From: Chytridium lagenaria
Taxonomy: Eukaryota; Chytridiomycota; Chytridiomycetes; Chytridiales; Chytridiaceae
Assembly: GCA_025449115.1 (NCBI GenBank)
Contig: JAHLKC010000150.1
Span: forward strand, 1-64,000
Length of the DNA stretch: 64,000 bases
Direction: 5' to 3'
The position numbers and the translations under genes are program-made. This document shows positions 1 through 64,000 of the stretch, piece after piece; position 1 is the stretch's first letter, and the number at the start of each line of letters is the position of its first letter. The notes under the pieces are model-generated. The model was not told the DNA's origin and made no database searches. It saw only the letters and a program-made list of their open reading frames with translations.

Positions 1-1037
1 ACAACTGCCCTTATTATTCATACACGCTATGCAACTACCAATGCTATCAGAACTCGTCTTCCAAGACCGCCGCAGCTTCCCATCACCACAACAACATCCA
101 TTTCAAACGAGACACTCCATATGTCATCGTCCTCTACCTCATCCTTATACTCCACTGCAACCAACACGACCTCGAACATCCCTTCACCCACTCCTACAGA
201 AACTCCAATGACATCCTCCCTACCCCTAGATGAAACCATTGCCCTCACTCCCGCGTCCATCGCTGAGATCCGTCTTTTCTCCAAATCATCAGCCGGAAAC
301 TATAGAATAGTCTCACAGGGCGATAGCTCGCGTGTATATGGTCCCGTCGTAAGCTCTATTGCCGAAGATGGCGACGTTGTCATTTTGTTTAGTGTGAAAC
401 GAACAACGGCATTGCAGGGAATTTCAAACGAGAATAACATCTCACAGGTTCCATTCATTTTTGCTGCAGGAGAGTTTTCCGGATCCGAAGGTTAAATATT
501 GCTTTAAGAGTGAATGTACTGACGATTGAAACAGGAAGCTCCCTTAAGAAACACAATATTCACGGTTCCGGTACCTTCACCCTTTCCTCCCAATTTGAAC
601 AAAAACCCCAACCTCCTACCGACAATCTCCAGCTTATAGTTCCTCCAAACCTAAGCCAATTTCTCCCCCAAGGATCACTTCCACAAACTTTCATAGCCCC
701 AGAGATTCCCGACGCGCCTCCCCCAGCCCTTCTAAAACTCACAGCTCTCCCACCACTTATTCCTTCGCGACCCACACCTGTTCCAGAATCAAGCTCTTCA
801 ACAACAGATAATCCCGCTCCAACACCAACGGCGGCACCAGCCGTTCCGCCGCTATTGGCGTTCCCGTTCATCGTGCCGTTGCCGTTTGGGGTGGTCCCGG
901 CACCCGTTCCCGTGCCTGCGCCGCCTGTAGAGGAGGAATTGGGAGTGGAGGGGAAGGCTTTGGCAGGGTTGGTTGTGGAGGCTGGATTTGTGGAAAGTCC
1001 AAAGACGACGATCCCGCCTTTGAGGATTTGGCGTTGA
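1..1037 (+). CDS. Ser/Thr/Pro-rich protein of unknown function, 5' end outside the window
   Basis: The frame is open from base 1, so the start lies upstream; the first ATG inside the window is at 121. A 44-nt intron at 491-534 (GTTAAA donor, TACTGAC branch-like motif, ACAG acceptor) joins two frames cleanly. The first exon codes a Ser/Thr-rich stretch followed by a more ordered, beta-like segment. The second exon is strongly Pro/Ala/Val-rich, with runs such as VPAPVPVPAPP, and ends at 1037. The composition resembles a cell-wall or secreted linker, but no signal peptide or catalytic motif is visible. A Gly-rich open frame of 173 codons lies antisense to the second exon and a frame slip in exon 2 cannot be excluded. 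Family not recognised. Confidence 0.45.
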
Positions 1038-1638
1038 TGCGTTCTTTTGGCATTTCTACTTATTTTTTTGAGATCAAACATCCAAAGTCAAGTTCATAAA
1101 GATTTCCACTGATCCACATATCATATACGTTGTATGCTAAACTCCTCTTCTGGTCATTCTTAGAATTAAAACCTCCTTATAAGTTTCTTTAAAAATTCAT
1201 AAAATCATTCTTTGAACTCACTCAGGCATTACGCCAACGCCAGTAGATGTCACAACGTCGTCACGTCTTACAGAAACGGGCAGAAAAATAAAGTAAGCAT
1301 GTGCGGTTTATCCAGATTATATATATACATGACAACATATGAGACAACGAAAAAAATTGAACCTCCAAACAACGCAAACAAAATGCATAAACGTGCCAGC
1401 ACAGAAACACATGAGACTTTAACGATTTCACATACGAACACAGCACTGCCAAAAATCTGATAATGAGGCGCTCGCTTCTTTTCACTACCCCCCCCTCCAT
1501 CTATGACCCAATCTCCGTACGTTCGCCGAACTCACAGATACCGACGCCGGTTTCGGCCGCCCCATCGTCACCACCCCATCGTGATACCCTCAAGCGCCAG
1601 CGCTGCGGGTACAACCTCCAGACCATCCACGATCCCCC
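1038..1638. other. intergenic stretch, no gene seen
   Basis: Between the end of the first gene and the convergent 3' end of the PLAC8-like gene. Only short frames without coding character are present; the left half is AT-rich. Confidence 0.5.
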
Positions 1639-2879
1639 TTACTTCTCTCGTACCGAAATCAAACGAAGTAGCCCTCTCTCCTTCAAATCATTCAATTCTC
1701 CACTCAGCACAAGAATCGACTGTCGGGATCGACGGTGATCTGCGACGGCGGAGTCCCATGCTTCGATTTCACGTTGCTCTTGGGTGAGGGCGCATGGAAG
1801 ACAGAAACAGGAGACGGCTGTGTCGTCGATGGAGGAGCCGCGGATGTTGTAGGTGGTGCGGAGGGAGGAGCGGAGGGAGGTATGAAGGAAGACGTGACCG
1901 CAGATGGGGATGAGGGAGGTGGAACAGACAAGCAGACTGTAGAAAGAAAATGATATCAATACATGGATGGTTGGCCACAACATTGTTGTGATTATCGCCG
2001 TATGAGCGGAGAGAAAGAAAAAAGCTTACCACACACGGAGATACGACACTATTCTCATCCCTTCTTCTTTCATCATCACTCTTCCTCTCCTTCCTTTTCC
2101 CCATCACCGCTCTCTTTTCCAAACGATTCCTATGCGACGCATAAGCCACACAAGGAAACACGCAAGCCATAGCAAACGTGACCGGCGTTTCCCAAAAATC
2201 CATCAACCCATGCATAAACGTCCTTGGTGGACACTCCTCCATAGCATCATCTTTGAGTGGCACAGACATGCCCATATGAATTCGTTTCGGTTGCTCCATA
2301 ATGGTAGGAACGATGGTGTTGACGGGTGACGTTGTGATTGTAGATGACGATAGAGACTCTCCACATTCAGAGAGGACGGAGATTTGGGTTGATGTTTCTA
2401 GTATATTCGATGTGACATTGACCATGGATGTGCGTTTGGATCTTGGTGCGAGGCGTTGCTGAGAATGACAACTGCTGCGCTTGCTTAAAAGACCGGAAGG
2501 TGTAGTGACTGTTGCGTCTGAGGGCTGACAAAAACTGCCTCATTACGGTTGAGGGCTACTGTCTTCCTCGTCAAAGTCAGCAAAGGCGTTTTCTGGGGGC
2601 GAGAGGGGAAGTAGGTTTGTGAGAGGTCAGGTTCAATGGTGGACATCATGGAGACTCTTCGTGATGGTGGGGGGTACGGTTTTTGACGGGATGCTATGTG
2701 AGGTGGATGCGGGGAGGATGGCTCTTGCATGAGATCGTGTGAAGTGGGGAGAGGTTGTTGTGTATTAGTGACAATTGAATCAATTGGTGATGTGGAGACG
2801 TCGACAGAGGTTCCGTTAAAGCGGGAGCATCGAGTGAAGATGATGCCTCGTCTATGGCAATAGGTTTAACGTCCTGCAT
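1639..2879 (-). CDS. PLAC8 / cysteine-rich family protein with long N-terminal extension
   Basis: PLAC8 proteins are small membrane-associated Cys-rich proteins (plant Pcr/FWL/CNR relatives) linked to metal handling or cell-size control. The domain is split by an intron, about 1937-2029. The upstream exon has HGLMDFWETPVTFAMACVFP, matching the family opening (W..GL.dfw..P..f....cfPC). The downstream exon has the closing signature CFCLPCALTQEQREIE after YNIRGSSIDD. The usual CC/CP pairs are partly altered (FPC rather than CPC). An N-terminal part of roughly 150 residues, Ser/Pro-rich, starts at the ATG at 2879 and needs two frame slips, one near 2522-2526 in a C run. The donor is either GTAAGC at 2029 or a GTGTGT a few bases upstream; the latter keeps frame. 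Ends at TAA 1639. Confidence 0.6.
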
Positions 2880-3197
2880 CGCTGTCTCCAAATGTTCCCT
2901 TTATCGCAAGAATGACGTTGGGGGAGCGTCGGATGAAGCTGCTGACACAATTGCAGCAGCTGACCCGATCTTTCAGCTTTCCGCTCTAATTCCAAATGTA
3001 TCTAAAAACAGAACTTTTCGCAGCAGATCAGAAGCCGCTAGGGGGTTTTTTTTTTTAGAGTTAAAAACAATAACGGTGCAGGCACAGGGTTTTTTAAAGT
3101 GGTTTCTGGAAGTCTCTCCTTGATTGATGACTGGTGCAAGTGTTTGATGACAAGTGACCAATAGATTTTACTCATTTTCAGCGGGGGTATGAAAAAA
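2880..3197. other. intergenic stretch, no gene seen
   Basis: Lies between the start of the PLAC8-like gene and the 3' end of FUSC-A, both on the minus strand. It contains a 13-T run near 3045 and should hold the PLAC8-like promoter. No convincing frame. Confidence 0.4.
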
Positions 3198-6100
3198 TCA
3201 TTTCGTCGGTCTCTTTGAAAACGGAAACGTAACCTGCCCTCTCAGAGACCTCACACATTCCGTCAACCTCAAAAGATCATTCGCAATATCATGTTGCGTC
3301 AGCTTCACCGCAAAGTAATTAATATAATTCCTAAAAAAATAAACCCCCACATGTCAGGTCAACACATCGATCAAAAAGTTTGAACTCACTTGACTTCATC
3401 CCCGCGCACTTCCACAGGAAGCTTAAAACGCCATCATCTTCAACACAGCCCTGGCTCGTAAAGCCTTCACGGCAGGCAATAAACGGGAAGGGGTTCCTTA
3501 CTGATAAGTGATCCCTCCAACACATGAAAACGTCAACAATACAGCCGCAAGCTAAAAAGCGCAACATAAGAACCGTGTAAAAGCACATTATTAATGAAAA
3601 ACTCACAATATCCTTTCGATATTCCTGCATCTTTTCAATCACATCAACATGTGCTTCCACTAAACCCTCCATCCGCTGGTCAATACATGCCGCACAGTCA
3701 TCATCTTATCAAAGCAAAACCCTGCATACACTCCAACATCTCCCCATACAATTGATCCGGAAACGGTGACCTCAACTGCGGTTCCAGCTTCACAAGCGCC
3801 AACAAAACCTTATGCGACGTAATCGCATCCCGTATAGATCGTTCAACCATCACAGCCTCCTCAATCTCCTCCCTCGCCTCCTTTTCATCCACATCCACCT
3901 CCTTCCTTTTCTCACCCCTACTCAACCTCCGTCTCATCACCCCCGTCCATTCAACACCCTCTTCAACCACAACCTCCCTACGATCTCGCTTCTCAACCTG
4001 TCGCCATAGAATCGCAGCGTTCAGGGAATAAAGTAAAGCTAACGCACTCATGCTTTTCGCGACATCGATACGGATCTGGATGCGTGCGATAAGGGGCCAC
4101 CAAGATCGGTCCAAGACAATTCCAATAATCGCCCCAAAAACAATCGTCGCTGCTCTAAGCAACACCAATTCCTGAACAGGTGTAGGCGAGCTACTGTCGC
4201 GGACCTCAAGGTACGTCATAAACTACAATGGTGTTAGACCAGCAGAAGAAATGATCGAATATTTTTATATTACCGTAATAACGTACATACCGACAATGGC
4301 CGTCGTTCCGATACGGGCATGTCCGGATTGAAAGTAGATGTACCAGAACGGAAGTCCAAAAATTTCTACCATGAGCACGAGCACGTATCTAAAAGTCATT
4401 AGATAAGTATCTTTGATATACAATAGAATAGATCAAAACATACGGATTGCCACGACATATCCACCATGCCGCAACCGCACCAAGCGACGCCAATACTGTG
4501 CCTCCAATACGATAGATACCAACTTGAATAGATCCCCCAACCGTAGGTGCCATAACAACCATAAGCTAGCAAATCGGTTACTCACTCCAATTTAAAAACC
4601 AAACAAAAAAGTTACCGTAATGGCCGCCCAATACGCCTTAAACTTAAAGTACCACTCAGGATAAACATAAGCAGGCCACGTAAGCGCTAAAGTGGCCAAG
4701 GCAAGTTTAACCCCAAATCTCGCGTGTCGTCCCGACATCCAAACAGTAAATGACCAAATAAGGAATCTCAACTTCCTCCTCTTGGTATCCGGTATCCTCG
4801 CCTTCTTTCCGGTAGCATGAGGATTTCCATAAAGTACCGCTAAAGACACATGAGTCACGGATGTTCCAAATAATAACCTCACCCTTCACATCAGATCCAC
4901 TTCCACTACTAACTTTAAAAGTCTCCCACAAAGCTCCCCAAGGAAACCACCATCTATTCCCGCTTTTAAACCTCCCATCCTTCCCATCAACCCTCCCTGC
5001 ATGCCGCTTCTCCAACTCCACCCACCCCTCCGCAACTCCCGCAACAGCTTTCGCAGCATCCCTAAACGCCGCCCCAAAGAAACACGCAACACCAACCTCC
5101 TCCGTCCACACCGCCCCATCCCCAGATCCAACAATACCCACCACATGATGAACTTGAGCCGAGTTAAACATATTAATCGAGGATCTTAAACGTGCCACAG
5201 ATGTCTCTGCTTGCTCTTCACGTTGATACGCATGTTCCCCAGGTGATGCTGAGCGGTGGAGAGGTGGTTTTTGGCATGTTCCCGAAAATAGGGGTTCGCG
5301 CTTGAACTTCGGATTCAATCAAACGTCCTGGAACGCTTTCGATGCTACAAAGGATATCGCCGAGACATTTCAACGTGGCGTTCGCAAGGTCATGGTGGTG
5401 TTGAGCCAATGAGGTAATGTAGTTTTTTAAAAAGATATGATGATCGTGAGCAGTAGGGGCAGGGTATGCGGGATCGTAAGAAAGGGTAGATTCAACATCA
5501 ACGTGATGACCCTCCAGAATAGAGGACAGGACAGCTTCAATCATTTGCGGTGAAGGCGGATTTTTCAACGACGCTCGATGACGAGGCTTTAACGGTGATA
5601 GAGACGGGAGGGGGATCCTCTCCATCTGCAATGGTAGGATCGGAGTCCCGCGCATCTCCCTCTGTCTGCTCCCTTTCCTCATCTCTCCACCTCCGAATAT
5701 TTTTGATGACGCTCCGCATCGCATTCAACCGTCCAACCACCTCCTCTAACCCATCCACAAGCTGTCCATACTCTCCCGGCAAATACCTGGACCACCCAAT
5801 CTCCAATCCAGCCTCCCACATCAACCGTCTCAACTTCTCCACCGACCCTCTAACCCGATTCCCCACCGCTTTGATTTCCGCATCCGACATCCCATCCGCA
5901 TCCGACTCCAACAGAAACGCATGGACGAGCAGCGTCAAGTATTCGCGGACATCTAGGAGCGTCGTGTAGGCAAGAGTGCGGAGATGACGAGCCCCAAAGT
6001 CGGGAAAGAAGAGGAGATTGACGGAAAAGGGAGATAATCGCCCCGAGAAGGATGGGTTTGGAAAACGTCGAATACTTTTAGGGCGAATTGGGAGGCGGTG

Positions 6101-6928
6101 GAAGGGGTGAATTCGGGATCGCCGAGGGAGATGATGGAGAGGATGGCGGATAACATGAGGCCGTTGTTGATGCGAGGAAAGAGGTTCGGAAATAGCCAAC
6201 GTTCCACATCATCTTTGTTATAGGCGGATGTGAGCCAAGTGCGCAAAAAGAAGCAAGTGAGGACAGAGAAACCTACTAAACCAAGCCAACCTGCAAGAAG
6301 AAAACTTGCAGGTAATTGAATATCTCTGCTTCTATTACTTGACCCAAATGTGAGTGTCGCCGTGAATCTTGCAAGAATGTTTACCGCAACGGCAAACAGC
6401 GTAAATGAGCAGATTTGACACGACAGCTTCGAGCATGGCTCCGATTGTCCCGATCGGAAGTAAATAGACGAGCGCAACTAATGAGAAGGAAAGCATTAGA
6501 TCTGATGATTACCATGCAGACTCATGACTGCATAACTACCGTGAGCAAGGTACGGTGCACTCCCAAACCAGGACTTTGAGGTATCAAAAAACGATAAGAA
6601 AGGAGATGATTCTGAATCCGCAGGGTTAGAAAGCTGTAAGGGTTAACCTGAGGATGAAGACTTACGTTGAAGCCACTTTGACCTTTAAGATATTCCTCAC
6701 CCATTTCCACTTTGATGTAGGCGATATCCATGTTCTGAAAGTTTCCAGCAAGGACGTGTGTGTCACGCTCTCCTTACTAGCATCATCACTAGCACCGACC
6801 TGTGCTGGGTTCTGGCATTTCCTGCTTTTTGAATGGTTTGAAATCGAGAATAGCTCATCCACTTTACATGACGAACGTCTGCCATGTAAAATGTGGGTGA
6901 ATTGTTGGTGAAGTTTTTTCAAATTCAT
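3198..6928 (-). CDS. FUSC/ArAE-like integral membrane protein (FUSC-A), frame-disrupted
   Basis: Putative membrane exporter of the fusaric-acid-resistance / aromatic-acid-exporter group (fungal ArAE_2 plus FUSC_2 architecture, related to yeast Bre4). It was assembled by aligning to the paralogue FUSC-B. The ATG at 6928 (MNLKKL) lines up with MSKQLR of FUSC-B. A first membrane block includes VALVYLLPIGTIGAM. A soluble segment has LIWEAE-like helices (LRRLMWEAGLEIGWSRY). A second membrane block runs about 4100-4880 (LALATLALTWPAYVYP, then APTVGGSIQ), followed by the family motif WWPLIARIQIRIDVAKS. The last exon is 3198-3330 and ends FPFSKRPTK. At least six introns. Between 3420 and 3600 the frame slips three times (one in the A4/T4 at 3424-3427), and another slip lies near 3705. 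This is either assembly error or gene decay. Substrate unknown. Confidence 0.6.
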
Positions 6929-8589
6929 CTGACATGCAGCCAATTTGACCCGGATGAACCCGTATCGGAATGGGAGCTTCAATCCATCGATGCTGATCGG
7001 GGGAGGGAGGGGAAAGGGAGGAGGGGTATATGTGGCAAGCATCGAACGATGCTGTTTCATGGCGTCCTTCCTTCCTTCCTTCCTTGCTCCTTCTTGTCCT
7101 CTCTTTGGATACCTCGCTCTTTAAGCCTAATGTTAAAACCATATTATTATTAATGTATGATAACTTTGCTGAAAGCAGTTTAATTTGTTTGCGCTTGAAG
7201 AGAACTGACGATACCAACTCTTTGACGAGAATATTCGGGTCTGATGGGATTTCGGTGAGGGAGAATCTATGCGAGGAGAGGATGTGGCGAGTTTAAACTT
7301 TAAATGCATTGGCTGAAAATGGAATGTATTAAAGTACAAAAGTCGATATTTTTGATACAATACTAGAGACAGATATGGTAGAATGGCAAATCTATCGTAA
7401 ATGTGATGAAGATTATGTTGACCATGAACTTTTTTTTATGAGGCATCATTATATCTTTCGCCTTAATTGTCACAAAGCTAACCGCGCAGAAACCGAGTCA
7501 ACATCCGCGCAAATCTGCAGCTAAAGATCATTATATATAAGAAATTGATTCTGTATGCATTGATTGACCTAGACTGTCTGTCTGGCGGCTTTGGCTAAAA
7601 ATGGTGGGGGAGGGTTTTATGTAAAGGTAATTTTTTTTTTGCGCTAGAGCTCAGAAGCTGCACTTGAAAATCTACAAAAAGCTCATTAGACTGTTTACTT
7701 GAGGTTTGGTATTATTATACTTAATCTACCTTTACTCTCTTTAGAGTTTTCGGTTCACTCTTTTTCGTTAGTGCGAATTCTGTAATTTCTTTCTCTCTTT
7801 CATATTTCGCTCCTTACCATTTTCGTCTATCATACTTTGTATTTCAATCGCTCACCTTGCCCGCGGCAGGCACAGCAATTGATCAAACCATAATCAGTGG
7901 CAAGCTATCCTTGGATCGTAAGCAAAAAGAAAGGCACATTCTACGCTCTCAGTAGGCCATAATGTCGTCCTGTAAAAGTACTTGCCCAGTATAAAATACA
8001 CCGCCTCTTTCCATTGTATTTGTGATATTTAGTGCTCCAACATGCTTTTTTAAAAAGGTATGCGCTTTATTTTTACGCGAGAGAACGTGTTTTTTTTTTA
8101 CGTGATTTATTTATTTATTTATTTTATTGATTTTATTTATTTTTTGGTTCCACATTTTTTTTTGCATCTCAAATTTGTGTCCAAACGAAGGCACGACGCC
8201 ACCCTCTTTTAGGTAGTTGGTAATAGTTGCTATACTCCCGCCCGTTTGGGTCATCTTGTGGATCTGACTTTAATCCACGACCAATAAAATAGAAGAAGAC
8301 AAGGACCCTTTGGTATATAGTTACACAAGTGGTTTTTTTGTCTTTTTATTTATTTATATTTATTTCTATTAATGTATATGTACATCATAATAAAATATGT
8401 AAATGGACCCTCGATCAACATTATAATTGTCGTCATCAGCCTCTCTGTAAAAAAAATGCAAAATAAATAAATATTTAAAATAAAAAAGACTTATCCTCCT
8501 TTTCACATATTTACATTCACTCTACTCTACTCTGCTCTACTCCTCTACTATACTCTATCCATCTGTCCCCTCATTTGCAATCTAAAACC
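6929..8589. other. 1.6-kb AT-rich intergenic region between divergent FUSC-A and homeobox gene
   Basis: Both flanking genes are transcribed outward, so this stretch should hold both promoters. It has a pyrimidine-rich block near 7061-7090, TTTA-type repeats near 8105-8160 and 8345-8365, and a CTCTACT-rich pyrimidine tract (8519-8560) just before the homeobox ATG. No gene supported. Confidence 0.45.
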
Positions 8590-10530
8590 ATGCTCGACCT
8601 GCAGCAACATCAGCATCAGCATCATCAGCTACCACTACCACTACCACTACCACAACTGCAGTACATTGATTACAACTCTACCCTCATGAACAACAACAGC
8701 AAGATTCATGACTACACTACCACCACTCAGCCTTCATCAACATCCTCAAACGCATCATCATCATCATCATCATCATCCTCTTCTTCTTCTTCTTCTGCTT
8801 CTTCTCCCAGTCCAGACCTCTTTTACTCTACCAGTCCTCCTCTCTCCATCAATGACGATTCTGTGTTCAACAATGAAATGCTTTCCCACCCATACGATGA
8901 CCCCACTCCTTCTACTTCCACCACCTCTTCTTCTTCTTCTTCCACATCACCAACGTCATCTTCCTCTTCTCAGAGTGGTGGGTATGGTGACATCTCCACC
9001 TCCACCTCCAATGACAATGACCTGTCCATGAAGATGAAGAAAAAGAGGACGAGAGCCAGCTCTGACCAACTCTTTATTCTTGAGCAAGTGTTTGAATCCA
9101 AGACAAAGAATCCCAGCGCTCTGTTGAGAAAGGAACTTGCAGAGAAATGCGGTATGCGCGAGAGATCTGTTCAGATTTGGGTGAGTTATTATTATTAGTG
9201 CAAAATACCCTAAACCCTTTTTTCTTTATCTAATATTTGTTTATTATTTGAATTTTTGTTTCTTTAAATAACACGCGAAGAACAAAAACGTTTTTTTATT
9301 TTTATTTTATTTTATTCTGTTTAGACACATGCATCTTGTCTGTCTGTCTGTCTGTCAGCCCTTTTTTACTTTAGCCCCTTTACTCTTTTCCTCTTTTCTT
9401 TGTTTCTCTTCTTCTCTTCTTCACTTCTCTTCCTCGTTCCTCCCATTACTTCCTTCTTGGGGCAGACCCTCCGCCGCTAGTCATACCATGAGGGTTACAC
9501 ATTTTCATTTAATGTCCCTTTTGGATCTTCATCAACTTATTCATTCATTCCCACGGGAAAGAAACATGATTTGTTTATTTATTCATCTATTTTATTTCTA
9601 GTTTTCAAAACAGACGCGCGCGAACGCGTACTCCTTCTGGTGCTGCTGTTATTGGTGGTGGCATTCAAAAAAAGAAATCTACTGTTCCTCACCAACAATC
9701 ACAACAAGAGTCACTTCTCCATCTACACACTTCTCCATCCATCACCATCAAGGATAAGACAACAGCAACGACAACACCTCTCGTCATTCGGTCACCCCCT
9801 ACTCCCTTGTCCTCCATCCCAATGACAACACCCCCAACCATCCCTCTCCCATCCCCCTCCATGACCTTCCTCTACCCAGAACCACAACACCCCATCTCAG
9901 CCTTTCCCACAACAACGACAACAACAACAACAGCAGCCCCATCACACCCTACACCCCCTCTTCCACCACCTCCATTCTCCCCCCCGCAACCTTCACACAC
10001 CTATTCCCAAACATCCAACATCTCCCCATCACCTCCCTCTCCTGCGGTACCTGGCGTCGCACTCTCAGCCCCCACCATCGTGACCTCCTCGCCGGCGCCA
10101 ACCTCTCCACGCGCCACCTCCAATTCGTCATTGACTGCTCCAACACAGGATTCCGCATCGAGCTCCCCTTTGACTCGATCCTCCGCATCACCATCACATC
10201 CACCTTCCACGACATTGAGGTCTCCTTCCATCTTGCTTATCCACCCAATTTCTGCATGCAGGTGGACGAACCCACGGGGAAGGTTTGGATACGGTGTAGT
10301 GATTTCACGGAGAATGGACAGGGGAGTCTTGTGCTTTGTCAGAGGGTCATTGGGGAGAGGGAGGGGATGTTGAGGGCTTTGAGGGGGTGGTGGAGGTGGA
10401 TCAGCATTTGAAGAGTGTGGCGGGTGAGATGTTTGTGGAAAAGGGGGCCATGTTGTTTTCGACACCGAGTTTGAGTCCGGCGTTGGAGACGGTGCCTATG
10501 GAGATGTTTTTGGGGAGGAAGTTGGTGTGA
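8590..10530 (+). CDS. Pho2/Phx1-type homeobox transcription factor
   Basis: ATG at 8590. Residues about 1-149 are low complexity: His/Gln/Leu at the start, then a long Ser run (8752-8800). The homeodomain begins at about residue 150 with KKKRTRASSDQ, continues through LEQVFESKTKNPSALLRKELAEK and ends exon 1 at W48 (VQIW, 9180). Exon 2 opens at 9602 with FQNRRARTRT, completing helix 3 and its DNA-contacting Asn51, but only if one T of the TTTT after the acceptor is discounted. The far C-terminal part carries a second conserved block seen in fungal Pho2/Phx1 proteins (LSCGTWRR, then FRIELPFDSILRITI), in another frame; slips lie near 9950-9985 and about 10380. The intron is 421 nt (9181-9601), long for this window. 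Pho2-type factors control phosphate and other nutrient genes. Confidence 0.75.
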
Positions 10531-11457
10531 GATTATGTTTTTTTTTTTGTGTTTTTTTTTTTGTGATTTGTGTCGGTTCCTTTTTTTTGTCTCGTTACTC
10601 TTTTTGTTGTCATAGTCTTGTAGCCCCCACACCTTTTTGTGTATATGTTTTCTTTGAAAAGAGAGAGTTTGTAGAGAGTTTGTTTTTTGCGTTTTGCGAG
10701 AGTAAGAAGTACCTTGTTTTGCAGTTGTTTTTTTTTTTTTGTATAAAGCAAAAGGATATTTCAGTGTGCGATATATTCGTTGATTTTCTTTTTTTTATCG
10801 TGTGTTTTTCAAAAATCAATGGGGACAGCGAGATATACCTTTTTTTTTAAACAAAAGCTATTCCTCTCATATCCTCGTTCGTGATTTCTTTAATTTTATT
10901 TTATTTTGTTTTATTTTTGTTGTGACGTATCTTGATCAATATCAAATACAAGTTTGGCCAACTTGATCCACCTCCATAACCAAACCTCCATGCCCCGAAA
11001 CATACACAAAAAAGAGACTGAATAAAAAAAACCCCCATCATGGCCTTACAAAATACAACGAACGTTAAATCCTGACACTAAAAAAAAAAGCATCCGTCGC
11101 CCACTCCTCATCCACTCTTCATGACGTTCCAAGCCCGTCAACTCCCCAACCCTCACATAATATGGCAACGATATAGTGTTAGCTCTTGGGTATTCCTAAT
11201 TGTAAAACGGGGAGAGAGCTAGTCTCCATTTGGGGGTGATTCAACAAGAATGCCATGTAGGGTTTCAATAACGCTTTGCAAAAGTATATTTTCAATGGGA
11301 AAACAAGAAAACACCAAAAAAAATAAAAGAGCGTCTCATGCTCCTATCAATCGTCTTTGGTATATATATACACATCTACCGAAAAAAAGAAAAAAAAAAA
11401 ACGCGTATCCACCAAAAAAAAAACAACACAAACAACAATACCATATTTACTCTCCCT
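10531..11457. other. intergenic region, T-rich on the left, A-rich on the right
   Basis: Convergent 3' flanks of the homeobox and chromodomain genes. Repeated T8-T12 runs follow the homeobox stop and A7-A10 runs precede the chromodomain stop. Open frames here are only homopolymer artefacts (Phe/Lys-rich). Confidence 0.45.
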
Positions 11458-12530
11458 TCACCTCACCCATATCCCAATCCCCTCCCAACTTTTCATAAAA
11501 ATCTCTGTCGCCTCACACTCACAAACCCCTTCATAAGGTTCCCAACTCCTCGTCTCCTCCCCATACCCTTTCCAATCCACCAAAAACTCAACCTTCCCTT
11601 TCCGTCCCGAATCTTGAGTATCGCATTCACCACAAACTCCTCATCATCCTCCTCCTCCTCCTCCTCCACCTTTTTCGGACGTCCCCGTTTTTTACGAGGT
11701 GCAGATTCAACCATATCTTGATCAGAGTCAAGCTGGATGGGCCCAATGTCGTCGTTGGAGGAGGAGGAGGAGAAACGACTGGATGTCCAACGTTTTCCAA
11801 TGTTGGATTTCTTACGGGATGGTTCGGTATGACGTTTTCGACGTTTAACAGGGGTGTGGTCGTCGTCTTCATGGATCTCTATCTCTTGGATTTTTGTCCT
11901 CTTGATATCCGGTTTACGTTGCTCCTCTTCACCCGTATTCTTGCGTCCATTCATCTTCCGCGTCACAATCTCCTCTACCTCCTCTACCTCCTCCTTTGCA
12001 TTCTTTCGCCCATTCATATTCCGCGTCATAACCTCCTCTACCACCTCCACCTCCTCATCCACCTTTTCCCGTCCCCTCATCTTCAGCATCGCATCCTCCT
12101 CCTCCTCATCCAACACCACCACCTCCATCAACTCCTTCCGCACCCTCCCTTGTTCCACCTCTCTCCTTCCTCCTCGCACCTCCCTCCTCTCCACCCGCAC
12201 CTCCCTCCTCTCCACCCGTTCCACCCTCCTCCCCTCCCCCTCCCCCTTCACCACCTCCCTCACATTCTTCCTCCAACCCCCAACCCTCCATCCCTCCATA
12301 TCCACCTCCGTCACCGACAGCGTCACCGACGGCTCGGACTGGGTGAACGCTAACATGGCTGGCGTGTCTTTGACAACGGCGTAGGGGTACCAGGTTGGTG
12401 GATGCGGTGGGGGATGGGTTGCGAGGTATTCCATTTGGTTGGTTTGGGTGCAGTGGAGGTCGATGATGGTGAGGATGGGGAGTGGGGTTGAAGGGGTGGG
12501 AGTTGGGATGGGGGGGATGGAGGTGGTCAT
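11458..12530 (-). CDS. AT-hook plus C-terminal chromodomain protein
   Basis: ATG at 12530. The middle of the protein is Glu/Arg-rich with a duplicated segment (TRNMNGRKNAKEE and TRKMNGRKNTGEE). Then comes a nuclear, basic region with an AT-hook, RKKRGRPKK, directly followed by an acidic run and a chromodomain. The chromodomain opens with EFVVNAIL in the main frame. After a frame slip at about 11605-11625 it continues as GKVEFLVDWKGYGEE and SWEPYEG, the classic second strand and cage-tryptophan motifs. With the slip the stop is at 11458; without it the domain is lost and the protein stops at 11493. The predicted role is binding of methylated histone tails with minor-groove AT DNA contact. The chromodomain sits at the extreme C-terminus, which is uncommon. 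Partner and target unknown. Confidence 0.65.
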
Positions 12531-12779
12531 GATTGAATGGTGGCTGTTGGATGTTTTTTTTTATGTATTTAAGGCCGTTGAATGGCGACACCTTAAAGGT
12601 GGGTTGGGATTCACCTCGGATGAGTCAAAAAGATTTTGTACTTTGGTCAAATTTCAACAATCGAGACGGGGACTTTCCCAATACGAAAAAGAAACAAGAA
12701 AAAAACAGAACCAGCACGTCTCTCCACCCCTTAAGAACAACGACACTATCATAGATATATTTTAATCGAAACTTTATCT

Positions 12780-14034
12780 CTAATGCGTGATCCTCCCCGC
12801 ACACTCCAAAATCAACTCCTCAACCTCCCTCACCCCCATCCCCAAAACCGCATCCTCAAAAACCTCCTGCACTTCCACCCTCCCACCCTCCCCATCTTTC
12901 AAAGCCCTCGTCAACACCACCTTCCTAAACAACGCAACCACCCTCCCAAGTCGTCCCCCCTTCTCCCCCGTCAAAGCCATCACCCGTTCCCCAGAAAACA
13001 CTTCCCGCACACGTTCACGCTTCTCAAGCCCAGATACACCACGCGCAAGAATCTCGTCAGCTTCACCTCGTTTATCAAAAAAATCAATGGCGCACCAACG
13101 CGATTGTTGTTTTCGCGTTAAAGAACTCAAGTGCTCCCCATCTGGCATCAATGACAACCCACCCTCCTCCACTCTCTCTCTAGACCATTCCACAAACGCC
13201 ACAAACATTTTTCGACCTCCTTTGATGCGTTTGCGGAGATTCGAGGTCACCCCCGTGTCGGTGAAATGCGTTGGATTGAAATACTTGCTCGCCGCAATGT
13301 ACGTGAACACGTCTGATTCGTCTTGAAAGCCTTGAATCCATTTCGTGGGATCAAGACCAAGATAAGTGAGGATGGTGGGGAGGTTTTTGGAAAGCGTGAG
13401 CCAGGTGAAGGTATGTTCGGTTTCGCAGGATGTGTCGGTGTCAAGAGTTGAATCTTTATCGTCAAGTGGGCTGTTTCCCTTATCGTCGTTAAGCGTGGAT
13501 GCTTCAATCACATCCTTGTTGGACGCATTGCTTTGATCGTTGTTGAACCTTGATGAATCGTTGTTCTTTTGTTTCTTCCGTCTCACCACAGAGATGGGAC
13601 ATTCCAACCCAACCACCCCATACTTCAACCCCAACCTCTTACACATCATCCCTAAAAGCGTTCCAAAATCCCCCCACGCCATAAAATCCACCATCATTCG
13701 AAACTCCTCCTCTCCTCCTTTAGCTACAATCAAATCAACCTGATGGCCATCCACCTCAAAGCTTGTCACGGGGTGGCCATGGACAACTTGCTTGCTCTGC
13801 CAGTGGGTTGCAAGGTGGGTGAAGGTTGATTGGAGGTTGGGGGTTGTGGTGCCTGGGAGGGGGAGAGGGGATTGGACGATGATGTCGAGGTCGCCGTGAG
13901 ATGGTTTTGTGGGGAGGGAGCGGGGGATTTCGTAGAGCGTAAAGTGGGGGGAGAGTTGCGAGGATGGTGGCGGAGAAGGTGGGGTATTTGGAGGCGGGGA
14001 TGCGCTCGGAGGAGGTGATGGCGTTACCACCCAT
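12780..14034 (-). CDS. predicted nucleotidyltransferase-fold protein
   Basis: About 417 residues. The best start is ATG 14034 (MGGNAITSSERIPASKY), which resembles the conserved MGGNA beginning of an uncharacterised fungal family. It reaches the main frame through one extra base in the G6 run at 13946-13951. Soon after come IPRSLPTKPSHGDLDIIV and, further on, VDLIV. The GDLDIIV sequence fits the G(D/S).D.D/E metal-binding strand of polymerase-beta-type nucleotidyltransferases. VDFMAWGDFGTLLGMMCKRL follows, then a low-complexity Asn/Asp-rich insert, and a helical C-terminal part (WIQGFQDESDVFTYIAASKY, RKMFVAFVEWSRER). Ends at TGA-equivalent stop 12780. Its substrate, whether nucleotide or RNA, is not predictable from sequence. 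Gene-wide codon pattern and length support a real gene. Confidence 0.6.
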
Positions 14035-14323
14035 TCCGTTGTAATGTAATTGAGATGCCGTTTAGGAAGAAAATAACATTTTAATTATATTTCATTCTAC
14101 ACACACTGTGCCATGTTGTATTTTTTGCAAAGTTCCCTCACGTAAAAAGTAATGAAATCAGTTAAAATATTATTTATTTCTACATGAAATGAAACACCAT
14201 GCACATTGCCTCTTGTAAGCCTTCACAGAGAATAAAAACTAAAATAAATACACCCATCATCACCACCATCACCATCATCATCATCACCACCATCACTCAG
14301 TCACTCACTCATCCATCATCATC

Positions 14324-15306
14324 TCATTCTCCCCTCCCCTCTCCTTCTCCTCCAAATCCACCCCCAACACCCAAAGTCCCCTCCCTCATCTGTCTCATCA
14401 CCAACTCAATCCCTTGAGCCTTTAATTCAAAATCCTTTTCTTCTCCATCCACTGTCGCCTGGTATGGGAGTGGGGCGAGACCATAGCCATGACTGCCGGT
14501 GGTGGAACCAGTGAGGATACCCCAGGCGCCGAGTTCGCGAAAGATCTGACGGAGACCGATTTGGATTTCCTGTTGGTGAGAGTGAGAAGGAAGGGTAGAA
14601 ACGCGGGTTGAGTATTAAAAGGATTGGCATGTAGTAAGCATAACCGATGTGATAAGATAGAAAAAATTGGGACGTAAAATAATGTAGTCTTGCAAACTCT
14701 TTATAATGACAAAAGAAGGAGGAATAGCAAAACAGTAATAAAAAGAAAAACCACTCTGACTGAGCAATGAAAAAAAGGGTTAAAACCATTGAAAAAAATC
14801 GACTACATGCAATCCATCCAACGCAGGAATAGAAGCAGAAATAAAGTGAGAAAAGCTTAAAAAATACGAAAAAAAACCCCTCGAATAATGTCGTTATTAA
14901 AAGAGAGCAAAGTTGAGTAGAAACACGAGTTCTCAAGTGATTATAACGGATGGATGGATGGATCAGAGGTATTGAACTAAATACATTACATTCAAGATGG
15001 ACATGTAGTTGCCGTACAAAGTACTAAAATGCTCCTTTGACGCATCCACATCCGATCCAGATACTGCAAGCGCATCCACGGCATCGGCAGCAACCTCCAA
15101 CAGCTTTACAACTCTCTACATTCGTACAAAAACATATTACTTTTACAACCATTTAAAAAGGAAAAAGGGGAAAACGAGTAGTGAGATTGTTGGTTAACAA
15201 GTAAAGAGATGGCGAGTTGAAGGAATGAACTTTATACCATCTCGATGCCATGAATCTGCCGCAGCAGCTTCTCGTTCTCTGATGTTGAGATGGCAGCATT
15301 CTGCAT
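14324..15306 (-). CDS. MED11: probable Mediator complex subunit 11
   Basis: Three exons, 15238-15306, 14990-15115 and 14324-14569, give 146 residues with no frame slip. The introns are 15116-15237 and 14570-14989, the latter 420 nt with homopolymer-rich content. The protein starts MQNAAISTSENEKLLRQI. The pattern NEKLLRQIHGIE.....LLEVAADAV matches the start of the Med11 helix (human NERL...IE..I..IL..AG). A second helix, YMSILNEIQIGLRQIFRELG, and a linker with GSHGYGLAPLPY lead to a final helix. Med11 pairs with Med22 in the Mediator head and links to TFIIH. The assignment rests on a short, poorly conserved protein, so it is likely rather than certain. It is divergent from the small gene at 15495. 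Confidence 0.55.
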
Positions 15307-15494
15307 CAGTAAAGTAGATTGTGTGACAAAACTTGTTTAGCTCCAGGTAGATACATAATAGAGTTGGTAGATATTGGTCGCTTAGCAATATTAAATAGCA
15401 GTTTAAACTAAATCCCGTAAACCTGCATATATGTGCTTGTGTGACTGACTATATATTCATCAACCATCAGTTAACCTTTAACAACCACCTGAAA
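15307..15494. promoter_or_regulatory. 188-bp divergent intergenic promoter region
   Basis: Separates the start codons of the MED11-like gene (minus) and the small gene at 15495 (plus), so both promoters must lie here. AT-rich with TATATAT-like sequence at 15450-15456. No defined factor site is recognised. Confidence 0.4.
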
Positions 15495-15976
15495 ATGGCC
15501 CCCATTGACGTCGACACCCTCTTCGTCAACCTGAGATCATGGATCGATCCCAAGGACTGGTACGAGCATTCAGCGAGCAAGGATGCTGAAAAAATGGAAC
15601 CAGAGCGTTTGGATAACATTAAACAGATGGCGAGGTGGACTGAGTCTGACTTACTCCAACATGCTCTCAAAGGTGAGCGGTGACTATTGCTTGCACATCA
15701 TCAAAGTATTAACTTTATGAACTAGTCGTTGAGGCTCTCGATGGGTTAGGCCCAGAAGTTCCGAAAACGTCGTTATCCCTTCCCCCCGAACTTCTTGGTC
15801 AGACCATTGACGTTGCGTTTGAATTGCAAAGACGATACCAGGACCTCCGAGAAATCCAATTTGCAATCTACCATCCTCCACCTTCTGGAGATGCCTTCTC
15901 AGGAATCATCGAAGACGGTGTCGTCCCCTCGGCTGGAGGCAACGACGGTCTAGGCTTCATATCCTCCACCGATTAA
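15495..15976 (+). CDS. small acidic protein of unknown function
   Basis: Two exons, 15495-15672 and 15726-15976, joined in phase 1 across a 53-nt intron (GTGAGC...ACTAG), give 142 residues without any frame slip. It begins MAPIDVDTLFVNLRSWIDP and reads as helical (ERLDNIKQMARWTESDLL, then VVEALDGLG, and ELLGQTIDVAFELQRRYQ), with an acidic Gly-rich tail ending FISSTD. No membrane segment, signal peptide or catalytic motif is seen. I do not recognise the family. The intact frame and good splice sites make it a confident gene of unknown role. Confidence 0.6.
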
Positions 15977-16241
15977 AAAAACAGGAAACAACCATCAGCT
16001 GCTTCTCCACACAATTACCTCCACGTATTATACTCTTATTTTATACTTACTCATCACACGCACGCACAGTCTTCGTCCCGCGCTTCTCTGTATGTAGTCT
16101 TCAATAGTAATAGATTGGATTGTTGTCGATCACTTTAGGGGCTTTTTGTGTCAATCTTTTCCTTCTTTAGCCGTCCTTTTGTTTAACGAAATCTCATAAA
16201 CCTTTGGGTCGAATCACCCTTCTTTTGCCCGTTTTTTCTGC

Positions 16242-19200
16242 ATGGAAAACACTGAAAAGGCCTCATCCTCCATCATGAGTAAACAATTGAGGGTAGCGCT
16301 GGCGAATTTAGCGGAAAAGAGGACTCAAAAGGGACAGTACGTGACATTGGAGGAGGGACGGAATGATGAAAAGGTCGATTCCAATGGTGATCTGCAAGCC
16401 GGTAGATGGCGTATGAGTGCGGTCGTTGAGTGGGTCAAGACCTCGTTAAGCAATTTATGGGTACCGACGAACATAGCTAAAATGCGTGATGTGGCCAAAA
16501 TCACGATGGCGTCCTTGTAAGTTCCTATATGGCTGTTTACTCTACTGATTACATCTCTTAGTCTATGTGTACTTCTTGTCATGATTCCTTCCACACGAGA
16601 GCTTTTGGGACGGTCACCCCAATTAGCCCCAGGTATAAATCACCAGTCAAGCACTTTTTCTTATATTTTTTTTTACAGTCTCTGTCGTTTACTTAAATCC
16701 AACAAGAACATTTGGCTCAATGATAGAAACAGTCCTCCTAACGTTCCTCACCGTTCCCTTTTTCGCTCTCATCTGCATTTTTGCCATCCTCTGTCGCGCC
16801 GCCCAAAACAAACAGATTGAGCAAAGCGGTCTCACAACATGGGAAGATCGATGGGGTGGTGTCGTTCAAGGACTCTGGTTATGGATTGTACGTTCTTTCT
16901 CCCCGTTTCACCCTTTTTAACGTTGTGTTTATATTTAAAGGCATTATGGTTAATCGGTTACTTTCGCGCCAAATTCCCACGTCTCAACAATGCCATCCTC
17001 ATTTCCTCCATCATTGTCGTCTTCGAACTCACAGACGGGAGTTTTGAATCCAAAGCCTCCTTCAGCCATCTCAGTGATATCCTCCCGTCCTTTATTCGCA
17101 GGTGCCTGTGTGTGCGTGTTTGTCAACGTGACGTTTTTCCTCAAAGTGGTAGTCGCAACCTCCGAAACCTCATGGACACATCCCTCCTCGACATTCGTGA
17201 GCTCTTGAACGCTCTCGTGAAAGCGTTCTGCGAGTGCAAGGATATGACTCCAGCCACCATCGCGCAGGTATCGGCGGCGCAGAAAACGTGAGAACGTCGG
17301 TGACAAAGTTGCGGAATCTGATATGGGAGGCGGAATTGGAATTGAGTTATTCGAGGTATTCGCCACAAGAGTATAGTTTGTTGCTTGTGCCGTTGGAGAA
17401 TATGATGAAGCATTTTAGTGGGATGGAGTCGGTGATCAAGACGTCGCAGGAGCTTTTGGCGTCTTCAAAGGGGTCGCCAGATATAGGAAAACCATCGCCG
17501 ACGATCACGGTGAGTGAGGCGGATCTAAGCGCACGGATGAAGAGTCATCATGTGGGAGACTTTAATGACGAAGGAGGGAATGAGATGAAGAAACCGAGGT
17601 CGTGACTGCGTTAAAGGAGCCGACATCCGGGAGACCCTCGAAATCAGAATTACGCAACTCGGCATCTGTGATGGAATTGATCAAAGAGGGTCATCATGTG
17701 GAATTGAGTGGAAGGGGAGATCACGAATGGCGTGTATGGTGGGAACTCTCGTGTGTTGGGAAAATTACATTTTCGCGCAAAAGGATGCATTCAATCTCAT
17801 TGCGATGGCTGCTGCTTCATGTATTGGGGGTGTTGTACGGATTCTTGAAACAGGGGAAGCCATCAAGAACATTCAAAAAGCGAACCAAAAATTTGTTTGA
17901 AGACAGCGATCTCCCTGAACTCCCCTCTGTCACCAGTTCGCGGCGCCCATCGTTTGGTAAAACAAGTCAATATATATTTTTCCAAGGGTGTTGGAAGGAC
18001 GGAGGAGGCGTTAGAGGATCTTGATAAGGCGTTGAAAGTCATGGATAGGACGCAGGAAATATATATACGGAAGTTGTCGGAAGATAGCACGAGTTCACCT
18101 TGGAGGGAAGAGTTTTTTCATGGCGTCGTTTTTTGAGGTGTCGTTGAGGGAAGCGGCGGTGGAGATTCGGAATTTGGTGCATCAGGCTGTGATGTTTGAA
18201 AAGGCGATCGCGAAACGAGGGATGCGGTTTTGGCTGCCTTCTGCGTCCGCTAAAGACTTATTGCGGTCCACGGATTCGTTGGGTGTGAATTCCATAAATC
18301 CAAGCGGTAAGGACTTTTGTATAAAGATACGGCATTTCTTCTTTACTTTGTGTAGCGGAAGCATATCTTTAAGATAACACTTTCTAATTATGTTTTTACA
18401 GCCGACCTATCTTCACAAACCACATGCAAGGAAAGCAAAAAGACGGAAAATACAGATGACCTTTGGGGTCGTATACGGAAGAGAATCTGGGAATTCGTGG
18501 TTGGACGTCATCGCATGAATTCAAATACGCAACCAAACTCGCCTTTTCATGTCTAGCATTCGCATGGCCTGCGTTTGTGTTCCCTGAAGAATTTGACGAC
18601 ATGAGAGGCGCTTGGGGTTTGACTTCGGTAAAAAACTTTTACAAATTGAGCGCTAACATTTACATAGCTGATTGTCGTGCTTTCTCCAACTGTGGGTGGC
18701 ATCGATTACGTTTGGGTTTTATCGAATCGTCGGGACGGTTGCTGGTGCTGCATTTGGGTTCGTGGCTTGGAGTGTTGCGCCTCAAAGCTCGTAAGTTGGA
18801 TGTGATTTTTCCAGCATAAACCTTACGGAATATTTTTTGGCAGGGTTATGATTGTTTCGCTGTTGACGTTTTTCTCGGTCCCATGTTGGTACATTTACCT
18901 GAATTCCGGATTTCCTAGATTCGGAACAACCGCGTTGATGACCATGTACAGCATCACAGTAAGTCGCCTGTTGAACGTTAATTCCTAAAAAACCTAGCTC
19001 AATGCCCATCAAACAAGAGGAGATAGTGACGCTGACACGATATGGAGGGATCCTGGAAACGCCTCGTGATCATGTGTATCGGAGTCATCTCTGCCATCAT
19101 TCTCTCTTCTTCATGGTGGCCCTACATTGCACGTATCCAACTCCGCAACGATATCGCAAGATCCTTGAACGCCGTTGGGGTGTTCTACTCTCTCATTGTT

Positions 19201-20155
19201 GTTCTCCTGATCGATCCCGAAGACAACCATTTCGTGCCCAATCCACCCGAGAAGAACAATCAAGGACCGCTAGAGAACATCCTCCACAATATTTTCCATA
19301 ACCTCAAAGACCATGCTGGGTTTGATGTGAAACAGGGAGACGTGAAGAGCAGTAATAAGGTGGCGGTGCATCAGGCTGCGGCGCTTGCGAATCGGGAGGC
19401 CGATGGATTTGGAGGTGAAGCTTGTGGATGCACTCGTGAGTCATAAGACGTTGTTGGAGTTGGCGGCGTCGGAACCGAGATTGAAGGCACCGTTTCCGAC
19501 CGAAACGTATAAAGGGATTATTCAGTCTCTGGAGATGTTGGTAGACAGGGATGATGAGTGTTAGGCATCTGATAAGAACGGGCTGGGTGATGTTCATAAT
19601 CGACTGATTTTACCAATTGCGAAATATCGGAGAGATATGGTATGTCCTTTGTTCGCATTGGAAACGAGTTTTTTTGTTTCTTTTTCTTTTTCCTTGATGC
19701 TTTTCCACACAACCAAATATTCTCTTTTTTTTAAATCAAGTTCCCTTTTTTTTTTTTGGAAAACTAGGCGGCCTCGATTTTGTTGTACACTTATGTGTTG
19801 AATGGGTCTGTGGCGAGTCGAACGCCGTTGCCGATATTTATGCCGGCTGCACGGGCAATGAGGCTTCGAGTGATTTCGCGGTTACCGCCGCTTTCGATTC
19901 CTGTGGGAGCAAAGCATGAGGATATTTTGTAAGAATTAAATTTTTTTTAAAAAAAACATAAAAACTTTACTTACTTAATGTCCACGATTTAGGGGATACT
20001 CGCATTTCTTCGCGTTCTGCCTTATGCAGCAGGAGATTATTGAGGAGTTGGAAAAACTCGCGGGACATGTTCGGTGTTTGTTTGGACCAATCTACGTTGC
20101 CTTACATGAAAGAGTCGGAATAATTGTTGGAGAAGGGTTTATTCTGGGGGAATAA
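16242..20155 (+). CDS. FUSC/ArAE-like integral membrane protein (FUSC-B)
   Basis: Paralogue of FUSC-A, read from ATG 16242 (MENTEKASSSIMSK). The first membrane block runs about 16480-17010 with VSVVYLNPTRTFGSMIETVLL. The soluble middle has LLDIRELLNALVKAF and LRNLIWEAELELSYSRY. The second membrane block (about 18540-19200) has WPAFVFPEE, then SPTVGG and WYIYLNSGFPRFGTTA. The family motif WWPYIARIQLRNDIARS lies near 19120. Exons continue through KAPFPTETYKG and AKYRRDM to a last exon at 19994-20155 ending VGEGFILGE. At least eight introns of 45-100 nt. Frames slip near 17290, 17870, 18510 and 19400, and an in-frame TAG sits at about 19562-19564 between two segments that both align to FUSC-A. 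It is probably an exporter or organic-anion channel; the substrate is unknown. Confidence 0.6.
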
Positions 20156-20639
20156 GTGGGGTTATAATGATGAAAAATATCCTTTGTCATTTCTTGTTGA
20201 TTTCTCCTATTTATCATTTACTTTTTTTTTTTACTTTTGGGACGATGATATTAGAGAACCATGTGATTCTATTTACTCCCATTACTCATTTATATTGGTT
20301 AATTCCATCTTTCTCATATATATTGTCTGGAGGCCATGATGCGCCGTCTAATATATGGACCATTTTTGCAGCACCTCCGATACTATTAGATATTAACGCA
20401 TTTAATTGTGAGATACGAAGGGCATGAACAATACCATACAGCTTTCTCTCAACAACATAGTAAGTAGTAGGTTATGATAAAAAACAACGCTTGAAAGCAA
20501 AGAGAGTCACGTCAAAGGTAAACTGGCATTCAGGGCGGTAGCCAAAACGAAAAAGGTAGCAAAGAATAATATAGTTGATACGATATGAAGCAGGGGAAAG
20601 GTATAAAAAAGAAAACAAAAAATATCAGGGCTTTCAGCA
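20156..20639. other. intergenic stretch, no gene seen
   Basis: Convergent 3' flanks of FUSC-B and the ABC transporter; AT-rich, no coding signal. Confidence 0.45.
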
Positions 20640-23600
20640 TCACGACTTTCCATCATCGTTCACCGTCACAACAACTGCTGCAGAGGAGGAGGGCGATGAC
20701 CCTGCAGAGGAGGTCGCTCCGTCCTTTGCAGGGTTGCGAGCCATCGCCTTCAAGACTTCAAAGTTGGAGGCACCGGTTTCGGCAACCATAGCACGGAACT
20801 TAGAGTCTGGGCGATCGAGTAAGTTGAGGGGGGAATCGAATCAGCAATGTTCCCAGCGTCCATGACCATCACCTTGTCGTAGTCAATGATTGTGTTGAGA
20901 CGATGGGCAATCTATGTAGATGAAATAGGTTAAAAACTATCCGTAAACATTCTCAGGAACCGCGAAAAATGAAACATAAAACCTACAGTCAACACTGTTG
21001 GCATCTGGCAAAGTCCTCCCTTAACGCCTTCTGAATCAAAGCATCCGTCTCATAATCAACGTTCGCTGTCGCTTCGTCCATGATAAGGATTTTGGGGCCT
21101 CCTCAACATAGCTCTTGCTAAACAAAGCAGCTGACGTTGTCCGACCGACAAGTTTTCACCACTGTCAGAGACTTTGCCTTCGAGGACCGTCACTACCAGC
21201 TTCAGTGACCTTTGACTTGAGGCCGGAACGGGTGACAGCGTCCCAGATATCGGCATCGTTGTGTTCGTTGAACGGGTCGAGGTTTGTTCGGAAGTACCGG
21301 AAAAGAGAACAGGATCTTGGGGAATGATGGCCTAAAGTTTAATGTCAGTATGATTGGAATTGGCTGTGGAGATGTAGAAGATTAAAGAAAAGGTAGCCTT
21401 ACCAAGCCCGCCGAAGATCTCTCAACCCAATAGTCTTTGATGAGATACTGTCCACAACGATCTCACCACCTTCCGGTTCGATCATCCTAAACAACGCCTG
21501 CATCAAACTCGACTTTCCAGATCCCGTCCGTCCCACAACCCCCACCTTCTCTCCATCCCCAACCTTAAAGCTCACCCCCTTCAAAACAAGCGGCAATCCT
21601 CCGCATACCTCATTTCAACATTTTTAAATTCAATCTCCCCCTTAGAAGGCCACCCCTTCGGGTGGACGATTATGCGGCACCAATCGCATCCGCCTCCACC
21701 TCAATATGATACCCATAATGTTCAACACGTTTCAACCGCATTCATGGCAATCTCGGTTTCAGTAAACTGTCGAATACAAAAGTTGAGAATCTGCGTCACT
21801 TGCAACGCGTATGAGAGGGAGAGACCCAAAAGTCCGGGATCAATGGAATCTCTTGCAAGAACACCAAAGAGTCCGGCAAAAAAGACGAGAATGCTACCGA
21901 GAACTTCAAGACGGAGACCGAGCCATCGTTGTGCCGTGAGGAGGAGGAATTGAGGGGAGTTGTTACCGTCGGTGGCGTTGTCGTTGTTACGTGTAAAACG
22001 TCCTTCTTCACGGTATGCGCGGATAGTGGCGAGACCGGTGAGGGTTTCGCCAAAATTGGCGTAAAGAGGAGATCGGGAGATGGAATCGAGACGCTTGAGT
22101 TCTCGTGATGTTGCGCGGTAGATCAGTTGCATAAAGTAGTAGACACCAAGGAGTGGAATTAAGGGGATCATGAAAAGAGGAGTGGCATAGGAGATGAGAA
22201 TGAACGTGGAGATGGATGTGGCGAGGGTATTGGCGAAGAGGCGGAAAGAGTTGGAAAGAGTGTTGTCGACACCGTCTTGGTCTTTGGCGAAAACGATTGA
22301 TATACGGCCGAGTGGGGTTGTGTCGAAAAAGGAGGTTGGCGCGCGCACGATACGGAGATGGCGGCCTCATGAAGAACTCGTGCAGCACGATTTCCGGCAA
22401 AAGCAAAGAAGACACTAAAGACCCAAGTGGTGACAGTCTGCGCAATACCCCAGCCACAATAGACGCCGATGTAACTAGAAAAGATTTGAATTAATATATG
22501 TGGCGGCTTCCAAGAAACAATAAGGAGAGAAAAGAGAACTCACCCAGAAAGACTTAAAGCTCCAGCAAATTTGTTTCCAGACCACCACACCAGCCACAGA
22601 TCGTTTCCAACCCTCGTAATTTGAAGGAGAGTAGCAGTTGCAACCAATCCAATTGCAAAACTCCATCCTCCAGCAGCAATCACATAACTCCACCATACCG
22701 TCCCCTTGACAGTTCCGGTGGCTCTGTCTTCGTCCTTCATGATGTTGGAAGGCTTCTTCTTTTCAACTTCTGAAATCGCCTCTTCAGGGATAACCTTAAT
22801 GTCACTCTTCCTCTTTGCCTTGACATCGACAACAGGTGCAGCAGTTGGAGCCTCAACCACCGAGGCTTCAGATTCCTCCTCAGCACCATAGCTACGGATT
22901 AAGTTGGAAAACTCCCCACGAGAATCCATCAAAGACTGATAAGAACCTTGCTCCACAATTTCTCCATCCCGCATCACAACTACGTGATCCACTCGAGAGA
23001 GGAAATGAAGTTGATGGGTGACGAGAATACGCGTCTTTTTGCCAAGCGCACCAAGAATGCAGTTCTCAAAGAGGTACTTGCCGACATGAGCGTCTACTGC
23101 GGAAAGAGGGTCGTCAAGGAGAACAATGTCGGGGTCGTAGTAGACGCACCGTGCAAGGTTGACACGTTGCTTCTGACCTCCGGACAGATTGATGCCACGT
23201 TCACCGATCGAAGTTTGATCGCCGTCAGGTAGAATCTTGATGTCGGGTTCAAGGGCGCAATCTTTGATGACTTGACGATATTTGGCTTCGTTGTATACAT
23301 GGCCGAACGTGACATTCTGTTCCATCGTAGCATTCTTTTGGAATGAAGTATTAATAATATATCAAAACTAGAAAGGGCAAATAGAAAGATAAAAACAATT
23401 ATATACCTGAATCCAAGCCGACTGTGGGGCGTATCCCATGGTACCAGCAAACTTGATATCTCCCTTAATCTTTTTCATCTCACCAACGATGGCGTTTAAA
23501 AGCGATGACTTTCCAGAACCAACTGTGCCAACAATAGCCACCAGAGAGCCCCTCTCCACCGTAAGATTAATGTTCTTCAAAGTAGACAAGACGGGGCCGT

Positions 23601-25693
23601 TGCCAGCTTTTTCATCGTCATCATTTTTCCTTTGCCATCCTTTTTTTCCTTTCGACTTTTCTTGTCCTTCTTGTCTTTCTTGTCTTTCTTGTCTTTGCCC
23701 TTACCACCTTTCTTTGACCAGGATCCCTTCTTCTTGTTGCCGTCCTCATCGAGCTTAGGAGGAGCGACTTCCCACGTAAACTCACCATTGACGATCTCCA
23801 ATGCATTCGGAGCGTTGCGGTCAATGGCGGGCTGCTCGTCAAGTTCAGCGGCAAGGAGGAGCTCTTCGATACGGTCGACGGCAATTTGGAAATCAGCCCA
23901 ACTTGACACAAGGTTGGGAAGAAACATCAACGGGAATCTATATTTATACACATAGTCAGTATATTTCACATTGTAAGTTTCTATGAAGGCACATGGTACT
24001 AACCTTAGAGATGCAAACCAGCCCAACGACGAAAACACCTTGGCGGCATCAAGCGGATTTGTTGCACCGTAAATGATGAACGAAATGGCAGCTGCGAGCA
24101 CGGGAAGACCGAAGGCAATGGTCATGTTGAAGGCTTGGAAGATAGACCGCTTAAAAACAAGCGCAATCTCGCTCTTCCTGATAGTTTCAATATCCTTAAG
24201 GAAAGGGACTTCCCACGCGAAAAACTTGATGACACGGATACCATTCAAAACCTCAGTGGTGAGCTTGACCCTAGAATCAGTGATGGGAGCAACTTCTCTG
24301 CGGATGCTCATCATCCTCCTGACAATCTTGGTTTGGATCGGGCTGACGATGAAGAACAACCCGACTCCGGCGAGAGCGGACCATCCAAGTTGCGAGATCA
24401 AAAACCCGATGATGATGATGATTTGAACGGGAGCGGTCCAGAGAAGATGGACAAACGAGGTGAACATTTCAACACGGTTGCAGTCAGTGGAGACAAGGTT
24501 AATAACCTTTCCTGAGTTAAAATCTTGACGAGCGGCAGACGAAAGGCGAAGGGCCTTGCGGTAGATGGCCGCGGTCAAGGTAGTCCTACACCTCATACCA
24601 GACACAGTCGCCAGCTGGAAGAAGTTATTATTGAGCAAAGTTCCAATAATTCCAAGAGTGAACATTCCCAAGACAAGGCCAATGCCTTCACCAAAGCCTC
24701 CATTTCTCCTTACAACGTACTCGATAATGTACTTGACAAAGAGTGGTGAGATAACTTGACACAAATCCGAGCCGAATTTTAAAAACCCCAGAGGTGCAAG
24801 CTCATCCCAAAAGACGACTGTAAGTGTCCTCATGAGGGACGGTCCTTCTTTTCCCTTCTTGCCCTTCTTGCCACGTGTTTTTGAATTTTTTAGAGGTGGC
24901 GTCGTCGAACTTGGGTGTGTGGTATTAACAGAGACTGATTGTTCTCCTGATTTCAAATCCACAAGGGTGGATGACTCTGATTTATCAATGCTTGAGGTTT
25001 GCAACGCGCTTGAAACGTCTGCGGGGATTGTTGATGCAGGGGTCCTTTTCAGCTCCTCATGCCAGACCTCGTTGAATGTAACAATGAGGTTTTCCGCCTT
25101 GCAGCGGTCGTTGAGTCGCCACATGTCCTTTTGCTCCAGCGGATTTTTCCATCCTTTCACATAGATGCTGTTTGAACGTGCAGAAATGTAATGTCATTAC
25201 TAAACGCAGTAAAAAAGACAAGGGAGGGAAGAAATCGGGAGATCAGGATTAAAGTTCTTGGGCTGGGCACATGGAAGGAAGGGAAGTAAACTCGATTCCG
25301 CGTCACACAAACTATAAGAATGACAATTCGGACACGGATCGAAAAAAAGGCGCCGACGGAAGGACAAGATGAAGCCGACGGTGACAGACTATGTATGGGA
25401 TGGGGAGCAGAGGAAAGAGGGACGGACTAAGAAGGGGACGGATGGAAGCAGGCGGTGATGTGAATGCCAAATACTTACGGATTCAACCAGTGGAAGGTTA
25501 TTTTACTTATCCATGATGCAGACCCATCAGGACAGAGACCTGCATCTTCGAACTCGAATCCAGCGCTGCGATGCCTCTGTTGTTCCTCCTCCATCTCTGG
25601 GTTGTTCGAAGGTATCTCATGCTGATGTGCCTTCTCATTTCCCTCTGCTGCAAGAGAGGTGGGCTGCATCTTCACCGATCCGTCGTCCTTCAT
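20640..25693 (-). CDS. ABCC (MRP)-type full-length ABC transporter
   Basis: ATG 25693, preceded by an in-frame stop. Exon 1 ends ITFHWLNP (intron 25168-25488); then [15 protein letters not shown], as in Yor1/MRP proteins, and TMD1 with [20 protein letters not shown] restored by a 66-nt intron (23938-24003). NBD1 has Walker [29 protein letters not shown], Walker [14 protein letters not shown] and the switch [11 protein letters not shown]2 starts at [14 protein letters not shown]2 has Walker [12 protein letters not shown], a signature altered to LSVGQRQ and, after a slip at 21094-21097, [12 protein letters not shown], then IAHRLNTI. There is no Walker-B-type Glu in NBD1 (Asp-Asp), as usual for ABCC degenerate site 1. 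A Lys/Asp-repeat linker precedes NBD1. Expected role: ATP-driven export of amphipathic anions or conjugates from plasma membrane or vacuole. Other slips lie at 23624-23628 and around 20830, 21400 and 21600. Confidence 0.85.
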
Positions 25694-25814
25694 CCGCCTT
25701 GTCTTGTCTGGAACAGAGAAGTTTCAAATAAAAGCAAGAGCAAAATTTGAAGTAAAAATGTCCAAGGATGTTTATTCACTATTACAAGCGGAAAGGTTTT
25801 TAAACGGGTTTTCA

Positions 25815-26507
25815 GAGTAGGTAAGATGCTTATCAGACCCCGTCACAGATATTTGGACATGTCCAGAAGTCTCCGACCTCTTAGCCAAAATACCATACTT
25901 CATCATAATGGGAGAGAGCATCCACGCAATCTCCTTTTGGCTGTTCTTCAACGCCCCGGACCTTATTCTGCTTCGCTAGTGCATCTTTCACGGATGAGAA
26001 AAACGGATGACACCAAAGACGAGGACAATGTCGTCGCCCGTAACTTGGACCATAACTACAACCCGTGGATCCCTATCTCAGTCTTTGATTTCAGCTTCAG
26101 GATTGGATCGAACTCGATGTGTATCTCTCCTTCTTGGACTCAGCAATAATATTGCTCCGATGACCTCAAACTCAGCGATCTCAGCATGAACGGCATAGGG
26201 ATTCCAATTGGAAGGCGTTCGCTCTAGGCTGCTGCAGATTTTGTCCGTCAAGAGCATTCCCAGTGATGCTAAATCTTGAAACCAACACACACTCGATGAT
26301 GACCCGTTTTATTTAGGGACAAGATCTAAGAGGCCGGATGATAAAGATTTCGAATACGTCACTTTGCTGTAATCTGCAGGCCCTTCCAGTATCCGCCGCC
26401 AATACGCGCTTTCGCCCTATGTTTTCAGCAGCGCAGATCCCTTTTAGCTATCTGGCTAGCGCTGGCGTGGCAGCCGCAATCCGCGCCCGCTCATCTTCAG
26501 AAGCCAT
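25815..26507 (-). pseudogene. degraded or badly sequenced reading frame of unknown family
   Basis: An ATG at 26507 opens MASEDERARIAAATPALA, and coding-like segments follow in shifting frames. They are YWRRILEGPADYSKVTYSK (26340-26400), DLASLGMLLTDKICSSLER then NPYAVHAEIAEFEV (26170-26280), EIHIEFDPILKLKSK (about 26085-26130), VVVMVQVTGDDIVLVFGVI (about 26000-26060) and VKDALAKQNKVRG (about 25955-25990). At least four frame changes and two in-frame stops separate them. The plus strand also has a 107-codon open frame over part of this region, so the minus reading is not certain. I do not recognise the protein. Confidence 0.3.
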
Positions 26508-27166
26508 TATCGCTGCTGAAAAAAAAGGGCGGATGGGCGACAGTTACTTGATATTCCCTCCTCTCATCAGCCATTGCCCATCTCATGCCTCCCATACCTC
26601 CCTCCCATCAGTGTTGTCTTCTTGACTGCATGAATACGCTGAATTCGCTTTTCGTTCTTCCCACGGTCTATCTTCGTAATCTGCTCAATTGTTGTGAAGA
26701 TTGTTCTTCCCGCATTATTATACATATATATATTTTTAAGACTTTCAATCCGCTTTATCCTTTTTCAGGCTTGGAGGGCGTCGTCGACTTCAGTAAGGTG
26801 GTTTGCCCAACTGCTGAACCGTAGTGTATACCTAGGCGTAATACCCCTCGGATGGTTAACCAACATACTTATCTCCCTATTAGTTTTTTCGTCAACGTAA
26901 AACATATATTTATTCTATCTATTATCCCAGTGGCCTCTAAATATTACTTGTAATCTATTTTTGGATTTTAGACAATTTCTCGGATTTGGGAGGGACACTT
27001 TGGATCGGACTACTTGACGGCCGACATTCTGTCATTCCGCCATCTTTGGAACAAGTCTCGCCAGCGCTTGGATTACTGCCCTGCTTGATCCGTCTCGATA
27101 CCAGAATTCCACAGTAATCATTCAACGTTTAGATTTGAATAGTGGACAAGTCTTTGACATCAGAGA
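26508..27166. other. intergenic region upstream of the transcription-factor array
   Basis: Divergent spacer between the degraded minus frame and ZnTF-1. TATATATATA near 26725 and AT-rich sequence around 26890-26970. No gene seen. Confidence 0.4.
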
Positions 27167-30100
27167 ATGACGCCAACGGCTGAGGTTTCCCGCCCTTTGG
27201 ACTCCAATGCAGGTGCTGCCGCACCAGGGGTACCAAGGCCGCAAGGTGCATTTATGAACGCTGGAAACAAGCGCGTGTAAGAATCCCTCCTGTGCCTTTT
27301 TTTCTGAGAGCGTGTATGCCAAAGACGACTTATAAAGACGATCGTAAACTAACCTCCACTTATTCACAGTGCCTGTGGAGTGTGCAGGAGTAAAAAGTAC
27401 AAGTGTGATGGCACTCTTCCAGGATGCGCAAAGCGTCTTTCGTCGCAAGATGTCTCTGCGGTCCCTCAAAAGCAGCTAGCACCAAAGTCTGACCGTTTCT
27501 CACAACATCAACATTCACATCCTCGACGTCCTGATTTCCAATTTTACCAACATCACCGGCACACATCACCGTCATCTGGAACTACGTTAGAATTACCAAC
27601 TGTAGTTTATCAGCGCTCAAGTCTATCTCCAATTGCTGCTTCTACCTTTGATCACAATTGCTTTTCGAACGAACGCAGCGTTATTAATGAAACGTCCCAA
27701 GTTCTACAATAAGCGAACCCCCTTATTCATCCTCCCTTCATCTATCCAAACGCTTAAAACAAAATTCGTCTTTACCACCAACGCCTCCCCTCTTCAGCGA
27801 CACACGTTCAAATAACTTCTTCCTCCCCACTCCTACCTTTCGCGATTCTCTCAACCCTCTCACCTCACTCCTCGATACCATCAGCATTTCCTTTGCATTA
27901 GAAGACGAAAGCGTCAAAACCAAGCAGCGCTGTCGAATAAGTGGAGGCGACGTGACTGTGCCTCAAAGAGTAGATGAGGGGGAGATTTGGATCGAAAGGA
28001 TGATGCTTGAGAAATATTTCAAGTGCCATTCGCATTTTGCGTATGAAGTGGTTCATCGACGGACTTTTTTGGAGACGCTGCCTTTACAGCCTGCTGTGCT
28101 CAGGTCAGTTTGCATTTGATGTATCATCAATTTTATTAAAGAAAGAAAGGATGGGAATTTAATTTTTTTTTTCTTAAAAAAGATATGCAATGTGTGCTTT
28201 GGGTGGGAAGCTTTCGATTCCTCCGGCACCGCATGCAGTAGTTCGGTCGTATTTTGAGAAGGCGAGAGCGCTAATCTCCGATTGCATGGAGGATTGTACC
28301 TTGGAGCACGTCCAGGCTTGTTTTCTGATGGCAGTTTGTGGTTCCAGTAGGTGTCCTTTTTTTTGAAATATGGACGGCGTTTCCCGTTTCTCTACCTTAA
28401 TTATTGTGCCTTTTGTTTTGTACACAGCGTCACTGACCTTTGTATAGCACTGGACTATATTGGAATCTCCTTTGCAATGCTCGGGCTAGCAGCTCGCATG
28501 GTAAGGCTTACAGACTCGAAACATTAATTTCTAGCTATCATTTATATATATCTATATGATTTACTAAGATTGTTGAATCTTGTGTAGGCAGAATATATGA
28601 GGCTTTACCAAGATCCTGACGACGATGATACACTTCGCAACACACTAACGTGGGAGGAAAAGGAGGCTAGGAGGAGATGCTTCTGGTCGATATATTTTTG
28701 TGACAAGAGTGAGAATTGCGTTTCTCAATTACTTCCTCAATGAAGTAAATTACTAACTTTACTCTATTTGCAGTGGTATGTGTCATGTCGGGACTGCCTG
28801 GTTTTTTTCCAGACCAACGACTTAACGCTATCACAGTCCAACCTGTTTGCGACAACAGCCTCTTTACAGCCCTTGAACCTCTGCATCTCGGCTTGGAACC
28901 GAAACCATGCCCCGACAGTGCACTAAATCGTTTAAATCAGATTATAGCAGTTGGGAAACGTATTCAAATGGCAGTTGGTTTTAAACCTGCCGAGTCTTTT
29001 GAAACACTCGAGCAGATGCGACCAGAACTTATCGCTTCTGAGGCTGCGCTTACAAATCTGTTTGATGCATTGCCACCGCATTTGCGAAAGGAACCTTCAG
29101 AGCTTTTTATGCATGAAGCCTTTTCTACTGATGAGACGGCGTTTGCGCGGATGGTTGCGAGAGCCGCTCTCGAGGAGCACATGTCTGCCGATCCTGAATC
29201 ACCTGCTGCCGCTATAACAAGAGTCGGTAGAGGTGACGCGTGGGATTATAATTACATTCACGCTTTATACCATGCCCTTATCTGCCTAACACATCGACCG
29301 CGCTTACTTCTCTATGCTGGACTCTACCGCCTCCCTCCACACAATTCTGACGAAGCACGGCTTCTTCAGAGGACTATTGAACGGTCAGAAAAGAGTGCTG
29401 GATTCATCGTTACACTTGCTGAGCGTATTCTTCGTGCAGGAATAGCATTCTCTCAGCACCCAGCAATTCTATTTAATTTGGGTGGGAACTCTACGCCGTC
29501 GTGGGAGAACATCTTCTCTGCATTATCTCAGACTTCAATATTGCTAGGATTGGACGACGGGACTTACAATAATAATCCTTACGCTCCTCACGTTAATGGT
29601 GTCACACCTCCGCCTTCTATCGCACCATGTCAAGTCTACACATCACACTCTCACCCCTCAGTTCAACGACCTAAGAGGACCAAGATCGCGGAGGTGGATT
29701 CTCACCCATTTTTCGGGTTTGCCATGATGATCTCTGCCATGACGCTTGCGGATCTTGCTGCGTTGCAACGGCGTCTACATCCGCCGGACTCGCCTGCTCT
29801 CTCGTCATACCTCGTGCATTGTCACAGAGCCATCAAGTTGATTCAACGGTATTTGAAGAGCGTTACAGTGTTTTGGCATTATACAGATGATTATCTTGAT
29901 GGTGCGGCTGAGCTTTTGGACTCGCTTGTTGGGTTGGGAAGAATGGTGGTGGAGGTCGAGAAGAGTATGGTGATGGGGATGGCTATGGAGGAGGGAACGG
30001 ATATGGAGGCGCTGGAGGCGCTGGTGGGGTGGCGGTGGTGGCGCGGGTGTGGTGTTTCCATCTCCAGCTTCCGCTATGACGTCGCCGGTTGAGGAGAGGA

Positions 30101-30448
30101 GAGCAGATGTAGCGCCGTCTACGGCGACGAAAGCATCTTGTAGACTCAAAGGAAGCATGATAGGCTTGGGGCTTACATGGTGTCTGATGAAGGGAGATTG
30201 GGAGATTCTGGATTTTTGAACCAACGCCTTGGACAGTTGAACGAGCGAGGTGCGGGAGGTTCAGGGAGTTCATCTGTAAGGGATGGTCATTTGAGGCGGC
30301 AAGAAGGAGAAGGGCTGCGGCTACGGGTGGTGATGTCGCTGGAGAAGCTGAGTTTATGGCATCGCTCGGCCTTAATGGGGATGGTGTTGGCGAGTATTTT
30401 AGTGGGATGACAAATTTGGACGCGCTTATTCGTGAGGTGTTAAAATAA
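27167..30448 (+). CDS. zinc-cluster transcription factor 1 (four-Cys cluster, fungal-specific TF domain)
   Basis: ATG 27167. Exon 1 ends at 27276 and splices in phase 2 to 27370, giving VA then the cluster CGVCRSKKYKCDGTLPGC followed by AKR: four cysteines, no fifth or sixth. A Ser/Pro-rich linker slips frame near 27690. The middle domain has IWIERMMLEKYFKCH, FAYEVVHRRTFLE, RYAMCALGG and EEKEARRRCFWSIYFCDK, the typical fungal TF segment, and then a long helical part with HALICLTHRPRLLLYAGLYR. The frame slips again near 30030; the natural end is probably 30448 (EYFSGMTNLDALIREVLK) rather than 30092. It is the longest and most divergent member of the array. Expected to be a nuclear DNA-binding regulator; target genes are unknown. 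Confidence 0.7.
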
Positions 30449-30740
30449 TGGCACCCGCTTTTGTTAATAGGATTATAATGGTGTTGATGCAGTAATATTG
30501 TGTGCTTGAGCATTTTACATGCTTCAAGTAATTTCTCTACGTAATTTTAATCTTTTATGTGTTTTACTTCGGCTTACCTCATGAGAAACTTAGTTGATTT
30601 TGGTGACTGGCATGAGTCGGCAGTAGATTTGTTCTACTATTTTGTCACCCGATACATAAATCGAAGAGTCATATAAAATCAGGAGAAGTGTGAAAGGGTA
30701 TATCAGGCCGTTAATTCAACATTGATTACTCTAGAGAATA
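30449..30740. other. short spacer downstream of ZnTF-1
   Basis: AT-rich 3' flank; could also hold a missing 3' exon of the histone-fold-like frame at 30741. No independent gene seen. Confidence 0.3.
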
Positions 30741-30926
30741 TCATACATGGATTAGTGAATGATTGAGCTTGGTAGTGGCAGTAAGCTTCTCTTGAATGAT
30801 AACCCTGACATAGGCAGCTGTCAATTTGAGGCGAGTGGAGGTAACTCTTGTAGTGTCGTCAGAATCATCGGAATAGCCATGCATCAACCTCCATAGCAAA
30901 CGTGTCAGACGCGCTAGTCTTTTTGG
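30741..30926 (-). CDS. possible small histone-fold protein (CENP-X/MHF2-like fragment)
   Basis: A short minus frame, read from an internal ATG (MPKRLARLTRLLWRLMHG). It contains DDTTRVTSTRLKLTAAYVRV followed by IIQEKL, which resembles the CENP-X pattern of an acidic loop, d-T-R-(V/I)-S, then a helix ending in a Y-(V/L)-R-.-(F/I)-(V/I)-.-E-A motif. A CENP-X protein should continue with a second helix pair ending in a PQLLLDF-like tail. That is absent here, so the 3' exon or part of the protein is missing. The similarity is by eye on about 40 residues and may be chance. It lies on the strand opposite to the flanking regulators. Confidence 0.28.
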   Translation of the reverse strand, partial: PKRLARLTRLLWRLMHGYSDDSDDTTRVTSTRLKLTAAYVRVIIQEKLTATTKLNHSLIHV

Positions 30927-31364
30927 CATGGCCAAAATAGATTTAGTCAAAGAACACGTTGAAGCATCAGTCTGTTGTTGACGTCGCAGAGGCTCTGCAG
31001 ACGATAAAAGTAGTGTAAGATTGCCGCACCTTTAATAACTTATAACTTCACTCTCTTTATTCATGTATTTTTTGGTAGTAATTGCCTTCATGCCTCTGAA
31101 CTTTTTCCCTTCCCTTTTTCATTGCACTTGGCGATGCTCGTGCGAAACAAAACCGTCAATTTGCTTGTTTTGTGGAAGTTACAGGCCGCATACCCGAATC
31201 AACGTCTCCCATAGAGCCAACCGAATGTGGTACGTTTCCCGATACTCGGATCCCAGAACGGATTTTTTATTTTGAGGACTGGGGAAAAAAAAAATTAATA
31301 GCACCAGAAAGGATTGCATTTCCGTTTCCGCATTTTCAACAACCCCCAACTCCGGCCTCAAGAC
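30927..31364. other. spacer between ZnTF-1 and ZnTF-2
   Basis: No convincing frame; should contain the ZnTF-2 promoter. Confidence 0.35.
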
Positions 31365-33428
31365 ATGCCGAATAGATACAAGCTGGATGCCCCTGTTCAA
31401 ACGGCGTCGTCGTCTCTTGTTGTATCATTCTACGGACCGAATCCAACAAAGACGTAAGTATTGCTCTGCTTCAGAGGCAGAGAGAAATCGGTGGGGGGTG
31501 TGAAGATTGTTGAGGCAGTGTGGGAGGATCAGCAGTCGTTCATTTTCTTAACTTTACTTCCAAAACTGCAGGTCTTGCGACTTTTGTAGATCCCGCAAGA
31601 GAAAGTGTAATGGATCTGTGCGGGAATGTGGAAAGTTCAAAGAGGGAGCCTCTGTGCCGGCGTCCGATCCCGGTTCCAGTAAAGCGAGAAGGGTGGCGTC
31701 ACCATCTTCATCATCCTCGCTTCCCGGAAAAAAGAGGAAAAGATCCCTCACAGCAACCACTGTGGAGTCCGATTTGATTCAAATATCGCCTTCAGCGTAT
31801 GACGACGAACTGAGTTTTCCGAGGGAGCAAAGCTATAGTCTTGCAGAACCTAGTCTTGACCCGTTGATTCTATTCTTGGATAGTATCGGTGTATACGACT
31901 ATGTTTTTGACACCAAAGAGTCATATATCGGATTTAGAAAACCATCACGTGAGGAGGATCATGTTATCGAGCGTTTCTGCACATCATCGCATTTTTACCC
32001 CTTTGAAGTCTTCAAGAGGTTCTCTCTTGGTCATCAAATGGAAACTATGCCACATATGTTGAGGTAACTATCACAATGTTCTGGTAGATAACTGATGATT
32101 TATTCAAGGTATGCATTTTACGCATACTGCTGCCGTATGTCGGTTCCGCCTGCGCCCACACAAATTTCAGAAAAGTTTTACACATTGGCCAAGGAGTCTA
32201 TGAATTGGTATAAGTCAATGAATGGTGACAGTGGCTTACAAAAATCTTACAGGTGCATGGACAATCCAAGCTTGACTTCGTTGCAAGCACTCATGTTGAT
32301 GAACATAACCGCTGCATGTGGGTAACATTTAAATGTTGTGGGTGTTTGACAGTTTCAAGGTTTTGGTGATCATCCTGGCCGATACAAGTATCGCAATATG
32401 GCTTTTAGAATGGTATTTTGAAAGCTTGGTTTAATTAATATTATCTCTCCCTTTTTTTTCTTTCTTTTTCATTCACTCATACTTCATAAATCTTTTTAAG
32501 GCTTCGTATTTGAGGCTGGATGCTCCTTGCCTCTTGTATTTGCCATCAGGTAAAGAGCTTACCGAATTCGAGAAAGACGCACGAGACCGATGTTGGAGAA
32601 CTTGTATTCTCACTGACAATAGTAAGCATTCTGCTTTCTTCGTCTATTTGACAGCACTGTAAAGCTAATCTTTTGTTTTCCTACTTAATAGTACACGCTA
32701 CAATATCTGGTCACCCGCGGTTTTTTCATTACTCGTTTTCGCAAGTCGCAAGCGCGGGCTTTTTTCAGTACATTCCTCCAAATGATCTCGGCAAAGAGTC
32801 TTTGATGTACTACCTTACTACCCTCAGCGAAGTGATGTTCTCCATTAAGGAGTGTGTCTCTCTACCCTTGTCGACGGCAGAAGAAGTGGAAAGCTATCGT
32901 GTTAGAATAAGAGAAACCGAAGGAAGGCTTACAGAATGGAAATTCTCTCTTCCACCGTCATTTGATGTGGAAGCATCCGAGGCTTGGAGCTCTGTTGAGA
33001 TGATTGGGGATGTTCCTGTGGACGTTGACCGGATCACGATATACCTTGGATACCATGCATGCAATTGTCTCATCTATCGCTCTCGACTTCTCGTTGTTGA
33101 TTCCTTTGCGGACAACCAACCTCGATCCGCAGCCAGGTCCTTTGACGTTGCTTTCCGGTCAGCCGTCCTTATTGCAATGACGGCGAAGAAGACCCTTTCT
33201 TTAAAGTGTTTTCGTAGCACGCTATTTCCGCTTTCGGGATATTGTGTCCTTATCTCGGGACTCGTCTTGTGCAATATTTGCAGTCAGTTTTCTGACAGCG
33301 TGCAGGAGGAAGAGATAAGGGCTCTTGTTATGGTTGAGATGGAGTTTCTGAAAAAGATGTCAGAGTTTTGGCTCATGTCGAAACCTTGGCTGGATTTGTT
33401 GGAGGCTGAATTTCAACATATTTTATAA
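31365..33428 (+). CDS. zinc-cluster transcription factor 2 (four-Cys cluster)
   Basis: ATG 31365 (MPNRYKLDAPVQTASSS). Exon 1 ends at 31453 and splices in phase 2 to 31572, giving TS then CDFCRSRKRKCNGSVREC followed by GKF: four cysteines only. A nuclear-type basic stretch GKKRKRS follows. The middle domain opens LDPLILFLDSIGVYDYVFD, then PHMLR (exon end 32063), RYAFYAYCCRMS, and WCMDNPSL after removal of a 45-nt intron. NPSLTSLQALMLM, RDRCWRTCILTDN and FQYIPPNDLGKES follow, ending LLEAEFQHIL at 33428. Other introns lie at about 32325-32500 and 32622-32691. Frames are largely intact. This is the best-preserved member for defining the family. Confidence 0.75.
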
Positions 33429-33648
33429 TCGCATCTGTTTTATTATATATTTTTTCTCAAATCCATTCAATCACTTTACACAACATTATTAAAAACTTTA
33501 TCTTGATTTCCTATCTAATTATGTTTTTGGTCGATTGTAAATGGCGAAAAGAAGAGGCATGGTTTGGCTTTCTGGGATGGATGTAAACTCTTAAAATCGA
33601 ACAACGAATTCAAACCACCCGGGTTGCTGTAGTTACCTATTTATATAT

Positions 33649-35616
33649 TTAAACAGTCATCCTAGTGCCTGAGTTTATTGCAAACTCTATAGCGCGCTCA
33701 TCATTGGGCCTCAGCGTTGCCCTCTCCTTTTGTAATATCCCCATATACAGTTTCGCAATCAACCAAAACACCGAAAGTCTTTGTAGAAACTCATCGAGCA
33801 GCACAAACACCTCATCTATCTCCCTCCTCTTCTCAGCGTCATTCATGTCTTTCCAAAGTTCACATAAAAATAATCCCGCCATCAATACACTCTGTCCCAT
33901 GAACGGATGCAGATTGATATGCCGATGCGAAACAATATCCCTTGACACCCTCCCTATAATCACCGCAGAAGCAGAAGCATGCACCCGACATACGTCCGCA
34001 AACCGACCCAATGACGCTGCCTGTCGTATCATAACCCGTCCCAGTAAACACATAGCCCCATGATACCCCAACAACAACGTCGCCCGAGTCCCACAAGCAT
34101 CCAGTGACGGTGACGAATTATCCGCTGAAAAAGTCGCCCCTCTCCAAAAGTTCGGTTCATCAATGTTCAAGTTTGGAGGTAATCCGTTCCTCCATGCATG
34201 CAACATCCCAAGAGCTGTCAGCACGTCATTGTCTTTAGGATCTTGGGCAAGGAGACTTTGATGGCTGAACTTTTCATCGAGTTGCCAAATATTCAACAAG
34301 ACATAACTCAACGTTGTGATATAATCGACGAGAGCTGTACGCGATGTGTCGTTGGGAGGGAGAAAGCGGTAAAATTGGAGATTTGGAATCATAACGCGGG
34401 TCTGGCTGAAACGTTTAACGTGAGGAGTACCCCAAGAAAAGACTAACGAGATAATTTGAGTTTTTTCGTTTTCGTACTGCAAGGGAGAACGTACCATTAT
34501 CTAGAAAGAGACAAGTTCTCCAACAAAGATCTCGAACCGTTCGTTCTTGGTATGTTGGAACTCTGTCTGGTTCTCCAGGGAACTGTAGCAGCATTGGTGT
34601 ATCCATTTTCATTAAAGCGGCCTGCCAAAAAAACAATCCGGGTTAGTAAGAGAAACGATAAAAGAGGCAAAGGCGGTTTTGGCCACATACCAATCTGAAA
34701 GCCATATCCTTATACGACATTCTCGCGGCATGATCCCCGAAGCCTAAAAAGTAAAAGCATTTAGAACAAATATGTAAGAAAAAGAAAGAGGAAAAAATCA
34801 AGTAAGATCATACTCGTTGCGCAGAAAGAAAGCAATATCAATGCCTGCAAGCTCTCCAGGGTGGGATGGTCGATGCACCACGGTATCAACTTTCGTGCAA
34901 GACTGTAATATCTCGCAGAGATAGGATGTGGTGCTTTCGGAGTCGAAAAATAGTCCACAATACGTACACAAAGTTAACCTTTGAATCTATTAATTCAAAA
35001 ATGTACACATAACAATCCCCACCTCAAGACCTGCGGCATAGCGGAAAGAGCAGAATAATCAGTGATTCTTGTAAAGACATCAAACGAGAACCCTTGCGTC
35101 GAATTATGATAATTTCGAACCATCAGTACATCCTCGTAAGATGGTACCGACGGTTCTCCACATCCTGTCAGCGGTGGTTCAAAATCTAATATTTGAATGT
35201 TGCCAAGAAAGACAGATATCGGATCCAAGAACTTTGATATCAACGGGGAGGTTATGGTGGATGAAGCGGGGCTGATGACGACGCTGATGGAGGTGCTGAG
35301 GGTTCTCGTTGCTCTAGGTTCGGTCGTTGGGTATTGGGGTTATACGGAAAGAAGGTTGCAGGGCGAGCACGTCTTGGGGCATTGGTTGCTCCATAGTATT
35401 CACACTTCTTCAGCTTGCCGTTACATCGTCTCTTGCGGCGTTTGCAGTAATCGCATGCTCTGTAAAAGTATTCATTGAATGCGGGGTTATGCTTGTTTTT
35501 TAAGTTATGGGTAGTTTTATTTACGCTATCAGACTGGGTATTGACGGACGAGCTCTTCCAACGTTATTTTGCGCTAAGGCATCAGCAGCTCGACTCCATG
35601 GATCACCGTCGTCCAT
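33649..35616 (-). CDS. zinc-cluster transcription factor 3 (four-Cys cluster)
   Basis: ATG 35616 (MDDGDPWSRAADALA). Exon 1 ends SLIA at a GTAAAT donor and joins in phase 2 to the cluster CDYCKRRKRRCNGKLKKC followed by EYY: four cysteines only. A frame slip around 35250-35290 leads into ISKFLDPISVFLGNIQILDF, SMPQVLR-type exon end, SLARKLIPWCIDHPTLESLQ, RDLCWRTCLFLDN and FYRFLPPNDTSRTALVDYIT. The C-terminal exon runs to 33649. The exon boundaries fall at the same motif positions as in ZnTF-2 and ZnTF-6, indicating recent common origin. First of four consecutive minus-strand members. Confidence 0.7.
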
Positions 35617-35853
35617 ACGAAAGCCGACACCTCCCTTCCTCGAACTCGAACAATCAAATTATGGGGCGCCCTCAAATAAACTTTTGTAGCTGGGACAAAA
35701 TTTGGGAGTATTATGTATCCGGATTTATCACGTCATTTCACGTGGTTTAAAACCTTCCGATAAGATAAAATTAAACCTTAACATGCAACACAGCTCTTGG
35801 GAGACCGTGGATTCCCAAATGAAAATTATTACTACTAATTAAATGCTGGATGA

Positions 35854-37642
35854 TCAACCGAGATCCAGTACCCGTTTTACTTCGGCGTCAAACCTGTTTA
35901 CTTCCATTCGGACGCCTTTCCATATCCCACTCAGGCGAGAAAACTCCATCAGATCTCTTAACCGCCTCTTCGCCAGTCCCCTACTCTCCACATCGCCATA
36001 CACCCCGCTCATGATCCCGTCCAAAATCCACCTCCCAACACCAAATTGAGCAATAGTCATGATAGGGTGGTAGTCAAATGTGGCACGTGATTCTTGCTGC
36101 TCCTTCAAAATATCCCTTGCCGCTTCTGCTATCGCAATGGCGGATATTTCTGACTTCACTTCGAATTCTTGGGCAATCGTAAATGTGGATGGATGGAGAG
36201 TCATGCGCGTCCTGCAGAGCCTGGTCGCGCTGCCAATGAGTGTCATGATGCCGTGAAATCCAATGTAGATAGATAGCCTATAGCTATCATACGCGTGCGT
36301 CACATCACCGTCATTTGATTCAAGGGCACCGTTATCATGACGGTCCAACGTACACCATCTCCAAAACCGTTTATCGTCATCACAATGAAGGGAGTGTGGA
36401 AGAGTCGACTTCCAAGCTTCATACATCTCCATGGCGGTTCGTACATGGTTAAAAAAAATGTCGCCGTCAGCGGTCTGATCGTTGGAAGTCGGCGCTTGGA
36501 CGCTCCGTCGGATCTCAAAAGAGGTGGATTGGATGTGACATAAGATATGGGAAAATGTGGTCATATACCGAAAGAGTGAAGCAGAGTCGGTTTCTTCCAG
36601 TCGCGTAGGTGTTAGGTAACGAGGATGTAGGATGGGGAAGATATCGTCTTTGCCATGTTTAAAATAGCGAGAAAGGATTCCTAGACGAGATAAAGACGCT
36701 ATCATGTTGTCGGAAAAGATGCAATGGCTCCAAAGGATGTCACGATCATCGCAGTCGGCTTCGGTTAAAATTCTAAGAGAAGGGAGCTGCAAGAGCGTTT
36801 CCGTGTCGAGTTTAAGAAGTGCAGCCTATTCAGAAGGTTTTTTGTAACTATGAGTCGATGAATGCATGTCAAAAGAGCCTTATAGAAATTGAAACTTACC
36901 ATCCGACAAGCCGCATCACCTATGACGGAAAGAGAAACAAAGTCTCCAAGCGCTTAAACAAAATCTATTATTTACACCTGACCATCTTATCCTACAGCAA
37001 GAGAAAAATCGACAATACGCAACTCACCTAATCCAAAGACACTCAACAACAATAATCCCCTCAAGCAAGCCAGCGACGGTGTATCAAAACAATCTGTCAT
37101 GGCTTCCCTCGCCGCTGCAAAACATTTTCTCCCCACCACTTCTGGTGCAGGAGGTCTTGAAAAATGTGAGCAAAACGCCAATGTCGCAAGCCTGCACCAA
37201 AAGTGCGTCAATATAATTCTCTTTCAAGGAGAACCTACCGAAGTATATGTGGATAATCATTCAACCTATCCACCACATCCCTCCTCGAAATCAAACCCAT
37301 ATCATATCCTTGTGTTGTAGTGACGTACTTGTTCACAATCCAAACCCCGAAATCCCGTCCAATCCCTCCTCGTTTCGTTGTCAAAGCTGTCTCCCCCACA
37401 GGATATAGCATATAAAACGGGTCTTGAAGGTCCAGTTGATCCATCAATTTACGAGTGGGTCATTTAGTGTTTTGGGTATTAAGGCATGTGCAAGGGATGG
37501 GGAAGAGGTTGTGATGGATGTATGGGAATAGGAGCATTGACGGCATTCTGCAAGGCTACCGTTGCAGCTTACTCTTCTTTGTTGGCATAAGGGGGCATGC
37601 TGAATGGGCTTTGTTGCGGAATCGAGACGGTCCACGGATCAT
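35854..37642 (-). CDS. zinc-cluster transcription factor 4 (five-Cys cluster, frame slip in the cluster)
   Basis: A tentative start is ATG 37642 (MIRGPSRFRNKAHSA). The cluster reads C-PL-C-QQRRVS-C-NGSLAE-C-RQ-C followed by SYSH, if one base of the G5 run at 37591-37595 is discounted. It therefore keeps a fifth cysteine, unlike its neighbours, but no sixth. Downstream are DQLDLQDPFYMLYPVGE, DYPHILR (exon end), FCSHFSRPPAPEVVG, TPSLACLRGLLLLS, RDILWSHCIFSDN and a long last exon 35854-36792 ending VKRVLDLG. The basic residues between Cys2 and Cys3 are weaker (QQRRVS) than in the others, so DNA binding may differ. No upstream phase-2 intron was found. Confidence 0.62.
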
Positions 37643-37918
37643 GTGCAGAAGGATGACGAGCGAAGCATTGAGTTTATTTATTTTCAAGCCTGTGATTTCA
37701 TGTGCTACGGGGTTTTTTGCTTAACAGCATTCCCAAACAAAGCACGAACCACAGAGTCCGACCTGATTATAGAATAAAGCAACGAACAACTGCCAACACA
37801 CCCCAAAAATAAATAGGAACCAGGTTTACTTACAAGTTACGGGTATGTATGGCCATATATTCTCCATCATCTATTTAAATCCACCCCAAATATATATACA
37901 AATTAATAACATGATAAT

Positions 37919-39838
37919 TCACAAACCCCAAAGTTGAGCTCTTAAACCACTCACTCTTTCCCGGTCTCCTCTTTCCTCAAACTCTCCCTCAAAAACCTTT
38001 AATCCAACTTTCACTATCCTCCACTCTTCACACAATCCCTTCATAAACACCATCACATCTCCCAACACTCTTATCACCTCTTTTCGTTTCCCCTCGCTCC
38101 CCTCTCCACCTCCCACCCCAACTCCATCTCCCTTTCGCGCCTCAAACAACCCCTCCCCTAACCACCGTCCGGCCGCAAACATCGCAATCGCCATAATCGG
38201 ATGAAACTCCATCCGTCCATACCGTGCCGCAACACCCCCAACAGCCCAAGCAGCACTGTCCGCAACCCCCCGCACATCTCCCCCTCTCGCGGTCATAAAA
38301 ATAAACGGTTTCTCGAGCACCCCCACAAAAGGCTCTCTCGACAATTCCTCACAGCATTCCCCAAGTGACATTGTGCAGCGAGGTACATAAGTTTCAGACT
38401 AACCCGATAACATGTATCCCCGTTAAAATGATACCCATTCGACCCCACAAACCTAAATGGCGTTATATCCTCGCTTTTTTGATGAAGGATACTGAGCGGC
38501 ACCGTCGTCTCCCATTCTTCAAGCATGGCCTGCGCGGTTCGTAGAGCCTCCCAAAACCTTCTCACATTGGAGGTGTCGGCGTGCTTCACCTCTTGAATCT
38601 CTGCGATAGTTCGTCGGATTTTGTACAGCGCATGGCTTAACGTCGATAAGTGATGAACAAAGGCGGTACGACTTTCGTCGTCACATGATATATGTGTAAA
38701 ATACTGCGGATTCAACATTGGTCGAGCGTCATTCCCGCCATATTGGAAGAAACGAGGAAGGAGACCGGATCGAATCGTGGCGATCAAAACATTGTCGTAG
38801 AGGACGCAGACGCGCCAGAGTCTATCACGGATTGCCATTTCTTTTGGAGTTGGGATGTTGCCAGAGGGCAGACGTAAGAGTTCCGGAGTGTCGAGTTTTA
38901 AAAGAGATGCCTTTGTTTGTCTCGTTAACCGATGTTGAAGATGTAGAAAGAACAACAAAATATAGGGGGAGGCAGAGCGAAAATTGATGACTATAAAACA
39001 AAGCGCGACTTTTCAGACTTAAGACCTACCATTCGGAACGCCATATCTGCGAATGCGATGCAAGCGCCATGATCACCAAGCGCTTCAAAACAGGTTAAAA
39101 ACTCATAGACTCAATGTGATAAAAGGTAGACGTGAAAAGTTCACTTACCCAACCCACAAAAAACCAACAACAACAAAGCCTTTAAATAATTTAATGACGG
39201 CACATCAATACAAAGATGTGCCAATTCCCTTGCCGACGAATAATAACTTCTAGTAACCATATCCGGCGCAGAGGGTTTCGCAAAGTGTGAGCAAAACGCA
39301 CATATCGATAGTCTATCCGTATAAGTATTCATAATAAGCTCCTATGTTTTTTACCTCAATATATCAGGATAATCGTGCAGAGACTCCAACACGGTATGCC
39401 TATCGATAACTTCCATATCGTACCCGCTTGTTGTAAGCAAATATGATTTCACTACAACGTCATCGGCTGTCGAACGGTGCGCCGATTTCGCAAGATACCA
39501 GGATGTATGTTTCAGCGGAACGGTGTCAAGGGGATCCCAGATGCTTATTTGATCCATAAGCATGACGAGCGAATCCAGAGGTGTCAGTGATGTAGAGGGT
39601 AAAGGGAGGAGATGACGAAGATGAAGCGAGGCAGGTCTCGATCGAGGAGAAACATTTGTAGGCATCCAGTCAAAGTTTCTCCAACATCCCTCAAGCTTTC
39701 CGTTGCATTTCCGTTTCCGGCCTCGACAGAATGAGCAGGCGAGTCTACATGGGGTTAGTGGGAGAGGAGGATGGTTGGTTTGGGTTACCGTTCTGTTGTG
39801 ACGACGACGTCAAGGGTGGCGGCAGATCGAGTTGGCAT
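37919..39838 (-). CDS. zinc-cluster transcription factor 5 (four-Cys cluster)
   Basis: ATG 39838 (MPTRSAATLDVVVTTE). A 44-nt intron (39745-39788) joins in phase 2 to RLA then CSFCRGRKRKCNGKLEGC followed by WRN: four cysteines only. Next are LVMLMDQISIWDPLDTV, DYPDILR, FCSHFAKPSAPDMVT, VPSLNYLKALLLLVF and LDTPELLRLPSG with RDRLWRVCVLYDN. A slip at about 38360 joins HLGNAVR to the last segment, FHPIMAIAMFAAGRWLGEG, ending RAQLWGL at 37919. The exon-intron plan matches ZnTF-3 and ZnTF-4. A minus-strand open frame continues to about 40200 upstream, but the clean splice favours the short exon 1. Confidence 0.7.
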
Positions 39839-40356
39839 TGAAGTTCCGGAGTTTTTAAGTCTAAACAGAAAATTTTTCGGGTTGATGAAGTGGGTTTCCA
39901 CAGATCGGGAGCTGGGATATTGATTATTTTCGTTGCCCGTGCAGCACTCAGTGGTTTGGTACACAGTTGTGGTAGGGGGGTAATGAAGTAGTTGATGTGG
40001 ACCTCAATCGCAAAGTAAAACGTGTGTCTCAGGCAGTCTTCTCTCAAGCAAGGCCGTTGTTCGAGTCGATGATTCCGTAATTTTACCAGCCAAATCGAAG
40101 CATTGGTTTGTGGAAAATGTTGATTGTGATCGTGAGTCATCTTACTTTTGGAATTCAAGATCCAACTGACTAAACGTTGGGTGCCAAATCGCCGTTGCAA
40201 CCAGGTGGGAAGCGATCCTTCAAAGCCAGTGTTTTGTGTCGGAAAAGATCGAGCAGCTAAACCAGATCTTCATAATTTTATTTATTTCCGTATATATGAA
40301 ATATGCACAATATCAACATAGAAACATTCGCATCTCGTTACAAACCAACCGCTCAT
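39839..40356. other. spacer between ZnTF-5 and ZnTF-6
   Basis: Upstream of ZnTF-5 and downstream of ZnTF-6. A minus frame with an ATG at 40140 is open through part of it but shows no known domain and conflicts with the better ZnTF-5 start; it may be 5' untranslated sequence. Confidence 0.35.
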
Positions 40357-42526
40357 CTAGCTTTCCTCAACGAGTTCCCTCACGTCCCCAACCCCAATAA
40401 CTTCTCTCACCAACCCTCTCAGCTCCCGCTCAAACCTCTCAACACCCCCCGTTGCAACCCTCCAAACCCCCATCACCCTCCTCAAAAATCCAGCCACGCT
40501 CCCAAGATCTTCTAAAACCCCATTCCGACGATGCACTTCCACCGTTTTGATCGCATCACATAGCACCCGTCCAGCATTCATCACACTCAAGCCCATAAAA
40601 TGGATGGATCTCAAAACGCGGAGTCTCGAGAACGCGGCGAGCAAGGAGCGCTATGAATGTTGCGGCATTGTAACCGGTGGTGATGAAATGCTTGGATGCA
40701 AAGGGGAGACGTTGGGCTGCGGTGCTGATGAGACAAAGGAGACCGTGGTATCCGAGAAGTAGGTTTGTGCGATAACTTTCAAACTCTTCACCCCGTTGAC
40801 AAAAGCGTTCATCAGATAGGTTAAAGGAAGGTGGGAGCGTTGCCTTCCATTCACTCAGCATAGAATTTGCGGTCATTAATTCACTCATCATCACGTCAGG
40901 CGAACTCCGGGTATTTGCAATATCGTGAAGGATACATTTCAGACGAAAGACAATATGGGAGAGGGTTGTGACGTAATGGATGAGGGCACGCGGGGAGATG
41001 TCGTTTGGGGGGATGAATGTAAAGTAGGATAGGTTCATGATACGGTAGGAGCGATCAGTGGGTGATGGAAAAATTGAGTGGGAGAGGAATCGCCGCGCAT
41101 AAGGGAGCCTGCCATAAGGTTGTCGTTGTAAACGCAAAGGCGCCAACAGCGGTCGCGGACCTCCATGTCTTCGGCGGTAATTTGTTTGTAGGATGTGGAT
41201 GGGAAACGCAAAAGATCAGGGGTATTGAGGCCTAGAAACGTTGACTTGATTGAGTTGTAGGATCGCGTTGGTGAGTTTAGACTTTTATGAGACAAATGAG
41301 GATGAAGAACCAAGAGAAAATATAGCGAACACGGACAAAATCAAAAAAAGACAAAGCATTATAATCATTTACCATTCTAAACGACATGTCTGAGAACATG
41401 ATACTGGCAGTCACATCTCCAAACCCTGAATCAAAGATTGCATTAAAAATCAATATAGCGATTTAAAAAAGCAACCCACCTGATGCAGAGAATAACAACA
41501 AGATGAGCGCTTGCAAACTCTCCAGAGACGGTTCGTCTATACAAGATGGAACCAGCTCCCTCGCAGATTTGTAATAGCTTTTTGATATAGACCATTGGCG
41601 CAGGTGGATCCGAGAATAAAGAAGAGAAGCAACAAATCGCCAACCTGTCAAAGGAATCAGACTTATCCTCGGAAGTGTGGATATATATACCTCAAAATAT
41701 CCGGGTATACAGGTAATAAGTAAAAACGGTATCCCTCGAAAACACTTCCATATCCAATCCATGTGTGGACAGGCAATATTTTTGGACAACATAGATATCA
41801 TTCTCGTTAATTCTTGGAGCGGTTAGGACGAGCGGGTATTGGGATGGGGAAGTAGCGGTTAGGACATCAAGGTTATCGAGAAAGAGGAGGAGAGGATCAA
41901 GTGATGTGGGGATAAACGAAAAGCATATAGTTGAAGGATTCGAGATGGTTGAGGAGCGACGAGATGAAGGCGGAGGAGAGGGTGGGAGTTCCATGTGACG
42001 GTGTGCGGAAATGTGATATTTATTAAAATAGCATTTCGTAAGAGTTCCGTCACATCGACGCTTTCGCCTTCGACAATAATGGCAGGCGACCGAACTGTTG
42101 TTTTTTTATTAGAGGACAGGAAGGAGGCGTGAAAGCGCGTATATAAATTAAAAAAAAGGACAAAGTTGATGTTAAAACATACCTTCTTACGGGGGATGTC
42201 CGTGACGGTGGAGCGACGGCAGTGGTGTAAGACGGAGCTGCATATGGAAAGGATGAAACAGATCGAGCAGGTGCGTAGGAAGCGGCCTCCTCGATAAAGT
42301 TTAACTTTGCAGACACAACATCGTGCTTATCATGAGGAACAGAAGACGGTGATGATTCCAACTGAAATGATGATGATGATAGTACAGGGAGATGTTCTGC
42401 TTCTTCTCCATCTTCATGATATGACAGACCATCGATATCAGCATCGCTGTCGTCAAAGCCGGATGACGGATCCGGAGATGCCATTTGGGATGAGGGATGA
42501 TGACCCTTGAACCTTGTATTCTCCAT
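40357..42526 (-). CDS. zinc-cluster transcription factor 6 (four-Cys cluster, acidic N-terminus)
   Basis: ATG 42526 (MENTRFKGHHPSSQ). Unlike the others, exon 1 is long (about 115 residues) and acidic/Ser-rich (GFDDSDADIDGLSYHEDGEE), a possible activation region. It splices in phase 2 (AAG|GTATGT) to SSVA then CHYCRRRKRRCDGTLTKC followed by YFN: four cysteines only. The middle domain has SLDPLLLFLDNLDVL, ELVPSCIDEPSLESLQALILL, LNTPDLLRFPS, RDRCWRLCVYNDN and FTFIPPNDISPRALIHYVTT. A slip near 40585 leads into GLSVMNAGRVLCDAIK, ending LVEES at 40357. Confidence 0.7.
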
Positions 42527-43332
42527 CAAATTAGATTAAATTAATTTTTTTTTATTTATTTATTAATAAATAATAATATTTTTTTTTGGATTGATTTATG
42601 GACTTTTACTCCGAAAAGAATTTTTATCTTGATTAAAAGTCATAGTAAATAATAATATGTGCATTATAGAAATAAGGGGACAAAATTAAAGTTAATAATA
42701 GTTAATATATACAATTATTTATAGGTACATGTGTGATCATTTCCATTTTCCGAAGAACCCCTAGTTGTCCAATCAGGAGATCGAGGAGACGAAATTGTGA
42801 CAATTGAGATCCGAGCACTTGGTTCAATTATGTGCTCAACACTCGTGGACATTTGTACACCGCGATAGTGTTTAGGACAAATCCATCCCCAGCGACAACC
42901 GTAACCAAATATCTTTAAAACTGTGTTAGTGCTTAGTGCGCTCCTCAGAACGAAAAGGAACGCTGGGAGGCGGCCATGCTGTTGGCGATCTTGCGACAAC
43001 GGGACTTGCCTCGAGATCTGGAATAAATATAGAAAAGGCGGAAGCGAAGCAGAGGTAGTTTCTCTCACAATTTATTTCATCTTCTATATCCTATGCAGCA
43101 CATTTCTCCTGAGCTCCTCTACCGTCCTCCACTTTGTACACCATAACCTCCTAATAAGGCAAACGGCGAAGGCGCGTGCGAATAAACCGATTCTCGATGC
43201 CTGCTCAAGAAGGTCGTCAAGTAGTTAAACAAGTACCTGTGTACTAATACTAATCAAATGCTGGAGTTTTACTTTTTTCTCTTCCAACTTGTGAACGTGT
43301 AATCCAGTTCAACCAGGTAAAGTGCTGGAAAG
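42527..43332. other. divergent spacer between ZnTF-6 and ZnTF-7
   Basis: Very AT-rich at 42535-42720 with ATTTATTTATTAATAAATAATAAT. A minus frame of 117 codons (42715-43068) is open but lacks an ATG start and any recognised motif; not called. Confidence 0.35.
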
Positions 43333-45964
43333 ATGACACAGAGATTTTGGTTGAATTTTTTTGGTTGGATTCCAGAAACCAAATCCATTCCATGCTTCAC
43401 AATCAGAATGCAGAGGCGACTACAATAAGGAGTTTGAAAGGGCAGCGGTGGAAGCGCAACCTGCTACTGTTACCACAGAAACTTCAACGACCAATGCCAC
43501 CACCACATTGAAAACCACAGCAATGCCCAATGTTTACACTTTCGTCGCTTCTGCATCTCAAACAACTTCACAACTGCCACATTCTCCCACATCGCATCAC
43601 ATTACCAAACAACACATACATTCACGACCTCTTTGGATCCCACTGCTGTACCTTCACATTTCAACGACGACCGTTTATTTTCCGCTGCTGATAGCACAGC
43701 TGTGAGGTCAAAGGAGTCCAACAACTCTAGGAAAACGTGAGTATAGGTCTGACCTCCCGGAGTACCACTATCCCGTAGGGAATTTATCTTGACTAAAGTA
43801 TCCGATTATCTCGGGGATAGAAGGGTAATCCGTGACGCTTTTTGCATTATGGCCACCTTAGACAGTTCCACTATTATATTTGCATCAGAGGAGCATTACC
43901 CGTCAATGTAGTGTTAGCCATACTGGCCATGGAGTTCTTGATGGAAGATTCCAGCCATTTACTCCGTATTATTTATTGTACAATTGGAGCCGTTATATAT
44001 TGCGTATATTACTTTTTGCATTTCTTACCATTTACCATGCGCTTTTTTATTCACAATCCACCCTTTCCTTTTTTAATAAATAGATCTTGTGATGACTGCC
44101 GTTTCCACAAGAGACGATGCGACGGTTCCCGGCGGAAATGCTCCCGCTATGTCGGCAAAAGTTCCAAGCCACAAACCTCCCTTAATAAGCAGACACGGAA
44201 ACGGAAGTCCGTCACAACAGCAACAACAGCATCAGCGACTTCACTGTCGTCTTCTGAACCTCCTTCCAACTTGAATTTGCCCGAAAATCACAAAGCCAGG
44301 AATAGGCCGTTCGAAAACATCTTCATCGACAGCACCTTTGCAGCACCCACCACCCCACCGTCGACGGATTCCACAGCATCCTTGTCCCCGTATTTCGTTC
44401 GAGGCTCATTGGATCCTCTCGTCTATTATCTAGACGACATCAAACACGCCTTCGACTACATGCTCGATCCGTCAATAGAATCATGGGACTTTTTACCATC
44501 GTCCGACCCAAGAGGAATCTGCGATATTCAACGCACCATCGCCGTCAAATTCCTTGAATCCGGCTGCGAGTATCCGTTTGACGTGATGGCTGATCTGGCT
44601 CTTCCTCATGAATTGGAGAGGGCAAGCCCGTTTATAAGGTTTGCCGTAACGGCGTTTGCGGGAGGTTTAGTCGACAGAAGATACCGGATTCGATTGCTAG
44701 GTCGCTTTTTGTTAAGGCGAGGGAGGCGGTGATGTTATGTGTGGATCGGCCGTCTTTAGAGTCTTTGCAAATGTTGCTTTTGCTTTCAGCTTGCTCTTCA
44801 TGTGAGTGTTTGGTCTTGTCCTTTATGACTGCTATGGCTGGTTAAAGATTTAATTAAAAAAGCTTACTGACTACTGTTACTGTAACCTCAATTCCATATT
44901 TCGTGAAACAGCTTACGGGAATTTGAATGCCCTTTATTATTTAACAGGAATGGCTTTTCGAATGGTAGCGTAATTATTCTTACTCTGTAACTAGTACTTA
45001 ACATTTATTCTGAAAACAGCTGGATTACATTTCTACAGTTGCCGCGCCCAACCAGCATTTACATACACTATTTACACATAACTCGCAAAACTATGAGCGT
45101 TGGCTAAGGTGCCTGCATGTCTGTCTATATGCGGATAATGGTGAGATGAAGTGTTTTTGTTTGAATTATTTACTTTTCTAACGAAGTATTGTTCTAGTAC
45201 AATCTATATCTACGGGAAAACCTCGTTTTTTTGAAAACCGCACTCGCCCCTCCCACCACGAAATTATGACTCTCGCTAACACCTACTCCCATCCCCCCAT
45301 CATCTTTCTCCTCTCCCCTGTCTCCGATATCCTCCACACCATCTACACACTCTCCATCCCTCTCTCCACAAACCTCCATGAACTCCGCCTCCAAAACGTC
45401 CAACTCATCGCCGCTCAATTCCTCCTCGAATCTTGGGCAACTCAACTTCCACCCTCCCACACCTTCTCCGACACCCACGCGTATCAAGATGACAGAGGTC
45501 ACCCCGTCGACTGGAATCGCACAACCATGTATCTGGTGTTTTGGCTAGGCGTGTGCATGGCCAATCGCCCCATCCTTGAATACGCGATCCGTACTAATGA
45601 AACAACGTTACCCAGTCTATTACGGTGTTTTGAAAAGGCCGAGGAAGCTTCGACTCGGATTGCTGAAATTGCCATAGCTGTTAGGGATATGCGCGGGGTT
45701 GTTTTTTTCCCGATCATAGGGTATGCGTTTTATTGGGCCGGGATGGTATTTTTGGATTTGGCGAGGATTGGGAGGGGTGAGAGGGGCAGTGAGAGGGGCA
45801 GTGAGAGGGTTGAATGGTGCTGTAGGGGTCTGGGATGTATGATTGAGATGTGGCCTATTGCGGGGATGTGGATGAGGGAATTGAGGGATGCGGTGGGACG
45901 TGTACCTATTGTTAATGGGGAGAGTGAGAATACCTCGTCGCATTATCACCCGACGTGTATATAA
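43333..45964 (+). CDS. zinc-cluster transcription factor 7 (four-Cys cluster)
   Basis: A tentative start is ATG 43333 (MTQRFWLNF), which reaches the Thr/Ser-rich N-terminal frame (TVTTETSTTNATTTLKTTA) if one T of the T7 run is discounted. A further slip near 43600 leads to SKESNNSRKT, a GTGAGT donor at about 43738, and a phase-2 splice to TS then CDDCRFHKRRCDGSRRKC followed by SRY: four cysteines only. Then GSLDPLVYYLDDIKHAFDYM, CEYPFDVMADLALPHELE and, after a slip near 44670, DRPSLESLQMLLLLSACSS. YERWLRCLHVCLYADN and a last exon ending SSHYHPTCI at 45964 complete it. That exon has a short GS repeat, RGERGSERGSER. The intron before the cluster is long (about 345 nt). Confidence 0.65.
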
Positions 45965-46135
45965 TATGAGAAATGGAAAAGCACAATGCACTTTCCTTGC
46001 ATGCCATCTTTTCTCTATAGCCTTTGAGGCGTTCTTTTTTAAGTTTACTCAGTCTTGGCCACCTGTTTCGACCCCTTATTTCTTGCCATGTGAGAAGGGT
46101 GTGACGAAAGGATTCTTGGACAAGTTTCACCTCAA

Positions 46136-48172
46136 ATGATGATGGCCGAACTCTTGGGCGACACCTCTTTGCCATCATCATCACACCTCGTCGTCCGCAC
46201 ACACACGACAACACCTGTCATCAAAGATCGAGAGAAAGTGTAAGTTTCTCTTTCCATCTTCGTCTTTGATTAACGGCCTCAGCGCTTGTGCCGTCTGTCG
46301 ATCCCGTAAAGTCAAATGTGATGGCACACAATCTCGATGTCTTAAAAAGCCAGGCGCATCATCCGGTCCATTTGGCCGAGGTACTTTGAATCTATTTCTT
46401 TCCAACACTTTCTGACGAGGTTTACGTTAGCTCAAATGATGGTCAATTCCCCTCTCTTTCCCGCCTTTGTCTCTGCATGGGACACCATCGCATCCACACC
46501 ACCACTCCCCATTCACACCCCTCGGTACAAAGACCCCCTCCATATTGGTGACGCCTCGTCGCTCTGGATAGATCGAGCCGTTGTAGAGAAATTCTCGTAT
46601 AGGCCTGAAATGTTTCCGTTTGAGGTTGTAGATCGACGAGGGTTTTTGGAACGTTTTGATGAACAACCACCGGATTTAAGGTAACTTTTTTTTGAATGGA
46701 TGATTTTGCTTACATGCTCAGATCGGCTATGTGTGCTTTTGCAGCACAGATGTCGATGCCTAGAGGTAGGGTTTTTTTATTGCAGTCGACTTTGTTACTG
46801 ACTTGGTTCGTTTCTTTTTTTCTGTTAAAGCGCCGGATGCGGTTATACGGAAATATCAAGAACAAGCTCGTCAACTAAGCATGAATTCATTCGACCGCCC
46901 AAATGTACCCTCGTTGCAAGCATTCCTTATCATGGCGTTAACGTCAATAGGTAAAATCATTTTCTCTCTCACTTTATCTTAGTATTTTTTATAGGAATGG
47001 GTAAAATCGTGCCTGGGTTCATGTTTTTTGGTATGGCGACACGGATGGTGAGAGCGTACGATGCAATTTTTTTTCTTCCTTGCTAATCAACGTATATTTA
47101 GTTTGATCTATTGAATATCCCACTTGCATTAAACGATGGGGATATGCTTGAGGATGAGGCGGCGAAAGCGGCTGCTGCAGAACATGCCAGGATAGCGTCT
47201 GTTTGCTTCATGTTTGACAGAAGTGAGTCTGCTCCTCGTTTCTCTCGCCCATCTCACCTTGATCTCCTAATTGCTGACGTTTGTAAATAAAAAGCCGCCG
47301 CCGCCATCACTGGTCGAAAAGCCTACATGAAAGCCGAACTCTCTGATTTCAATACCGCCTCCATGCTCGAATCCACTCTTTTATCAACCGACACAACCTC
47401 CCACATCACGCTAGAATGATGGCTACGGCTGTGGGAAATTGCAGAACTCCTCTACACCATTAAACAAGAATCCGAAATTCCTCTCAACACCCTCCAAGAC
47501 TACTATGAACGTAAAGAGCGACTTCTTCTAATTGAAAGTAAACTTGAGGATTGGAAAACATTTCTCCCACCAATGTTGAGTTTTGATAAGTTCACAGAGG
47601 GGTTTAGCCGGGAAAGCTTTTCTGGGGATTTTGCATTGGGGCAGGTGTTTTTCTTTGCAATCTATCATCTTTGCATGTGTTTATTGCATCGACCCAGGAT
47701 CAGGCTGAAGAGGCTTCTTCAAAAGCAAAATCCCGTTCTTTCCTCAAACCCTGACCATGAAATCAACCGCCGTCTCGTTGCATCCTGTTCCAAAGCCTAC
47801 ACATCCGCGCAATCACTCCAATTCCTCCTCCTCGTCTTCAAGACACAGCAAATCACGCCTTTTGATCAAGACCCCATTATAGGCTTCTGCATCCTCGTGT
47901 CAAGTCTCACGTTTATTGAGTTGATCCTGGTGACTGATTTGAACATCGTGGAAGAAGGGGTGCGGAATTTGAATGAGGGTGTGATGGTGTTTGAGGCGAT
48001 TTCGACGTACCTTGGGTTGGACCCTGAATGGTATCGGGTGTTGAGGGAGATTGTAGATGGGAATGATGGGAGTGAGGAGGCATTTGTGGGGTTGCTTGAG
48101 CACTTGGAGGTGCCGTATACGGATATTATGAAGTTGTTGTTGCATGGGAATTATACGGCGTTTGCGATATGA
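46136..48172 (+). CDS. zinc-cluster transcription factor 8 (four-Cys cluster, in-frame stop)
   Basis: Three ATG codons in a row at 46136. Exon 1 ends IKDREKV and splices in phase 2 to VA then CAVCRSRKVKCDGTQSRC followed by LKK: four cysteines only. A second short intron leads to AQMMVNSPLFPAFVSAW and WIDRAVVEKFSYRPEMFPFEVVD. RPNVPSLQAFLIMALTS and HARIASVCFMFDR follow. The next exon carries an in-frame TGA at 47418-47420 between SHITLE and WLRLWEIAELLYTIK, with identical frame on both sides. The C-terminal part (MLSFDKFTEGF to NYTAFAI) is intact. If the TGA is real the protein loses its second half. Last member of the array. Confidence 0.65.
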
Positions 48173-48441
48173 GAAGCCTCGGTTGTTCAAGGGCAATTGT
48201 ATTTTAAACATTGATATTGCATACCGATTTTAGACTAAATCTTTTCTTAAACGTTGGTATGTGGTTTGTTGGGGCTTATTGTTATGGCGTTTTTTATAAT
48301 CATAGGGCCCAATTCGAGACGGTTAGGCGCCATGCAGAAGCACGACTTCTCAGCATACGTTTTTACTAAAGGGGTGCGAAGTCCGAATAAGTGAAAAATA
48401 AATATTCTAGACTGATAACATTTTTCACTGTTTCATCAAAC

Positions 48442-50358
48442 ATGAGGAGACCATTCGACGACAGTGACGACGAAGACTTCAGCTCCCGCCTGCCCAAACG
48501 GCGGGCCCTCGAATCCTTTACCACTCCATCCGCACCCACCCCCGCCCCACCCCCCGCCGCCACAGCCGGCGACGACGACGACGACATTGACCCTTTAGAC
48601 GCCTTCATGGCGGGCATAACCCATCAAGTCAAGACGCAAGCAGCAGCCCCGAAACCCAGCCACCGTCGCGACGACCTCGAAGAAGAAGATGCTGTAGAGA
48701 GTTACATCAACCACATGAAGAGCAAAGGTGTTGAAGTGGGGACCAACGCTGTGGATGCAAGGGAATACGCGGATTCCGATGAAGAGGTTTACGCAACGGC
48801 TAAAGCGATGGAGGGGAAACCACAGTTTGATGATGGGGATGGTGGGAAGAAGGAGATTGATCCGCTTCCCCTCGTTGACCATTCCAGTATCACATACAAT
48901 GAATTTGAAAAGAACCTGTACGAGGAGCACAGCGAGATTGCTAAACTCTCTGAAGAGGAGGTTGCAAAGATAAGAAGGGATTTGGATATCAGGGTGACTG
49001 GGTATAATGTTCCTAAACCGTGTCTATCGTTTGCTCATTTCGGTTTCGCTCAACCGCTGATGAGTGCCATCACTCGACAGGGGTTCACGGAACCATCTGG
49101 GATTCAACGTCAAGCCATCCCTGTGGCGATGAGTGGAGGGATATTATTGGGATTGCTAAAACTGGGAGTGGGAAGACGGCAGCGTTTGTGTGGCCCATGA
49201 TAGTGCATATCATGGATCAAGCTGAGCTTGAAAGAGGGGATGGACCTATAGGGTTGATATTGGCGCCGACACGAGAACTTGCGCAACAGATTTACGTTGA
49301 GACAAAGAAATACGCCAAGGGGTTTGGGTTGAAGACGGCGGTGGTGTTTGGTGGAGCTAGTAAAGGGGAGCAGTTTAAAGAGTTGAGGGGAATGGGGTTG
49401 AGATTCTTGTGGCGACGCCTGGACGGTTGATTGATTTAATCAAGATGAAGGCGACGAATTTGAGGAGGGTGACGTTTTTAGTGTTGGATGAGGCGGATCG
49501 AATGTTTGATTTAGGTTTTGAGCCGCAGATCCGATCCATCTGTCATAACGTTAGACCTGAACGCCAGACGCTGTTATTTAGCGCGACGTTTCAAAAACGT
49601 GTTGAGACGCTTGCGAGGGAGGTTTTGGAGGAGCCTGTGAGGATTACGATTGGTGGGGTTGGGGTTTCGAATAAGGATGTGAGGCAGGTTTTGAGGTGAT
49701 GGAGGATGATGGATACAAGTGGGTGGTTGACGGCGAGGATTAAACGGTTTTTGTGAGGAGGGGAGTGTGTTGGTGTTTATAACGAAAAAGGCGGGGGTGG
49801 TGAGCTGGCGATGAATTTGAATGAAACAGGGGTATAAGTGTTTAGCGCTTCATGGGGATATGATGCAGCATGAACGTGAACGCGTGATTCATGAATTTAA
49901 GAGTGGCAAGTGTCGGATGATGGTGTCGACGGATGTTGCAGGAAGAGGGTTGGATATCAAGACGATTAGGAATGTGGTGAATTATGATGTGGCGAGGGAT
50001 ATTGATTCTCATGTGCATCGATGTGGACGCACGGGGAGGGCAGGAGAAAAGGGAACGGCGTACACGCTTGTGACTAAGAAGGAGGATTGGTTTGCGGCAG
50101 AGTTGGTGAGGAATTTGGAGGACAGTGGGGAGGTGTTGGGAAGGAGTTGATGGATCTTGCCGATGAAGAATGGGAGGTTTAGAAAGAGTAGACAGAATGT
50201 GAATGGGTTTAGGGCGGGAGAGGGGGTGGAAGAGGGGGTGGGAGGGGACGTGGGAGAGGGTTTGGGGCGGGTTTGGGGGTGGTGGTGGTGGTGGTGGTGG
50301 TGGTAGGGGTGGGTTTGGAGGGGAACCCGAAATTTTGAACCGATTCGGGATCGTCTGA
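48442..50358 (+). CDS. DDX42: DEAD-box RNA helicase, DDX42 type
   Basis: ATG 48442 (MRRPFDDSDDEDFSSRL). The N-terminal IDPLDAFMAGI and the stretch NLYEEHSEIAKL...VTGYNVPKP identify the DDX42 branch rather than PRP5 or DED1. The helicase core has FAHFGF, GIAKTGSGKTAAF (motif I), LAPTRELAQQI (Ia), TPGRLID (Ib), LVLDEADRMFD (II), LLFSATFQKR (III), LHGDMMQHERERVI (IV), STDVAGRGLDI (V) and HVHRCGRTGRAGEKG (VI, Cys in place of the usual Ile/Leu-like residue). Frame slips lie near 49138, 49395, 49690-49820 and 50140. With these the C-terminus is a Gly/Arg tail encoded by a (GGT)9 run and ends at 50358. DDX42 proteins act on the U2 snRNP SF3B1 interface in early splicing. Confidence 0.88.
50278..50305 (+). 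repeat. (GGT)n trinucleotide repeat in the helicase tail
   Basis: Nine consecutive GGT units coding a Gly run next to RGGFGG, in the RGG-like C-terminal tail of the DDX42-type helicase. Likely length-polymorphic. Confidence 0.6.
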
Positions 50359-50579
50359 TGCTGTGAGAGGTGGTCGTGGGGTTCAGTGACTGGACGGTAT
50401 ATGAATTTCAAAAGGCTTCATCGGACGAAGGACGCTCCACATCGTTTATTAAGCGATAAATATTTCCTCTCTATTGATATTTTGAAAACGGAAAAGAAGG
50501 GGGGAACTTTCTAATATATATACCAAGTTGCGTATAACGATATGATCAAGACCACTGTGGTATAAAATACTATTTTTGA

Positions 50580-51480
50580 TGAGTGCTAGTTATCACAAAA
50601 TGCGTAAAAGCATGGCGTGGAAAGTCTCTTTATCCATTCGTTTATGCTTTTTTCTTTTCGTCCAAGCGCATTTCCCACGTCATGCAACACCCTCTGCTAC
50701 CCCCTTTTGTACCGGCGAATGCTCCAAAAACGTCAAAGAAATGCATACCGCGTAAAAATCTTGTTTAAAGCAAGTAGAACGTTGGTCCACCGCCACAGAA
50801 TGCGTATAAACGATTTCCCTTTTTTTTTTTCGCTTATCGTCCCTAAAAAATATGCATGACCACGGTGAAAAATCTGTTCATTGATACGTTACTTGTTTTA
50901 TGTGCAAGCGCGTTTTCCACGTCATGCAACACCCTCTGCCATCCCCTTATTGTATACCGGAGAATGCTCCAAAAACGTCAAAGAAAAGCATACCGCGTAA
51001 AATCTTGTTTAAAGCGTGTAGAACAATGGTCCACCGCCACGAAATGCGTAAATACGCTTTTACGTTACTTTTTTCACGGTATCGTCCCTAAAAAAATACG
51101 CATGACCACGGTGAAAAATCTGTTCATCGATACGTTACTTGTTTTATGTGCAAGCGCGTTTTCCACGTCATGCAACACCCTCTGCCATCCCCTTATTGTA
51201 TACCGGAGAATGCTCCAAACGTCAAAGAAGCATGCCGTAAAAAGTCCTCTTAGCGTTTAGAACTTTGAGCTACCATCGCCACAAACTGCGTAAAAACGCG
51301 TTCACGTTTAGTTTTGTCGCGTTATCGTCCCTAAATAGACGCTGTGCATCCATACGATTTCTTTTATTTAATCCAATCGCTTTTTTTTCCAGGTCATGCA
51401 AACACCCTCTGCCATCCCCCTTGTGGTATACCGTAGAATGATGTAAACGTCAAAGAAGAGCATACCCCGTAAAGTGTTTG
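50580..51480. repeat. tandem repeat, four degenerate copies of a roughly 240-bp unit
   Basis: The core ACGTCATGCAACACCCTCTG recurs at about 50677, 50919, 51165 and 51391 (last copy diverged), spacings 242, 246 and 226. Around each core the same order repeats: a Phe/Ser-coding pyrimidine stretch with AAGCGC, the core, ATACCG.. then GAATG, AACGTCAAAGAA, GTAAAA, CGTTTA-like and TCGTCCCTAAA. The two central copies are almost identical (GACCACGGTGAAAAATCTGT in both). Open frames through them (up to 134 codons) are themselves two-fold repeated and are judged non-coding. Confidence 0.8.
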
Positions 51481-52159
51481 GCGGAAAACCCATCCCCGGA
51501 AAACGTTTCGTGGGATGGATTCCTTATTTCACGACACATAGAAATCAAACTCCAACACTCGACGCTATACCACGAAAAAAAGGCGGAAACCCTATCCCCT
51601 CGGAAACCGATTTTCTGGTATATAGCTTCCATGCGTGAACAGTATGGAATGTTGTCTCATGACAAAAGGTTGACGCACTTTTACCATATTCTCAAGGTGA
51701 AATCCCACGACATAACGCAAGACATTCTCAAACCCGTTGTGCCCTCCAAAAAGTCCGCGAAAAACGCACGTCAAGAAAAACACGGATTGCAGGGTATCTC
51801 CCCAACAACGTGTGTCTCCCCACCACAGAAAAAAAAGAAAAGAAACGGAAAACAAGCTTCATGGGCGGGGGAGACAACCCAACTTGCATCGTTTCGCGAA
51901 AAAAAAATCTGCGGAAAACACCACCTCCTCACCTTCACATAAAGAAAACGAAAAAAAAAAAAGGGGTGGACATATGACAATAGCAACGTTTTTATTAAAA
52001 GAAAATAATCCAGCAACGATATATAAAAAAACAAAAGGAACACAAGGATGTGTGGAAGAGGCTTTAGCAAACACCAACAACATAAAAGCCATTCGCTATC
52101 GCCATATATATAAAAAATTCAGTATCCAGCACGTAAATACAACTCTGAAAAAAAATAAA

Positions 52160-52180
52160 GGGGGGGGGGGGGGGGGGGGG
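52160..52180 (+). repeat. uninterrupted run of 21 G
   Basis: Twenty-one consecutive G within A-rich DNA. It could fold as a G-quadruplex or be a sequencing or joining artefact. Confidence 0.7.
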
Positions 52181-52847
52181 TAAGGAATCACCATCCAAAG
52201 GAGCAAGGCAGGTAAAAAAAAAGATAGTATACAAGAAAGAAAAAAAAAGAAATCCAAACACCAAATACCAACTCCCCGACACAGAAAAAAAAACAGGGGA
52301 CACGCCAACGACATACAAACGAGGCGGCATGTCAGAAATTGATTATACGCAACAACCAAAGAAAAGAGAGGGGGGGGAGGAGTTTGTACAAAAAAAACAA
52401 ACAACAAAACTGCTGGGGGAAAAAGAAATGCGAGGCGTAGATATACTAAACACATATTATCACGCGCAAAAAAAAAAGTGGGCGAGGGGAGAGGCGGGGG
52501 CGTACGGTAAATAAAAAAAAAAAAACAACTAAAAACAATCTGAGCGGGGATTTTTCTTTTTTCTTTACACTGATAAGAGGGAGTAAGGACTATTCACAAG
52601 TATTAAGGGGGGGAAGGAAACGGGAGGGAGAGCGAAGCCGTAACGCAGAAGGAAGAAAAAAAAAGGAACACGCAAGTTATAAAAAAAAATAAAAAAAACA
52701 AACCACCATAGCAAAGGGCAGGGCACAACAAAGACAACCAAAGAAAAAAGAGGAGGGGAAAGAACAGACAAAAAAATAATACACAGAACCAACCATCTTA
52801 TCAAAAAAAAAACAAAAACAACAATGAACAACAATAAAATCTCCTTC

Positions 52848-54532
52848 TTACTCCATCCCACTCTCCATCTCATCCGCCTCCTCCATACCTTCATCAACTT
52901 CCGAAAGCACATTAATCACAACCTTTCTAAACCTTTTCTCATCACTCCCACAATCCTCTCAGCCTCCGCAACACTACACCCACGTCTCAACGCCTCAGCC
53001 TTCACCTTTTTCGACCAATTGATGCCACACGCGTTGCAGAGCGTACGTTGACCAGCGGGTCCGCGTCGCCATTGGCCAGTCTTCCGGACACTGCAGAATT
53101 GGCAGACACCCACACCTGAACCTGGGTTGGTTTGATGTGGGGGCGGGGAGGGTGAGACGGTGGGACGCGGGTGCGAGACTTCTGGGGCGGAATGGCGACG
53201 ACGTTTGGGGTTAGGGATGGGGTTCTCGTCGTCGGTTGAGATGGAAGAGGAGGAACGTTTGTTGGTTGTGGGTGCTGTGGTTGAAGAGATGATGGTGGAA
53301 AGACTTGGTTTTGGCTTTGCTATGGTGGTTGATGTTGTCGTAGAAGCGGTGGTGGAAGATGGATTGATGGAGGTGTTGTTGCTGTTGTTGGTCAAGGACG
53401 AGGAGGTTTTTTGAGCTTGACGCGCAGAGGATGATGAGGATGCCTTGACATTGTTGATTTGTGACGGCAGCAAGACGGAACCGTCTCCTCACTTGATCTA
53501 AAAAATATAAATGATAAAAAGTTAGTATAGGTGATGGAAATGCTACAAAAAAGAAAAATGATAAAAATAAAACAATATTTAAGATTAACGTAACAATAAT
53601 TGATATAATACTGCTACGCAGTAGAGTGAGAAAAGATATCTCCGCAATAAAGAAATACAAGGGTGGAGCGGACATGTCACTTTTTGATATAAAAAAAATT
53701 AAAATAAATTCTCGCCAACACGAGAATATTGGCGCAAATCAGGCATGTGACTGAACTGGATTGAATATCAATACAAACCTCAGAAGAGCACGCCTAGAGC
53801 CAGGACCCAGGAGCCTTGCCGCGAGGAGTTCCGAGTCAAAGATACCGTGAATCTTGACAGAGAGATTCACTCCACTATTCATGGTGGTCATGCTGCTTCT
53901 GTGGTTCTTGCGGTGAAGAGGGTGAGGGAGGGCGGGGAGAGAGAAGCGACGGTTCATCATCATCATCTTGGTGCTTGGACTTGTGGATGTAGTACTTGTT
54001 GTTGTTGTTGTTGCGCAGCGGTGGTGTTGGTGGGAAGGGGTGGAGAGTCTACATCTGTTGAGGGAGTGGTGGGCCTGTATGGAGTAAAAGAGACGGCGAG
54101 ATCTGATTTTGACCTTGAAGAGTGGCTGGGTGAACAAGGAGCGGTTGAAGGGGGAGTGCAAGGAGAGGTGTTGGATAATGTGGTGGTGTTGGTGGAGATC
54201 TTGAGGGCAAGAGCATTATTGGCCGTGGTGGTGGTGGTGGTGTTGATGGAGGTGTGAGGAGTGACGATGGATGATGATGATGATGATGATGACTTGAGAT
54301 CGTGGGATGGCACAGCAGCAAAGCCAAGGGAGAAGATGATGCCAGGAGCGTCATCAGACGAGATGGACCAAGAAGAGTGGGTGAGAGAAGGAGTAGGAGA
54401 GGAAGCAATGTAGTGCGATGCTGCAGATGCTGAAGATGAAAAAGACGATAAAGATGGCGATGCGATGAGGTTGTTGCTGATGGAGTTGACGGCTCTTGTC
54501 GTTCGGACTGGTTTTGACTTGCGAGGGGCCAT
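52848..54532 (-). CDS. GATA-type zinc-finger transcription factor
   Basis: ATG 54532 (MAPRKSKPVRTTRAVNS). The N-terminal half is Ser/Thr-rich with poly-Ser and poly-Gln runs and a hydrophobic patch GIIFSLGFAAVPSHDL. Before the intron it has SVKIHGIFDSELLAARLLGP, possibly a protein-interaction motif. A frame slip near 53990 and an intron of about 300 nt (about 53480-53778) lead to a Ser-rich exon with the nuclear-type KRRRHS. The GATA finger follows: CQFCSVRKTGQWRRGP, then LCNACGINWSKKVK. It is a C-X2-C-X18-C-X2-C finger, the 18-residue-loop class. After the finger, a slip at about 52925 gives an acidic tail ending EADEMESGME at 52848; without it the protein stops at 52916. The expected role is nitrogen, light or differentiation regulation, not specified by sequence. 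Confidence 0.72.
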
Positions 54533-54737
54533 ATTAAATTTTTTTTCTAATGAATTCTTTTTTTTTTTGTTTGTATATTATTATTTATTAATTTTTTTTG
54601 AAAAGAGGGATGGGATGGGATGGGGTGTGTGGTCCTTTTTAAATAATTATTATTGAAATTAAAAGGTGCACGAGGTTGATATGGCGAGAAAGCAAAGCAT
54701 TCACCTATTAAATATTATTTAATCATTAATAATTAGT

Positions 54738-54739
<2 letters not shown>

Positions 54740-54781
<42 letters not shown>

Positions 54782-54798
54782 TTTTATTTATTTATTTA
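54740..54798. repeat. (TTTA)n microsatellite
   Basis: About 14 TTTA units with one interruption. Confidence 0.85.
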
Positions 54799-55022
54799 CA
54801 TGATGGATACCTCTCATAATAATAATAATAAATAAAAATGACATTCAAATGATTGGAAGTCTTCAAGTTCGGACACCATGTTATGAATACTAGTAATATA
54901 TATTACTGTCTAATAATAATACACATAAACCCCTCATGTATTTATTTACCTAAATACCTATATACATACTACTACTATGTATATACTTTTGCTAATGAGA
55001 GTGGAAGTAATATTTAATTATC

Positions 55023-55026
<4 letters not shown>

Positions 55027-55070
<44 letters not shown>
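55027..55070. repeat. (CA)22 microsatellite
   Basis: Perfect dinucleotide run. Confidence 0.9.
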
Positions 55071-55071
<1 letters not shown>

Positions 55072-55635
55072 GTATATAGTCATACTTTTATATAATTTTA
55101 CTTGTTCATTACTATTCAGCAATATATATTTATTTATTGATTGTTTTTTTGTTGCTCCAAATAACTATATATATAGCTGCTCATCACTCATAGCAACAAA
55201 TACATTCCATTCTCTTTTACTACTTTCTCACGCGAGTCAAAACAAAAACAACTACAACAACACAAACACGCCCTTTCCTTTCCTTTCCTTTCTTTCTTTC
55301 TTCCCCCTTCCCTTCTTTTCACTCCAATCCATCCTCTACATGCTTTTTATGCACTTTCTTTTGCTGGCTACTCTCTCTCTCTCTCCCACAAATCCCTCCT
55401 TTCAATGCAAAAAAAAAAAAAACAAAACACTCGCTCCACCGTAAAAAAGCAATAACAATAAAAGCAACCCTTCCCACCACCCCCCAGCATTCCAGCATAA
55501 TCACAGCCTCGCAAAAGAGGAACAACCACAAACAAAAGAGAGAGAAAAGGTTCAGCAAAGAATGGGCAAAAAAAATAAAATAAAGAACGAGGCAGTTTTT
55601 GTGTTCTTGTGTGTGTTTTCATTTTGCCCGCGCTT

Positions 55636-56106
55636 TCATAGGTCCTCGAGAGGAGCGAGACCATAGACTAGTCTCACTCCTGTTGCAGCACGGAGTTTGG
55701 CGAGGGCGTCTGCGAGGTGGTCCGGGATGGTCTATCCATAAAAAAAAAAAAGCAACACCCCCCGTCAACATAACAAGCCCGACGCAGCAAAATAAAAAAT
55801 AAAAAAATAATACAGTAGAGGAAAACTGTAAAAAGAATAAAGACTTACAGCAAGCGAGGTAGATGAAGAAGTGATTGCGGGCAAAGTTGATGACGAAAGC
55901 AGAGGAACAGCGCCAGCAGCATTCCCAAAGAATGATGATGAAGCCGAAGCACCCGCCGTTGAAAATGTTTGTGGGCCACCCACAAGGTCCGCCCAGGATG
56001 TCGCTAGTCTCTGCGTTTTAACTCCAACGGATCGTAGCGCATGCGATGCGGATGCCCGAGATAGCAACGCCGTGGCGCCCCGGCTGGATAGTCTACCCAA
56101 CAACAT
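55636..56106 (-). CDS. small protein with mitochondrial-type presequence, unknown function
   Basis: Exons 55849-56106 and 55636-55731 are joined in phase 0 across a 117-nt intron (GTAAGT...ATAG), giving 117 residues without frame slips. The N-terminus, MLLGRLSSRGATALLSRASA then HALRSVGVKTQRL, is rich in Arg, Ser, Ala and Leu and lacks acidic residues, the composition of a mitochondrial targeting helix. The body is Ser/Ala-rich, and the last exon codes IPDHLADALAKLRAATGVRL then VYGLAPLEDL. I do not recognise the mature part. It starts 85 bp from the divergent signal peptide peptidase gene. Confidence 0.55.
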
Positions 56107-56191
56107 CAAAAACCCCACTCCCTTTTTTTTTGGTTGAAAAAAGGAAATTTGTCCTTTTCTTTTTTGAGAAACAGACGCAAAGACGACGATC
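56107..56191. promoter_or_regulatory. 85-bp divergent promoter region
   Basis: The whole space between start codons of the small mitochondrial-type gene and the signal peptide peptidase. It contains T8 and CTTTTCTTTTTT pyrimidine tracts and no clear TATA box. The untranslated leaders must be very short or overlapping. Confidence 0.4.
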
Positions 56192-57783
56192 ATGGACTCT
56201 GGGACATTGTACGCTTACATTGCTTTGGGCGTGATGGCCGTCATCCCCATCTACGTGGGGTCTTGGGCGAGTCTCAAGTTTCCTCAAAAGGTACTCAACC
56301 CCGCTTGACTCTCTTATCATCTTACATTTTTTGGGCGTGATTTAAAATAGAAGTCCAACAAGAAGCATCATAAGGAGGATGAACCTGAATTCTTTTCGCT
56401 CAATGATGCGAAATGGTACCCTGTTGTAGGATCCGTCACCTTGTTCTCTCTGTACATTGTCCTTCGCTTTGTCAGTAAAGAGATTATCAACATCCTTCTC
56501 ACCGCGAATTTCGTGGTGCTTGGTATTGGGTCCATCTACAAGTCCATCTTGATTTGTGCGAGGTACTTGAGCGGGTTTGAACTTGTGGGAGATTACAGTT
56601 TGGTGCTTTCGTTCAAAGACGATGGTAGGGAAAAAAAAGATTCCCCCCACTCCTCCTTTCCTTGCTATCCGTTCACCACTTTTTTTTGTCTTTTGACTTT
56701 TTGTACTAACGGTTCCAAAAGAGGTGCACGGCTTCCACTTTGGCTATCTCCACATCTTCCTCGCCGTCCTCTCCACCGCGATTGGTGGAGTCTACGCCTT
56801 CACAAAACACTGGATTCTTTCCAACATCCACGGTGAAGCTCTCTCCATCATCGCCATCCAACTCCTCAACCTGGATTCCTTCCTCACCGGCATCGTCCTC
56901 CTCTCTGGATTGTTCTTTTACGATGTGTTTTGGGTGTTTGGAACAGAGGTCATGGTCACGGTGGCCAAGGGGTTGGATGTGCCCATTAAGGTGGTGTTTC
57001 CCAGGAATGTGACAGAGGTCATCAGTCAGGGGATTTTGAACAAGCCGACTGGAGTGCCGTTCTCAATGTTGGGGTTGGGAGATATCGTTATTCCTGGTAA
57101 ATTGGCGTTCTCTTTCTGCTTCCTTTTTTTTTATAATCTTTTACGTCAAAGAATTCTTGGTGTTTCAATCCTTTCCTTATTTTCCACGTCCAAAATTCAT
57201 GGTTATTTATTTCTTACGTAGGTATTTTTGTGGCATTGTGCCTTCAATACGACCACTACCGCTACCTTCAAACCCCCGCCGGTAAGAAGGACAAGCATTC
57301 AAGGAATTTCGCCACCCCTTATTTCACCACCTGCTTCATCCTCTACTGTCTCGGTCTCGTCACCACCGTCTTTGTCATGCACACCTTCCAAGCAGCCCAG
57401 GTAACCCCCCCCGTCTCCCTCTCCCCACAAAAAAAAACAATCCCTAACCATCTTCACAGCCTGCTCTTCTCTACCTCTCACCCGCATGCATTCTCGCTGC
57501 CCTCGGCGTAGCCTTGGTCAGAGGGGAAGTGGACGCGTTGTTTAAATTTGCTCCCCAAGGATCACCAGCTGCCGAAGCGAATGCGGCTGCAGCGAAAAAG
57601 GTCAAGGATTCGGAAGATGAGGCTTCTGTTGCTCCCACCACGCCTGCTACGCCTAAAAGGACGACGCGGAGGACTGCAAAGATGGAAGACGGGAAATCTG
57701 CAGGGGAGGAGAGCGATGCGTCGGTTAGGGTTGGTGCGGCGGCGAGTGCTGGGAAACGAAAGGGAACGCCGAGGAAGGTGTGA
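56192..57783 (+). CDS. SPP: signal peptide peptidase (presenilin-type aspartyl protease)
   Basis: Five exons (56192-56290, 56351-56624, 56722-57096, 57222-57400, 57460-57783) give 416 residues with no frame slip. It is a multi-pass ER intramembrane aspartyl protease that cuts leftover signal peptides and tail-anchored substrates. The catalytic Asp residues lie in GLFFYDVFWVFGTEVM (YD motif) and LGLGDIVIPGIF (GxGD motif). The C-terminal PAL motif is in QPALLYLSPA. The N-terminal half has several hydrophobic segments (YAYIALGVMAVIPIYVGSWA, VGSVTLFSLYIVLRF). The cytosolic tail of about 80 residues is unusual: Ala-rich, then Arg/Lys/Thr/Ser-rich, ending KRKGTPRKV, instead of a simple KKxx-type ER-retrieval end. 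Confidence 0.92.
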
Positions 57784-58036
57784 TGATGGTGCATCTTTGG
57801 TTTTTTTTTTTTTTGTGTGTGCTTTTCTTGATTATTCTATAGAGTCACCCCTTTTTTTTTTTCCCATCTCTTGTGATATTTTGTTTATTTCATGATTTCA
57901 ATCACTATATCCCTGTTTATTTTGTACAGGTAGAACGGTTTTTGTAATGGGGGCTCATTTATGTGTTTGTTTTTTTTTTTTTTGTCACCCTCTTTTCTTT
58001 GTTGTAAGGTTCTATCATTAAAAAAAACCCCCCCAA
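57784..58036. other. short convergent spacer
   Basis: Between the ends of the signal peptide peptidase and DUF952-like genes. T10-T12 runs near 57800, 57850 and 57970 look like 3' processing or termination sequence. Confidence 0.35.
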
Positions 58037-58476
58037 TTAATGAGGCAAATCAAAGTCAAAAGATCCAGCCGCCGATCTTGAAACCTCCAACACCTCTGAC
58101 ACGAGGTCACTTAAAACACAAGGAAGGTAAAGATGTGGGAACTGTTCCCCTGTTTTCGCCTCCTCCTCTTTTCGGGAGGCATCTGGAGGTGCGGGAGCTT
58201 CCCATCGTAGATCTAGATGTTGGAGCTTGGACATGGGGATGCGAAGGAGAAGGAGGGTGTTGGATTTGGGAAAGTAGAGGTTGGCTACTTTTAAGGCTTG
58301 TGGGGATGTACTGGAATCAAAACCGTCAGCGTGGGATTCTTTTCCATACAGAGAATTTCAAGCATTCCAGACCTCATATGAATGAACCCATCCGTCGCAT
58401 CCAAATCAGTCGGATACTCATCGCCTCTCAGCGGCCACTGATCCTTTGTCAAGATCTTGTAAACGTTTTCAACCAT
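58037..58476 (-). CDS. DUF952 family protein
   Basis: Exons 58373-58476 and 58037-58310 join across a 62-nt intron (GTCTGG...CCAG), giving 125 residues in a single frame. The family hallmarks are all present. MVENVYKILTKDQW is the opening (YKI.t..eW), LDATDGFIHMSTSPQALKVA is the DGFIH-(L/M)-St..Q signature, NTLLLLRIPMSKL is the core strand, and LRWEAP and FPHLYLP are the closing LrWE and FPHLYg motifs. The fold is a small ADP-ribosyltransferase-like barrel according to family descriptions, but the biochemical role is unknown. It is divergent from HIS3 with only 43 bp between start codons. Confidence 0.82.
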
Positions 58477-58519
58477 CCTTTATTCCAGTGACACACACCA
58501 GGAAAAAAAAAAAGAAAGA
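58477..58519. promoter_or_regulatory. 43-bp space between divergent DUF952-like and HIS3 starts
   Basis: Too short for two independent core promoters, so promoter elements must overlap the opposing coding region or leader. It includes an A11 run at about 58503-58513 just before the HIS3 ATG. Confidence 0.45.
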
Positions 58520-59306
58520 ATGGAACGGTTTGGTTCGATATCACGCAAAACAGGCGAGACCGAGATTGACGTCAAGTTATGGCTAGACACCCCCATCACC
58601 GGCGTTCAAACCATTCAAGTGAACACTGGGATTGGGTTTCTTGATCATGTATGTTTGGATATGGATGGGGGGGATGTTTGTTGACTTTTGAAAAAAAAAG
58701 ATGTTGCATGCGCTGGCTAAACATGGTCGTTGGTCTATTGATTTAAAATGTGTTGGGGATCTGCATGTGGATGATCATCATACTGCTGAGGATGTGGCGA
58801 TTGCGTTGGGGGCGGCGTTTAAGATGGCGGTCGGTGAACCTCGGGGTATAAAACGATTCGGGTATGCGTATGCACCGTTGGATGAGGTATAAACCATAAA
58901 AAGTGACCCCGCATGACACGTTGATTCACCCACCCTTTTTTTTCGGTCGAAAGGCTCTTTCTAGAGCTGTCGTGGATATCTCCGGTCGTCCTCATGCGTC
59001 GATTGATCTTGGTTTAAAACGTGAAATGATTGGACAGCTTTCATGTGAAATGATACCTCACATTTTTGAATCGTTCGCTACTGCCGCCGGAATCACCCTC
59101 CACGTTGACTGTCTCAAAGGATTCAACGACCACCACAGGTATAAATTAATTTCTATTCATCTACAAAAAGGCACACTTTGACACACATACAAAAAATATA
59201 AAGATCCGAATCAGCTTTCAAAGCTACCGCCATTGCTCTTCGCGAGGCCATCACACCCACAGGAACTTCCGACGTACCCAGCACAAAAGGAACTCTTGCT
59301 GCATAA
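58520..59306 (+). CDS. HIS3: imidazoleglycerol-phosphate dehydratase (histidine biosynthesis)
   Basis: Four exons (58520-58648, 58701-58886, 58954-59138, 59204-59306) give 200 residues without frame slips, the normal fungal length. EC 4.2.1.19: it removes water from imidazole glycerol phosphate to give imidazole acetol phosphate, the seventh step of histidine synthesis. The metal-binding histidines lie in [36 protein letters not shown] and the C-terminal [27 protein letters not shown] differs slightly from the common DHH..E..FKA wording but keeps His-His, Glu and Lys. [10 protein letters not shown] is the usual substrate strand. Cytosolic, Mn-dependent 24-mer in the family. Introns are 52, 67 and 65 nt. 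Confidence 0.95.
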
Positions 59307-59530
59307 AAATCCTTCTTTCCCCCTCAAATCATTGCATGACATAAGCTTGGGGCATATTCGGTGACGAAATTGGGCTGAGGTTCTTTGGCTTTTCCACAGA
59401 CACAGGTGTTTGCTGTGAAGAATCAAGATCCTCCGCAGACGTTCTTCGAGATCGAATTTCTGTCACAATCACCAAAACACGTTAAAGGGTGAACCACCAT
59501 TTTTGAAAAAAAACAAAACACATAAAAATC
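59307..59530. other. convergent 3' spacer with a direct repeat
   Basis: Between HIS3 and IML1 stops. It contains the first copy of GGTGAACCACCATTTTTGA (about 59486); the second copy (about 59536) lies in the last codons of IML1. Confidence 0.45.
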
Positions 59531-62500
59531 TTAATGGTGAACCACCATTTTTGAAATAAAGAAAAGGGGAATAATAAGCCCTCTCTCACCCCCTATATGC
59601 ATATTCGGCGCAACCGGCGTCAGTAAAAGTTGCGTCTCTAATTCCGTCCAAAGCAGCTGCAGCCCATTCCCATCAGCACATGCATCAATAAAGCCTCTCC
59701 GCATCATCTCCGGGTTAGGCGACGCATAATGTCCAGCCCCTCCACCGCTCCCCCTCCACCCCTCCAAACAGTTGACGCAGTCAAATGCAATCGATTATTC
59801 ACCCAAGCAAACCCACGTCCCGGTTCCAAGATCTGCACAAACGCCACACCAGACCGATGCACAAACTGCGTGTATTGGTAATTCGCCCTCTTGAACGACG
59901 ACACAATCGAGTTGAGCGGGAACAAGGCGTCAGACTCCACATCAAGAACAAAGCCTTGACGTTTTAAAAACTCCATCTCAAACCATTGATCTGGAAAATG
60001 TTGGGGCGTCGGTGCGGATTTGAGAGGAAGAGGGGGTGGTTGGACCGCGAGTGGGATCGGGATGACGCTGAGAAAGGGATTGTCGTTGGAGAATTCAGTC
60101 ACTTGCTCTACAGGGGCTTCGACGAGTTTAAGGCCACATTTTTCGGCAACCCGCGTCCAGCCTACCAATAGATCTTCAATGAGACGTGGTGTGCATACGA
60201 GCCAATGGAGTTGGAAGTGATAGCTATATTCCGATAAAATAAAAAATAAAATCAGATACGATCATATCTTCACTCTTGAACAAAACGCAGATTTAGCAGC
60301 GAACCCCTCACCTGTTTCTTGGATTATGCACAGTATCAAAATGAAGGAAAGCCAACTCCCTCCTCGAACTTCTCTTTTGCAAATCCAAATCAATCACCAA
60401 CTTTTTCTCAAGCTCAATCTGTCCCTTCACCGACACCAACGTCTCATCCTGAAGATTCATTTTCACCGCACCGTTCATCCTACCCCACCCTCCATGAGAC
60501 GTGATCGCCGGGCTCCCCACATCCTTCTCCTTTCCCGGCACCTCCCCACTTCGATTAATCTTAAAGTTCTTCCCAATACGATAAAAGTAGAACCCATCAA
60601 GAAACCTATGTCTCTTATTCACATGCTCAAACAATCCATGCGTGAGCAACTCCTCCCCAAACGCAACCGCGTCTTCCCTTGTCTCAATATCTGCAAAGGT
60701 GGCCAACAACCAGTCTACACATTCAGCACCAAGAACCACCTCATGGTATTGAATAAAATTCCAATTTCTATCCCTAATAGAGACACCGTTCAAAGGGTGT
60801 TGCACGCGTAACGCAATGGTGGTAAGGGGCGACGACCGTGTCAAAGTATCGATTGTAGGAGTGCTAGGAGACATATCGCTCAAGGAGCCCCGACGATCCA
60901 ATCGAGTTTCTGTGCTACCTTTCGCCAGCTCTTCCTTCACGTATGCCGAGATATTGAGGGTGGTGAATTGGACGTTGATTCCATTCTTGCGCATCAATTT
61001 CTTGGGTTGACCAGCATTGGCATCATCCTCAGGATCTATCCACCGAGACTTTTCAATTAAATCAATGAATCGGTTGAAACCAGCAAGCCTCAACTCCTCT
61101 TCATCAAAGTTCTCATTGAACGGCACTGGGAAAGAATTCATCTGTGGAGCATTTTCAAGGGGTATAAGAAGAAAGCGCGTTCGCCAGTAGCGAAACTGTT
61201 CATCCATCTCATTAAGATGGCCAGAAATGAGATTGTCTAATTGATTCCAGCGGTATTCGTTCAGATTAGAGAATGCAAAACTTAGACTTCGGAACGAATA
61301 ACCATTCATGTGTTCTGGCCATATTGAGCACGAGTACTGATAGCTCTTTGTGTCGTATGCGATTTTGCGTGTGTATCGTTTGACTTCAACATTTTTGCTT
61401 GATGCGTCGAAAAAGAGTCGATGGACGTGATCTCCCAAACTCAAGAAAAATGGGGTCACGGTAGAAATCTTGCTGCTGGTGCCTCTGCCACTCCAAAATT
61501 TTGGATACCATGGTCCACCGATAGTGTTCGGGGAGATCACCTCCTCTGGAACGATATTGCTCCTAATCGGTAACTTTTGGGAACCGTCTAGAGAACTTGA
61601 TACAACAAGCTGAAAACCCTGTTGAAGCCTCTGCGAAATCAATTCGGAGAGCAAAGACTCGACACGCTGAAGTTCGTTCCCAGAATCATCACCATACATG
61701 TTTTGACATCCGCAGGGGTGACGGCGTAAGTGCTCTCCGTATAAAAGTTCTGACAGTTCCTCGGCGTTTGGGAAAAAGTCAGTTGTCAACGGAAGACACG
61801 CAGGAGTGGTTAAAGACTTCCACTTGGTTCCTTGATCTCCTCTGTTAGGATGAAACGATAAATTGGGATATACGTGCTGCCAACGGCGTGTGTGCGAACT
61901 CACACGAATCACATTCTTTGACGGGTTGCAAGGGTTCACATAATTTTGCCGCACATTGTGCGTAGACCTCGGAAGGATTAGGGGTGGTCTGCCAGGTGAT
62001 ACTCGTTGACGGGACAGATCCATGAGTGGTGATGTTCCCGACTTGTAAGATCCAGAGTAACTTAAACGATTCGACGATGATTCACGCGCCTGACTATCTC
62101 GGTCAGAAACGCGAGTATTAGATCGAATTCTAATGGGTGCCTGCATATGATCACCCGATGAATCAGCTCTCATTCCAGCCCCTTTAGACGACTTTCCCAT
62201 TTCAACATTGTACTCTCCACTCCGCTCGCTTCCGCGATGACTCATATCTCCAATATGACCTCGAGAAAACGGCCCACTATTGACACTCCCAGCACCGGCG
62301 GACTCACTTGTGACTGTCAGACGATACTTGTTGTTATCTTCAAGCTTGCGGTGGGATTTGTTCCCAACAGCGAATATACTCTCATCGTACTTTTCAAACG
62401 GAGATGAGGAGTTATCATAAAGATCTCGGTCACCCAAATCATCTCTCAAGTCAAATGAGCCTCTGTCCATGTAGTCAACAGTCAGCGAGGAGCTTATTTC

Positions 62501-63991
62501 AAGACTCAGATTCTGAAGCTCGTGAACTTTACACCGGAAGTTGAACTTATCACTAGAGTTCGAATTATTTGACCACCTTGAATAAAAACTCATTTCTATC
62601 CAGCCCGGCAGAGTAAAGTAAATCTTGTCAGGAAGTTCACCCGAAGCGTCATCACTGAACAATGGATCCCACATATCGGCCTTTGTATCAAAATCCCCAG
62701 TTTTTTCGATCATTCAGCTCATAACCACCCGATAAGTCAGCACCCGATCCGTAAAGAGCATTTCCAGTCGGTGGATTCGTGTTGTTATCTTTTGCAGTGA
62801 ATTGAAACAAGGGAACTGCGTAAAGCGGAGGTTTGCAAAGGCTGACGAGATCACACCCGATTCCATTATCAATCATCCTCTGTGTTGTAAGACGGCATAA
62901 TTTACGGTCAACCTCAAATAAACCCGGGCTGGGAGTAATGACGACAACGCAAAGACCCGTTCTTGCAAGATCTCTGTCAATAAAATGCTTGTCGAAGGGG
63001 TTTAGGGCCAAATTGACAGCCTCAAGAATGTTTCCTTCGGCTGCAGGAGAGTTTGCTCCAGACAATGTCGTTGATCCATCATCACTGAATCTCTGAAGAA
63101 CGTGCTTTTGGAAAGACAATAAACTCCTTTTTAAGAGGGATAAGAACGGATGACCAGTCGGAACGGGTCTCCCAATCGACAACAACACGATAAAAGTCTC
63201 GGTAGTATCGTCCAAAGGCGTCAATACATATGGGACTTTCACCATTATCTTCTCCAATGTTCCCATAGGCTTCTTTAAAAGAAAGTCCGTGCGAAAAGCA
63301 CGATGGAAACAACGTGGTTTGTTCCAGTCCTCTTCCAACAGTCAAAGAGTTCAGGCAAAAACCCATTAAACGCCACTTCTCAAAATACAGTTCGCCATCA
63401 TCGTCAAACTCCCACATCTCTTTACTCATCTGAATAAAGATGAAGTACTTTGCTGATTCTGATCTGTAAATTGTCCTGGTGTTTTCTGTGATGTAGGCAC
63501 AAGGCACCTGACACATAGTAAGGTTTGGAACGAAGTTAACGAAACACCTACACTTCTTCCTCCCGTGACCAGTTCCTTAACCTGAGCCCTGACACCCAAC
63601 GACGTGACTTTTTTACCGACGTGTATACATGTATTGTTTAAACTTGTTTTTAACTTCCACATATCTGCCCGACCGATGTATTGATCTCTGAAAGACAGTT
63701 CCATAAAATCTGCTGATATTGTGGACTTCTCGACCTAACAGTGATGCATTACGAAAAAATAAGTCTTAAATCGGAATACCTTTCTAACGGCAACAGTAGT
63801 TCGGGGGAGAAGATCGAAGGTAGCGGCAATACTTTGCGTGATAGATATCTACTGACAAATGGTGAGACTAAGGGGATGCCATCCAACAGTACCTGCAGTT
63901 GAGGTTGCTTTGTACTTATATCCGGATCTATCGCGGTCACTTGAACGATCAAGCGCTTACCCTTGCCGGTTTCCGAGTCATTCTTTCCCAT
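59531..63991 (-). CDS. IML1: Iml1/DEPDC5, GATOR1 (SEACIT) complex subunit
   Basis: Catalytic-scaffold subunit of the GTPase-activating complex that restrains TORC1 on amino-acid starvation, at the vacuole or lysosome. ATG 63991 ([13 protein letters not shown]); upstream codons are open for the last 9 bases of the window. In order: [39 protein letters not shown] with [45 protein letters not shown] then [25 protein letters not shown], and [19 protein letters not shown]. The DEP domain is [20 protein letters not shown] to [10 protein letters not shown] (about 60570-60800). The C-terminal domain after a last intron (about 60227-60311) has [20 protein letters not shown] and [20 protein letters not shown]. 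Frame slips lie at 62701-62706 (T6 run), about 63108 and about 59740. They interrupt conserved sequence on both sides, so assembly error is the simplest reading. Confidence 0.92.
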
Positions 63992-64000
63992 TTCGACTCG

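Follow-up and report, generated by a model that had tools for sequence, protein, structure and literature searches.

Zn2Cys6 proteins are a large family of regulators, and their defining feature is six cysteines. In Gal4, Cys1-Cys4 hold the first zinc, and that half touches DNA. The window analyzed here, a 64,000-nucleotide stretch of a contig of Chytridium lagenaria (Chytridiomycota), contains an array of eight genes, W1 to W8, in most of which the cluster ends after Cys4. The locus raises the question of whether such a half cluster is a domain in its own right or the visible part of an ordinary one.

In seven of the eight array genes, a pattern scan of the window found C-x2-C-x6-C-x6-C without Cys5 or Cys6 (Table 1), as the first-pass annotation had proposed. 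The Cys5 place (Cys4+3) is occupied by R, F, Y, N, N, Y, and K, identical to the earlier list, and each of the seven genes has zero cysteines in the 30 residues past the motif. W6 has one cysteine at +36 after the motif. The six-cysteine pattern had no match in the window in the same kind of scan. The strict form C-x2-C-x4-[KR][KR]-C-[DN]-G-x4-C matched five times in the window versus zero in 100 Markov resamplings; W1 and W8 miss it, having a different residue before the lysine at Cys3. An extra four-cysteine match on the minus strand at 19288 has an x10 spacing and lacks the basic segment, and it was taken as chance.

Table 1. Features of the array genes in the window, with the position of Cys1 for each half cluster.
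Feature	Positions	Strand	Cys1	Basis
W1 (ZnTF-1) half-cluster exon; Cys1-Cys4 27374-27427	27370..27585	+	27374	pattern scan; exon end is a draft prediction
W1 long 3' regulator-body exon	28837..30092	+		draft model; 5' edge uncertain
W2 exon 1, last residues GPNPTKT directly before cluster	31365..31453	+		draft; same in deposited P0004
W2 exon 2: half cluster (Cys1-Cys4 31576-31629) on to LDPL motif	31572..32063	+	31576	open frame
W2 3' regulator-body exon	32692..33428	+		draft model; deposited P0003
W3 half cluster Cys1-Cys4	35402..35455	-	35455	pattern scan
W3 3' regulator-body exon	33649..34442	-		draft
W4 remnant of a decayed cluster, its two frames shifted by one base	37534..37602	-		reading of both frames
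W4 regulator-body reading frame, still open	35854..36825	-		open frame
W5 half cluster Cys1-Cys4	39684..39737	-	39737	pattern scan
W5 regulator-body exon	38449..38910	-		draft
W6 half cluster Cys1-Cys4	42031..42084	-	42084	pattern scan
W6 regulator-body exon	40567..41108	-		draft
W7 half cluster Cys1-Cys4	44088..44141	+	44088	pattern scan
W7 regulator-body exon	45198..45923	+		draft
W8 half cluster Cys1-Cys4	46287..46340	+	46287	pattern scan
W8 regulator-body exon	47445..48172	+		draft

The same genome encodes seven more half-cluster genes outside the window, five in a second array (A1 to A5) and two single (C5 and C7). C. lagenaria has at least 14 four-cysteine genes in total, a count that leaves out W4, and additional peptide searches returned no further half clusters beyond these. 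A body exon at 381-887 of contig C118 may belong to a sixth gene of the second array that the start of the contig truncates. Also left out of the 14 is C8:424917, which has C-x2-C-x6-C-x6-C and no in-frame Cys5; its AG is at -3, not -4, one non-consensus GC-donor splice restores the missing pair, and C8:426464 gives a body-like match to P0002 (0.005). The C23 locus was read and is not of the half-cluster kind. The loci read in this genome contain at least 21 distinct Cys3-Cys6 stretches of six-cysteine type; beside these, the half-cluster genes are a sizeable fraction of the clusters that the searches brought up.

Phlyctochytrium bullatum and P. planicorne have four four-cysteine domains in three deposited proteins, HDU96_008739 and HDU96_004641 of P. 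bullatum and HDU97_005687 of P. planicorne. These proteins came from whole-protein searches rather than the motif search. HDU97_005687 was deposited as a single model of 1260 residues that carries two domains, and it looks like two adjacent genes fused in annotation. The first-pass annotation had raised six-cysteine homologues in sister species as a counter-case; the relatives found in other species all have four cysteines, although six-cysteine orthologues may exist elsewhere, since each protein search scored only some 7,990 candidates.

Deposited P0011 spans the W1 body, and the half-cluster exon is omitted from the deposited W1 model. For W2, deposited P0004 reads straight through the linker, and the linker intron of the draft model is absent from it. 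An intron would lie directly before Cys1; it is predicted in all 14 genes and is borne out by the deposited W2 model. The predicted acceptor, an AG ahead of Cys1 and always in the same phase, is present in 14/14. W3 and A4 have another AG nearby, and the contexts of A2 and A3 are weak.

A hidden second half was sought downstream of Cys4. Over the range scanned, no GT-AG splice restored Cys5 and Cys6 in any of the 14 genes, the outcome that the first-pass annotation had favored; random downstream DNA gave restorations in 26 of 560 cases. C-x2-C-x5-12-C in any frame within 700 bases downstream occurred four times (in W7, A2, A3, and C5) versus 3.42 at random, which is the chance rate. One GC-donor restoration in C7 was rejected, as it runs into a stop. 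In 9 of the 14 genes (W2, W5, W6, W7, A1, A2, A3, C5, and C7), no stop interrupts the frame between Cys4 and an LDPL-like motif.

Conservation drops after Cys4. Pairwise identity among the 18 domains is 0.561 through Cys4, then 0.114 and 0.105, the last block covering 136 of 153 pairs since W8, whose frame stops there, was left out. Cys1-4, the equivalent of Gal4 Lys18, and the glycine after Cys3 are invariant in 18/18, and the residues around the lysine stay basic. Proline precedes Cys4 in 5/18 half clusters versus 20/21 six-cysteine-type stretches of the same genome, and glycine follows Cys3 in 18/18 versus 15/21; the Fisher tests on these counts treat paralogues as independent, and the 21 stretches were selected for Cys3-Cys6 but not for Cys1-Cys2. 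Between Cys3 and Cys4, 11/18 half clusters have Asp and the rest Asn. An Asp and a Pro in this interval are described as conserved in the Zn2Cys6 family in a family survey (PMC7295025).

Half-cluster codons of four paralogue pairs gave pS of 0.71-0.86 and pN of 0.09-0.23, where pN inside the motif is lowered because the motif itself served to pick out the C. lagenaria genes. In the aligned body columns of four paralogue pairs, after columns below 35% local identity were dropped, pN is also far below pS. The comparison used pS and pN alone because dS is near or at saturation.

A tree of draft gene models with two six-cysteine outgroups recovered two orthologue groups, {W1, A5, P. bullatum} with support 100/99 and {W2, A4, P. 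bullatum, two P. planicorne} with support 99/98. By this tree, both groups are older than the split of Chytridium and Phlyctochytrium. Support for the half state having arisen only once is just 72/55, and the W1 line may be separate from the other half clusters. Several observations support the earlier proposal that the four-cysteine form is a distinct variant: its 18 domains in three species, low pN versus pS, the changed loop signature, and a hidden second half that was not detected by the searches above. The four-cysteine domain is best classed as a variant of the Zn2Cys6 family.

Among the half clusters listed in a PF00172 search, 13 in number, the match ends between profile positions 20 and 24 of 39, and for W1 it is confined to positions 1-21 of the 39 in Pfam Zn_clus. 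Some six-cysteine genes likewise match PF00172 only in part. Against a cut-off of 21, the five models scanned scored 21.9 (W1), 21.2 (A2), 16.6 (W3), 15.7 (W2), and 14.1 bits (C5), their matched profile positions ending at 20-22 of 39. The fungal_trans family PF04082 is over its cut-off in two of the five, W1 (2e-22) and W2 (4.9e-10), below it in A2 (0.0013) and W3 (0.024), and has no match in C5; it is precomputed in P0001, P0011, and P0012 and absent in P0002, P0003, and P0004. AlphaFold2 run on a 50-residue W2 piece with the seven window members gave a mean pLDDT of 68, with values near 80 in the first 20 residues. Foldseek matched no PDB chain to this piece, which bears neither for nor against the fold. 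PDB sequence matches were weak (best E 0.048) and include Cep3, HAP1/CYP1, and GAL4, with an unrelated subtilisin among the 12.

The best explanation, with a probability of roughly 0.6, is that these genes encode predicted transcription factors whose Gal4-type domain ends after its first half, keeping the cysteines that likely bind one zinc and the basic segment that would contact DNA. By analogy with the first-zinc ligands of Gal4, Cys1-Cys4 would hold one zinc, and the half clusters therewith likely hold one versus two in the textbook domain. The kept basic segment would enter the DNA major groove, with contact made through the invariant lysine. One-zinc DNA binding fits the anatomy, as far as analogy goes, in that the kept part contains the Lys18 equivalent. 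Gal4 Lys17 and Lys18 contact DNA according to PMC3384613 and PMC5559640; this lysine is not universal in the family, as Pho7 has Asn at the Lys18 position. The C311A-C318A mutant of six-cysteine Pho7, with the last cysteine pair mutated, behaves as a null (PMC5559640). This counts against a simple one-zinc DNA-binding reading, and a working half cluster would therefore need compensation. Body dimerization, or else the basic linker after Cys4, would restore the affinity that the second half had provided. The half state would stem from a six-cysteine ancestor by loss of the second half. It is slightly better than an even bet that this is a DNA-binding domain of mononuclear Zn1Cys4 type that was reduced from Zn2Cys6 in the Chytridiaceae and multiplied into tandem arrays, with the second zinc and half domain dispensable in nature.

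The strongest competitor, still improbable, is a zinc-stabilized fold that no longer binds DNA and serves protein contacts or nuclear import, the regulators acting via partners. The Pho7 null on loss of the last pair (PMC5559640) agrees with this, and the basic stretch by itself could serve as a nuclear signal. Neither contact nor import would obviously demand the lysine kept in all 18 domains or its basic surroundings, however.

There is a slim chance that the domain still binds a second zinc through ligands lent by a dimer partner or by distant body cysteines or histidines. Gal4-type proteins are described as DNA-binding dimers (PMC5771398), and the bodies do contain cysteines. Yet Cys and His after Cys4 are unconserved, with none within 30 residues in 9/18 domains and scattered ones in the other 9, and no cysteine lies ahead of the cluster in P0001 (207 residues), P0012 (22), or P0004 (31).

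A decaying family, in which the second half disappeared earlier and the remaining half is a relic that is now being lost as well, is more doubtful again. In its favor is W4, the eighth array member and a decayed gene on the minus strand. One frame of the W4 cluster exon reads C-PL-M-PTKKSK-L-QR-stop; the other reads PLCQQRRVSCNGSLAECRQC, in which Cys1 is missing and the Cys5 place, though not the Cys6 place, carries a cysteine. The open body frame of W4 has no Pfam match at 0.001. W4, however, is what decay looks like, the cysteine pattern being gone there, whereas elsewhere the pattern is invariant across three species, and pN is far below pS in both the half cluster and the filtered body columns of the four pairs.

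An artefact, with Cys5 and Cys6 in a further exon or removed by sequencing errors, is very improbable: six-frame reading ignores introns, some clusters in the genome are intron-interrupted (e.g., C164), and the uncounted C8 gene has C-x2-C-x6-C in another frame, 143 bases past Cys1, but the GT-AG and any-frame searches and the nine open frames speak against it, and the deposited P0004, P. bullatum, and P. planicorne proteins read likewise.

Should the half domain bind DNA with a single zinc, it would reveal how much of the Gal4 fold recognition requires, and it would offer a naturally occurring DNA-binding module about 20 residues long. No description of a half cluster was found in the open-licence literature searched. 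In at least one family survey (PMC7295025), sequences that did not carry the full set of six cysteines were removed as false positives; a half-cluster variant would therefore be filtered out of such a survey.

The half clusters share the C-x2-C-x6-C-x6-C start with Gal4, HAP1/CYP1, Cep3, and Pho7 (PF00172). The basic segment between Cys2 and Cys3, with its Lys18 equivalent, is present as in the PF00172 family. The cluster stands ahead of the body, as in Zn2Cys6 factors, and some members have a fungal_trans body. Unlike Zn2Cys6 domains, half clusters lack Cys5 and Cys6 in 14/14 genes and in 4/4 domains of other species, and they have mostly lost the proline before Cys4. Among 13 six-cysteine-type genes examined in the same genome, two, C65 and C59, have the AG before Cys1 at the half-cluster place and phase; C141 has an AG there too, but with an open frame upstream. 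P0012, a half-cluster orthologue, is matched by the bodies on C59 (1.2e-7) and C65 (2e-4), and also by those on C164, C50, and C8 (1.4e-7 to 2.8e-7). C65 and C59 differ from the half clusters in keeping six cysteines. The Phlyctochytrium proteins, with four-cysteine domains lacking Cys5 and Cys6, belong to the same orthologue groups as the C. lagenaria genes.

The half cluster is composed of four cysteines spaced C-x2-C-x6-C-x6-C and is best classed as a variant derived from Zn2Cys6 proteins (PF00172, Zn_clus), conserved in three species. The first-pass annotation had proposed such a distinct four-cysteine variant, with a basic segment, in seven of the eight array genes of the window (W1 to W8); the variant is real, and the residues that the annotation gave for the Cys5 place agree exactly with the sequence. 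A six-frame translation of the window was searched for zinc-cluster patterns and contains seven sites with this spacing and a basic segment between Cys2 and Cys3, and no site with the six-cysteine pattern. Another match differs in spacing, lacks the basic segment, and was rejected. In the surrounding DNA, a probable intron acceptor lies directly 5' of Cys1 at each of the seven sites, and no donor occupies a common position after Cys4. The eighth member, W4, is a decayed copy that has lost the pattern. In one reading frame W4 carries a cysteine where Cys5 would lie (ECRQC), which may be the remnant of a six-cysteine ancestor or a coincidence.

Features of the window and of other C. lagenaria contigs
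Feature	Contig	Position	Strand	Remark
Homeodomain gene	window	8956-9198	+	flanks region, one side
Rejected match	window	19288
ABC transporter gene	window	21722-25193	-	two open frames match PF00664 and PF00005; adjoins array
W4, decayed copy	window	37534-37602	-	body 35854-36825
GATA zinc-finger gene	window	52919-53488	-	flanks region, opposite side
Signal peptide peptidase	window	56697-57218	+	PF04258
Large DEP-domain protein	window	60311-62713	-	PF00610
Second tandem array	C118	1-40000		L045-L047, L050
Extra body exon	C118	381-887		contig end
Four-cysteine frame	C8	424801-425650		L071, L073
Cys1-Cys3 frame	C76	Cys1 at locus 1507		L042; CEACRLRKQRCDGSFPNVKN

A consensus-like peptide matches 15 sites in the whole C. 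lagenaria genome: seven in the window, five on contig C118, and one each on C5, C7, and C65. The C65 locus reads as a true six-cysteine gene. At a loose limit, the Pfam Zn_clus profile lists 43 places, including 13 of the 14 half clusters (W3 is absent). The match stops at profile positions 20-24 of 39 in all 13, which alone is not diagnostic because some other genes match only to position 18-28. Loci of the six-cysteine type in this genome gave 21 distinct Cys3-Cys6 stretches. The five C118 genes (A1 to A5) form a second tandem array, paired by sequence with window members. The C8 frame also reads C-x2-C-x6-C-x6-C, and its Cys1 is followed 143 bases later, in a different frame, by C-x2-C-x6-C; the locus may be either a six-cysteine gene with an unusual intron or a fifteenth half cluster. 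The C76 zinc-cluster frame has only Cys1-Cys3, possibly through an intron before Cys4.

A further exon carrying Cys5 and Cys6 was sought by joining every GT or GC donor 1-32 bases past the first base of the Cys4 codon to every AG 35-599 bases downstream, requiring Cys4-x2-Cys-x5-12-Cys. In line with the first-pass annotation, no GT donor in this range restores the pair in any of the 14 genes. A single GC donor does so, in the C7 gene, and the resulting frame has a stop. Random downstream DNA gave at least one false restoration in 26 of 560 trials, so about 0.65 are expected by chance in 14 genes. Within 700 bases, C-x2-C-x5-12-C occurs in any frame four times (4/14 genes) versus 3.42 expected. 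In nine of the 14 (W2, W5, W6, W7, A1, A2, A3, and the C5 and C7 genes), no stop interrupts the frame between Cys4 and an LDPL-like motif; draft models of the remaining five put an intron ahead of the motif. Deposited C. lagenaria proteins P0003 and P0004 represent W2, where the exon 1/exon 2 joint and read-through agree with prediction. P0011 represents W1; its model, marked partial, starts 3' of the half-cluster exon.

Searches of protein databases, limited to about 7,990 scored candidates each, found relatives in Phlyctochytrium bullatum (HDU96_008739, HDU96_004641) and P. planicorne (HDU97_005687, two domains), which are, like C. lagenaria, Chytridiaceae (NCBI). In each of these four domains Cys1-Cys4 are present and Cys5 and Cys6 are missing, in line with the earlier proposal. 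HDU97_005687 (P0002; 1260 residues) is likely two tandem genes merged by annotation, and thus tandem copies may exist in P. planicorne too. P0005-P0010 are weaker matches (4.8e-11 to 4.1e-6), four of six with PF00172; P0006 has six cysteines. The tree places HDU96_004641 with W1 and A5 (support 100/99), and HDU96_008739 and both P. planicorne domains with W2 and A4 (99/98). The half cluster was therefore present in at least two gene lines before the genera split. Support for a single group of all half clusters is weak (72/55). Genes of the window and of C118 form the pairs W1/A5, W2/A4, W5/A2, and W6/A1 with starred support, and W3/A3 weakly (81/68); this pairing suggests that the second array is an ancient copy of the first.

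Across the 18 domains, mean pairwise identity is 0.561 over the stretch that starts two residues ahead of Cys1 and ends with Cys4, 0.114 in the next 15 columns, and then 0.105 (last block without W8). Invariant residues are Cys1-4, a lysine at the place of Gal4 Lys18, and a glycine that follows Cys3. Over the 18 codons of the half cluster, four paralogue pairs give pS 0.71-0.86 and pN 0.09-0.23, where finding the C. lagenaria genes by the motif favours low pN inside it; proteins of the other species came from whole-protein searches. The 243-400 aligned codons passing the identity filter give pS 0.71-0.78 and pN 0.13-0.36.

In Gal4, the ligands of the first metal are Cys1-Cys4; the second metal shares Cys1 and Cys4 with it and also binds Cys5 and Cys6. 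Given that assignment, one complete four-cysteine site and the DNA-contacting segment would remain without Cys5 and Cys6. A single zinc on Cys1-Cys4 may be enough for the half cluster. Passages of PMC7614390 describe two metals held by six cysteines, two of these bridging, and passages of PMC3384613 and PMC5559640 assign DNA contacts to Gal4 Lys17 and Lys18. The Pho7 C311A-C318A mutant, null in behaviour in a passage of PMC5559640, counts against the sufficiency of one zinc.

Searches of open-licence papers found no description of the half cluster. In six-cysteine genes on C65 and C59 (2 of 13 of this type examined), an AG precedes Cys1 in the same position and phase as in the half-cluster genes. 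P0012, a W1 orthologue, is matched by bodies at five places outside the half-cluster genes (C59, C164, C50, C8, and C65). Since the full set of six cysteines that defines Zn2Cys6 proteins was looked for and is absent, the half cluster is not counted as one of them. Proline precedes Cys4 in 5/18 half clusters versus 20/21 six-cysteine-type stretches of the same genome, and the glycine is found in 18/18 versus 15/21. With the proline mostly lost and the glycine fixed, the kept half has itself changed, which would fit a loop that no longer joins two halves.
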